64,000 nucleotides of DNA. Origin: Chiridota heheva (Eukaryota > Echinodermata > Holothuroidea > Apodida > Chiridotidae). Below are positions 1-64,000 of the stretch, piece by piece (within the stretch, counting starts at the first letter, position 1; each line of letters starts with the position of its first letter). The stretch covers positions 245,153-309,152 of the forward strand of contig JAIGNY010004489.1 of assembly GCA_020152595.1 (NCBI GenBank). Direction: 5' to 3'. The notes beneath the pieces were generated by a model, which was not told where the DNA came from, ran no database searches, and saw only the letters and a list, made by a program, of their open reading frames with translations. A program made the position numbers and the translations under genes.

Positions 1-2785
1 AAGCACATATTTACTACATATACTATTGTTTACTCAAGAAATCTAAGAAAAGAAAACCATTTTCTTCCTGCAAATTCTTTTTTTTTGGCACCATAGATTT
101 TTTTTTTTTCCAGGTCTGTGCATGACACACTGAAACACTGTTAGGAATCATTCATCAAGACAAGCTAATGCTGATAATGGAATGAGTTTCAGATGCATGT
201 AGAGACCTCCGTGGTGTAGTGGTTTAAGTGCTTTGTCCTCTCACCCGCACGTCCCAGGTTCGTGTACCGGTGGGTCTGCAACCAGTGAGTTCACAACTGG
301 TTATCAAAGGCCGTGGCCGTCTTGATATAATGTCCAACACTGGATACTTTCGGGACGTTAAACCTTACCATGCTATGCTATGCATGCCATTTCAAGGTGT
401 TTCAACAATAGCAATCAAAATTGGGCCCGAAAGGCTTAAAGTTAGATTACTGCAATGTGATAAGACAAAAGGAAAGATCAAAGGAAAAGAATTGAATCTA
501 TTCTTGGAAAATTTTGTCTCTGAAACAGATGATCACTGCGGATTTGGGCAAAAACATTTGTTACAAGTTCATCGTTTTATTTCAGGACCCCAAAATATTG
601 GAAACATCCATCTTTATACAAAGATAACATATCATTTTTCATAAAATTTATGCAAGATGACATGATTACTAACCACTTAATCCAAAAAACCTCCCCATAT
701 TATTCTTCATTGGTTAGAATCATATAATTATATTAAAGGAGACACAAACCCAAAGAATAATTGGGGTTCTACAGTACCGCCTGCAATAAATTGGTCGCGG
801 CAACGTGAAATATCGTGACGCCACGTTAGTCTCGTTAGAAAAAATTGACAAAACAACATACTCCAAAAGTCTAAGCATGACAAGTCATGGTAACCACGTA
901 CGCCACGCAACCATGATTTGCATAATATTCATTGTTACAGTTACGTGGCGGTCGTGGCGGCATGGAAAATGATGAAAGGTTAGGTCTGTAATAACTTTAA
1001 TATTACCGACGACAAGACGTTGGAGTTTTGCAAGATTTGTCGCATGCAATTACTTAAAACCTTCAGATCAATAGCGTGTGAAATACACAATGGTCCATGT
1101 CGTTACTTACGTTTTTAACTTTAAGCTTATTTTCATAAACTTTGAAGTATATTTCCTTAAAAATTTGTCATTCTTTTTCTATGAATGTGCCTTCAGTTTT
1201 TCTTTGAATATTAATCTCTGGAAAGAATTTTTAGATAACGAGAACAGTTTTATTTCATGTAGCCTATTTTCAAACACGGCACATGCAACGGCTCTTAACT
1301 AATATGCTATCACATGATGAATTGCAAGACTGAAATATTTGATTTTGGTGGGGTTGGGGGGAGGGGTGTACAAAAATATTGAATATTGTGTGTCAGGAGG
1401 TGGGACGAACAACAATTCATTTTTGTGCCGTATATATCGAAAAATGCAGTAGGCGCAGGAAAAAGACAATTTTGTTCTCCATAGTACGGGGATCCCAATA
1501 TGGTCCTATGCAGGAAGGGATTCAGAATTAACCTGGGCACCCCCACCCTTTTTAAGACAAATACATAGGGGAAAGATTATCTTCTTATTATGCTTTCATA
1601 AGTTAGTATATGACCTCACCCAAAATTCAATAACATCGCAGTGGTTTTTTTTCTTCCTGTGATTATTTTTTTGCTTCATATATCAAGCCAGTTTTTCATT
1701 TGCGGTACTCCTTAGTAAGTCATCTTGGGCCCTACCACCCACCCTTCACCCCCTCCACCCCTCATAGTAGATTAACAATAATTTGTTCACATTCCAACTT
1801 TGTCACAAGGATTTGGTACACGACCGTAACTGGCAGGGCAGGGCGTTGGGAAACAGCTTTGGTTGTGACTAAAACCGGTGATGTTGATATATTTAATCAA
1901 ATAGGCCTGAATATAGGCAATGAAATTATATCCCATTGGAACAGTTTCAAACTGCATCTTTCATTTCTACTTATATATACATTTTGCCAAATGTAATGGG
2001 AACCTTTTAACATTCAATGTTGTGAAATAATATATTTGATGTCATTTCAATACCCCCCCTCCCAGTCAATCCAACTTAACACATGAAATATTATTATGCG
2101 GTCGTGACATACACCGTACGACGTGAATATAATGGGTACTATTATCCGCACAGCTTTTGGTTTAGCCGCTATATGATATAGACAAGCTCATTGTTTCCAA
2201 AGAGATTGAAAACAAAACAAAATTTGACATCACTTTTATTCATCTTTCAATACAATTTGGTTTGAGAGGAAAACAAGCGGAACAAAGATGGTTTTAGATG
2301 AAAGTGAGTTGTCATGAGGGACTTACTTTACATACACGTCCAAATAAGTTTACCAGTCCTTGCATGTAAATATGACCAACTACTTTCTCGCTACGACTAA
2401 AATCTTTTCTTAAATTGAACAAATCGACTCCCGCACGAATGTACTGTGTGGTACGGTAAAGGTGCATAGGCCTAGTGTTTACACATATCATATCATGTGG
2501 GAACTAAACTGATTCGATGACGTCACTTAAGTCACTTCGATTAAGGGCGGGTGTACAAGATGGCTGCCCCCATACAATTCGTATATCAAGTAATTAATAT
2601 TTTAGTTAATTAAAATAAAATATCACGGAACGCTTTTTAAGTATCCCAAGGTGGGCATAGTTGTTTAGAATATATGTTCGCATCATAATAGATAAGAGAA
2701 ATCTGTGGGTTTGTGTCTCTTTTAATCATTCTCGAGTTCCTCCTTCAAGAAAAGAAAACAAAAGAGAAGAAACAGATCAAAGTAC
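1..2785. other. Left flank, probably PARP1 intron 4; no exon seen
   Basis: Apart from one SINE (204-383) I see no supported gene. PARP1 exon 4 ends at 2786 with a donor site, so this stretch should be intron 4 or contain later PARP1 exons. I searched the minus strand by eye for the third zinc-binding and BRCT regions and found nothing convincing. A palindromic TGACGTCA lies at 2517-2524. The short open frames here have no recognisable motifs. Confidence 0.5.
204..383 (+). mobile_element. tRNA-derived SINE, family B, copy 1
   Basis: The head has a pol III A-box-like stretch (TGGTGTAGTGGTTTAAGTGC) and a B-box-like stretch (GGTTCGTGTACC). A body follows with ACAACTGGTTATCAAAGG, then GGGACGTTAAACC and a short (TGCTA)n tail. 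Two more copies lie at 16416-16594 and 30584-30760, so this is an interspersed family and not a tRNA gene. The 138-residue open frame at 228-644 runs through the SINE into unique DNA and is not credible as a gene. Confidence 0.85.
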
Positions 2786-2994
2786 CCAAGTTTTTTCTCC
2801 AGTATTTTCTGATCTTCTGGTTTCAGCTTTGGAAAACCTGGAATACCATTGGCAGATCCTTCAGCAGGCCAGTGGAGTTCATCCAAACGCTCCTTCTTAC
2901 AGAAACAGTCTACGTGGTGCCACATGTCCAACGGACCTGGTACCCCTTTAGCAGCAGCTGCCATCATGTCCCTCTTAGAAATTCGAATTTCATC
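2786..2994 (-). CDS. PARP1: PARP1 exon 4: second half of zinc finger 2
   Basis: This minus-strand exon encodes residues 131 to about 200 of the N-terminal part of poly(ADP-ribose) polymerase 1, a nuclear enzyme that senses DNA strand breaks and makes ADP-ribose polymers from NAD+. It follows an acceptor (TTATTATTATCAG) and opens DEIRISKRDM, continuing the KIGK that ends exon 3. WHHVDCF supplies the H-x2-C half of the finger (His157, Cys160), matching the CCHC spacing of the family. GFPKLKPEDQ corresponds to the conserved stretch after finger 2. The exon ends in phase 2 at a GTACTT donor. The next exon is not in the window, so the BRCT, WGR and catalytic domains cannot be seen. A missing Lys- and Ser-rich linker just after this point is expected, because in the family it lies in the following exon. 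Confidence 0.92.
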
Positions 2995-5146
2995 CTGATA
3001 ATAATAACAAAGAGTAAAATCGTAAACCAAGAAATAAATCTTCATATTCTACCAACTAATGATTTCTTTTTACATTTATGAATGAATAGGACTCAGTCAA
3101 AAAGTGAGAGCGTGTTTTTTTTTTGACAAATCTATGTGGATTTTAACAGAAAGAAGAATTAAGGTTCGTTAAGGTAAGTAAGGAAGTTTTAGGCCCAAAT
3201 AGGTAGCAAAAAATTGGAACCGGGAAATATAATTTTTTTAGCTCTAAAATTTTCACTGGTTTATGAATCATGGTAACTACACTAACTCATATCAAACAAA
3301 AATTTATAAACTTTCTCGAACTTATTTTTGATCTGAGTTGGTGAAATTACCATAATTTTAGTGTAAGGCTATTGACATACCAGTTCCGTGAAAATTTTAA
3401 AGCTAAAAAATATAAATATATATATTTTATTTAGATCTTTTTTTTTCAGGTACCCGTACCCGATATTTTCGTACTGGGCACTGAGTACCCAACAGCCTTA
3501 GGAAGTTGATCTCATCCTCTGTTAGTTGATGTTATTGATAACACATGTTCATCCAACAAGTACATTTGAACAAAAAATATCAGTAAATTTAATGACTTCT
3601 TTCTGCTATTTTAAAATAAACTGATCATTTTTTATATTCAGTACCAACCAGAAATCTCACAATATTGGTATCTGAACAAAGTGCAGTGTACTTAGTGCAA
3701 ATAAAACAAACATTTAAGTGCCTGCTGCAAAGAAAAAAATTCCCTTATGTTAGAAAGCAGTCTAATCATGCAGTATTTTTTTCTTTTCTATACATATCCA
3801 AACATATGCCCAGCCGCTAAATGTTAGTATGCAGTTCTACATCGCCTGCATTGATATATAAATCTATACTGCCTGCATTAAGCTTGTATATTCACAAGTC
3901 AGATTCCATTACTTTTTTAGTATTGCTTAATTATTGTTTAATGTATTAAATTAAAGTATTGCTTAATGTATTGTTAAACTTACCCAAGATTTAACCTATT
4001 GATGCTAACATTTCAAACAAAAATAGTAACTTTTTATTTCACAGAATTGAGCTTTTCTTATTATGTACTGTACCTTTATCTTACCTTTAAATTCTGTAAC
4101 TTTTTAAACATATATTTTTGTTATGGTTTTACACCTCTCCTGGGAGGCAAAGGCATGTATTTACAAAAAAAAGATGAATAACATTCTCAAACTAGAATAT
4201 TAGCACTATCTAGAGCGCATACCTCAGCCCGTTACGATTTCAACATGCCTAGAATAATTTTAGAGTTCATTTGATCTCCATACCCAATATAATCTACCTT
4301 AGAAATCCTAGGCCCAGCAAGATTCATACCCAAGTTTTGATCTGTAATGATCATTTGCAATCAGAACACTTGAAGATTATCTTCTGACTGGATTTCTTCC
4401 AAGGCCATACTATTGTTTTCAGTTTTATTCAATTGAAGCATCATTGTATGAGCTTTATTCAGCCAGGATTCACATTCCATCATCTTCTATTCATGGCAGA
4501 AACCAATTGTTTAATTTTCTTTGATTCCAGAGAACACTTGATGTACGTCTCTTTGAGTCCAGAAAATTGATTGTTTTTGGATCTTCATTCAGAGCACAAA
4601 GTCATTGTTCAGCACATTTCATTGGAAAATTTAGACTTAGTCTTGACAATTTAAGTCTTCACAGATCTCATCCTAAAACATCCCACCCCTCAATTTCTGC
4701 CCTTCAAAAGTTCCAATTAGTCCCAAACTTTAATAACTTCTTCTTAAAACAGTAACAACACCACACACCAAATTTAATCCAATCATCAGTTCTTGAGATA
4801 TCTTGATGACAGACAAACAGGTTGAAAACATGTCCCCACCCCCATTTGCACCCTTCTCCTGTTCCAATATGTCTCAAATTTTAATCCCTTCTTCCTTAAG
4901 CAGTAACAAAACCACACACCAAATTTAATCCAAATCCATTACCTCCGTCCAACTTTGTTGGCAGAGGTAAAAAGCAAAATAAATCATATTAGAAATCTAA
5001 ATAATATCCTCCAACCCCCATGTAGTATTCTTTTCACCTAACTTCTATGGACTGAGGACTCCCCACCCCCTTCCCCCCACACACACACACACACGAAAAA
5101 CCTATCATAAGTATTTCTTTACAATAAACATTATAATAGCACAAAC
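2995..5146 (-). other. PARP1 intron 3
   Basis: This 2,152-bp GT-AG intron separates the two halves of zinc finger 2. It is AT-rich. Near 4730-4760 and 4890-4930 a short phrase (accacacaccaaatttaatc) is repeated about 160 bp apart, and an (AC)n microsatellite lies at 5081-5096. No open frame inside has recognisable domains. Confidence 0.75.
5081..5096. repeat. (AC)n microsatellite
   Basis: Perfect run of about eight AC dinucleotides in PARP1 intron 3, about 50 bases past the donor site of exon 3. Confidence 0.9.
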
Positions 5147-5331
5147 CTTCCCAATCTTTTCATCACAAGCCTTACAGGCACTCCTTCCAGACTTGGCATA
5201 CTCGACAGCAAAGTTCTCCAACAAATCCGAGACGACCACACCATCACCTGCTGACCTGCCTTTGTCCGCACCTTCCTCAATGGACTTTTTGATCTCCTCT
5301 TGATGTTCCCATCTCAGAGAAGCAAAGCCAG
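5147..5331 (-). CDS. PARP1: PARP1 exon 3: inter-finger helix and first half of zinc finger 2
   Basis: This minus-strand exon encodes residues 69-130. It starts after an acceptor (TTGCATCATCAG) and completes an Ala codon begun in exon 2, giving DIAGFASLRWEHQEEIKKS. That is the conserved LRW-x-x-Q-x-x-I/V-K-K block that follows finger 1 in PARP1 proteins. A short low-complexity linker follows, then VEYAKSGRSACKACDEKIGK, the first half of finger 2, with zinc ligands Cys121 and Cys124. The exon ends in phase 0 at AAG|GTTTGT. At 185 nt it keeps the frame exactly from exon 2 to exon 4. A longer upstream open frame in the same phase is intron read-through. Confidence 0.93.
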
Positions 5332-5715
5332 CTGATGATGCAAGAAAACAGAAAAACATATATATAAATACCATTTTTTTTAATCGCAAAGTTGTTAGTT
5401 AAAGAGGACATGACATGGTCAGACAAATTGCTCTCTTTGGTAAGCTTAGGTATATTACTTCTCGAAATGAACATTTTTGTGTGTGACAAGAGATCTCGAA
5501 AGCGTAAAATCGACGTTTAAAATTCCCTCCTTAAAATTGGTTATGAAAAATAGGTCTAGGGGGTCACGTGACCGAATGACGAAACTTCGGGCAGACATGT
5601 CACATGACCCACACTATCGCGTTGCTTTAGTCAGTGTAAAACCTACGCTAACGTAAAGTCCAGACTGAATCTTTGATAAAAAACAACACGATATCTTCGA
5701 GATTTTTTTCGAAAA

Positions 5716-6192
5716 TGCCGTAGGGCCTACCGATATATTGTAGGCGGGTGTAGTAATGTTTCTCGGAAAGGAATTAGCATCCATAAATTTCCAATGGACG
5801 AAAAAAGTGTGGATAGCAATAGCATTTGTAAACAATACCAGACACCCGTGCAGATTTTAAAACTTAAAAAGGCCTAGGCTAGGCCTAGCCTAGGGCCTAA
5901 ACAACACAGTGTAATTTGTAGCGATCACTTCACTAAAGATTGTTTTGAATCCGCTGCAAGGCTTCGGCAACAGTTTGGCTTGGGGAGTGTTTCTGGGAAA
6001 GAAATTAGGAGCATCAATCCGGGATAGTTTCTTACTATCAAGAAGGAAACAACTAGTGTTAAAGATGTACCCTCAAGTTCAACGTCAGCCATGGCAAGTG
6101 CTACTGCTAACCTAACTTGTTATGCTACTACAACCAGTAGACCTGACGTTAGTCGACCCGGCATTTCTGTTGATTGGTGGAACCTACTTACA
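5716..6192 (+). pseudogene. Broken THAP-type zinc-finger exon
   Basis: THAP domains are C2CH DNA-binding fingers found in P-element-type transposases and in proteins derived from them. The parts are present here in order but in different frames. IVGGCSNVSRKG and ISIHKFPMDEK (5737-5791) match the start of the domain. VWIAIAFVNNTRH (about 5791-5840) is one frame over. After an insertion rich in TAGGCCT motifs, KQHSVICSDHFTKDCFE (5899-5949) gives the Cys-x2-His half. A stop (TAG) then sits where the conserved end of the domain is expected (SINPG, stop, FLTIKK). The first zinc ligand appears to be Tyr (TAT) in place of Cys (TGT). A possible donor (ACA|GTAAGC) closes the stretch at 6192. It lies antisense in PARP1 intron 2. 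One frameshift, one insertion and one stop favour a pseudogene over a live gene. The THAP call is by eye. Confidence 0.65.
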
Positions 6193-6253
6193 GTAAGCTC
6201 ATATTAATTTAGTGAAATTTATTATTTGCGTTTTTTGTGGTGTAGGGAGAGCC

Positions 6254-6260
<7 letters not shown>

Positions 6261-6284
<24 letters not shown>
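6261..6284. repeat. Poly-T tract
   Basis: Run of about 24 T between the THAP relic and the next exon-like stretch. It could be the reverse-complement tail of a retroposed sequence, but no retroposon body is recognised beside it. Confidence 0.8.
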
Positions 6285-6937
6285 GTGGTTGTCTGAAAAA
6301 GCATTAAAATCTGATAAGATCTGTTGTGGATTTTGAAATTAGTACTGTAAGCTTTTGACCTGATTAATGTTTAATCAATATCTAATTTATGCTAAATTCA
6401 TGATGTATGACTGGGCTATGGGCAGACATTTTTCCGGAATTTTCTTTCATTAATATAAGTCACTGAAGTCTGAAAATGATGGTGAAGTCCAAAAATGATG
6501 GTGAAGTCTAATCCTCCTAGAATTTGGTTCGGGCTATAGTCAAGACTCAAAAACGTTTAGACAAAATTTGCTGTACCACCAAAACAAGTTATTTACATAA
6601 GAAAATATATACCAAGATCGCCCTGTAATATATCACAAAATTTGCATGCAAATTTGTCTGATTCCTGAGATTTTGGCATTTTACAGCCATAGTTTGGCAT
6701 TTCCGGTGGTATCCTTAGGCCTTTAATAGTATTTCTCCAAAAAGAAATCCCCTTTTTTTTCAAATTCCCCCCAAAAATTACACAAGTGGGAAATTTCCCC
6801 GCCCAATTTTTACCCGTAGTGTTAATGCTGCTTCAACTTATTCAATGTAACCTCCTAAATTACCTTTGACTTTGCCTGTAGATCATATTTGTCTTTTTCC
6901 ATTTATTGATCATAAAGGTACTTTTATTTATTTACAG

Positions 6938-7097
6938 CATATGTAGATGAGCTTCTCAGTGAAGTAACCAACATCGTTGGGACAGGAGACAAGTCCTTGA
7001 AGCAGCAGACAAGCAGGTTATCTTTACCACCACTACCTTTGACAAGCACTGTGCAGAAGCCCTCACGCCAAGAAGCCCTGCAGCGGCAAATGACAAG
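6938..7097 (+). pseudogene. Exon-like open stretch of unknown product
   Basis: After a good polypyrimidine tract and acceptor (TTTATTTACAG) an open frame begins YVDELLSEVTNIVGTGDK, passes a Pro- and Leu-rich part and reaches RQEALQRQMTRF. A possible donor (AAG|GTTTAG) lies at 7098. The frame stays open to about 7180. The composition (acidic helix, then basic Arg/Gln-rich end) looks protein-like. It sits 750 bp downstream of the THAP relic on the same strand, so it may be a later exon of the same broken gene. I do not recognise the family. Confidence 0.3.
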
Positions 7098-7530
7098 GTT
7101 TAGAAGACCTGAGGAACTCAGATTGTGTTATTTGCATACTAGAAATTGTGGTGGACCATGTTCCTACTATATTTATTGATCGAACTATGGGAAAAGTCTC
7201 ATTTTAGTTTCATATTTAGCTGTTGAATATTCTCAGTGGAACTGTGTATTGCAACAGTGCCTAGCTCAGAAAAAGTTTAAAAGTTGTGTCAAAATTAAAA
7301 AGTTGTGTCAAAATTGAAAAGTTTTTCATGTCGTGGTCATCGTCGGCATCTACAAATGTTTTAACTGAGCTCATAACATAAGTTAAGAATAGTGTACATT
7401 TATGTAACTTGGCACATGAGTAGAAGACATTAGTACTGTTCAGAGGAGCATGCTTAGGGGTTGTGTATGTATACTAATTAGCTTATTTACATATCAATGA
7501 ACATTTGTGTCTATGATATCTCTTAAATTA

Positions 7531-8560
7531 CAGTCCAGTAGCATTCCCATTAATGGGAACATTAGGAATTGGTTCTGGGCATGCGCCAAACGTTTGCCTC
7601 TCTAGGTGAGTCATCCTTTAATCAGTCGTTCTCTTCATCATACTGCACGCAATCAATGAGCGCATTGTTTTGATCTCGTTAATGCTGCAGTGTACACACA
7701 ATACAATCCACGGTTTGTATGGTTTAATAGTACGGACAACGAGATTAGCTAACTCCCTTATTGTTATACCTTTCACGCTCAGTAGGCCTACAAAGAGATA
7801 TATCGTCACGAAATTATAGTGAAGTATTACATATACATCTCGGATTGTCCAGGCTAAGCGCCCAGTTATCATACCAACTTTTATGTGAACTTTCAGTGAC
7901 AGATCGTGTGAGTATGACCGTCACTGACAGGTTTCACACTGTGTTACTGTATTGAATCCTAAGGAAATGAGTCACAGCGTCAGTACACACTGGACAACTT
8001 GCCACAAAATTTCAATTTAACTCGCGAGGATTCTAGGAAAGACTGGTTTTGAATTAAACACTCAAAGTATTATACAAAATGTATGTATAAATAATTCCCA
8101 AAGATGAATCTTTTGAAACAAACAGGCAAACGGATAGAAATTCAAGCACTATCTCAACTGTTCAATGTAAAAACAACGCGAAGAGCGATGGCGACCGAGA
8201 TCTAGGCCAGGGCAGCTGCTGTTGTGTCTACGCATGTATTCTTATCAGCCTGAAACACGTCTACAACATAGGGGTCAAGTACGGGTCACGGTATACTCTT
8301 TGCAATAGCTCAAAAACGGCGTGGTGAACCTATGTTATGGGAGTGGAAAAAGCATAGGTATTAGTATTACGCTTAATGTTTTGCGCATCCAAAATTTCCC
8401 CAATGTCTAGGATTTTTCTCCCAGCCGTTTGAAGTTCCGCACGTACGTTATAGGTATGGAGGCTGAAAAATGTGTCTGTGTCAATGGCGCTGACCATTGG
8501 TCAAATGTTCCCATTAATGGGAACAAATTTGTTCCCATTAATAGGCATGCTACTGGACTG
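7531..8560. mobile_element. Non-autonomous DNA element with terminal inverted repeats (1,030 bp)
   Basis: The left end (7531-7560) begins CAGTCCAGTAGCATTCCCAT and continues through ATTAATGGGAAC. The right end (8531-8560) is its reverse complement with about 28 of 30 positions matching. Both ends are flanked by the same five bases, AATTA (7526-7530 and 8561-8565), a probable target-site duplication. The right end carries a second copy of the palindrome TTCCCATTAATGGGAA at about 8509-8524. No transposase-like frame lies inside. Family not assigned. Confidence 0.75.
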
Positions 8561-8565
8561 AATTA

Positions 8566-9172
8566 AGGTGGGTTGGGTGTGGGATTTTGCGAACACAAAT
8601 GATATATATATATATGTGTGAAGAGCATTGTTCACACTTAATGGTGAGGTATGTGCACATTTAATTGAATTATTTGCATAACAATAGACTTTCTTGTGAA
8701 ATGTTTAATCCGAGATCACAACATACAGTAAGCCAGTTAAAAATGTTTACATTCACGTAACTTTCCTCAAGGTTAGATGAAGTTGGTAATGTACAAATTA
8801 GCATGATGAAGGGGGAAGGAAGGGGAGGGGGTAGGCATACTTATTAGCCTATATGCATATGTATCTCTGATACCTCTTGCGTTAGGGCCGGTGTGGTGTT
8901 GGTATATTAAGCAGGTTATTTGCATGTTAGACCTTTGCTCATTACTTAGTAATAAATACTCTACATGTACATTCACAAATCTTGCCGGGACAGGTATTTA
9001 AGGCATTAGACCTTGTAGATTAGTATTGTGAGTTCTGTGTTAATTTAAATTAGCATAACAATGAAAATACTTGTTTATATATTTCTTAAAGTAGTGAGGA
9101 TGTGGTGAGATTACTAAGATAAGTAGTGTTTTGTTCATATTAATTTTGAGATTTGCATAACAACAATTAGGG
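8566..9172. other. Intron stretch without recognised features
   Basis: AT-rich sequence with a short (AT)n run near 8600-8613. Short phrases such as TTTGCATAACAA recur. No gene or named repeat is seen. Confidence 0.5.
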
Positions 9173-9600
9173 AGTCAGGTAGCTCAGTTGGTAGAGCACA
9201 CGACTGAGATGCTGGAGCTTCCCGGTTCAAGCTTTGGACAGGTCTGACCAGTTTTTCTACAGCTATGCAGACAGATACGCCGATCATCAAAGCACAAGTA
9301 CATCATTTGCAGCTCCTGCTCCTCATTCAGCTGTTAAAAAATTGGCAATGGTTGAATGGTGCTCGCCGTCCTTCGAAGAGGACGTTAAGCCGTCGGTCCT
9401 GATGGTAGGACAGTCACACCCTACTTGCTTCTCTGAACACTTCTCGAAAAGAGTAGGGTAAAAACCAGGTGTTCATCCACTTCCGTCCCGGTCGCACGAG
9501 ACTGGCATCTGCTATGCAGGCTATAGCTTAGCGTCTATGCTTCATATAGGAGTCTTGCTGAGTTCCCGTAAGGGAGGATTGTGTACAAACAAATACAATA
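9173..9600 (+). mobile_element. tRNA-derived SINE, family A, long copy
   Basis: The head GTCAGGTAGCTCAGTTGGTA with AGAGCACACGACTGAGATGC resembles the D and anticodon arms of a tRNA-Lys/Ala-like ancestor, with a B-box-like GGTTCAAGC. The body includes GAGGACGTTAAGCCGTCGG and ACTTCTCGAAAAG, and the 3' end is (ACAA)n-like. A second copy at 23553-23900 has the same head and body but lacks part of the 3' region present here (about 9465-9540). Confidence 0.85.
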
Positions 9601-10089
9601 TGACTTAAGTGATCAGTAATTTTGTCTGAAATGTTCTTCCAAGTTGATGAACTTCATTTGCTGTGTAAAATATATATTTCCTTGGAGGGCATGTCACCGA
9701 TGTTCTTTTCCTTTATACAGTATTTGTCAAAGGTAATAAGCACATATGAATGCAGGGAGGACGATGGAATCAAGTCGCACCTCAGGCCTGGATAAGCCAA
9801 CTCACATCGGCTTGATGGTTTTGTACAATTATTGAATTCCTTGGGAGGGATCAAAGGTGTACAAGCCTGATTTTGTTTGGGGACAACACAAACTTAAATA
9901 AAGCAAGACATTTCAAGATTACCCATGTACTCTTGGACTGAACCCAGGAGTTAAAATTGCCATGAACTCGATTTAGGGGTTGCCCTTATCCTTGACTAAA
10001 GTTTAGTTACTGTAGTCGAAAACAAAATCCAAGGAATGATTTGGAACCAAAGATTTGCCCTCATTCCAGGGGCGTAGCCGAGAAGAGGG

Positions 10090-10305
10090 CTTGCACCCCC
10101 TGCCCCCTTTCAGAGGCCCTTCCCCCTTTCAGAGGCCCTACCCCCTTTCAGAGGCCCTTCCCCCTTTCAGAGGCCCTTCCCCCTTTCAGAGGCCCTTTCC
10201 CCTTTCAGAGGCCCTGTTCCCTTTTAGAGGCCCTACCCCCTTGCAGAGACCCTTTCCCCTTTCAGAGGCTGTCCCCATTTCAGAGGCCCTTCCCCCTTGT
10301 TGCCA
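10090..10305. repeat. 19-bp minisatellite, TTCAGAGGCCC type
   Basis: About eleven tandem units of the form TTCAGAGGCCCTTCCCCCT with small changes. It follows a CCAGGGGCGTAGC phrase at about 10067, a sequence often seen at ends of hAT-like elements. Open frames over this stretch come from the repeat. Confidence 0.9.
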
Positions 10306-10334
10306 CTCAAATGAAATGGCAGAATTAGTGTAAT

Positions 10335-10809
10335 TGCCACTGCCCGCCACGCCACTGCCTCCACGCCACTGCCTCGCCACGCCACGCCACGCCACTGCCC
10401 GCCACGCCACTGCCCGCCACGCCACTGCCTCGCCACGCCACTGCCTCGCCACGCCACTGCCTCGCCACGCCACTGCCTCGCCACGCCACTGCCTCGCCAC
10501 GCCACTGCCTCGCCACGCCACTGCCCGCCACGCCACTGCGCCACGCCACTGCCTCGCCACGCCCACGCCACTGCCTCGCCACGCCACTGCCTCGCCACGC
10601 CACTGCCTCGCCACGCCACTGCCTCGCCACGCCACTGCCTCGCCACGCCACTGCCCGCCACGCCACTGCCTCGCACGCCACTGCCTCGCCACGCCACTGC
10701 CTCGCCACGCCACCGCCTCGCCACGCCACTGCCTCGCCACGCCACTGCCTCGCCACGCCACTGCGCCACGCCACTGCCTCCACGCCACTGCCCGCCACGC
10801 CACTGCCTC
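10335..10809. repeat. 16-bp minisatellite GCCACGCCACTGCCTC
   Basis: About 28-30 tandem units, including shortened units that omit TC or CTC. It lies 30 bp after the preceding 19-bp minisatellite. Every unit carries CpG sites, in contrast to the AT-rich surroundings. Open frames of 157-213 codons on both strands are repeat artefacts (reiterated Ala-Val-Ala-Trp-Arg and similar). Confidence 0.93.
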
Positions 10810-13209
10810 AATCCAGGGTTTAATCATTATCTCATGACCTTACCTCAGCAATATCTTTAGCTGGTTGAATCCTTACAAGCTGGAACCAATAAACAGCTGA
10901 GTGAATTGCTCAAAAGCTGCTCAAGGACAATGGCAATACAACAGTACCATTTGGAAATTGGAATATTCAAACCCAGTATCTTCTGCACTGACCTCTGCCA
11001 TTGATGAAGAATTTGCATTGAACCTACATTTCTACTCAAAATTATAGTAAAGCAAAAACAAACATAAAACAAAAGGAACTTTTAAAATGACAAAAATGTA
11101 TTTTAAGCCCTGCAGAAAGTATATCAAAAAAATACAATGTGGTGAACATTTGGAGAGGAGATTATTGGTTCATTTATTTCATTTCAATAAGGTTTGGTTG
11201 TATATCAAAAGGTTAAACCAGTTAGCATGGTAATTTGGGGTATACACTGATTGATGTGGCAGAGGCTTAACAGTAATAGCATCACATAATAAAACATGCA
11301 AGAGCTTTTCAACAAATATCATTAAAAATCAAACTAATTTGGTGCTTTTTGGATTCATTGTAGTGTAATTATCTGAACAATATTACTGTTCTAATGTTAC
11401 AACACTAGCACCTGAAACTTCAAAGTAAATACTTTTGGGAGGCAAACTTTGCCAGGCAAGCATGAAAAAACAACACTTTTTACATCTTGAAATAAAACAG
11501 GTATTTTTAAGGATGCACTTCCAAGAAATACTAAATCACACTGCACAGGAGTCAGTCTCGAAAATAAAGGTCAGGGTATTTAAACCCAACATGTCCTTCA
11601 GATGAAAATGTAGTTCTGATTTTTAGCACAGCACATGATGGTAGAATTACACGATTGTGTTTGCCAAGATAGTCCCTGCACCATCTTACCAGTCCCAATA
11701 TGCAGTATCATCTGAGGAGATACAAAAAGAAAATAAGCATTAACAAAAGAACAATGAAATAACTTCTTGAATGAATCCCATTTTTCTTTCCATCAGTATC
11801 AACCTTTATGTTCATCCCCATGGTATCTTTGCCTACAATGCAAAGGAAATTGACGTATATATGTGGTTTTTAGGTACTGTATAAAATGATAATTTTGCAT
11901 GTCTCTGAGATAAATGATATATTCCTTAGTATGGTATGGTAAAGTACAACATGCCTTATTTTTAATGAATGCTGGCCTTCAGGATCTGCCCTCTCAAACA
12001 AACATTGAAAGAGAAAAGAAAATTTGACCTTTCAAGGAGCTGTACCTCCCAAGAAATTACACAATAAAAAGCCATGACCTTAATCAACAAAGGGTTATAT
12101 GAAACAATGCTTGGATGGAAAATTTTAGGATGCTTTGTAATTAATTCCCACTTAAGGTAAATTTTAAAACATGGGGAAGATCTTAAAGCGTCACTATACA
12201 TTATTTTTAATTAAATCGTATTAGTATAAAAATAAATTAAAAAAACTGCAAAAACAGATAAATAAAACATCAAGAAATGTTTAGCTTATTTAATTGTACT
12301 ACATTATATGTATTATCTTAATTTTATCCTCAAATAATCTCAAACATATCACACCCGCTAAAATGTTATAGCCCAAATGGTAGTGTTTTGAATTTTGACC
12401 ATACCTTGGAGAGCTCGTCAGACAATTTTTACGGAATGAAAAGTAGTCCAAAATACTTGAATAACTAAAATCACTTTAAAAACAGTTTTTGAAGACATGG
12501 ATGGGCTTCAAACATCGATTCTAGTCATTGTAGGCAAGAAAAAGGTAAAATGGTTTCATTTTCATAAAGATCTTAAAACTGAGATTTTCCTATACTTTTA
12601 CACCTTGCTGAAAACAGCACAGGAGCTGAGGAGGGTATAGGATTTTGTAGTACCCTTGGACGGCCAGCCATCACCAACGGCAGCCATAATAACACGGCTT
12701 GATTAGTCCGACGGTACTACTAGTACGTTAATTATCTTAGTTATTTTTCAATCATCAATTTTCTACGTGTGAATTTTTATAAACATAAGAATTGCACCTA
12801 ATAGCACATAACAACCCTCGTACGACAATCCCAATGACAACAGTACTGAGGGATGTGTATAATAACCAGGCCAAGTACTAGGCCTACTAGTACTAGCTCG
12901 AGATTCCTCTAGCTTTGATGGTGTGCAAAATGTCAGAAATGGATGCCTAACTCACTTTCAGAGGAATCTCGGACTAGCATTTAGTACTAGTGCCACCACT
13001 ACTACTACCTGGTATTACTATTAGGCCTAGCCTACGCCTACCAAACAAAAACTTTTTGAGTAATTCTCGCAAAACTACTATACGAGGCTTCACTGTCTCT
13101 TGACCTAACCCAGGGTTTCAATTTTCATCGCGGAGGGGATTAATCTTTGCCAAAAGAATTGAGAAATTTCACCCATCTCAAAACACGCATAATCAAAAAA
13201 GTATCTCAC
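10810..13209. other. Intron stretch without recognised features
   Basis: AT-rich DNA inside PARP1 intron 2. No splice-bounded open frame with recognisable motifs and no clear repeat is seen. TAGGCCTA-like motifs increase toward 12880-13040, just downstream of the exon at 13210-13456. Confidence 0.5.
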
Positions 13210-13456
13210 CATGTAGGTTATTAACAATTTGTTGGAGTCTCTTGATGCGAACATGGTCGAATTCTTCGGCCTCCTGTGCATCGCCTTCCGGCTCAAATTG
13301 GTACGGGGCAAGGCCGATAATTTCACCTTCTACCTCTTCATTTTCATCAGAAACATTTGATTCTCCTTCATCAAAACTTAAGAAAGAACATTATAATACA
13401 AGATCTATTTCGCTATCAGACGAAAAACTGGAAGAACGCCTTTTGTCCGTCGCCAT
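13210..13456 (-). pseudogene. First exon of a P2RX7-like (P2RX7_C-type) gene with an in-frame stop
   Basis: The minus strand starts ATG at 13456 in a CpG-containing context and encodes MATDKRRSSSFSSDSEIDL. A TAA stop interrupts the frame at about 13394. The same frame then continues as FDEGESNVSDENEE, IIGLAPYQFEPEGDAQE and DHVRIKRLQQIVNNLH, ending in phase 1 at a donor (CATG|GTGAGA). A short acidic Ser-rich N-terminus followed by a PYxFEP motif is typical of the many invertebrate proteins annotated P2X purinoceptor 7-like, which carry a P2RX7 C-terminal domain without the channel. No second exon was identified. It is nested in PARP1 intron 2 on the same strand. The stop could be a real inactivation or a base error. 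Confidence 0.45.
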
Positions 13457-14772
13457 TGTCGCAAGAAAGTACAGTGTTATGTGTCTCCAGTGGCTGGCCA
13501 GCTCTGCCTTACGCCCGAACTTACGTCACAGGCTTATTTGTCACGTGACAGGCATTTTCATCGTTAGCTACGTAGCGTGTGATTTTGCTGCATATTTCTG
13601 TCGATATTTGCACCAATTTTTACGATTTTTTCGGGAATTGGTATTATAATTATGTGATTTTATATTACTAGAAGTTATTATTTTAAGTTTTTAGCCAAAA
13701 TCGATGACCATGTCATGCCCTCTTTAAGTAAATCCTTTCTTGAGCCATGTAGGCCAATAAAGTGAGTGCTAATCCATGGTGCACAAGATATCTGGATGCA
13801 GGGAGTTGCCATTTTAAAATGGAAACTCCCAGCTAGATGGCACATCAGTCCAGCGCATGTACACTTTTTGTAACTAGCACTCATTTATTCCATCTGAGTA
13901 AATTGAAGCAAGTGAGTTAAAGCGTCTTGCTCAAGAAAACCTTGTACAACTATGGTGGAAATTGAACTCGATGTCTTTTGAAAATGAATTTGAATTAAAA
14001 CCACTGTGTTCAATAATTAAAAATTAATGTTGAGGCTGAGTTTTTATTGCGTATTTAATGCATGGTGTATTTAATGCCCGTGCAATGCAGTTGCATTAAA
14101 CACGCATACAAACACAATACCAAAACATTATTCTTTTTATAAAATTTCCGTGTTAGATTGTTTAAAATGCATAAAAAAGATTTTTTTTAAAATGAAAAAC
14201 AAGAAACGTTTACATACATTTTTTCACTTTGCTAAGAAATTTACCTGTTGTATAAATGGACTAAACCAAATACTGAAGGCCTTGCATTATGTGAATTTAA
14301 TACACCTGACAATGCAAATACTCCATAGAAATTTTATAATACATCATGCAAACCAAATATACAGAGACTTGCAAATAGTAAGTATGAGAAAATGTAATAA
14401 TAGATAATAAGAATTTTCATTAGGCTTTTGAAAAAATGAAATGTTGAAAACATGTCCTGAAATTACTACCAATCTGACATCAACTTGGCACGTATGTATA
14501 TACATGCATGTGCAATCCCTTGAACTGCACAAAAGCATTGTACAGCATGCACATGCTTGATGCTACAGTACAATGGAAGCCCAAATAGTTAAGACAAAAC
14601 CCTCTTCCCCTTGTTCAATGTTGGCATAGCTCATGTAGTGGCTCTTGCAAAGCCCACTTATTCCTTGAAATGAAATTTTTCTATTGTACTACCTGGCCTG
14701 CATATTCAAACACTAGGGCAAAATATCCCTTACACCCGTTTTTTCTTTTATATTCATATCTTAAGTTTTTTT
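13457..14772. other. Intron stretch without recognised features
   Basis: The first about 100 bp upstream of the P2RX7-like ATG has CpG and ACGT motifs (CACGTGAC near 13543) and could be its promoter. The rest is AT-rich and I see nothing in it. Confidence 0.4.
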
Positions 14773-15413
14773 AAACTAATTTATTCAATTAATGTATCAA
14801 AAATTGATCTTTTCTAGTGTCAACTGGCCCCTCCAAGTGTCAACTGGCCCCTCCAAGTGTCAACTGGCCCCTCCAAGTGTCAACTGGCCCCCTGCAAAAA
14901 AAGTGAATAACCTTCAGCAAGATAAATACAATAATGTATGAGACTTCAATGAACACATTAAAAGTAGAAGCGTGGACCCAAAATTTGCGCTGCTAAGAAA
15001 TTAAATTTTCTATGTGTGTGTCGTTTTCGTTGTCAAAAATAGAAATAAATTCTTTAATTTCTCCTCTTTTTATCCTATAATAAATTCACAGAGGCATGAT
15101 ATAAACTAATTTATTCAATTAATGTATCAAAAATTGATCTTCCCTAGAGTCAACTGGTCCCTCCAAGTGTCAACTGGCCCCTCCAAGTATCCAGGCCCCC
15201 TGCAAAAAAGTGAATAACCTTCAGCAAGATAAATACAATAATGTATGAGACTTCAATGAATACGTTAAAAGTAGAAGCAAGGTGAACCCAAAATTTGCGC
15301 TGCTAAGGAATTACATTTTCTTTGCTTTTATTGTTTTCATTGTCAGAAATATAAATAAATTCTTTGATTTCTCCTCTTTTTATCCCATAATAAATTCACA
15401 GAAGCTTGATATT
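14773..15413. repeat. Direct tandem duplication of about 325 bp
   Basis: The stretch 14773-15098 (starting AAACTAATTTATTCAATTAA) is repeated at 15101-15413 with about 90 percent identity by eye. Shared phrases include GTGAATAACCTTCAGCAAG, AAAATTTGCGCTGCTAAG and TAATAAATTCACAGA. The 20-bp repeat inside copy 1 has fewer units in copy 2. An open frame of 162 codons at 15282-15770 starts in copy 2 and is probably chance. Confidence 0.88.
14814..14892. repeat. 20-bp minisatellite TGTCAACTGGCCCCTCCAAG
   Basis: Four near-perfect units in copy 1 of the 325-bp duplication. About two to three partial units occur at the equivalent place in copy 2 (15147-15200). Confidence 0.92.
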
Positions 15414-16415
15414 TACTTATTCAGATATTTATTGAAGAAAAAAGTAGTTTCATTTCTTTCTTCAAACTGTGTACACCCCGAAATTCATGCACCAATGATA
15501 AACACGAAACTTTCAGCAGCTGTACCAGTAAGTGTAAAAAGACTTGAGCAAAAATATGGGAAGAAAAATATGACAAATATTTTCAAAGTGCCTATCATTG
15601 AAAATATAGTCAAGTTTTATTTAAAGTTTCACAAATTTACAGTTGAAATCATGAATTTCATGTTACCTTTTATCAAAGTAGGAGAAATATTAAGCTGCAT
15701 GAACTTCATGCCTGCACGAACTTTGGGACACTCATTATACTATAACCATCATAAGAGTGTATCTATATGACTTTAACCAATTAAAAAAGAAGGTTTTGTA
15801 TTTGACCATGGCCATGGAAAGAAAGTACCTCTTTACACCTACTGAAAATTCCTTCGACCTAGCAACTCTTGACTGAAGCAACAAAAGCAAAAGATTCAAT
15901 AATTTACCATATACATATATCTATAAATAATTTTACATTTTTGTCAAACCAAACAATTCTCATTCACGTTGCATCCACCCACGATCCAATCTGTTTTCAT
16001 ATCATGCAAGTGCCAACATCCGTCCACATAATTCTTTTCTCAATGTTGCATACCTTTGGGCATTCTGAACTCTAAAATTAAATTAAAACCTGTATGTTGA
16101 CTTACTGGTTTATCACATCCTATATCTTAGTTTCAACATTGAACTACGTTTGATGTGATAACAAGCATTTGTGGGAATACATGGCTAGTGATGACTTCTA
16201 GTGGAACAAAGTACATTTTTTTTTTAATGTGTGCCATTGCACCTGGTCTAATGCTGCATGTGGTAAACATTCAAACATGTACGTATACTGCATGTTCAGT
16301 GCAGCTGTTTATTATGGCTTAAACATAGTTTGCAGTTTTGAAGAACTACAACGAACTTAGTGAACTTGAATTAAAAATCTACTGCACCTAAAAGAACATT
16401 AATCTATTTTTCACA
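15414..16415. other. Intron stretch without recognised features
   Basis: AT-rich DNA. The open frame running to 15770 has no motif, no homologue I recognise and ordinary intron composition. Confidence 0.5.
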
Positions 16416-16594
16416 GACCTCCTTGGTGTAGATAGAGGTTAGTGCTTTGTCCTCTCCCCAGCACGTCACGGGTTTGTATCCTGGTGGGTCTGCAACCAGT
16501 GAGTTTACAACTGGTTATCAAAGGCCGTGGCCGTCTTGATATAATGTCCAGCACTGGATGCTTTCAGGAAGTTAAACCTTGCTATGCTATGCTC
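16416..16594 (+). mobile_element. tRNA-derived SINE, family B, copy 2
   Basis: Same layout as the copy at 204-383. The A-box region is altered (GGTGTAGATAGAGGTTAGTG). The core ACAACTGGTTATCAAAGG and the GCTATGCTATGC tail are present. Confidence 0.85.
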
Positions 16595-17490
16595 TAAAAG
16601 CTGGGGGCTATATGTAGTACAGAAACAATCAGCTACAAATTGGCTATTTCACTGCCGTCTGAATTTTAAGGCCTTAGTATGTAAATTTGTTGACATAGTA
16701 TACAGTATGAACAAAAAGACCTCTTCATTATCTGATGTTATTCTTATCATTCATCCGCCATGTTTCGAAGGGGAGTAAGTGATCTTTGCCAAAAGGTTTT
16801 GAATCTCAGCCCTATCCCAATCAAAAAGGCAATCTCCAGTAAAGAAATACAGAAAGATTTGTCAGCTGTCTTCCTGTTCAAACATCACAAATTTGCATAC
16901 ATAAAAATCTCAAACTTTTGATCAGCCACAATCCTGAAACTATACACTGTATACAAATACAAATACAAAAATATCATTGTGCTATCCAAGACCTTTAAAC
17001 TGCATTTTCTTTCAACAAAAATCTTTACAATGATTTTTTTTCCCTGATATTTTGTAGTTTTAAAAGCATATTTTGTAGCTTTAAAAGCATAGTAAAACCA
17101 AATACAGTAAAGTAACTACAATCAATCACCTGAAGAAATCAACTGTTAAAAAAAAAACATTTAATAAAAGAAGTCAACTAAAATGTCTTTAAAAATACAT
17201 TAATAGTTGTTGAAAAAGTGAGGATGATGGCGCCAATCTTTTACAGTAGACTTTCCACACCAGTCATTTCTACACAAAACCAGACAAAACTTATCAACTT
17301 AAAAGTTTCTTTTCCATTTTGTTTAAGTCCGATTTCGTTTAAGATGAACTTGCTTCACCTCTCTGAGAGTCACAAGTCTTATGTATCAATAGGATTAGCA
17401 ATGATGATTGGTTACTTAAGGGAAAGAAGACAAGCACTTGAACCTGAGGAAAAACTATTAAACAGGAAATCCTGCCAACCAACTTATCTA
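16595..17490. other. Intron stretch without recognised features
   Basis: AT-rich. A 21-bp phrase (TTTTGTAG..TTTAAAAGCATA) is tandemly doubled at 17052-17092. No gene seen. Confidence 0.5.
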
Positions 17491-17572
17491 CCTACTGTAG
17501 TGTAGTGGTTATCATACCTGTCTACAGACCACGAGGCCCTGGGTTTAAGCCTGGATTGGGTAGACATGCCAG
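17491..17572 (+). mobile_element. tRNA-derived SINE, family C, head only
   Basis: GTAGTGTAGTGGTTATCATA, then CTGTCTACAGACCACGAGGC and the B-box-like GGGTTTAAGCC, match the first about 80 bp of the longer copy at 36652. The body is missing, so this is a truncated copy. Confidence 0.8.
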
Positions 17573-19359
17573 ACATGAAAAGAACAACATAAAAGCCAAA
17601 AAAATAAGTTGAAAATAACCATTATACAGCTTTTTTAAATATTCGGCCCAAATTGGTCAAGAAAGTATGCAAATTAATACTAATCAGCTACATACCGCTA
17701 CAATTTTTATTTACATTATCAAAATCCCCCAATTTCCCATGTTTTGAATTAAAGTTAGTCATACAGTACATCAATCTGCATATTTATCATGAAAAAATAT
17801 TTTAGAAGGCATGTGCAGTGCAGTACCTGTAAATAGATCAATTTGAAGAACCAAAATGTATAAAAAATACATAATCGAATTGCTTGGACATGCATTGAAC
17901 TTACAAAATCTCAACTGAACCTTTTTTTAAATATTTTTAGAACTGGAAAATTTGATTAGCCATAACTCAAATTAAATATTTGTTCAAAATTTAAGAACTA
18001 TTCTACTCAGAATCAGTGGCTTAGCCAGCATCACAACTTAAGTCAGTCTCACCTGGGGGAAACCTGTTTTAACTAACAGTGATGAGCAATTATCATACAT
18101 GCAGTTTAAAAGGAATTGTATGAAAGGCTCAGTGGCGGGAAACGAACAAAATATTGGGGGACAATGAATTGTGCTGAAGCTGAAGTAGCGCAAATCAAAG
18201 AACATGGAGTCCAGGGGCCTGCTTAAGGGAAAGCACTGGTGGGGGCCAAAGGATAAAGCCCTCAGAAGTCCTGCGATTTTAGGCATATCTGTGGTTAGAA
18301 TCATGCCAAAAAACACATTCAAGTTGCTTAAAACAGCTTGCAAATCTGCCTTGATGTGTGGTGGTACCCCCACAAAAAGATCAAATTTCATACTTTAAGA
18401 ACATATGTTTGGAAGCTAAACATGACATAAGCCACCACTTTTTTTCACTATAAATATGACCCTCATCCTCCCACCCCTCCCCCTCCCCAAGCTCCCCCCG
18501 CTTTAACACCACTGGAAAGGCTGGTCAACTTTACTGTTGGGAAATTTTCCTTGTCCCCATCTTGCTTTGCCACTCCGTACATCTCAACGTTGTTTTTTTT
18601 ATGATCAATCAGATTTGTCTTTCCTTTACAACAAATAAATGATAAATGTTGTTCATGTTTACATACAGTAACCAACCATTCTTCAAATTCATTTCATGTG
18701 TAAATGGCTCATGACAACATGTTTTGGGCAGGCAATCACTGTTAACCAACGGCTTTAACCTGAGGCATATTGCGAAAAATTCTTCTTAAGTGTACAGGAA
18801 ATGTACATATAATTCCAAATCCTTTCAACCTTGATATCTTGTCTCCAGGTGTCTTTTTTTGGTTAAATATCAGTTTTTATTTTAAAATAAAACTGTATTC
18901 TTAAATTGTAACTGAAATTGAAGAAGTCACACACTTAAAACTATACATGCTTTCTTCTGCATGTGTACCTATGAGAGCTAAAAAAAAAGTTGTTTGTTTA
19001 CTCTCCTTGCCAAAAAATAGGGGTGGTACTCAAAAAAAAATGTTTTTGTACTTTTAAAAGTCCCTACACTTGCAAAAATCCCTACAAATTCCCACAAAAA
19101 TGGCGGTGGCAACCATTTTCTCCTGTTGACTGTTACTGTGGAGAAAATGAAGCTCAATGCCCAAGAACTTGTGATTGACTGACAGAATACAAAGTCCTGC
19201 CTGTTTGTAACGAGTGTGTCAGGTAAGGGAAAGAAAATCCCGAATCTCACAAAAACATCAGTGAGATATGAAAATTGAGCAAAATAAAAGGAACCAACAA
19301 TCTGAAAATAAAGTGAAGTGTTTTAGTTCTGTTTCATAAGTGTGCTGGATACTATGAAC
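17573..19359. other. Intron stretch without recognised features
   Basis: No supported gene. Phrases like CAGTGGCTTAGCCAGC (18013) and CTCAGTGGCGGGAAACG (18128) resemble ends of hAT-like elements but no paired end was found. Confidence 0.4.
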
Positions 19360-19803
19360 CGGTGATTCTTAATAGGTGGCCCGCAGGCAAAATCTAACCC
19401 ACCAGACAATCCAATCTGGCCCGCCAACAATAGTTGTAGTGGTAAGAAATCTGGCCCGCGAACAATAGTTGTAGTGGTAAAAAATCTGAATGACATTGGT
19501 AAAAATCCCAAAATACTCATTTATTTTGGTTTTTCCTATGCAGATCTGCGTACTACTGTATAACATTGCAGCTTAAGTTATGTAATGGGCAGACTTGCGG
19601 ATTGTCAAAGGAAGGCTGATAAGAGAACTGCCAACATCTGGCATACATCCTTCTTATCATGTGCGCTCTCAGCTTGTTTGTATTTAGGGATTATTTTGAC
19701 GGTTTTTCTTTGCCATGTGACGCTGGTTTTGCAACGCGATTGGCCCGCGGCCTGAGGCTGTTGTGAAATGATAGCCCTTGGAAAAAATTAATCAAGAACC
19801 CGT
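19360..19803. mobile_element. Possible hAT-like non-autonomous element
   Basis: The left end reads CGGTGATTCTTAATAGGTGG followed by repeated GGCCCGC phrases. The right end, read in reverse, is CGGGTTCTTGATTAAT. Ends with TTCTTAA followed by GGCCCGCGG-type sequence are typical of hAT relics. The phrase AACAATAGTTGTAGTGGTAA is tandemly doubled at 19429-19481. No matching 8-bp target duplication was found, so boundaries are uncertain. Confidence 0.3.
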
Positions 19804-22095
19804 CCTATAAACCCTGAGTGAGCCAGTGTTGTGTCGAAAGTGTCGTCAGAAAATATTCCATTTCAGTGATCAGTAGAAAAAAAGAACGAAAGAAAAACAT
19901 TTCACCGCCCACCCCTCCCTTACAATTTTCCACCCGCCCCTCCCTTTCAAGTTTTTACCCGCCCCTCATTACAATTTTTTACAAGAAAGGGCAAACAAAC
20001 AATTTTTGTAGGCCTTATTTTTCTACCCATACTTCATATAAACGTTAAAATTGGACATATTTTATGAGAGTTGAGAGATGCCACAAATAATTCAAGGGTA
20101 GCTCTGACTTTAGATGTGTGTTTACGTACCCAGCGATCCTTAAACTCCTTTAAATCAGCTTTTAAAAGATATCTCTTAAATAATTATTGACCTCTTTATG
20201 CATCCCTTCCATTGGCAAGGTGGTGTGGGTGGGATTAAGTAATTAAGTGTTGATTATTTTTTCTTTGTATTGGGTGGCCTGGAATTCAAATAAGCACTGC
20301 TTCCTCCATGTCTCCTCTGCATATTTGTTATCATGTAAATAATTGCACATAAAATTAATCATGCGTATTTATTTAATAACATATGCTGCTCTGTATATTA
20401 TCAATTACCTCTGTGCATTTTTTTTTTTGTGCACATTATAATATTTGTCACATGTTATGTTGCAGAAATAAATAAAAAAATAAGACACCAGATAGGGAAA
20501 GAGAAAAAAGGTCAAAGACATGGAGATGGAGGTGAATGGTAGAGGAGGGAGAGAGAAAAACATGGATGGGGAAGCTGGAATCAGGTGAGGGAAGTGGCAC
20601 ACTTGAGGATAAGGAAGCAGTGAGTGAGTGAGTTGCATGTTGTTAGCAGCCCTAATTGCTATTTCATGTTTTGTTCATTGCTTACCTTCCACCTGTGTAG
20701 CTTCCTTATGTAGTGTATACCAGAGTATTAGCTAGACAAGTTTGAGTGCTGAGTTCCAGTGATAATCCAAGGTGACCTCCTAGACCCCCTTCCCCTCCCA
20801 TGAAGAACTGTTCAAATATAGTCCACTTCTATTGACAAATTGTCAATGAAAAAGTTTTTTTTTAATCGGAATGGTTGAAGAATTTGTAAAATATTTTTTA
20901 TGTGCAATGGATATTCAACTGTCAAAGTGCCCTCCCCTCCTCCCCAGAAAAAGTACAAACATATGCCGGAAACTCTTCTCTTCAGCCCAGCGCCACCCAC
21001 GTAGCTAGAACCCTGGTGTATACTAATTCTGCATAAGCTCAATTTATACAAAAGGATGGAAGTTTAAATAAATACGGTGACCTGACAATGTTTACTGTTT
21101 GTCTTTCAGTGTTAGCAAGAAGGAGATGTCTTGTCAGATATGAAAACATAGCACATACCTTTAAAGGTATGTTATAATATGACCACCAAATGGTTACTCT
21201 CTTTGTCATTTACAAAGGGCAAAAAGTTAAATCTTACAGTGCACCAATCAGCACACCAGACTACAAATCTACATTGAGGTAACAAGGTTCTGATTCTACA
21301 GTAAATTTTTTTTAAAGGGAATATTCAAGGGTCAACAAATGTCTGATTTGTGTAGAAATGACTGAAATAAAAGACTACTTGTCACTACTACTTAGCTTAG
21401 TGACATCACGGCATTCTCACATTTCTCAAAAGCATTTATGCATTTTGCTGTAATATTCGGTGAGTCTTCATATGTAAAGAGAAACATTTAGACAGTCTTG
21501 TGAAGTACAATAACTGTGATTAACCACTTAAAGAAACTTTACAAAATTTCAAGTAGTACAAAACGTTTAATCAATTTTCAACAGTACATTGAACGCCATA
21601 CTGTAAAGGTGAGGGTGTGACATCACTTGTCTACAGTGAACTATCTACACTAGTCAATTTCAAACAAACTGTGACTAATACCATAAACCTAGCAACGTTG
21701 TGTAACAAAGAAAATATATTGTACTTCTCTTGATTTATTTTTGTAATGAACAATTCACAAAAGGTGCCCACAGCAGTTTTGGTTTTTCAGCAAAAGTACA
21801 CTTTGTTCAATTTGCCCACAAAAATGCACAGCGCTAGTAAAATAGTTTCCAGAAGAAAATTCCACAAGGTCATTTTTCCTCTTGAGTAGGCAACCACCCA
21901 ATTGTGTGAATGATATCACCTTTCTGAATGGCTAATCAATTCCTTACAATCTGTCTGACCTGATTAAAAGTAATAAGTAAACTATTTAACAAATACTGGA
22001 CATAATTCAAAATGTTACATTCTAATTCATATTCACAAAACCAGCAGCTGACCAAATAAGCAATTATGTTCAATGTAATGTTCTTGTCAGTTGTA
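19804..22095. other. Intron stretch without recognised features
   Basis: Contains pyrimidine-rich CCCGCCCCTCCCTT-type phrases (19905-19965) and a purine-rich tract (about 20490-20600). No exon or complete repeat is recognised. Confidence 0.5.
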
Positions 22096-22359
22096 TGACT
22101 CACCCCTACTACCCCTGGAAATGTCAGTCAAAGGTGAGTCATTCACATATTAAACAGTGACTCACATGTGTGTCATTGTACCAAATTGTCAGTCACCAGA
22201 GTGATTCTGAGGGGAGTCAATTTGTTTCAGACCCATTGACTTTGTACAGAGACAAGTGATTTTGGGCAAGTCATTTGCACAAGAAATATCAGTCAAATAA
22301 GTGACTGAGGGGTGCATTAATGTACATGTTTTGAACACCCACCTTGGTGTAATGACTCA
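22096..22359. promoter_or_regulatory. Cluster of four AP-1-type motifs in PARP1 intron 2
   Basis: TGACTCA or TGAGTCA occurs at 22096-22102, 22135-22141, 22158-22164 and 22353-22359, with several near matches between (AGTCA, GTGACTGA). The cluster begins 79 bp past the donor of PARP1 exon 2. TGA(C/G)TCA is the bZIP AP-1 consensus. Whether it acts as an enhancer is inference. Confidence 0.35.
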
Positions 22360-22437
22360 CCTTGTCCGGAAATAAGGGGGGGGAATCCCACAATTGACAA
22401 GTGCATAATACTGTACTTAAGAGCCAATGAGACTTAC

Positions 22438-22525
22438 CAATATCTGTATGAGTTGGTACTTTGCAGATGCTCCAGAAGCACTTGACATGGTACCAGTTTG
22501 GAATCTTTCCATCAAAATGAGGAGA
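22438..22525 (-). CDS. PARP1: PARP1 exon 2: second half of zinc finger 1
   Basis: After the acceptor CTTCTGTTTAG this 88-nt exon encodes residues 40-68, SPHFDGKIPNWYHVKCFWS and onward. His52 and Cys55 complete the CCHC zinc site begun in exon 1. Phe43 and Ile47 in the FDGKI loop occupy the places of the Phe and Val that stack on exposed bases at DNA breaks in vertebrate PARP1. The exon ends in phase 1 at a consensus donor (G|GTAAGT). A conceptual frame of 105 codons over this exon in another phase is a shadow. Confidence 0.93.
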
Positions 22526-22646
22526 CTAAACAGAAGATACAAGAATGATAAATGGAAATGATTATTCAGCTCTACAAAGAAGAAGTTTCTATACCCTGCC
22601 TGTATACAATACAACAAAGCAGACATAAAGTCTGATATCTTCTGAC

Positions 22647-22677
22647 CAGGGATCTGTTCCCAAATATCAGATCCCTG
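22647..22677. other. 10-bp inverted repeat in PARP1 intron 1
   Basis: CAGGGATCTG and CAGATCCCTG face each other across an 11-nt spacer, about 120 bp upstream of the exon 2 acceptor on the minus strand. It could form a small RNA hairpin in the intron. Function unknown. Confidence 0.5.
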
Positions 22678-22849
22678 TTCTGACCAAGCTTTATAACTCC
22701 CTAAGCAATCTAACACATTTTCTGAAAGTATCAAAAACTTTTATTCTACTACTATGGGAGCACCCATTTTGATTTCTAAACATGCTGAAAATGATGTCAT
22801 ACACCCAGCAGGGTCTTGGAATGTAATGTAATTCTTTATAATCTATAAG

Positions 22850-22962
22850 GTGTGGGCGGGGTGGTGGGGCGGGGGTGGTGAGGGGCGGGGGAGGTGAGGG
22901 ACGGGGCAGGGGCTGGGGAGGGGCAGGGATGGGGGAGAAGCAGGGGAGGGGTCGGTGTCGTA
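22850..22962 (+). repeat. G-rich low-complexity tract
   Basis: Dense GGGG and GGGCGGGG runs on the plus strand inside PARP1 intron 1, with many possible G-quadruplex tetrads on the template-opposed strand. It is preceded by AT-rich DNA and followed by a T-rich run. Pro-rich open frames on the minus strand are artefacts. Confidence 0.8.
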
Positions 22963-23552
22963 GACTCTTTTTTTCTTTCTTTTTAACCATTTTCTAACAT
23001 TTACATTTTCCACAAACAACTAGGTATCTGGACCTCAAACTTTAACCCTCTTCCTTCCCCTTCCCATAGAATCATAGATTTGGTTTGACCTGTGAAAAAA
23101 TCATCGGTTCACTGCTAGCTAGACTCTCAAACATGAGACCTCCAGTGCCTCACTTATATGCTCAACTGACCGAGTCACCTTCTATACAATGCAAAGCTAT
23201 AGCAAAATACACACAATATTTTTGCATCTTTAAATCTTAATAATAAATAGGTCTACTGTGTGTACAAATTTCTGGAAAATCAATACTGTTCTGTAACACG
23301 TAATAGGCCTATGTGATATTGCCATTTATTAATGTGAGCTTTACTGTATTTTCTATCAAGCAAAGTGTTTGTTCTGTGAGGAACTTCACTGTCCGGGTCA
23401 TATTGGGCAATTCCAGAAAATAAGTGTATGGAGAGGGGGAGGGGGGGGGAAGGTTGACAGCAATCAGAATCGGGGTGGGTGGTGGTCAGCCTAGTCTGGA
23501 ATCGGAATCGAGGTGGTTGGGGGTGGGTGTCTGTAAGAATGTCACTGACTGA

Positions 23553-23900
23553 GGGGTCAGGTAGCTTAGTTGGTAGAGCACACGACTGAGATGCTGGAAG
23601 TCACGGTTCAAGCCTCGGACAGGCCTAACCAGTTTTTCCACAGCTATGCAGACAGATACGCCGATCATCAAAGCGGAAGTACGTCGTTTGCAGCTCCGGC
23701 TTCTCATTCAGCTGTTGAGCAAAGTGGCAATGGTTGACTGGTGCTCGCCGTCCTTCGGAGGGGACGTTAATCTGTCAGTCCCGATGGTAGGACAGTCACA
23801 CCCTACCTGGTTCTCTGAGCACTTCTCGAAAAGATCCATATAGGAAGTCTTGCCGAGTTCCCGTAAGGGAGAATCATGTACAAACAAACAAACAAACAGA
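23553..23900 (+). mobile_element. tRNA-derived SINE, family A, short copy
   Basis: Same head (GTCAGGTAGCTTAGTTGGTA) and body as the copy at 9173. It ends in (ACAA)n at 23880-23898. About 75 bp present in the other copy is absent after GAAAAGATCC. It lies in PARP1 intron 1. Confidence 0.88.
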
Positions 23901-24093
23901 CCCCCACCCCCCCTCCTCAGTACACTTATTGTCTGGAATTGCCCATTACAGTACGCAGGCAAGATTTAAATATATAAAAAAAAAGGTTCTTTATATTGAT
24001 TGACTGATGTTCAGCTGTGACCCTGACGGTCTTTTTTCCAGCACCTTTTCGGCCCATTAGACCTAACGTTAGATTATAGGCCTATGCTAAAAA

Positions 24094-24228
24094 GAATGCA
24101 TCTCTTTCTTCCCTCACAGTCACACACTAAAGCCTAAGGATTGGAATGCTTTACTGTCAGACATTGTACATGCACCAAGTCTCAACTGTTTCAAAGCTAA
24201 ACTTTTTAACACTTGTATTGCTAACTAG
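24094..24228 (+). mobile_element. LINE 3' end fragment
   Basis: The frame reads SFFPHSHTLKPKDWNALLSD, then IVHAPSLNCFKAKLFN, and stops at TAG (24226-24228). This is the usual C-terminal end of CR1/L2/Jockey-group reverse transcriptases (SFF.R....WN.LP..VV.APSL..FK..L). Only the last about 45 codons are present. It lies antisense in PARP1 intron 1. Confidence 0.75.
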
Positions 24229-24366
24229 TTTTTTTTACTCATACTTTTTACACTCAGTTGGCGTTTATGTCCTTTTGAAGGATTTGACTTAACTGATTCA
24301 GATACTAACGTTTACTTTAACACTTAACGTAGGCCTATCACTATCATTGATAATAATCTTTCTTAC

Positions 24367-24483
24367 CTGGATCATTTTCGCCAGTCTTAAACTTTCCTTG
24401 GAAATTGGATTTTTGCACTTCTTACAGCTTGCCCTTCCACTCTTAGCATATTCAGCTTTGTATGGATAGTCATCTGCATTCAT
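24367..24483 (-). CDS. PARP1: PARP1 exon 1: start codon and first half of zinc finger 1
   Basis: The ATG at 24483-24481 has an A at -3 (AAAATGA). It opens a 39-codon exon, [20 protein letters not shown] and onward, ending in phase 0 at [22 protein letters not shown] is an almost invariant PARP1 signature. Cys20 and Cys23 are the first two zinc ligands, and Arg17 and Arg33 sit where vertebrate PARP1 contacts the DNA backbone. Finger 1 is the one required for activation by DNA breaks. Joined to exons 2-4, it gives about 200 residues colinear with the N-terminus of the full-length enzyme, which is usually near 1,000 residues. Any 5' untranslated exon was not identified. Confidence 0.95.
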
Positions 24484-24720
24484 TTTGAATCTGATTTACG
24501 TCTTTACTTCTGAACGAAAAGCAATCACAAACACTACACGGCACGTGTATAGTTGCACAGGGTTCACGAAATGGCAACTACTTGTACACTGTGTAGGCTG
24601 GGCCTATGAACTGTACAAGCCTATAAACTGTACGATACATCACGGCAACGTGCGTGCAAAACCTGGAATTCCCAGTTTCACAAGTTTGTTTTGACATGTG
24701 CTTGATGACGTCATTTAATG
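24484..24720 (-). promoter_or_regulatory. Presumed PARP1 upstream region with a palindromic CRE
   Basis: TGACGTCA, the full ATF/CREB consensus, lies at 24706-24713, about 225 bp upstream of the PARP1 ATG. The stretch between is richer in CpG than the surroundings (CGAAATGG, CACGGCACGTG, CGGCAACGTGCGTGC). No TATA box is obvious. A 131-codon open frame overlaps on the same strand and shows no known domain. Confidence 0.4.
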
Positions 24721-25087
24721 GCGGAATGACAAGAGTGTTTTGTAAGCCTCGAAAAGTTGAAACTGTATGGGGGTGGGGGCAGGGGAGGACAGGTAGAACT
24801 TTTCCACTTTCTTCCGAATTTGTATCTTTGATCGTGATGTTTTGCATTTTAGCGTGATTTGTCCCCACTTTTGACTTTGCTCGTCCATTTTCGGTCAGCG
24901 AATCCCAGATAATATCAGGGGCACGACCAGGGAAATATGTTGGGATATCTTCCATATCCAAAACTTTCAACATATAGGCCTAACACATTTTTTGTAATTG
25001 AAATAGCATAGGTTCGTGATACTAAGGTAATGAAATAACATGAACTAAATGATTAACACACAATATAATTATAAAAACACAGTTTTC

Positions 25088-25106
25088 TAATAATAATAAT
25101 AATAAT
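25088..25106. repeat. (AAT)n microsatellite
   Basis: About six AAT/TAA units just beyond the 3' end of the minus-strand LINE. LINEs of this group often end in short tandem tails, so it may mark that end. Confidence 0.75.
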
Positions 25107-25204
25107 AGGTGCTGTTTATAACTTCTACAGTACTAACTATAATCAGTGCCACTTTACAATCAAAATAAAAAGCAAAAAGTTAAGCAGAGTATTAGTAATA
25201 ATTT

Positions 25205-26790
25205 AAATGCTAATTAAAAAAGGTAAGTTTTAAGTTTCTTCTTGAAAAGGGGGAAAGAGGTTATACATTGTATCTCGGCCGGCAATTATATTCTTTTGGT
25301 CCAGCCACAGAAAATGCACGATCCCCAAAGATTTTTCTGTAAGTTTTTGGCATTTCGAATGTGCAAGAATGAGTTGATCTCAGTGAATAATTGCTTTGTT
25401 TTACATGAAAATAACTTAAGTAAGTTGGCGCTAATCCAGTTATAAATTTGAAAGACATGCATAGCAACCGAAATAAAATTCTAAACCAATATTGGCAACC
25501 AATGCCACTTCAAGCATTATAATAATTCTTCCCTAAAATCAATCTCGCTGCAAAATTTTGAACCCTTTGTAATTTAGTTATTGACGTACTTGGCAAGCCA
25601 TTATACAACATACTACAATAGTCAAGCTTAGAATTTATAAGAGAAAGTACCAACTGTTAAAGGGACTGATTGTTTAAATGACTGCATAATGACCTTAGGC
25701 GACGGTAGCACATACATAGCTGTTTTACACTTTTTATCTGTCTTTCAAATGTTAGCTAATTGTCCAACCAAACCCCAAGATATTTAATACACTGACTATC
25801 ATCCACGTGGACATTATTGATACCAAACCGTACCTTGATGTAATTGGACCTTGCTATTAAATTGTATGTATAAGTTAAGTTTTATTATTATTCAGTTTTA
25901 GTCTTTTTTTCATTCATTCGGGTTGAGACAAGGATAGCATATTCTTCCAAAGCATCAATGCAATGCTGCTCATCCAAAAAGCTGTTTGCTGCGAAACTGC
26001 TATGATATGAATGGTCGTCAGTGTATCCCATGAGAGTAATCTCTAGCATGTTTCCGATTTGAATTGGTGTAATTATGAACAGTGCTTGCGTAAAGATTGT
26101 ACAGAACCGGGCCTGCACAACTGCCTTGAGGCACGGAGAATGGAAGGCTGATGATCTCCTCAGAAAGCGATTGCTATTCGAACTGAATTTTCTTCTATTT
26201 AAATAGTTATGGAACCATTGTAATGCCTTACCATCTATTCCAAATTGGTTGTGCAATACCTTCAGCATAATGTCATGGTCCACTGTATCAAAGGTGGCGG
26301 AAAGATCTAGAGCCAGCAGAGGTGTAATCCGTTGCCTATCCATACTGCACATTACATCATTGGTAACTTTTAATAAGACAGTTTCTGTGCTATACGACTC
26401 ATCGCTTACATTGTCAGGTAGCAATTCATTGGTTTTAAGATGATCATTCAGATGTAATAACATCCCTTTTTTAACTATTTTAGATATAAATGGCAGGTTA
26501 TTCACTGGTCTGTAATTTGAGAGAACCAGTTCTAGTCCTGGCTTCTCAAGTAATGGTTTCAGATGGAGGTTTTCCATAAAGAAGAAAATTCACTTAAATT
26601 ATTAAGAAGAAAATTCACGAGTCAATTAAGGAGTTATCTATAACCTTTGTGAGAAGAGGAGGGAGAACATCTACATGAGTTTTTATTAACTTTGCTGGAA
26701 ATGGGTCTGTGTGACAATTAGTAAAATTGGCATTCAAAATTAACTTTTAAATCTCTTCATTTAATGGAGGGAAAGTAGAAAAATCTTGAC
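25205..26790 (-). mobile_element. Decayed CR1/L2-like LINE, reverse transcriptase part
   Basis: The minus strand, read with a few frame changes and stops, gives the colinear core of a non-LTR reverse transcriptase. In order I see PPLNEEI and DPFPAKLIKTHVD (26785-26660), LSNYRPVNNLPFISKIV (fingers), LLALDLSATFDTVDHDI (motif A), VPQGSCAGPVLYNLYA in a shifted frame (motif B), and YTDDHS (motif C, in place of YADD). Then come IKYLGVWLDN, SLINSKLDYCSMLYNGLP, LQRVQNFAARLILGKN, FITGLAPTYLSYFHVKQS, FGDRAFSVAGP and the terminal FKKKLKTYLF. A tandem AAGAAAATTCACTT pair breaks it near 26580-26620. The endonuclease and 5' end are absent. With several stops it cannot encode an active enzyme. Confidence 0.9.
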
Positions 26791-27344
26791 AATTTCTTAC
26801 TGGGAGGGGGGTGGGGAGGGGTTAAACAGTTGATAATCTTTAAGATTATTAACGCCTATCCACGACAGATTGTAATTTATAACTCGTAGGTCTTGAGGGA
26901 CAGCGTCAAGGCCTGAGCTTTAGTCAGAATTTTTTGGACAATATTTTGTTTTACTATAATTGTGGGAATTTTAATTGTGGTGTTTGCTGGATCAGCAAGG
27001 TCGGTGAATTTCAATTGTGGTGTTTGCTGGATCAGCAAGGTAGGTTATAGACTGAACCGATATCATAGTACAAAAGAACAAGAGGTTACAGGGATTGCAG
27101 CTTCGGAAAGTTCAAACTTCTTTCATTGAAAGCCACAAATATTTCATAACGCATGCGCCAAGATATGCCGTGCCGGTGGAAGGGTATATTCTTCCAGACA
27201 TAAAATTCGAAAAATATGGTACTAAAACACACACATTTTTCCTATAAATATCCGACAAACCTCACAAATTAAAAAATCCCAGACGGGGGGGTACACTGTT
27301 ACAGAGGGTTTGAGAAAATGGGTATAGCTTTGATCAAATATTAT
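26791..27344. other. Intergenic stretch without a gene
   Basis: A 32-bp phrase (AATTGTGGTGTTTGCTGGAT followed by CAGCAAGGT) occurs twice, at about 26973 and 27011. No other structure is recognised. Confidence 0.5.
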
Positions 27345-27494
27345 GGGGCCCCTAAGGTGACATGAAAGTACAAATATTATTTCGTTTAAACGAAATGTTA
27401 TTTCGTTTAAACGGAATATTATTTCGTTTAAATGAAATAATATTTTGTTCAAATGGAATAATATATTTCTCTTTTATGTTACCTTAGGGACTCT
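27345..27494. mobile_element. Small palindromic MITE
   Basis: The left end GGGGCCCCTAAGGTGACATG and the right end (reverse complement AGAGTCCCTAAGGTAACATA) are related inverted repeats. Between them are three to four tandem copies of an about 27-bp unit built on the palindrome ATTTCGTTTAAACGAAAT (27374-27465). No coding capacity. The exact target duplication could not be fixed. Confidence 0.6.
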
Positions 27495-27556
27495 GTAAGA
27501 TATAACACGACTGGAAGAGAAATTTTGCTTGTATTAATAAAATACATCACATATGC

Positions 27557-28280
27557 AGTGGCGTAGGAACGGGGACAATAATTATATTGAGGGGGAGGGA
27601 GGGGGGGGCAAGTACCATTTTGGCCCCCAATATACTGAAGTTCTAAAGAATTGATTTTGAAGAGTCAGATTCCATGCTTGGCTTCTTTTCTTCCTACAAT
27701 CTTCCATTCTCAGGAAATCTACTCTTCAAAATTTCCTTCATTTACGTGAAATTGGCTTCAATTTTCTCCCTTTTTGAGAAATCTTCAAAACGTTTCTATG
27801 AAATTGTGTAAAATTTCCTTCATTTTTGTTAAGTTTTCTTCAATCCCCCCATCCTTTTACAAATAGTCAGTGAACCGTGAGAGACTCATATAGTTTTGTA
27901 GGTTTGTTGGGACAAATGACATCCCCCAATGTCAAATATCTTCCTACCCTGCCGATATGCAGTTGAACTTCAAAGATCCCTTGAATGAAAGATGGTAGCT
28001 CTTTCTACAAAGATAAATCAAGTGCGAGCATTCTATGCTAATTCTGATCAAAATTTTCAAATACCTAAAATCGCAGAGCTTTCAGGTGCTTCGCTCCCAG
28101 GACCCCCACCGGGGCTTCGCTGGACCCCACTAGGGGCCCTTAGGCGGCCCCTAGAACCCCATACTGCTAAGCTTGGCACTATACGCACTCACACTGACGC
28201 CAGGTAGCATACATACAATTTGTCATAAATTCGACCACCCCCCCCCTACCCCAACTAGAGTACCCTAGCTACGCCCCTGG
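27557..28280. mobile_element. Possible hAT-like non-autonomous element
   Basis: It starts CAGTGGCGTAGGAAC and ends CTAGCTACGCCCCTGG, whose reverse complement CCAGGGGCGTAGCTAG is a recognisable partner. Ends of CAG(T/G)GGCGTAG type are common in hAT-like elements of many animals. Internal G-rich and C-rich stretches lie beside each end. No transposase frame, and no clean target duplication. Confidence 0.35.
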
Positions 28281-28519
28281 ATATTGTTTTATCATATTTT
28301 GACATTTTCAACAAATATATATCATCAGCAAATTCTGATAAGCCTTGATAAGTGCCCATACAAAAATAGTCGCCCCTAAATTATGCCAATTTCGCCCCCA
28401 TTCCAACTAAAGGATCTTTTTTGGTTCCGATACTATCAGTATCAGAAACCTATTCAGTCGTCTGCACAATGTATGTATGTAGGCCTATGTATGGGTGTGT
28501 GTGTATGTCTGTGATGCTT

Positions 28520-28960
28520 TGCTTGTAAACATGATATCTCCTGAACATGACCCATAGATGGTCCCTATTGTTTTTAGTATCGCTTTTGTGTATATTAAGG
28601 GTGGGCGGGGCAAAATGTAAAAATCTTCAAATGCTCATATTTTGATAACCATATGTTTGCATCTCCTTTGGTATATATAGGTGTTGCAGTTGGTGTAGAT
28701 GCCCAAGTTATAAAAATGTTCAAAATCACTGATATGAATTGTGAGCCGGTCATAATATGGTTTTACTTAAACCAGCTTGAAAACACGATATCTTCTGAAC
28801 CATACATCAGTGCATGTCGCATTTGGCACATTAATAAATCATGACTCAAAGATAGCCCCTATTGTTTTTTGGTGTCAATATCATACATATTAATGAGTGG
28901 GTGGGGCTTAGTGAAAAAAATCTTAAAGTTTTCAAATCTTCACAAGTGCGTGCCAGTTTT
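28520..28960. repeat. Diverged tandem duplication
   Basis: Two related blocks (about 28525-28640 and 28790-28950) share GATATCT(C/T)CTGAAC, then CCCTATTGTTTTT, a TATTAA..GTGGG(C/T)GGGGC stretch and AAAATCTT. Identity is low, so the duplication is old. Confidence 0.6.
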
Positions 28961-29334
28961 GCTTCTTATGTGGCATGCTTATGTATAGTGTGCACATGCT
29001 TATGTTCTTAAAATGTCATATTTAATTAATTTTGAAATTAGAAAATATATCTTTATTCCACCCACAACCTGTAAATTTCTATGAAATTAATTTCTTTACT
29101 ACCGTTGTAAATTACCACTCTTTCATAAACCTATTAGTTGCTTTGTTTATTGTCTGTAATAGCATTATTGTTCTCCTAGGACAGAGACTAGATGACTTAA
29201 TACAGTAGGTGGCAGCAACTGCCCCCCTTTGAACTGCATTCCTTCTCAATGCTGAACAATTGCAAAGTGTGTTTCATGGGTTGATCATCATTAGTGACTT
29301 TGTATAATTACCTAAAATGCTTAAAAGAAACAAA
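28961..29334. other. Intergenic stretch without a gene
   Basis: AT-rich. The end (29275-29330) is related to 31095-31140 and probably belongs to the duplicated family D element that follows. Confidence 0.4.
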
Positions 29335-29480
29335 TACTTTAATCTAGTGGTCATATCATGACGTTGTCAAGTTAGAGGTTCCTGATTCAATTCCCGGCGG
29401 GTCCTCATCCATCAATTCTTCACAGGTGGATTATGTCTGTGTAACCGTAACTGTTGAGGATTTGATGTAAAATACCCAAC
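29335..29480 (+). mobile_element. tRNA-related SINE, family D, copy 1
   Basis: A-box-like TCTAGTGGTCATATCATGAC and B-box-like GATTCAATTCCCGGCGGGTC are in tRNA-like order. A diverged copy is at 31165-31240 (CTAGTGGTTATAACATC and TTTAATTCCTGGTGGGTCTC). The upstream flank (CATGGGTTGATCATCATTAG) also recurs before the second copy. Confidence 0.6.
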
Positions 29481-29939
29481 ATATCCATCTACATTTTAAA
29501 ACCTTAATGTAAAAACTTATCAGTTTAAAACACAGATATTTATAGTGTATTAGCACCAACCAATCAAAGATTCATTCCCACAACTTGGGGAGGGAGGAAA
29601 TTGACATCAAAGTCATTCACACACGCTCTAGAATAGGAATGGTCAAATAAAGATCATATTTTGGTCAAATGGACATTTAATTTTTGAACGGTTAGTTCGG
29701 AGCAGACTTGACTGTGTTATAGTCAGATTTGACCATTTTTTTTTGATTGCATAAATAGGGCCAGACTTCCTTCTGTGACAGGGGAGGGGGAGGGGGCTAT
29801 GAAACATTCTGGTGTAAAAATTCAAATGACCAGTGAGACTGGGTGAGACCAGTGTTGCTTAGGGAGGGTGCTAGATGGATTCCCCTCTTTTTATTACAAT
29901 TCCATCTTCAAATAAATTATGAATGAAGAAAACATTTAC

Positions 29940-30425
29940 TATTGCTTGGAATTAAACCCCTCAAGAACTTGTGAACTAAACTCCCATGGCAACTTGGAAC
30001 TAAACCCCCACGGCAACTTGGAATTAATCTCCTACACAGCATGGAATTAAGCCCCGCACAGCTTAGAATTAAGCGCCTGCACAGCTTGGAATTAAGCGCC
30101 TGCACAGCTTGGAATTAAGCGCCTGCACAGCTTGGAATTAAGCGCCTGCACAGCTTGGAATTAAGCGCCTGCACAGCTTGGAATTAAGCGCCTGTACAGC
30201 TTGGAATTAAGCGCCTGCACAGCTTAGAATTAAGCGCCTGCACAGCTTGGAATTAAGCGCCTGCACAGCAGCGCCTGCACAGCTTGGAATTAGCGCCTGC
30301 ACAGCTTGAAGCGCCTGCACAGCTTGGAATTAAGCGCCTGCACAGCTTGGAATTAAGCGCCTGCACAGCTCGGAATTAAGCGCCTGCACAGCTTGGAATT
30401 AAGCGCCTGCACAGCTTGGAATTAA
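29940..30425. repeat. 23-bp minisatellite, AATTAAGCGCCTGCACAGCT type
   Basis: About seventeen regular units of GGAATTAAGCGCCTGCACAGCTT between 30040 and 30425, with diverged units (AACTTGGAATTAAACCCC) at the left edge from 29940. Some units are shortened (30268, 30309). Related degenerate units reappear around the following SINE (30510-30580 and 30770-30905). Confidence 0.92.
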
Positions 30426-30426
30426 A

Positions 30427-30980
30427 CCCCCACTATATTTCATGACTCCAACCATATCCCTCAAGTGCAATGAATATTCATTGCATTTTCAATACGGTCG
30501 AATCAAAGCCCCGCATCCAGCTTAGAATTAAGCGCCCACACTGAGCTTGGAATTAGGCCCTCAATGGTGTAGTGGGAATTAAGCCCTCCTTGGTGTAGTA
30601 GTGGTTAGTGCTTTATCCTCTCATCGGCATGTCCTGGGTTTGTATCTTGGTGGGCCTGCAACCAGTGAGTTCACAACTGGTTATGAAAGGCCGTGGCCGT
30701 CTTGATATAATGTTTAGCACTGGATGCTTTTGGGACGTTAAACCTTGCTATGCTATGCTAAGTTCCCGCACCGGGCTTGGAATTAAGCCCCCACGACAAC
30801 TTGGAATTAATCCCCAACAACAACTTGAGAGTTAAGCTCCCAAACAGTTTGATATTAAGCCCCACACAGCTTGGAATTAGGCGCTTGCACAGCTTGGAAT
30901 TAAGCCCCCGCTATATTTCATGACTCGACCCATATCCCCCTCAAGTGCAATGAATATTCATTGCATTTTCAGTACACTCG
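30427..30980. repeat. Direct duplication flanking SINE copy 3
   Basis: CTATATTTCATGACTC and CAAGTGCAATGAATATTCAT with surrounding bases occur at 30433-30500 and again at 30909-30975. Between the two copies are degenerate 23-bp units and the family B SINE, so the SINE sits inside an expanded minisatellite block. Confidence 0.8.
30584..30760 (+). mobile_element. tRNA-derived SINE, family B, copy 3
   Basis: CCTTGGTGTAGTAGTGGTTA with a core ACAACTGGTTATGAAAGG and the TGCTATGCTATGCT tail. Inserted within degenerate units of the 23-bp minisatellite. Confidence 0.87.
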
Positions 30981-31164
30981 ATACCTTCAACTTGTCGAAA
31001 TATATTTATTCAAACTTTTCCATGCAGTTACAAATTCCTGAAATTACAGATAAATGTCTCTATTATGCAATTCTTTCATTCATTCAGATGATTCATTCAT
31101 GGGTTGATTATCATTAGCAGATAATCTCTGGCTATTTAATTATCTATAAGCTTGAGCAATTAAG

Positions 31165-31240
31165 AGACCTCTAGTGGTTATAACATCAGCTTGACAATTT
31201 AGTTTAATTCCTGGTGGGTCTCCAAAATTTATAACATCTC
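31165..31240 (+). mobile_element. tRNA-related SINE, family D, copy 2
   Basis: Truncated, diverged relative of 29335-29480, preceded by the shared flank CATGGGTTGATTATCATTAG at about 31098. Confidence 0.5.
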
Positions 31241-32164
31241 CGAACAATAAATTGTTTCAGCAAAATATTTTAATTTCCCCTAAAATCTGGACTATTACAT
31301 TTTAATTATTAGATAATTCAATCTTTTTCTTCAAAGACATACCCCATATCCTTCTCCCAAACATGCACTTTTAAGGTGAGATTTTAAAAAATCAAAATTT
31401 TCTTTGATCCGATGGGTTTTTCTTAGTTCCACTCCCTCCCCCCTTATGAGTTATGCCCTCCACGATCCCCAGCCCAATTCATGGATGAAGTTTGAGAGCA
31501 TGCATATCATTATGCAGAGATGTCTAGAGTTTATTAAGCTATTTGGATGAGGAGGAAATGCTCTTTCCCCCTCCAATATAAAATAGGACCTATTAATTCA
31601 TGATGGATGAAAAAAAACCTTCTTTACTTCCATGGGCACCTAGTACAAAATTACTTCAATTATATGACTATAATATTAAACATTTCTCTGTTTGCAGAGA
31701 AAGGGGCTATAAAACATGCTTGAAATTCAATTGGGTCTCACTGGGGGCTCTAACTGATTAAGCAGATCTCAATATCTTCAGATGTTAATCATAATATAAG
31801 CAGTGAAGAGTCCTGCCTGCACCACAACAGCTTCTAAAAAAATAAGGCATCAGAACTACACAACCTTTTGGTTTATAGTTAAAAATAACTGTAAAATTCC
31901 ATGGTGAAAGTCAAATTTGCATTGGTGAAAAGGAAGAAAACAATTTTATCGTTCTCTTGCAACAATCAAATTAGAATATTTTCCATGCCCTTTTCCTACC
32001 TTTGGCTCAAATCTATTTTACCGTTATGTATTTCTTTAGAGAGATTTAAATTAGGAGAGATGCATTGTGGGTTATAATGACAAAACTCTCCTGATTGGGA
32101 GACCTCCCGTTCAGGGGCGTTGACCGAACTGTTCATAGTACAAAGAATGTAAACAGACATTGTA
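31241..32164. other. Intergenic stretch without a gene
   Basis: No gene or repeat recognised up to the first unit of the satellite. Confidence 0.5.
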
Positions 32165-34060
32165 TAAAGAGCTCGGACCTGTATAGGGAGCTCAGACAAA
32201 AAAAGGTAGCTGAAACCAGAATAGGTAGCTTGGACAAGTATAGAGAGCTGAGACCAGTATAGGGAGCTGAGACCAGTAGAGGGAACTTGGACCAGTATAG
32301 AGAGCTGAGACCAGTATAGGGAGCTGAGACCAGAATAGGGAGCTGGACCAGAATAGGGAGCTCAAACCAGTATAGGGAGCTCGGACCAGTACTTGTTCTA
32401 GCTCCCTATACTGGTGTGAGCTCCCTATACTGGTCTCAGCTCTCTATACTGGTCTGAGCTCCCTATACTGGTCTGAGCTCCGTATACTGGTCTCAGCTCT
32501 CTATACTGGTCTGAGCTCTCTATACTGGTCCAAGCTACCTATACTGGTCCGAGCTCCCTATACTGGTCCGAGCTCCCTATACTGGTCCGAGCTCCCAATA
32601 CTGGTCCGAGCTCCCTATACTGTTCCGAGTTCCCTATACTGGTCTCAGCTCCCTATACTGGTCTGAGCTCTCTATACTGGTCCAAACTACCTATACTGGT
32701 CCGAGCTCCCTATACTGGTCCAAGCTCCCTATACTGGTCCGAGCTCCCAATACTGGTCCGAGCTCCCTATACTGTTCCGAGTTCCCTATACTGGTCGGAG
32801 TTCCCTACACTGGTCCCTATACTGGTCTGAGGTCCCTATACTGGTCCGAGGTCCCTATACAGGTCCAAAATCCCTATACTGGTCCAAAATCCCTACACTG
32901 GTCTGAGCTACCTATACAGCTCCGACCTTACTATATTGGTCTGAGCTCCCTATACTGATCTGATCTTCCTATACTGGTCCGAGCTCCCTATACTGGTCCG
33001 AGCTCCCTATACTGGTCCGAGCTCCCTATACTGGTCCGAGCTCGGACCAGTACAGGGAGCACAAACCAATAGAGAGCTCGGACCAGTAAAAGAAGATCAG
33101 AACAGCGTATTATACCAAATATTCATTTTATGCAATATACAAATACATGATGAGAAATAAATATGAATACATCTATGATAAGAACACAAACATTGTATAG
33201 GGAGCTTGCACCAATATAGGGAGCTCAGACCAGTATAGGGAGCTCAGACCAGTAAAGGGAGCTCAGACCAGTAAAGGAAGATCAGAACAGCATTTTATAC
33301 CAAACATGCATTTTATGCAAAATACTGTAAGATGATAGAAAATAAATATGGATACATCTATGATTAGAAGACAAACATTATATAATATTATACCAAACAT
33401 GCATTTTATGCAAAAAACTATAAAATGATAAGAAATAAATATGAGTACATCTATGATCAGAACACAAACATTGTATGGGAGCTTGCACCAGTATAGGGAG
33501 CTCAGACCAGTACAGGGAGCTCGGACTAGTAAAGGAACATCAGATCAGCATTTTATACCAAACATGCATTTTATGCAAAATACTATAAATGATGAAAAAT
33601 AAATATGAATACATCTATGATTAGAACACAAATATTGTTTAATATTATACCAAACATGCATTTTATGCAAAAGAATAAAAAATGATAAAAAATAAATATG
33701 AATACATCTATGATCAGAATACAAACATTGTATAGGGAGATTGCACCAATATAGGGAGCTCAGACCAGTATATGCAGCTCAGATTAGTAAAGGAAGATCA
33801 GAACAGCAATTTATACCAAACATGCATTTTATGCATTATATAAAATGACACTCAAGAAATAAATATGAATACATTTATGATCAGAACACAAACATTGTAT
33901 AGGAAGCTAATTGCACCAGTATTGGGAGCTCAGACCAGTATAGGTCGCTTGCACCAGTATAGGGAGCTCAGACCAGTATAGGTTGTTCCCACCAATACAG
34001 GGAGATCGGACCGGTACAGGCAGCTCAGAACAGTACAGGCAGCTCAGACCAAGGAGCTTC
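32165..34060. repeat. Satellite array 1: 19-bp units plus AT-rich modules, with an inverted block
   Basis: The 19-bp unit (TATAGGGAGCTCGGACCAG and variants) runs on the plus strand from 32165 to about 32396. It flips to the opposite orientation (AGCTCCCTATACTGGTCCG) from about 32400 to 33040, then returns to plus. From 33100 to 33900 it alternates with about six copies of an AT-rich module of roughly 105-115 bp (CCAAACATGCATTTTATGCA through AATATGAATACATCTATGAT). Each standard 19-bp unit contains the palindrome GAGCTC. The array ends near 34060 at unique DNA. Confidence 0.95.
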
Positions 34061-34088
34061 TACACATGGAGATCTGACGGTCGTAAAA

Positions 34089-34113
34089 CCTTTGAAGCAA
34101 TGTGTGTAGCCGC
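34089..34113 (+). repeat. Left 25-bp inverted repeat of the island
   Basis: Begins CCTTTGAAGCAATGTGTG and ends TAGCCGC. Its exact reverse complement is at 40720-40744. Three GGTCGTAAAA-type phrases surround it (34078, 34116, 34145). Confidence 0.85.
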
Positions 34114-34602
34114 CGTCGTAAAACTCCCTAAATCACTCATCTAAGGTCGTAAAAAAAACTCCAATAAATCACTTCACACTATGCGCTTTGACACCGCTCT
34201 CGTGAGCTGGCCCGACACGTAATAGGTGTACCAACTTGTGTGTAACGATCGTATATACACAATTACATATACTACATTTCTTGGTAGTTTTGGGTGCTTA
34301 AGTGAACAATATTCAAGCTTACGGAAAAGAAAAGAAGCTTTTTGTCTTCTGACTTACCATATCACATGTACCCAGGCAAATGTCTTTACCACTTTTTAAC
34401 AAGATATAAAAAAATCAGTGCATTTTGGGGAAAATTTGCCTCCTGTCGCCACACTTTTTGATGAGAGGCCTAACCCCACCCTCCCTTTCTTTTACACACA
34501 CTTTCCAAATGAGAATTACGTCTCTAGCTGGGTACTTGCCAAACAGTATGTAGGACTAAAATTACTCGCTGTGGGTACTCACTCTGACATTGACAAATTT
34601 TG

Positions 34603-34990
34603 AGCCAGATTTGTTTACGGGGTTGTGGGGAATGAAGCAAGTGAAAAGGGATTTTGTCAAACACAAGTAAGGACCAGGTACTCACCCTGTGACATTTACC
34701 TACTACAATGAGTCACCCTATGTGACATTTACCCACCACGAGGAGTACCCACTCTTGATATATATCAAATCCGAATCAGACTAGTTTACGGGGTGGGAAT
34801 GAAGTGCAATGGGCTTTAATCAAACACAAGAGGCCAGGTACCCACTCTGTGTGACATTTACCCACTACATACTGTATGTAATATTTACCCACTGCATTTA
34901 GTACCAACTCTGACATTGACCAATTCCGACTTGTTCATTGAGGTGAGGAATGAAGCATTTGATGAACTCTAGAGAGGACCAGGCCAATAG
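34603..34990. repeat. Degenerate tandem repeat of about 150-165 bp
   Basis: Two and a half units share TTTACGGGGT..GGAATGAAG, CAAACACAAG, GGCCAGGTACCCACTCTG and GTGACATTTACCCAC. A smaller repeat of the last phrase lies within units. Related sequence starts before 34603 (GTGGGTACTCACTCTGACAT at about 34571). Confidence 0.75.
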
Positions 34991-36651
34991 GCGGAATACC
35001 TTTCCTTTTGTCCCCTCAAATTCAATCTATAGGCCCCAGGCCCCTGAAAGCTCTATTTGTTTGGCGGTCTTGGGAAAGTGACTGTATAAAATTCAGGATT
35101 TTGTGAAATTATGCCTTAACGGCCTTACCTTATAGCCCTTAAGGACAACAGTATATACCAGCTAGGTATAAATTTACAAGTCATCATTAATCCCCACCCC
35201 CTACCAACACCAAAAAGGACAATAGAAAGCAAATTCAGTAGTCAAAACAAGATTTATTGAAATAGATCAACTTCTGCAAAAAATATGAAGAATACTCAAC
35301 TATCAAGATTGATCTCCATAAATGCAAAATAAACGATTATGAATTTTGCAGCACTTCTTACCTGGAAAAATAGTAACTAAATATTCCAAAGTTATCCGAT
35401 TATGATATGAATTTCACCCACAAACCAATCATGTTAAGTGTTACAAAGAAAGACTAAAGATAAGCAAAGTAAAATGTGTTAATACATTTTCAAAAACATT
35501 TTCAAATACATCATACAATTGACACACAACGAAAGTCTCTTATAAATGAAACTGACGTATTCTCATAATTAATATCTTTCCAATTCTGTACAGTTACAGA
35601 AGAAAATAGATTAAAGAAAAATTACTGTTGAGCCTGTAGCTGAATTCTAAGTTGTTGAAGACCTTAAATACCTACTTCTTTCCTGGGATATAGTGCATGC
35701 AACTTGTATTTTACCTGACAAATAATTCAAACAGTAAGTTGATGCCCACGTCTAATAAAACTCTTTCTGTCTCTCTTTGAAGCTTCTCAACCTCAGCTTC
35801 ATAATATCATACTTGAAACAATGAAAATGTGGACTCATTTATTTATAGCATATAGCATTTATACAGTACTAGTTGCTCTGCAAATGTTAATGAAACCTTT
35901 AGTGTTTACATTTCCAAAGGCACCTACTAGCATCACCAACCAAATTAAATCAAGTTCTGTTGTGTGCCTTTGTTGTGTGTAATCGGATTTCCCTTTTGAT
36001 TTGCTTTTAAGTTTATCTGTAAATATTCATCTTTTCTACAGTACCATACAGATAACATTTGCTGTAAAATCTGAACAGCTTAAGACTAATTAATAGTCAC
36101 AATAAACATTTTATGTGAAATCGGTTGAAGTAAGTTTCTATAAAACTTCCCTATCAAATTAAGAACGAACAAGTATAAAGATTCGAGACACAATTTACCT
36201 TTCTAAAATGGTGAAAGCCAATAAACTTATAAATAAACCTTATATTACACTCTTGCATTTATCATTTAACTTTTTTTTTTTATTATAAGAATCAACAAGA
36301 CACACATAAGTTAACTATTAATGTGCAGTAAACATTTAGCACAAGACACTGCATAATACTGAATAAAACTGCCTTACAATTGAAAAAAAAACATAACCAA
36401 AAGCAAGAAAAGCATAAGCAAAAGCCATACCATCAATATGTAATTTTTTTTTTTGTTGGTCGCCCATAGTCAAGTTTTTGTGAATGCAATGATTCAACAC
36501 TTTCAGTGGTGATTTACATACATAACGGGGTTGATGTTGTCTTATTTTGCCAACCCCAAGATATTTGCGCATAGACTACTAATTCAATCAATAGTGGCTG
36601 AGGAAGTAGTGTTATAAGTATGAAGCACAATAAACATCAGGATCGTCTACT

Positions 36652-36985
36652 AACTGTGGTGTAGCGGTTATCATACTTGTCTACAGACCACGAGGCCGTG
36701 GGTTCAAGCCTGGGTTGGGTAGACACGCCAGTGTACCACAACTGGTTATCTATCAAAGGCCGTGGACATTGACTTGGTTGTCGATGTTATGTCTGTCCGT
36801 ACGTCCTACCTATGTTCTTGTCCCGGTCGTATAAGCGTTTGGTGATGGCATTGTTACTATCATAACCGAATACGCAGGCGACGACCCGTCATTGTAATTG
36901 TGTGTTCACTCGCGTCATCGCGTCAGGATGTCAAGCAACTTTCTCAAAACCAGATTCCCTCTGTAACTGTAGATAGCCTACTAGT
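36652..36985 (+). mobile_element. tRNA-derived SINE, family C, long copy
   Basis: The head is TGTGGTGTAGCGGTTATCAT, then CTACAGACCACGAGGCCGTG and B-box GGGTTCAAGCC. The body contains ACAACTGGTTATCTATCAAA followed by GGCCGTGGAC, closely related to the core of family B. The 3' limit is approximate. It lies inside the P-like island. Confidence 0.75.
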
Positions 36986-37085
36986 ATGATAACAAAATCA
37001 GTCAGATTTGTATAAACATCAGATCTATAAAGATATTAGGAAAATAATTTACAGAAGGGCTAATGCAGTTCATCTGATATTAGGC

Positions 37086-37380
37086 CTATCTGATATTTGA
37101 CCACCTTTTCCTGTTTGGCAGAGGCTCGTCACTAATTTCTGCTTCACTTGGTTGACAGGCAGTTACATTGCTTTTTAATGCTCCAATTTCTACCTGCAAC
37201 AACATTGGTTTAGCATGTGATGTCCAAACTGCTCCATTGTTGGGTTGTCATGGGAACCTCTGGCTCCAAGCTGTTTAACAAAGAACTCTTCAATGGGTTC
37301 CTGGTTGAACTTGTTGCTTAGTACAAATGTCTTACCTTCTACTTGCAGCAATTCCTTTCTAATTTCAACAAATGAGTTCA
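37086..37380 (-). pseudogene. P-element/THAP9-type transposase, C-terminal exon
   Basis: P-element-type transposases cut and paste DNA and carry a conserved block near the C-terminus of the form TVNSF.E...FVL..RFNQDPLE.FF..QR..G..NDNP....F. After the acceptor TTTCTTTCATAG this exon gives NSFVEIRKELL, KTFVLSNKFNQEPIEEFFVK and RGSHDNPTMEQFGHHML, a clear match in order and spacing. The frame then hits TAG at 37191. A second frame (VEIGALKSNVTACQ to KRWSNIR, stop at 37086) continues with coding-like sequence, so there is either a donor at CAG|GTAGAA (37194) or a frameshift. With the upstream exon at 38150-38276 the splice phase fits (G|TG). Family call is by eye. Confidence 0.65.
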
Positions 37381-37539
37381 CTATGAAAGAAAAAGAGAAC
37401 AACAACTGTTGTAACTTGAATTTTTTATACTGATTTCTTTTAAAAAAACACAGTATATGAAACCTGTGACATTGATGTGAAAAAAAAACAATGAGTTTTT
37501 TCTTTTATCTATTTTACATATTATTATTATTTATTTTGT

Positions 37540-37652
37540 GGGAAGGGGGAGGGGAGGAGGAAGGGGGAGGAGGAGGAGGAAGGGGAGGTGAGGAGGAGGG
37601 GGGAGGAGAGGAGGAAGGGGAGGGGAGGAGGAAGGGGAGGAGGAAGGAAGAA
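37540..37652 (+). repeat. GGA-rich purine tract
   Basis: About 110 bp made almost only of G and A on the plus strand (GGGGGAGGAGGAGGAGG type). It lies in the intron between the two P-like exons. It could form triplex or G-quadruplex DNA. Confidence 0.88.
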
Positions 37653-37883
37653 TTGCATTTTCTCAAATTTAAATGATTTTTGAATTTTCTTAATTTTTAT
37701 ACAACTCTACATTGTTAATGATGGAAAAGGTCCAAGTTAGTAAATTACTTGTGATCCAAAGAAGGTCGAAGGAGCAATCAGATGTTGAATAGAACACAAC
37801 ATGGTAGAGTGTGTGGTTCAGTCTATATCACACACAGAGCCTTTTCTATGGCACACTCTAAAACTGAGGTATTATGCTTATCA

Positions 37884-38108
37884 AAGGTGTCCAAACAGCA
37901 GAAGGCATCCAAACAGCAAAAGGCATCCAAACAGCAGAAGGCATCCAAACAGCAAAAGGCATCCAAATAGCAGAAGGCATCCAGACAGCAGAAAGCATCC
38001 AAACAGCAAAAGGCATCCAAACAGCAGAAGGCATCCAAACAGCAGAAGGCATCCAAACAGCAGAAGGCATCCAAACAACAGAAGGCATCCAAACAGCAGA
38101 AGGCATCC
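37884..38108. repeat. 18-bp minisatellite ATCCAAACAGCAGAAGGC
   Basis: About twelve units with few changes. Because 18 is a multiple of three and no frame holds a stop, all six frames stay open and yield hexapeptide repeats. These are not genes. It ends 42 bp from the donor of the upstream P-like exon. Confidence 0.93.
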
Positions 38109-38149
38109 TTAGGCATTTATTTTTTTAAACAAAATAATATTTAACACAC

Positions 38150-38276
38150 CTGTTACGTGAAATCCTTGAGGTGACACGGCTTATGTACTTCTGATTCTCC
38201 CTCTTACTGATACCAATTGCTCCTGATCTCTGCTTGCCATTCTGACAAAATACCTAAGGAAGTCCTTTACCAACCA
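38150..38276 (-). pseudogene. P-element/THAP9-type transposase, upstream exon with a stop
   Basis: After the acceptor GTTTTAATTTCAG the frame reads WLVKDFLRYFVRMASRDQEQ and RGRIRST, then a TAA stop, then AVSPQGFHVT and ends in phase 1 at CAG|GTGTGT. Joined to the exon at 37380 it gives SPQGFHVTVNSFVE, which matches the LS.QT..GL.ITVNSF.E junction of THAP9-like transposases. The preserved splice phase supports the pairing; the internal stop argues that the copy is dead. Earlier exons (THAP finger, catalytic RNase H-like core) were not found between 38.3 and 40.7 kb. Confidence 0.55.
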
Positions 38277-40719
38277 CTGAAATTAAAACAAAAGGGAGTC
38301 ATTTATCAAAATATGTCATTCTAAATGTTACATAAAGTGTTTATTACAAGTACCAGTAGAAGTAAGTATTGGCTACACATATTCAAATCCATTATCAGTC
38401 TAAAGCAAACCCTGTAAGCATATAAGCATAGCACAAAAAATGCTTTCTAGCACTAAATTTTTCACCTGCATCCTTCTGAGACACAGCACCTTGTTAGTTT
38501 TAAGAAAATGCATTTAAATTAAAGACTTCCAGGAATTAAAAATCCTTTTTAAGGAAAATATCATTTGTCCAAATAATGATATGCCATCAATCCTACAAAA
38601 AGTGTTCATACACTCAAGGAGTGATCTTTAAATCCCCTGCCCATGCTGCAACCAACAAATGTCCTAAAAGCTGATGATTGGATATCATTTTAGTAAACAT
38701 ACACATAAAAGTGAATATAAAGCTACAAAAAAACACATAAAAATGCTTACCTCAAGCCTTCCAGGTTATGCTTTTTAAATTTCGTTCAGAGATGACGAAG
38801 AGACCTTAAAATGAGATGATACATTTCCATCTAAAATAAAAAAATAATGAGGCAAAATACTAAATAAATCATCATCTTTACAGTATGTACAAATTCTGTG
38901 CGCACAGAGTGGTATGAGTAATTAGTAATGGCCAGAAACTTAGCCTATTTATTATATGATTTACTAACATAATAACTACTGCAATATCTTTTGTACAAAT
39001 GATTACACAGATCAAATGATCACAAACTATTATAGAGTATCTCTAAGCAAATGCTGTACATACATGTACATGAAAATTGATAACTTGTAAATAACTTCTG
39101 CAGTTAAAATGCATTCCTAACTTACAGTAATAACAGTTGATATTGACAATTTAAACACAATAAGATGGCCAGGGATTCAAATGCACAAGTTCACACAAGA
39201 GAGTCTCCTTTGAATGATGAATCTGAAATGCTACAGCATTTTCATAAAGTGCTTTTGTTCATTCAACTTTTTTCCAATTCACCACTATTTTTCCACTTTT
39301 TTGTATAATGATTAAGACCCACTTGATCAAATTAAAACAAATCATCCTGGTGGGAAAATTTGGGAGGAACTTTAGAAGCAGATTCTCAAAAATTATCAGA
39401 CTCATGAACTTCAGAGGTGAATGGTGTAATCTTATCAATTGTTAAAGAATAGTTTGTGTAATCTTATGGCTCCCATGCAGTATCCCCGGCTACAGTAGCA
39501 TTTAAGTCGCATGGTCCAGCATCGAACTAATCCTAATAAAAGAACGATGCATATTCATGAAGAAAGAACTTATTATGTATGTTCAAACTATGGCATAATC
39601 CTGCCGGCTGGGCAGCAAAGTTGCAAGACCGCCAGCTGTACTAAGCTGTATCAATCATAATAAAGCAAATTGAGTATGACACAAAAATTACAGCCTGAAA
39701 CTATCTAACTATGCCTTTCAATCATTTCAAACCTACAGTTATTATTTTTATGCCATGAAGTGCAGTAACACATCATGGAAAGATGATATAAAAATTCTTA
39801 TAACAATTTAAAAATGAGAGCCAAAATATTGCACGCAAAAAGAAGAGAAAAAAAAAGGTAGGCCGAGTCCTACGCCTATTACCCATTGTGTATTGAATCA
39901 TTGTTTTGTAGGCTAAATGAAAATAAATCAAGGGAATTTTGTTTTGCCTTAGCCTGTACAAACTTCTGAGCCACATTACTACAGTGCATCACAAGTGTAG
40001 TAATTTTTGAAAGAATCTAGCATTCGATCGCTAAATGCAGCTTCAATTATTTTAGACCTAGGGGCCTAGGCCTAGAATGGGTCCATTTTCTTAGTTAGGC
40101 CTAAGGCCTATTTTGGCACACTATCTTGACGGTTAGCACTGCAGTATTAACACCAGTGGGGCCTAGCATCAGTACCACTTTCTTGACCTTCGATTTTTAA
40201 TTTTATTCCTACTATTTTAAAACCCAATTATTGAACAATTTCTAAACGTTTTTCAATATAACCCTGATAAAAAGTAGTTGCCATGGAAACAACCTGAAAA
40301 TCTGACCAAAAAGTGCCTCAAAAAGTGCGATTTTCTCGTTTGGAGAACATTGCACACATACTAGCGCTGTCAGAAGTGCATAAAGAAAGGTAAACAAGCC
40401 AACTTGACCCAGCGCCATTCGCAGGAACCTGCAGGAAATAACCCAAAAAACACAATTTAGGCAAGTATTTTCCCAAATTTGCTTAAATTAGTAACCATAA
40501 ATGTCACCAATAATATCAAGATAACTCTACGTTAAAAATCCGATCGATTTCGGTTTTTTCAGTACTTTGTAACGACTTGTTCTACAACTGCACATGACTT
40601 TCATTGAGAAACTACGGCAAATGACACACTGCGCAGCTGTATAACCTATGGCCAGGTCACTTGCAAAATTACCAGAGTATAGTAATGACGTCATTTGCTA
40701 GCTTGCTCTAGCGCTCTCA

Positions 40720-40744
40720 GCGGCTACACACATTGCTTCAAAGG
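40720..40744 (-). repeat. Right 25-bp inverted repeat of the island
   Basis: Perfect reverse complement of 34089-34113 at a distance of 6.6 kb. Outside it, TTTTA follows on both sides at slightly different spacing. A palindromic TGACGTCA lies 30 bp inward (40686-40693). No identical 8-bp target duplication was seen outside the pair. Confidence 0.85.
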
Positions 40745-40859
40745 GACTTTTATGGGGCCCATGGGATGTGGTTGTTGAGTGAATCTGCAGAGGATTAAGT
40801 TAGAGTCGTGGCAGGGGTTTTGTCAGTTTTTCTTTGCCGGAGGCTACGTTTCTGACGCA

Positions 40860-43800
40860 CAGCATATAATATCAAAAATACATTTTAAGCAATATATAAA
40901 TACATTATAGGAAACAAATATAAATACATCTATGATCAGAAAACAAACATATTTTGGGGAATTCAGACCAGTACAGGGCGCTCGGGCCTGTACATGGCGC
41001 TCAGATCAGTACATGAAGCCCTGACCAGTACAGAGAGCTCGGACCAGTATAGGGAGTTCAGAGCAGTATAGGGAGCTCAGACCAGTATAGAAAGCTCAGA
41101 CCAGTATAGGGAGCTCAGACCAGTATAGGGAGCTCAGACCAGTATAGGAAGCACAAACCAATACAGGCAGCTCGGACCAGTACAGGCAGCTCAGAACAGT
41201 ACGGGCAGTACAGGCAGCTCAGACATAGATCAGCACAGCACATTATATCAAAAATACATTTTAGGCAAGATATAAATACATTATAAAAAACAAATATAAA
41301 TACATATATGATCAGAAAACAAACATATTTTTGGGAGTTTAGATCAATACAGGGTGCTCGGGCCTGTACATAGTATAGGGAGCTCAGACCAGTATAGGGA
41401 GCTCTGACAGTAAAGGAAGATCAGAACAGCGTAATATACCAAACATGCATTTTTTGCAAAATACTATAAATTGATGAAAAATAAATATAAATACATCTAT
41501 GATTAGAACAAAAACATTGTTTAATATTATACCAAACATGCATTTTATGCAAAAGGATATAAAATGATAAGAAATAAATATGAATACATCTGTGATCAGA
41601 ACACAAAAATTTGTATAGGGAGCTTGCACCAATATAGGGAGCTCAGAACAGCAATTTATACCAAACATGCATTTTATGCGATATATAAAATGATAAGAAA
41701 TGAATATGAATACATCTATGATCAGAACACAAACATTGTATAATATTATACCAAAGATCAGAACAGCATATTATACCAAACATGCATTTTATGCAATATA
41801 TCAAATGATAAGAAATAGATATGGATACATCTATAATCAGAACACAAACATTGTATAGGAAGCTAATTGCACCAGTATTGGGAGCTTAGACCAGTATAGG
41901 TCGCTTGCACCAGTATGGGGAGCTCAGACCAGTATAGGTCGCTCGCACCAGTGTAGGGAGCCCAGACCAGTATAGGTCACTCGCACCAATACAGGGAGCT
42001 AGGACCAGTACAGGCAGCTCAGAACAGTACGGGCAGCTCAGACCAGTACAGGCAGCTCAGACATAGATCAGCACAGCACATTATATCAAAAATACATTTT
42101 AGGCAAGATATAAATACATTATAAGAAACAAATATAAATACATATATAATCAGAAAACATACATATTGGGAGTTTAGACCTGTACAGGGAGCTCGGACCA
42201 GTACGGGGAGCTCGGACGAGAACAGGGAGCTAGGACCAGTACAAGGAGCTTGGACCAGTACAGGGAGCTCGGACCAGTACAGGGAGCTCGGACCAGTACA
42301 GGGAGCTCGGACCAGTACAGGGAGCTCGGACCAGTACAGGGAGCTCGGACCAGTACAGGGAGCTCGGACCAGTACAGGGAGCTCGGACCAGTACAGGGAG
42401 CTCGGACCAGTATAGGGAGCTCGGACCAGTACATGGAGCTCGGACCAGTACATGGAGCTCGGACCAGTACAGGGAGCTCGGACCAGTACAGGGGGAGCTC
42501 GGACCAGTATAGGGGAGCAGTATAGGGAGCTCGACCAGTATAGGGAGCATAGGGAGGACCAGTATATGGAGCTCGGACCAGTATATGGAGCTCGGACCAG
42601 TATAGGGAGCTCGGACCAGTATAGGGAGCTCGGACCAGTATAGGGAGCTCGGACCAGTATATGGAGCTCGGACCAGTATATGGAGCTCAGTATAGGGGAC
42701 CAGTATAGGAGCTCGGACCAGGGAGCTCGGATAGGGAGCTCGGACCAGTACAGGGAGCTCGGACCAGTACATGGAGCTCAGACCAGTACAGGGAGCTCGG
42801 ACCAGTACATGGAGCTCGGACCAGTATAGGGAGCTCGGACCAGTATATGGAGCTCGGACCAGTATAGGGAGCTCGGACCAGTAGAGGGAGCTCGGACCAG
42901 TAGGAGGAGCATGGAGGACCAGTATAGGGAGCTCGGACCAGTATAGGGAGCTCGGACCAGTACAGGGAGCTCGGACCAGTACAGGGAGCTCGGACCAGTA
43001 TATGGAGCTCGGACCAGTATATGGAGCTCGGACCAGTACAGGGAGCTCGGACCAGTATAGGGAGCTCGGACCAGTATAGGGAGCTCGGACCAGTATATGG
43101 AGCTCGGACCAGTATATGGAGCTCGGACCAGTATAGGGTGCTCGGACCAGTATAGGGAGCTCAGACCAGTATAGGGAGCTCAGACCAGTATAGGGAGCTC
43201 AGACCAGTATAGGGAGCTCAGACCAGTATAGGGAGCTCAGACCAGTATAGGGAGCTCAGACCAGTATAGGGAGCTCAGACCAGTATAGGGAGCTCGGACA
43301 GTAAAGGAACATCAGAACAGCGTATTATACCAAACATGCATTTTATGCAAAATACTTCAAAATGATGAAAAATAAATATAAATACATCTATGATTAGAAC
43401 ACAAACATTGTTTAATATTATACCAAACATGCATTTTATGCAAAAGAATATTAAATGATAGGAAATAAATATGAATACATCTATGATCAGAACAGAAACA
43501 TTGTATAGGGAGACTGCACCAATATAGGGAGCTTAGACCAGTACAGGCAGCTCAGAACAGTACAGGCAGCTCGGACCAGTACAGGCAGCTCAGACTTAGA
43601 TCAGCACAGCATATTATATCAAAAATACATTTTAAGCAATATATAAGTACATTATAAGAAACAAATATAAATACATCTATGATCAGAAAACAAACATATT
43701 TTTGGGAGTTCAGACCAGTGCAGGGCGCTTGGGCCTGTACATGGCGCTCAGATCAGTACACGGAGCCCGGACCAAAACAGGGAGCTTGGACCAGTACAGG

Positions 43801-46800
43801 GAGCTCGGACCAGTACAGGGAGCTCGGACCAGTACAGGGAGCTCGGACCAGTACAGGGAGCTCGGACCAGTACAGGGAGCTCGGACCAGTACCGGGAGCT
43901 CGAACCAGTATAGGGAGCTCAGACCAGTATAGGGAGCTCGGACAGTAAAGGAAGATCAGAACAGCGTAATATACCAAACATGCATTTTTTACAAAATACT
44001 ATAAATTGATGAAAAATAAATATAAATACATCTATGATTAGAACACAAACATTGTTTAATATTATACCAAAAATGCATTTTATGCAAAAGGATATAAAAT
44101 GATAACAAATAAAGATGAATACATCTGTGATCAGAACACAAAAATTTGTATAGGGAGCTTGCACCAATATAGGGAGCTCAGACCAGTATAGGAAGATCAG
44201 AACAGCAATTTATACCAAACATGCATTTTATGCAATATATAAAATGATAGGAAATAAATATGAATACATCTATGATCAGAACACAAACATTGCATAGGGA
44301 GCCAATTGCACCAGTATTGGGAGCTCAGACCAGTATAGCTTGTTTGCACCAGTATAGGGAGCCCAGACCAGTTTGGTCGCTCGCACCAATACAGGCAGCT
44401 CAGACCAGTACAGGCAGCTCAGACATAGATCAGCACAGCATATTATATCAAAAATACATTATAAGAAACAAATATAAATACATCTATGATCAGAAAACAA
44501 ACATATTTTTGGGAGCTCAGCACAAGGCGCTCGGGCCTGTACTTGGTGCTCAGATCAGTACATGGAGCCTGGACCAGTACAGGGAGCTCGGACCAGTACA
44601 GGGAGTTCAGACCAGCACAGGGCGCTCGGGCCTGTACATGGCGCTCAGATCAGTACATGAAGCCCTGACCAGTACAGAGAGCTCGGACCAGTACAGGGAG
44701 CTCGGACCAGTACAGGAAGCTCGGACCAGTACAGGGAGCTCGGACCAGTACAGGGAGCTCGGACCAGTACAGGGAGCTCGGACCCAGTGCAGGCAGCTCG
44801 GACCAGTTTGGGAAGCTCGGACCAGTGCAGGGAGCTCGGACTAGTGGAGGGAGCTTGGACCAGTGCAGAAAGCTCGGACCAATGCAGGGAGCTCGGACCA
44901 GTGCAGAGAGCTCAGACCAGTGCAGGGAGCTTCGACCAGTACAGGGAGCTCGGACCAGTACAGGGAGCTCAAACCACTACAGGGAGCTCGGACCAGTAGA
45001 GGGAGCTCGAACCAGTATAGGGAGTTTGGACCTCAGCTGGGACCAGTATAGGCAGCTCGGACCTCAGCTCGGACCAGTATAGGCAGCTCAGATATAGATA
45101 AATCATCACGGCATATTATATCACAAATATATTTTAAACAATATATAACTACATGATAAGAAATAAATATGAATACATCTATAATTAGAAAACAGAAATC
45201 TGATAAAGAGCCAGTAAAGGAGCTCAGACCAGTATAGAAAGTTCCCACCAGTATAGGTAGCTCAGACCAATACACGGAGCTCAGACCAGTACAGAGAGTT
45301 CGGACCAGTAAAAGAAGATCAGAACAGCGTATAATACCAAAAACGCATTTTATGCAATGGATAAATACATGATCAGAAATAAATATGAATACATCTATGA
45401 TCAGAACACAAATGTCTAATAGGGAGCTTGCACCAATATAGGGAGCTCAGACCAGTAAAGGAGCTCAGACCAGTAAAGGAAGATCAGAACAGCATTTTAT
45501 ACCAAACATGCATTTTATGCGATTTATAAAATGATAAGAAATAAATAAGAATACATCTATGACCAGAACGCAAACATTGTATGGGAGCTTGCACCAATAT
45601 AGGGAGCTCAGACCAGTAAAGGGAGCTCAGACCAGTAAAGGAAGATCAGAACAGCAATTTATACCAAACATGCATTTTATGCGATATATAAAATGATAAG
45701 AAATAAATAAGAATACATCTATGACCAGAACACAAACATTGTATGCGAGCTTGCACCAATACAGGCAGCTCAGAACAGTACAGGCAGCTCAGACCAGAAC
45801 AGGCGCCTCAGACATAGATCAGCACAGCATATAATATCAAAAATACATTTTAAGCAATATATAAATACATTATAGGAAACAAATATAAATACATCTATGA
45901 TCAGAAAACAAACATATTTTGGGAGTTATACAAAAGACCAGAAATAAATATGAATACATCTATGATCATGAAGCCCAAACAGTACAGAAGCTCTGACCAG
46001 TACAGGGAGCTCAGACCAGTACAGGAGCTCGGACCAGTACAGGAAGCTCGGACCAGTACAGGAGCTCGGACCAGTACAGGGAACTCGGACCAGTACAGGG
46101 AACTCGGACTAGTACAGGGAGCTCAGACCAGTGCAGGGAGCTCGGACCCAGAGCAGGGAGCTAGGACCAGTTTGGGAAGCTCGGAGCAGTGCAGGGAGCT
46201 CGGAGCAGTGCAGGGAGCTCGGACCAGTGCAGGGAGCTCGGACCAGTGCAGGGAGCTCGGACCAGTGCAGGGAGCTCAGACGAGTGCAGGGAGCTCGGAC
46301 CAGTGCAGAGAGCTCAGACCAGTGCAGGGAGCTTCGACCAGTACAGGGAGCTCGGACCAGTACAGGGAGCTCAAACCACTACAGAGAGCTCGGACCAGTA
46401 GAGGGAGCTCGAACCAGTATAGGGAGTTTGGACCTCAGCTGGGACCAGTATAGGCAGCTCGGACCTCAGCTCGGACCAGTATAGGCAGCTCAGATATAGA
46501 TAAATCATCACAGCACATTATATCACAAATATATTTTAAACAATATATAACTACATGATAAGAAATAAATATGAATACATCTATAATTCAGAAAACAGAA
46601 ATTTTAAAGAGCCAGTATGGGAAGCTCAGACCAATATAGGAAGTTCAGACCAGTTTAGGTAGCTCAGACCAATACAGGGAGCTCAGACCAGTACAGAGAG
46701 CTCGGACCAGTAAAAGAAGATCAGAACAGCATATTATACCAAAAATGCATTTTATGCAATAGATAAATACATGATAAGAAATAAATATGAATACATCTAT

Positions 46801-47658
46801 GATCAGAACACAAACATTGTATAATATTAGTAAAGGAAGATCAGAACAGCATTATATACCAAACAGGCATTTTATGCAATATATAAAATGATAAGAAATA
46901 AATTTGAATACATCTATGATCAGAACACAAACATTGTATAGGGAGCTTGCACCAGTAAGCTTGAACCAGTACAGGAGCTCGCACCAGTATATGGAGCTCA
47001 GACCAGTAAAGGAAGATCAGAACAGCAATTGTTACTAAAAATACATTTTTATGCAATACATAAAATGATAAGAAATAAACATGATCAGAAATACATCTAT
47101 GATTAGAACCAAAAAAATTGTATAATATTATACCAAAGATCAGAACAGCATTTATACCAAACATGCATTTTATGCATTATATAAAATGATAAGAAATAAA
47201 TATGAATACATCTATGATCAGAACACAAACATTGTATAGGAGCTCGGACCAGTACATGGATTTTTGACCAGAATATAAAAGTAAGCTCGAACCAGTACAG
47301 GGAGCTCGGACCAGTACAGGGAGCTCGGACCAGTACAGGAAGTTCGGACCAGTACAGGGAGCTCGGACCAGTACAGGGAGCTCGGACCAGAACAGGAGCT
47401 CGGACCAGTACAGGAGCCGGACCAGTACAGGGAGCTCGGACCAGTACAGGGTGCTCGAACCAGTACAAGGTGCTCAGACCAGTATAGGGAACTGGACCAG
47501 TATAGGAGGTCGGACCATCATAGGGAGGTCGCACCATGATAGGGAGCTGGGACCATTATAGGAAGCATGAACCAGTATAGGGAGCTCAGACCAATACATA
47601 GATCATCACGGCAAATTATATCACAAATATAGTTTAGGCAATATACATTAAGAATTTT
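40860..47658. repeat. Satellite array 2: irregular 19-bp and AT-rich modules
   Basis: Plus-oriented 19-bp units occur in blocks of 2 to about 50. The longest is 42174-43290, interspersed with AT-rich modules of two kinds: one with CCAAACATGCATTTTATGCA, the other with TCAAAAATACATTTTAAGCA. Units vary at one site (TACAGGG, TATAGGG, TATATGG, TGCAGGG). Larger pieces are duplicated: about 44.9-45.3 kb recurs at 46.3-46.7 kb (offset near 1,400 bp), and about 41.4-41.7 kb recurs near 43.95-44.2 kb. The stretch 42.48-42.75 kb is scrambled by small indels. Long open frames on both strands come from the repeat. Confidence 0.95.
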
Positions 47659-48045
47659 GGCCCTTAGACCCTCCAACCCGACACCACTGATTTTCTCAAA
47701 ATCAGGGGTAATCCACACCATTCAACCCGAGAGACTCTTCACACTTCATTGACTAGCATCCAGCTATTGTTACACCATTTACAACACAGGGTAATGCATA
47801 TCTTCTTATCTGATAACATCTTCATGGTCTATTCACATTTCACTTGTTAGCAACCAGCTACTGTTACACTGTACACAATAGGTCATTCATCTTGGGCTCA
47901 AGACACATAACTGCTGTTCAGTGATGCGAATCAGATTAGTCCTTGGCAGAGCCTAAATAAAAACATACATTATATGCTTGAGAGAACTTTGTGCAAAACT
48001 CATGAATGATTGATGGACCATTCCTCGTAAGGAAGGTTATTTCAT
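47659..48045. repeat. 387-bp cassette inside the higher-order repeat, first copy
   Basis: This part has no 19-bp or AT-module homology. It contains a hairpin (CTGATTTT, CTC, AAAATCAG) near its start and two related sub-blocks about 94 bp apart (TAGCATCCAGCTATTGTTAC at about 47754, TAGCAACCAGCTACTGTTAC at about 47848). Further copies start at each unit start of array 3. No open frame or RNA gene is recognised in it. Confidence 0.85.
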
Positions 48046-51000
48046 CATGCAGAACAAAAACATTATATGGGGACTTGCACCAGTATAGGGAGCTCAGACC
48101 AAGCTCCGACCAGTAAAAGAAGATCAGAACAGCGTATTATACCAAAAATGCATTTTATGCAATATATAAATACATGTTAAGAAATAAATATAAATACATC
48201 TATGATCAGAACACAAATACTGTATAATATTATACCAAAGATCAGTACAGCATATTATGCCAAACATGCATTTTATGCAATATATAAAATGATAAGAAAT
48301 GAATATGAATACATCTATGATTAGAACACAAACATTGTATAATATTATACTAAAGATCAGAACAGCATATTATACCAAACATGCATTTTATGCAATATAC
48401 AAAATGATAAGAAATAAATATGAATACATCTATGATCAGAACACAAACATTGTATAGGTAGCTTGCACCAGTATAGGCAGCAGCATAGATAGAGAGCTCG
48501 CACCAGTACAGGAAGCTCGAACCAGTAAAGGGAGCTCGCACCAGTACAGGAGACCTAGGCACCAGTACAGGCAGCTCAGACCAGTATAGGCAGCTCAGAC
48601 ATAGATCATCATGCATATCATATCACAAAATATATTTTAACCAATATATAACTTAATGATAAGAACTAAATATGAATACATCTATAATCAGAAAACAGAC
48701 TTTTTATAGAGAGCCAGTATGGGAAGCTCAGACCAATATAGGAGCTCAGACCAGTTTAGAGAGCTCGCACCAGTATAGGAGCTCAGACCAGTATAGAGAG
48801 CTCGGACCAGTTAAAGAAGATCAGAACAGCATATTATACCAAAAATGCATTTTATGCAATATACAAATACATGATAAGAAATAAATATGAATACATCTAT
48901 GATCAGAACACAAACATTGTATAATATTATACCAAAGATCAGAACAGCATATCATACCAAACAGGCATTTTATGCAATATATAAAATGATAAGAAATAAG
49001 TTTGAATACATCTATGATCAGAACACAAACATTGTATAGGGGCTTGCACCAGTACAGGAAGCTTGAACCAGTACAGGGAGCTCGCACCAGTATAGGGAGC
49101 TTGGACCAGTAAAGGAAGATCAGAACAGCAATTGTTACCAAAAATACTTTTATGCAATACATAAAATGATAAGAAATAAATATGAATACATCTATGATTA
49201 GAACTTAAAAAATTGTATAATATTATACCAAAGATCAGAACAGCATATTATACCAAACATGCATTTTATGCATTATATAAAATGATAAGAAATAAATATG
49301 AATACATCTATGATCAGTACACAAACATTGTATAGGAGCTCGGACCAGTACAGGAGCTCGGACCAGTACAGTAAGCTCGAACCAGTACAGGGAGCTCGGA
49401 CCAGTACAGGGAGCTCGGACCAGTACAGGAAGTTCGGACCAGTACCGGGAGCTCGGACCAGTACAGGGAGCTCGGACCAGAACAGTGAGCTCGGACCAGT
49501 ACAGGGAGCTCGGACCAGTACAGGGAGCTCGGACCAGTACAGGGTGCTCGAACCAGTACAAGGTGCTCAGACCAGTATAGGGAACTCGGACCAGTATAGG
49601 GAGGTCGGACCATCATAGGGAGGTCGCACCATGATAGGGAGCTGGGACCCGTATAGGGAGCACGAACCAGTATAGGGAGCTCAGACCAATACACATAGAT
49701 CATCACGGCAAATTATATCACAAATATAGTTTAGGCAATATACATTAAGAATTTTTGGCCCTTAGACCCCTCCAACCCGACACCACTGATTTTCTCAAAA
49801 TCAGGGGTAATCCACACCATTCAACCCGAGAGACTCTTCACACTTCATTGACTAGCATCCAGCTATTGTTACACCATTTACAACACAGGGGTAATGCATA
49901 TCTTCTTATCTGATAACATCTTCATGGTCTATTCACATTTCACTTGTTAGCAACCAGCTACTGTTACACTGTACACAATAGGTCATTCATCTTGGGCTCA
50001 AGACACATAACTGCTGTTCAGTGATGCGAATCAGATTAGTCCTTGGCAGAGCCTAAATAAAAACATACATTATATGCTTGAGAGAACTTTGTGCAAAACT
50101 CATGAATGATTGATGGACCATTCCTCGTAAGGAAGGTTATTTCATCATGCAGAACAAAAACATTATATGGGGACTTGCACCAGTATAGGAGCTCAGACCA
50201 AGCTCCGACCAGTAAAAGAAGATCAGAACAGCGTATTATACCAAAAATGCATTTTATGCAATATATAAATACATGTTAAGAAATAAATATAAATACATCT
50301 ATGATCAGAACACAAATACTGTATAATATTATACCAAAGATCAGTACAGCATATTATGCCAAACATGCATTTTATGCAATATATAAAATGATAAGAAATG
50401 AATATGAATACATCTATGATTAGAACACAAACATTGTATAATATTATACTAAAGATCAGAACAGCATATTATACCAAACATGCATTTTATGCAATATACA
50501 AAATGATAAGAAATAAATATGAATACATCTATGATCAGAACACAAACATTGTATAGGTAGCTTGCACCAGTATAGGCAGCAGCATAGATAGAGAGCTCGC
50601 ACCAGTACAGGAAGCTCGAACCAGTAAAGGGAGCTCGCACCAGTACAGGGAGCTCGCACCAGTACAGGCAGCTCAGACCAGTATAGGCAGCTCAGACATA
50701 GATCATCACGGCATATCATATCACAAATATATTTTAACCAATATATAACTTAATGATAAGAACTAAATATGAATACATCTATAATCAGAAAACAGACTTT
50801 TTATAGAGAGCCAGTATGGGAAGCTCAGACCAATATAGGGAGCTCAGACCAGTTTAGAGAGCTCGCACCAGTATAGGGAGCTCAGACCAGTATAGAGAGC
50901 TCGGACCAGTTAAAGAAGATCAGAACAGCATATTATACCAAAAATGCATTTTATGCAATATACAAATACATGATAAGAAATAAATATGAATACATCTATG

Positions 51001-54000
51001 ATCAGAACACAAACATTGTATAATATTATACCAAAGATCAGAACAGCATATCATACCAAACAGGCATTTTATGCAATATATAAAATGATAAGAAATAAGT
51101 TTGAATACATCTATGATCAGAACACAAACATTGTATAGGGGCTTGCACCAGTACAGGAAGCTTGAACCAGTACAGGAGCTCGCACCAGTATAGGGAGCTT
51201 GGACCAGTAAAGGAAGATCAGAACAGCAATTGTTACTAAAAATACTTTTTATGCAATACATAAAATGATAAGAAATAAATATGAATACATCTATGATTAG
51301 AACTTAAAAAATTGTATAATATTATACCAAAGATCAGAACAGCATATTATACCAAACATGCATTTTATGCATTATATAAAATGATAAGAAATAAATATGA
51401 ATACATCTATGATCAGTACACAAACATTGTATAGGGAGCTCGGACCAGTACAGGAGCTCGGACCAGTACAGTAAGCTCGAACCAGTACAGGAGCTCGGAC
51501 CAGTACAGGAGCTCGGACCAGTACAGGAAGTTCGGACCAGTACAGGGAGCTCGGACCAGTACAGGAGCTCGGACCAGAACAGGAGCTCGGACCAGTACAG
51601 GAGCTCGGACCAGTACAGGGAGCTCGGACCAGTACAGGGTGCTCGAACCAGTACAAGGTGCTCAGACCAGTATAGGGAACTCGGACCAGTATAGGGAGGT
51701 CGGACCATCATAGGGAGGTCGCACCATGATAGGGAGCTGGGACCCGTATAGGAAGCATGAACCAGTATAGGAGCTCAGACCAATACACATAGATCATCAC
51801 GGCAAATTATATCACAAATATAGTTTAGGCAATATACATTAAGAATTTTTGGCCCTTAGACCCTCCAACCCGACACCACTGATTTTCTCAAAATCAGGGT
51901 AATCCACACCATTCAACCCGAGAGACTCTTCACACTTCATTGACTAGCATCCAGCTATTGTTACACCATTTACAACACAGGGTAATGCATATCTTCTTAT
52001 CTGATAACATCTTCATGGTCTATTCACATTTCACTTGTTAGCAACCAGCTACTGTTACACTGTACACAATAGGTCATTCATCTTGGGCTCAAGACACATA
52101 ACTGCTGTTCAGTGATGCGAATCAGATTAGTCCTTGGCAGAGCCTAAATAAAAACATACATTATATGCTTGAGAGAACTTTGTGCAAAACTCATGAATGA
52201 TTGATGGACCATTCCTCGTAAGGAAGGTTATTTCATCATGCAGAACAAAAACATTATATGGGGACTTGCACCAGTATAGGGAGCTCAGACCAAGCTCCGA
52301 CCAGTAAAAGAAGATCAGAACAGCGTATTATACCAAAAATGCATTTTATGCAATATATAAATACATGTTAAGAAATAAATATAAATACATCTATGATCAG
52401 AACACAAATACTGTATAATATTATACCAAAGATCAGTACAGCATATTATGCCAAACATGCATTTTATGCAATATATAAAATGATAAGAAATGAATATGAA
52501 TACATCTATGATTAGAACACAAACATTGTATAATATTATACTAAAGATCAGAACAGCATATTATACCAAACATGCATTTTATGCAATATACAAAATGATA
52601 AGAAATAAATATGAATACATCTATGATCAGAACACAAACATTGTATAGGTAGCTTGCACCAGTATAGGCAGCAGCATAGATAGAGAGCTCGCACCAGTAC
52701 AGGAAGCTCGAACCAGTAAAGGAGCTCGCACCAGTACAGGAGCTCGCACCAGTACAGGCAGCTCAGACCAGTATAGGCAGCTCAGACATAGATCATCACG
52801 GCATATCATATCACAAATATATTTTAACCAATATATAACTTAATGATAAGAACTAAATATGAATACATCTATAATCAGAAAACAGACTTTTTATAGAGAG
52901 CCAGTATGGGAAGCTCAGACCAATATAGGGAGCTCAGACCAGTTTAGAGAGCTCGCACCAGTATAGGGAGCTCAGACCAGTATAGAGAGCTCGGACCAGT
53001 TAAAGAAGATCAGAACAGCATATTATACCAAAAATGCATTTTATGCAATATACAAATACATGATAAGAAATAAATATGAATACATCTATGATCAGAACAC
53101 AAACATTGTATAATATTATACCAAAGATCAGAACAGCATATCATACCAAACAGGCATTTTATGCAATATATAAAATGATAAGAAATAAGTTTGAATACAT
53201 CTATGATCAGAACACAAACATTGTATAGGGGGCTTGCACCAGTACAGGAAGCTTGAACCAGTACAGGGAGCTCGCACCAGTATAGGGAGCTTGGGCCAGT
53301 AAAGGAAGATCAGAACAGCAATTGTTACCAAAAATACTTTTTATGCAATACATAAAATGATAAGAAATAAATATGAATACATCTATGATTAGAACTTAAA
53401 AAAATTGTATAATATTATACCAAAGATCAGAACAGCATATTATACCAAACATGCATTTTATGCATTATATAAAATGATAAGAAATAAATATGAATACATC
53501 TATGATCAGTACACAAACATTGTATAGGGAGCTCGGACCAGTACAGGGAGCTCGGACCAGTACAGTAAGCTCGAACCAGTACAGGGAGCTCGGACCAGTA
53601 CAGGGAGCTCGGACCAGTACAGGAAGTTCGGACCAGTACAGGGAGCTCGGACCAGTACAGGGAGCTCGGACCAGAACAGGGAGCTCGGACCAGTACAGGG
53701 AGCTCGGACCAGTACAGGGAGCTCGGACCAGTACAGGGTGCTCGAACCAGTACAAGGTGCTCAGACCAGTATAGGGAACTCGGACCAGTATAGGGAGGTC
53801 GGACCATCATAGGGAGGTCGCACCATGATAGGGAGCTCGGACCCGTATAGGAAGCATGAACCAGTATAGGGAGCTCAGACCAATACACATAGATCATCAC
53901 GGCAAATTATATCACAAATATAGTTTAGGCAATATACATTAAGAATTTTTGGCCCTTAGACCCCTCCAACCCGACACCACTGATTTTCTCAAAATCAGGG

Positions 54001-57000
54001 GTAATCCACACCATTCAACCCGAGAGACTCTTCACACTTCATTGACTAGCATCCAGCTATTGTTACACCATTTACAACACAGGGGTAATGCATATCTTCT
54101 TATCTGATAACATCTTCATGGTCTATTCACATTTCACTTGTTAGCAACCAGCTACTGTTACACTGTACACAATAGGTCATTCATCTTGGGCTCAAGACAC
54201 ATAACTGCTGTTCAGTGATGCGAATCAGATTAGTCCTTGGCAGAGCCTAAATAAAAACATACATTATATGCTTGAGAGAACTTTGTGCAAAACTCATGAA
54301 TGATTGATGGACCATTCCTCGTAAGGAAGGTTATTTCATCATGCAGAACAAAAACATTATATGGGGACTTGCACCAGTATAGGGAGCTCAGACCAAGCTC
54401 CGACCAGTAAAAGAAGATCAGAACAGCGTATTATACCAAAAATGCATTTTATGCAATATATAAATACATGTTAAGAAATAAATATAAATACATCTATGAT
54501 CAGAACACAAATACTGTATAATATTATACCAAAGATCAGTACAGCATATTATGCCAAACATGCATTTTATGCAATATATAAAATGATAAGAAATGAATAT
54601 GAATACATCTATGATTAGAACACAAACATTGTATAATATTATACTAAAGATCAGAACAGCATATTATACCAAACATGCATTTTATGCAATATACAAAATG
54701 ATAAGAAATAAATATGAATACATCTATGATCAGAACACAAACATTGTATAGGTAGCTTGCACCAGTATAGGCAGCAGCATAGATAGAGAGCTCGCACCAG
54801 TACAGGAAGCTCGAACCAGTAAAGGAGCTCGCACCAGTACAGGAGCTCGCACCAGTACAGGCAGCTCAGACCAGTATAGGCAGCTCAGACATAGATCATC
54901 ACGGCATATCATATCACAAATATATTTTAACCAATATATAACTTAATGATAAGAACTAAATATGAATACATCTATAATCAGAAAACAGACTTTTTATAGA
55001 GAGCCAGTATGGGAAGCTCAGACCAATATAGGAGCTCAGACCAGTTTAGAGAGCTCGCACCAGTATAGGGAGCTCAGACCAGTATAGAGAGCTCGGACCA
55101 GTTAAAGAAGATCAGAACAGCATATTATACCAAAAATGCATTTTATGCAATATACAAATACATGATAAGAAATAAATATGAATACATCTATGATCAGAAC
55201 ACAAACATTGTATAATATTATACCAAAGATCAGAACAGCATATCATACCAAACAGGCATTTTATGCAATATATAAAATGATAAGAAATAAGTTTGAATAC
55301 ATCTATGATCAGAACACAAACATTGTATAGGGGGCTTGCACCAGTACAGGAAGCTTGAACCAGTACAGGGAGCTCGCACCAGTATAGGGAGCTTGGGCCA
55401 GTAAAGGAAGATCAGAACAGCAATTGTTACCAAAAATACTTTTTATGCAATACATAAAATGATAAGAAATAAATATGAATACATCTATGATTAGAACTTA
55501 AAAAAATTGTATAATATTATACCAAAGATCAGAACAGCATATTATACCAAACATGCATTTTATGCATTATATAAAATGATAAGAAATAAATATGAATACA
55601 TCTATGATCAGTACACAAACATTGTATAGGGAGCTCGGACCAGTACAGGGAGCTCGGACCAGTACAGTAAGCTCGAACCAGTACAGGGAGCTCGGACCAG
55701 TACAGGGAGCTCGGACCAGTACAGGGAGCTCGGACCAGTACAGGGAGCTCGGACCAGTACAGGGAGCTCGGACCAGTACAGGGAGCTCGGACCAGTACAA
55801 GGAGCTCGGACCAGTACAGGGAGCTCGGACCAGTACAGGGTGCTCGAACCAGTACAGGGTGCTCAGACCAGTATAGGGAACTTGGACCAGTATAGGGAGG
55901 TCGGACCATCATAGGGAGGTCGCACCATGATAGGGAGCTCGGACCCGTATAGGAAGCATGAACCAGTATAGGGAGCTCAGACCAATACACATAGATCATC
56001 ACGGCAAATTATATCACAAATATAGTTTAGGCAATATACATTAAGAATTTTTGACCCTTAGACCCCTCCAACCCGACACCACTGATTTTCTCAAAATCAG
56101 GGGTAATCCACACCATTCAACCCGAGAGACTCTTCACACTTCATTGACTAGCATCCAGCTATTGTTACACCATTTACAACACAGGGGTAATGCATATCTT
56201 CTTATCTGATAACATCTTCATGGTCTATTCACATTTCACTTGTTAGCAACCAGCTACTGTTACACTGTACACAATAGGTCATTCATCTTGGGCTCAAGAC
56301 ACATAACTGCTGTTCAGTGATGCGAATCAGATTAGTCCTTGGCAGAGCCTAAATAAAAACATACATTATATGCTTGAGAGAACTTTGTGCAAAACTCATG
56401 AATGATTGATGGACCATTCCTCGTAAGGAAGGTTATTTCATCATGCAGAACAAAAACATTATATGGGGACTTGCACCAGTATAGGGAGCTCAGACCAAGC
56501 TCCGACCAGTAAAAGAAGATCAGAACAGCGTATTATACCAAAAATGCATTTTATGCAATATATAAATACATGTTAAGAAATAAATATAAATACATCTATG
56601 ATCAGAACACAAATACTGTATAATATTATACCAAAGATCAGTACAGCATATTATGCCAAACATGCATTTTATGCAATATATAAAATGATAAGAAATGAAT
56701 ATGAATACATCTATGATTAGAACACAAACATTGTATAATATTATACTAAAGATCAGAACAGCATATTATACCAAACATGCATTTTATGCAATATACAAAA
56801 TGATAAGAAATAAATATGAATACATCTATGATCAGAACACAAACATTGTATAGGTAGCTTGCACCAGTATAGGCAGCAGCATAGATAGAGAGCTCGCACC
56901 AGTACAGGAAGCTCGAACCAGTAAAGGGAGCTCGCACCAGTACAGGGAGCTCGCACCAGTACAGGCAGCTCAGACCAGTATAGGCAGCTCAGACATAGAT

Positions 57001-60000
57001 CATCACGGCATATCATATCACAAATATATTTTAACCAATATATAACTTAATGATAAGAACTAAATATGAATACATCTATAATCAGAAAACAGACTTTTTA
57101 TAGAGAGCCAGTATGGGAAGCTCAGACCAATATAGGGAGCTCAGACCAGTTTAGAGAGCTCGCACCAGTATAGGGAGCTCAGACCAGTATAGAGAGCTCG
57201 GACCAGTTAAAGAAGATCAGAACAGCATATTATACCAAAAATGCATTTTATGCAATATACAAATACATGATAAGAAATAAATATGAATACATCTATGATC
57301 AGAACACAAACATTGTATAATATTATACCAAAGATCAGAACAGCATATCATACCAAACAGGCATTTTATGCAATATATAAAATGATAAGAAATAAGTTTG
57401 AATACATCTATGATCAGAACACAAACATTGTATAGGGGGCTTGCACCAGTACAGGAAGCTTGAACCAGTACAGGGAGCTCGCACCAGTATAGGGAGCTTG
57501 GGCCAGTAAAGGAAGATCAGAACAGCAATTGTTACTAAAAATACTTTTATGCAATACATAAAATGATAAGAAATAAATATGAATACATCTATGATTAGAA
57601 CTTAAAAAAATTGTATAATATTATACCAAAGATCAGAACAGCATATTATACCAAACATGCATTTTATGCATTATATAAAATGATAAGAAATAAATATGAA
57701 TACATCTATGATCAGTACACAAACATTGTATAGGAGCTCGGACCAGTACAGGGAGCTCGGACCAGTACAGTAAGCTCGAACCAGTACAGGAGCTCGGACC
57801 AGTACAGGGAGCTCGGACCAGTACAGGAAGTTCGGACCAGTACAGGAGCTCGGACCAGTACAGGGAGCTCGGACCAGAACAGGAGCTCGGACCAGTACAG
57901 GAGCTACAAGGAGCCGGACCAGTACAGGGAGCTCGGACCAGTACAGGGTGCTCGAACCAGTACAGGGTGCTCAGACCAGTATAGGGAACTTGGACCAGTA
58001 TAGGGAGGTCGGACCATCATAGGGAGGTCGCACCATGATAGGGAGCTCGGACCCGTATAGGAAGCATGAACCAGTATAGGGAGCTCAGACCAATACACAT
58101 AGATCATCACGGCAAATTATATCACAAATATAGTTTAGGCAATATACATTAAGAATTTTTGGCCCTTAGACCCCTCCAACCCGACACCACTGATTTTCTC
58201 AAAATCAGGGGTAATCCACACCATTCAACCCGAGAGACTCTTCACACTTCATTGACTAGCATCCAGCTATTGTTACACCATTTACAACACAGGGGTAATG
58301 CATATCTTCTTATCTGATAACATCTTCATGGTCTATTCACATTTCACTTGTTAGCAACCAGCTACTGTTACACTGTACACAATAGGTCATTCATCTTGGG
58401 CTCAAGACACATAACTGCTGTTCAGTGATGCGAATCAGATTAGTCCTTGGCAGAGCCTAAATAAAAACATACATTATATGCTTGAGAGAACTTTGTGCAA
58501 AACTCATGAATGATTGATGGACCATTCCTCGTAAGGAAGGTTATTTCATCATGCAGAACAAAAACATTATATGGGGACTTGCACCAGTATAGGAGCTCAG
58601 ACCAAGCTCCGACCAGTAAAAGAAGATCAGAACAGCGTATTATACCAAAAATGCATTTTATGCAATATATAAATACATGTTAAGAAATAAATATAAATAC
58701 ATCTATGATCAGAACACAAATACTGTATAATATTATACCAAAGATCAGTACAGCATATTATGCCAAACATGCATTTTATGCAATATATAAAATGATAAGA
58801 AATGAATATGAATACATCTATGATTAGAACACAAACATTGTATAATATTATACTAAAGATCAGAACAGCATATTATACCAAACATGCATTTTATGCAATA
58901 TACAAAATGATAAGAAATAAATATGAATACATCTATGATCAGAACACAAACATTGTATAGGTAGCTTGCACCAGTATAGGCAGCAGCATAGATAGAGAGC
59001 TCGCACCAGTACAGGAAGCTCGAACCAGTAAAGGGAGCTCGCACCAGTACAGGAGCTCGCACCAGTACAGGCAGCTCAGACCAGTATAGGCAGCTCAGAC
59101 ATAGATCATCACGGCATATCATATCACAAATATATTTTAACCAATATATAACTTAATGATAAGAACTAAATATGAATACATCTATAATCAGAAAACAGAC
59201 TTTTATAGAGAGCCAGTATGGGAAGCTCAGACCAATATAGGGAGCTCAGACCAGTTTAGAGAGCTCGCACCAGTATAGGGAGCTCAGACCAGTATAGAGA
59301 GCTCGGACCAGTTAAAGAAGATCAGAACAGCATATTATACCAAAAATGCATTTTATGCAATATACAAATACATGATAAGAAATAAATATGAATACATCTA
59401 TGATCAGAACACAAACATTGTATAATATTATACCAAAGATCAGAACAGCATATCATACCAAACAGGCATTTTATGCAATATATAAAATGATAAGAAATAA
59501 GTTTGAATACATCTATGATCAGAACACAAACATTGTATAGGGGCTTGCACCAGTACAGGAAGCTTGAACCAGTACAGGAGCTGCACCAGTATAGGGAGCT
59601 TGGGCCAGTAAAGGAAGATCAGAACAGCAATTGTTACTAAAAATACTTTTTATGCAATACATAAAATGATAAGAAATAAATATGAATACATCTATGATTA
59701 GAACCTAAAAATTGTATAATATTATACCAAAGATCAGGACAGCATATTATACCAAACATGCATTTTATGCATTATATAAAATGATAAGAAATAAATATAA
59801 ATACATCTATGATCAGTACACAAACATTGTATAGGGAGCTCGGACCAGTACAGGGAGCTCGGACCAGTACAGTAAGCTCGAACCAGTACAGGGAGCTCGG
59901 ACCAGTACAGGGAGCTCGGACCAGTACAGGAAGTTCGGACCAGTACAGGGAGCTCGGACCAGTACAGGGAGCTCGGACCAGTACAGGGAGCTCGGACCAG

Positions 60001-60257
60001 TACAGGGAGCTCGGACCAGTACAGGGAGCTCGGACCAGTACAGGGTGCTCGAACCAGTACAAGGTGCTCAGACCAGTATAGGGAACTCGGACCAGTATAG
60101 GGAGGTCGGACCATCATAGGGAGGTCGCACCATGATAGGGAGCTGGGACCCGTATAGGGAGCACGAACCAGTATAGGGAGCTCAGACCAATACACATAGA
60201 TCATCACGGCAAATTATATCACAAATATAGTTTAGGCAATATACATTAAGAATTTTT

Positions 60258-61891
60258 GCCCTTAGACCCTCCAACCCGACACCACTGATTTTCTCAAAAT
60301 CAGGGGTAATCCACACCATTCAACCCGAGAGACTCTTCACACTTCATTGACTAGCATCCAGCTATTGTTACACCATTTACAACACAGGGGTAATGCATAT
60401 CTTCTTATCTGATAACATCTTCATGGTCTATTCACATTTCACTTGTTAGCAACCAGCTACTGTTACACTGTACACAATAGGTCATTCATCTTGGGCTCAA
60501 GACACATAACTGCTGTTCAGTGATGCGAATCAGATTAGTCCTTGGCAGAGCCTAAATAAAAACATACATTATATGCTTGAGAGAACTTTGTGCAAAACTC
60601 ATGAATGATTGATGGACCATTCCTCGTAAGGAAGGTTATTTCATCATGCAGAACAAAAACATTATATGGGGACTTGCACTAGTATAGGAGCTCAGACCAA
60701 GCTCCGACCAGTAAAAGAAGATCAGAACAGCGTATTATACCAAAAATGCATTTTATGCAATATATAAATACATGTTAAGAAATAAATATAAATACATCTA
60801 TGATCAGAACACAAATACTGTATAATATTATACCAAAGATCAGTACAGCATATTATACAAACATGCATTTTATGCAATATATAAAATGATAAGAAATGAA
60901 TATGAATACATCTATGATTAGAACACAAACATTGTATAATATTATACTAAAGATCAGAACAGCATATTATACCAAACATGCATTTTATGCAATATACAAA
61001 ATGATAAGAAATAAATATGAATACATCTATGATCAGAACACAAACATTGTATAATATTATACCAAAGATCAGAACAGCATATCATACCAAACAGGCATTT
61101 TATGCAATATATAAAATGATAAGAAATAAGTTTGAATACATCTATGATCAGAACACAAACATTGTATAGGGGGCTTGCACCAGTACAGGAAGCTTGAACC
61201 AGTACAGGGAGCTCGCACCAGTATAGGGAGCTTGGGCCAGTAAAGGAAGATCAGAACAGCAATTGTTACCAAAAATACTTTTTATGCAATACATAAAATG
61301 ATAAGAAATAAATATGAATACATCTATGATTAGAACTTAAAAAAATTGTATAATATTATACCAAAGATCAGAACAGCATATTATACCAAACATGCATTTT
61401 ATGCATTATATAAAATGATAAGAAATAAATATGAATACATCTATGATCAGTACACAAACATTGTATAGGGAGCTCGGACCAGTACAGGGAGCTCGGACCA
61501 GTACAGTAAGCTCGAACCAGTACAGGGAGCTCGGACCAGTACAGGGAGCTCGGACCAGTACAGGAAGTTCGGACCAGTACCAAGAGCTCGGACCAGTACA
61601 GGGAGCTCGGACCAGAACAGGGAGCTCGGACCAGTACAGGGAGCTCGGACCAGTACAGGGAGCTCGGACCAGTACAGGGTGCTCGAACCAGTACAAGGTG
61701 CTCAGACCAGTATAGGGAACTCGGACCAGTATAGGGAGGTCGGACCATCATAGGGGAGGTCGCACCATGATAGGGAGCTCGGACCCGTATAGGAAGCATG
61801 AACCAGTATAGGAGCTCAGACCAATACACATAGATCATCACGGCAAATTATATCACAAATATAGTTTAGGCAATATACATTAAGAATTTTT
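60258..61891. repeat. Shortened higher-order unit with a 463-bp deletion
   Basis: This unit is 1,634 bp. After the module ending CACAAACATTGTATA at about 61050 it jumps straight to the module that starts AATATTATACCAAAGATCAG. It omits the block with TAGGTAGCTTGCACC, the TCATCACGGCATATC module and the next 19-bp block that other units carry (for example 58948-59410). Both break points lie in the same AT-rich module, as expected from unequal recombination. Confidence 0.88.
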
Positions 61892-64000
61892 GGCCCTTAG
61901 ACCCCTCCAACCCGACACCACTGATTTTCTCAAAATCAGGGTAATCCACACCATTCAACCCGAGAGACTCTTTCACACTTCATTGACTAGCATCCAGCTA
62001 TTGTTACACCATTTACAACACAGGGGTAATGCATATCTTCTTATCTGATAACATCTTCATGGTCTATTCACATTTCACTTGTTAACAACCAGCTACTGTT
62101 ACACTGTACACAATAGGTCATTCATCTTGGGCTCAAGACACATAACTGCTGTTCAGTGATGCGAATCAGATTAGTCCTTGGCAGAGCCTAAATAAAAACA
62201 TACATTATATGCTTGAGAGAGCTTTGTGCAAAACTCATGAATGATTGATGGACCATTCCTCATAAGGAAGGTTATTTCATCAAGCAGAACAAAAACATTA
62301 TATGGGGACTTGCACCAGTATAGGGAGCTCAGACCAAGCTCCGACCAGTAAAAGAAGATCAGAACAGCGTATTATACCAAAAATGCATTTTATGCAATAT
62401 ATAAATACATGTTAAGAAATAAATATAAATACATCTATGATCAGAACACAAATACTGTATAATATTATACCAAAGATCAGTACAGCATATTATGCCAAAC
62501 ATGCATTTTATGCAATATATAAAATGATAAGAAATGAATATGAATACATCTATGATTAGAACACAAACATTGTATAATATTATACTAAAGATCAGAACAG
62601 CATATTATACCAAACATGCATTTTATGCAATATACAAAATGATAAGAAATAAATATGAATACATCTATGATCAGAACACAAACATTGTATAGGTAGCTTG
62701 CACCAGTATAGGCAGCAGCATAGATAGAGAGCTCGCACCAGTACAGGAAGCTCGAACCAGTAAAGGAGCTCGCACCAGTACAGGAGCTCGCACCAGTACA
62801 GGCAGCTCAGACCAGTATAGGCAGCTCAGACATAGATCATCACGGCATATCATATCACAAATATATTTTAACCAATATATAACTTAATGATAAGAACTAA
62901 ATATGAATACATCTATAATCAGAAAACAGACTTTTATAGAGAGCCAGTATGGGAAGCTCAGACCAATATAGGAGCTCAGACCAGTTTAGAGAGCTCAGAC
63001 CAGTATAGGAGCTCAGACCAGTATAGAGAGCTCGGACCAGTTAAAGAAGATCAGAACAGCATATTATACCAAAAATGCATTTTATGCAATATACAAATAC
63101 ATGATAAGAAATAAATATGAATACATCTATGATCAGAACACAAACATTGTATAATATTATACCAAAGATCAGAACAGCATATCATACCAAACAGGCATTT
63201 TATGCAATATATAAAATGATAAGAAATAAGTTTGAATACATCTATGATCAGAACACAAACATTGTATAGGGGCTTGAACCAGTACAGGAAGCTTGAACCA
63301 GTACAGGAGCTGCACCAGTATAGGAGCTTGGGCCAGTAAAGGAAGATCAGAACAGCAATTGTTACTAAAAATACTTTTTATGCAATACATAAAATGATAA
63401 GAAATAAATATGAATACATCTATGATTAGAACTTAAAAAATTGTATAATATTATACCAAAGATCAGAACAGCATATTATACCAAACATGCATTTTATGCA
63501 TTATATAAAATGATAAGAAATAAATATGAATACATCTATGATCAGTACACAAACATTGTATAGGGAGCTCGGACCAGTACAGGGAGCTCGGACCAGTACA
63601 GTAAGCCTCGAACCAGTACAGGAGCTCGGACCAGTACAGGAGCTCGGACCAGTACAGGAAGCTCGGACCAGTACAGGGGAGCTCGGACCAGTACAGGGAG
63701 CTCGGACCAGAACAGGGAGCTCGGACCAGTACAGGAGCTCGGACCAGTACAGGGAGCTCGGACCAGTACAGGGTGCCTGAACCAGTACAGGGTGCTCAGA
63801 CCAGTATAGGGAACTTGACCAGTATAGGGAGGTCGGACCATCATAGGGAGGTCGCACCATGATAGGGAGCTGGGACCCGTATAGGGAGCATGAACCAGTA
63901 TAGGAGCTCAGACCAATACACATAGATCATCACGGCAAATTATATCACAAATATAGTTTAGGCAATATACATTAAGAATTTTTGGCCCTTAGACCCTCCA

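Follow-up and report, generated by a model that had tools for sequence, protein, structure and literature searches.

How does an array of nearly identical 2.1-kb units come to be built from short repeats that differ widely among themselves? We addressed this question at the right end of contig C3626 of the Chiridota heheva assembly, in a window (the whole stretch of DNA analysed) of 64,000 nucleotides that covers bases 245,153–309,152 of the 309,152-base contig. The contig stops at window position 64,000, which does not imply that the array ends there. Genome-wide counts given below refer to the 1.10-Gb assembly of 3,744 contigs.

A three-level satellite array

A preliminary description had proposed a three-level order like that of alpha satellite, and we recovered all three levels: a 19-bp repeat, an AT-rich module and a 2.1-kb unit. 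Eight head-to-tail units, followed by the first bases of a ninth, make up array 3 of the window, which occupies 47,646 to the contig end. Its beginning, formerly set at 47,659, had to be moved to the left, since homology to the unit is present from 46,341 onwards. From that position the repeat array is continuous, with a partial unit lacking the mobile element described below (U0), then U1–U8, then the start of U9. U0 corresponds to unit positions 811–2094 and is 94.5% identical to U2 at aligned bases (BLAST). Units start about two bases before the mobile element; seven of them are 2,092–2,107 bp long and U7 is 1,633 bp long. From 47,000 onwards, repeated 20-mers most often recurred at distances of 2,102, 2,103, 2,099, 2,095 and 2,108. 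The units and the two related arrays to their left are as follows.

32161..34051, no strand assigned: array 1, same monomers
40960..46340, plus strand: array 2, built of the same monomers, with diverged blocks that in part follow the order of unit positions 811–2094
46341..47643, plus strand: U0, partial unit that lacks the mobile element on its left and forms the left margin of the homogenised array (BLAST to U2)
47644..49740, plus strand: U1, higher-order unit, 2097 bp
49741..51834, plus strand: U2, higher-order unit, 2094 bp, reference unit
51835..53934, plus strand: U3, higher-order unit, 2100 bp
53935..56037, plus strand: U4, higher-order unit, 2103 bp
56038..58144, plus strand: U5, higher-order unit, 2107 bp
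58145..60242, plus strand: U6, higher-order unit, 2098 bp
60243..61875, plus strand: U7, higher-order unit, 1633 bp, 467-bp deletion between two AT modules
61876..63967, plus strand: U8, higher-order unit, 2092 bp
63968..64000, plus strand: U9, first 33 bases, truncated by the contig end

The assembly clearly contains the array, and copy number and unit order are read from it; the array belongs to a kind of non-coding repeat that is already known. The 19-bp repeat gave 450 plus-strand and 31 minus-strand matches in the window (two 19-mer forms, up to four mismatches); plus-strand searches of three mononucleotide shuffles gave no match. The AT module has a 115-bp period where it is tandem and is present eight times in U2. 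By scan, U2 contains one mobile element of about 404 bp, the eight AT modules, the remnant of the module that bears the element, and 36 19-mers. Its main inner features are listed here.

50223..50555, plus strand: three tandem AT modules of U2, 115-bp spacing
50701..50803, plus strand: variant AT module of U2, related to the element-carrying module but intact
50920..51137, plus strand: two tandem AT modules of U2
51216..51433, plus strand: two tandem AT modules of U2
51429..51787, plus strand: longest 19-bp block of U2, about 19 copies

At one edge, the earlier view that the two monomers are unrelated is open to doubt: a 19-mer form agrees with the 5′ end of the AT module at 13 of 19 bases, a weak likeness, chosen post hoc, that was reached in 1 of 2,000 Markov sequences. 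Open frames in the array were considered as genes and rejected, as they are short and repetitive and follow the 19-bp period. Within the window, no Rfam family matched at its gathering score and no tRNA was found.

Large units are far more alike than the monomers inside them, and each is a large tandem unit made from several diverged monomers, as in a higher-order repeat. Small indels between neighbouring units were changes of homopolymer length in 78 of 90 cases, the type expected from long-read base-calling, and we therefore give unit identity from substitutions only. Neighbours among U1–U8 were 98.6–99.9% identical at aligned bases (0.1–1.4% different). Inside a unit, mean identity was 0.79 for the 36 19-mers of U2, 0.80 for those of U4 and 0.835 (range 0.69–0.97) for the eight AT modules of U2. 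This gap, 98.6–99.9% against about 79% and 83%, bears out the proposed recent homogenisation of the 2.1-kb unit. With the shortened U7 left out, the seven remaining units differed by 3–24 substitutions per pair (21 pairs), and mismatches rose with the distance between units (rho 0.65, reached in 21 of 5,000 permutations).

The cassette is a dispersed mobile element

The preliminary description had taken each unit to carry a captured cassette of 387 bp. Comparison of flanks with dispersed copies revised both its size, which is about 404 bp (47,646–48,049), and its nature, since it is no unique capture but the insertion of a dispersed mobile element.

47646..48049, plus strand: mobile element copy 1 (the cassette), with ends CATTAAGAATTTT...TTTCATCATG

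A genome search with the 387-base cassette named 2,591 candidates, 40 of which were scored. All 40 were 92–100% identical over nearly the whole 387 bases, and 12 of them lie on C3626 and C3161, a second contig that carries the array. A 38-base piece from the 3′ end of the element had 834 matches in the assembly (up to two mismatches), and its reversed control had none. We took the 28 scored copies outside C3626 and C3161 for a scan of the ends, which were both recognised in 25; three (L009, L011 and L044), in which an end was altered or escaped recognition, were excluded. The dispersed copies share the ends CATTAAGAATTTTTGG and TTTCATCATG and are set in unrelated flanks, as is characteristic of a mobile element. 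The element has stops in all six frames and contains two non-adjacent internal direct repeats of 53 bp that are 79% alike. The cassette is a non-coding, non-autonomous mobile element of about 404 bp.

The same single base stands on both sides of the element in 20 of the 25 copies (shuffle mean 6.7; none of 20,000 shuffles reached 20), an odd insertion signature of the dispersed copies (L010–L043). The array copy lacks this identity, with A on the left and C on the right. We rejected assignment to Helentron or HINE elements, which insert between two T bases without target duplication, because T stands on both sides in only 6 of the 25 copies. One copy, L009 (C1732:580000-587500), lies beside a tandem array of its own internal repeat, expanded at a spacing of 84 bp, together with an inverted partial copy; this array is another route from element to satellite.

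A probable single insertion followed by homogenisation

Several observations bear on how the element came into the array. The left junction between satellite and element had 15 matches in the assembly, 8 on C3626, 4 on C3161 and 3 elsewhere (C577, C2068 and C3294); each of these last three carries two mismatches, which fall in the flank part only. The first copy in the window was missed by the junction pattern because one T is absent. At 13 positions the 12 array copies, with 11 or 12 of them agreeing, differ from the commonest base of 19 dispersed copies, and 7 of these 13 array-specific bases were found in none of the 19. A single founder is well supported by these data, and the element probably entered the satellite once.

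The one array copy compared was 95.9% like the element consensus, with other copies at 94.4–97.6%. Since the element stands about 4% from its consensus and neighbouring units differ by 0.1–1.4%, homogenisation of the unit appears to be younger than the insertion. Comparison with the intact variant module of U2 suggests that about 40 bp of the AT module are missing at the insertion site, a loss that may instead reflect a later deletion.

The array and its relatives on other contigs

The end of C3161, at 1,904,226, falls within the same array, which there runs on the opposite strand; the contig carries four more copies of the element at spacings of 2,129, 2,092 and 2,977 bp. Its units are 97.8–99.1% identical to U1–U6 and U8, and 97.5–99.3% when the shortened U7 is included (best single alignments). 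As C3626 and C3161 both end inside the array, on opposite strands, they probably flank one array that was broken by assembly. On the far side of C3161, matches to the 19-mer and the AT module continue over at least another 20 kb, 10 kb of which was read. C3161:1874401-1893921 holds sixteen single AT modules with identical match scores, separated by spacers of varying length that consist of 19-mers in the part read.

The same two monomers occur on other contigs. The AT-module core had 131 matches genome-wide and, among the places listed, all were on C3626, C3161, C3571 and C2714. A dimer of the 19-mer had 863 matches, and weaker 19-mer matches were found on further contigs, for example C1089, C3242 and C3667. 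The 10 kb read of C3242 contain a higher-order repeat of their own, with a period of about 1.6 kb (five best self-alignments 96.5–96.9%, others down to 93.5%, same strand) and a 22-bp relative of the 19-mer; no match to the cassette was kept there. C3571 aligns to itself with an offset of 870 bp (93.0% over 1.4 kb). We rejected C3571 as an allele of the window locus, as BLAST found no similarity between 400 bp of its flank and either the window or L029.

Arrays 1 and 2 had been described as the same monomers without the regular 2.1-kb order, which is partly right. Array 2 has no match to the cassette, which occurs in the window only from 47,659 on, but it holds blocks that are colinear with the part of the unit that lacks the cassette (44,939–46,281 at 84.3% and 41,066–42,062 at 85.0%). 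Together with U0 at 94.5%, these colinear blocks indicate that array 2 grades into array 3. The suggestion that the window preserves earlier stages side by side fits this gradient, but decay at the array edge explains array 2 equally well. In the middle of array 1 (32404-33042), 19-mers are inverted between two plus-strand blocks.

Rearranged units and a model of array formation

Two units depart from the common length. The 467-bp deletion of U7 left a chimeric module whose left part resembles module 3 (unit position 712) and whose right part resembles module 5 (unit position 1179); the switch lies in a stretch common to both.

60950..61060 (approximate limits), plus strand: chimeric AT module at the U7 deletion (alignment)

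On C3161, unit V3 is 2,977 bp long, about 885 bp longer than V2. Its register passes from about unit position 1,695 back to about 855–920, within 19-mers, and these limits of the switch are approximate.

We propose that the unit was made in steps. The 19-bp tandem repeat and the AT-rich module of about 115 bp formed mixed arrays, as their occurrence on other contigs shows, and the non-autonomous element of about 404 bp then entered an AT module, with good support for a single event. Unequal homologous exchange between short repeats would subsequently have multiplied a block made of eight AT modules, some 36 19-mers and the element, and would have kept its copies similar, with the element as a presumed passenger and the array probably spanning the gap between C3626 and C3161. 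Unequal exchange predicts the features seen in the chimeric module of U7, in the register switch of V3 and in the divergence that grows with distance. Gene conversion could produce the same similarity between units, and no more than two rearranged units speak for exchange. We regard this stepwise origin as highly probable and, by the same overall judgement, the array as very probably a non-coding satellite present at few loci of the assembly.

An alternative that keeps the same components is that a circle was excised, copied by rolling-circle replication and reinserted. Near-identical units of nearly one length agree with such copying, and satellite amplification via circles is described in the part of PMC8122249 available to us. 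Reinsertion is nevertheless hard to match with a junction that, outside C3626 and C3161, has just three near-matches with two mismatches, and exchange in place accounts better for the decay of similarity with distance and for the graded left edge; we consider the circle route unlikely. A more basic objection would be that the assembler duplicated one or two real units. The array does stop at the ends of both contigs, the units are very alike and most small indels between neighbours are homopolymer changes. Assemblers, however, usually collapse such arrays rather than expand them, and an artefact sits poorly with units that each have their own substitutions, with a 467-bp deletion in one unit and an extra 885 bp or so in another, with the same junction on two contigs and with divergence that grows with unit distance. 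Such duplication is very unlikely.

Nor did we find anything in favour of the pericentromeric or subtelomeric position that had been raised, and PARP1-like exons lie about 42 kb to the left of the first cassette. That the array has a chromosomal function, as part of a centromere or of a region near a telomere, is suggested by the resemblance of its higher-order structure to centromeric satellites and by family arrays that reach or nearly reach contig ends (C3626, C3161, C3571, C3242 and one end of C1089). Contigs are, however, expected to end at any hard repeat, a further array of C1089 lies in mid-contig, and the 131 matches of the AT-module core, on four contigs among those listed, are unlike a satellite common to all chromosomes, a count in which assembly collapse could hide more. 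We judge this function quite unlikely for the array. Finally, the whole 2.1-kb unit might be a large mobile element with internal repeats, given that the cassette is itself mobile and that its internal repeat of about 84 bp is tandemly expanded in L009. None of 19 dispersed copies, with up to 3 kb on each side (E 1e-5), matches the unit beyond about position 410, and every additional match in L009, L010, L023 and L025 involves only the element, which makes a mobile 2.1-kb unit extremely improbable.

Other features of the window and assembly

The PARP1-like exons are zinc-finger-like and lie on the minus strand at 2722-3048 and 5105-5398 (Pfam zf-PARP, below the curated cut-off); the exon at 5105-5398 had PDB matches to PARP1 down to 7.7e-18. 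Also on the minus strand are a reverse transcriptase fragment at 25888-26589 (RVT_1, 3.6e-11) and a weak match to a transposase RNase H C-terminal domain at 37190-37504 (1.9e-4, below cut-off). Two further tandem repeats are present, one GC-rich with a 16-bp period (10336-10809) and one with a 23-bp period (30017-30425). Elsewhere in the assembly, a 5.8S rRNA gene at C2964:6672-6818 scored 129.9 bits, against 98–119 bits for the 14 others over the cut-off; C2964 is possibly a foreign contig. A search for the COX1 family found no match in the assembly, and a stretch with 5.8S and 28S sequence (L046) resembles animal rDNA.

Discussion

Composite satellites with an embedded mobile element are known in which, as here, element and satellite are multiplied as one unit. 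To our knowledge their sequences are unrelated to the array described here, and a library search found no paper on them. Primate alpha-satellite higher-order repeats share with this array the multiplication of blocks of diverged monomers as one unit. Alpha satellite, however, has a 171-bp monomer, whereas the periods here are 19 and 115 bp, and the present array combines two different short monomers with a mobile element at few loci of the assembly. According to the review PMC8122249, alpha satellite is about 70% identical within units and up to 97–100% identical between them. The same review describes higher-order satellite units outside primates, in leaf beetles, where those named are dimers or trimers of a 211-bp monomer rather than mixed monomers with an element. 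The available part of PMC10048060 does not treat higher-order repeats. Helentron-type elements of oysters (PMC7492417, available in part) resemble the cassette in being short, non-autonomous, dispersed through the genome and provided with internal repeats. In those oyster elements the element carries satellite-like repeats, whereas here the satellite carries the element, and their insertion signature differs from that of the cassette.

The array leaves the known picture of satellites unchanged. Through one insertion and two rearranged units, it makes steps in the birth of an array readable from sequence, and within one genome the same two short repeats have given different higher-order units at different loci. 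More tentatively, AT modules and 19-mers may be prone to recombination and may repeatedly spawn higher-order repeats that differ in length, with 2.1 kb at this locus, about 1.6 kb on C3242 and 870 bp on C3571. The locus would then keep the order of events, with the single insertion as its clock: the age of the insertion would be close to that of other family members (about 4% from consensus), and homogenisation would be much younger (0.1–1.4% between neighbours).
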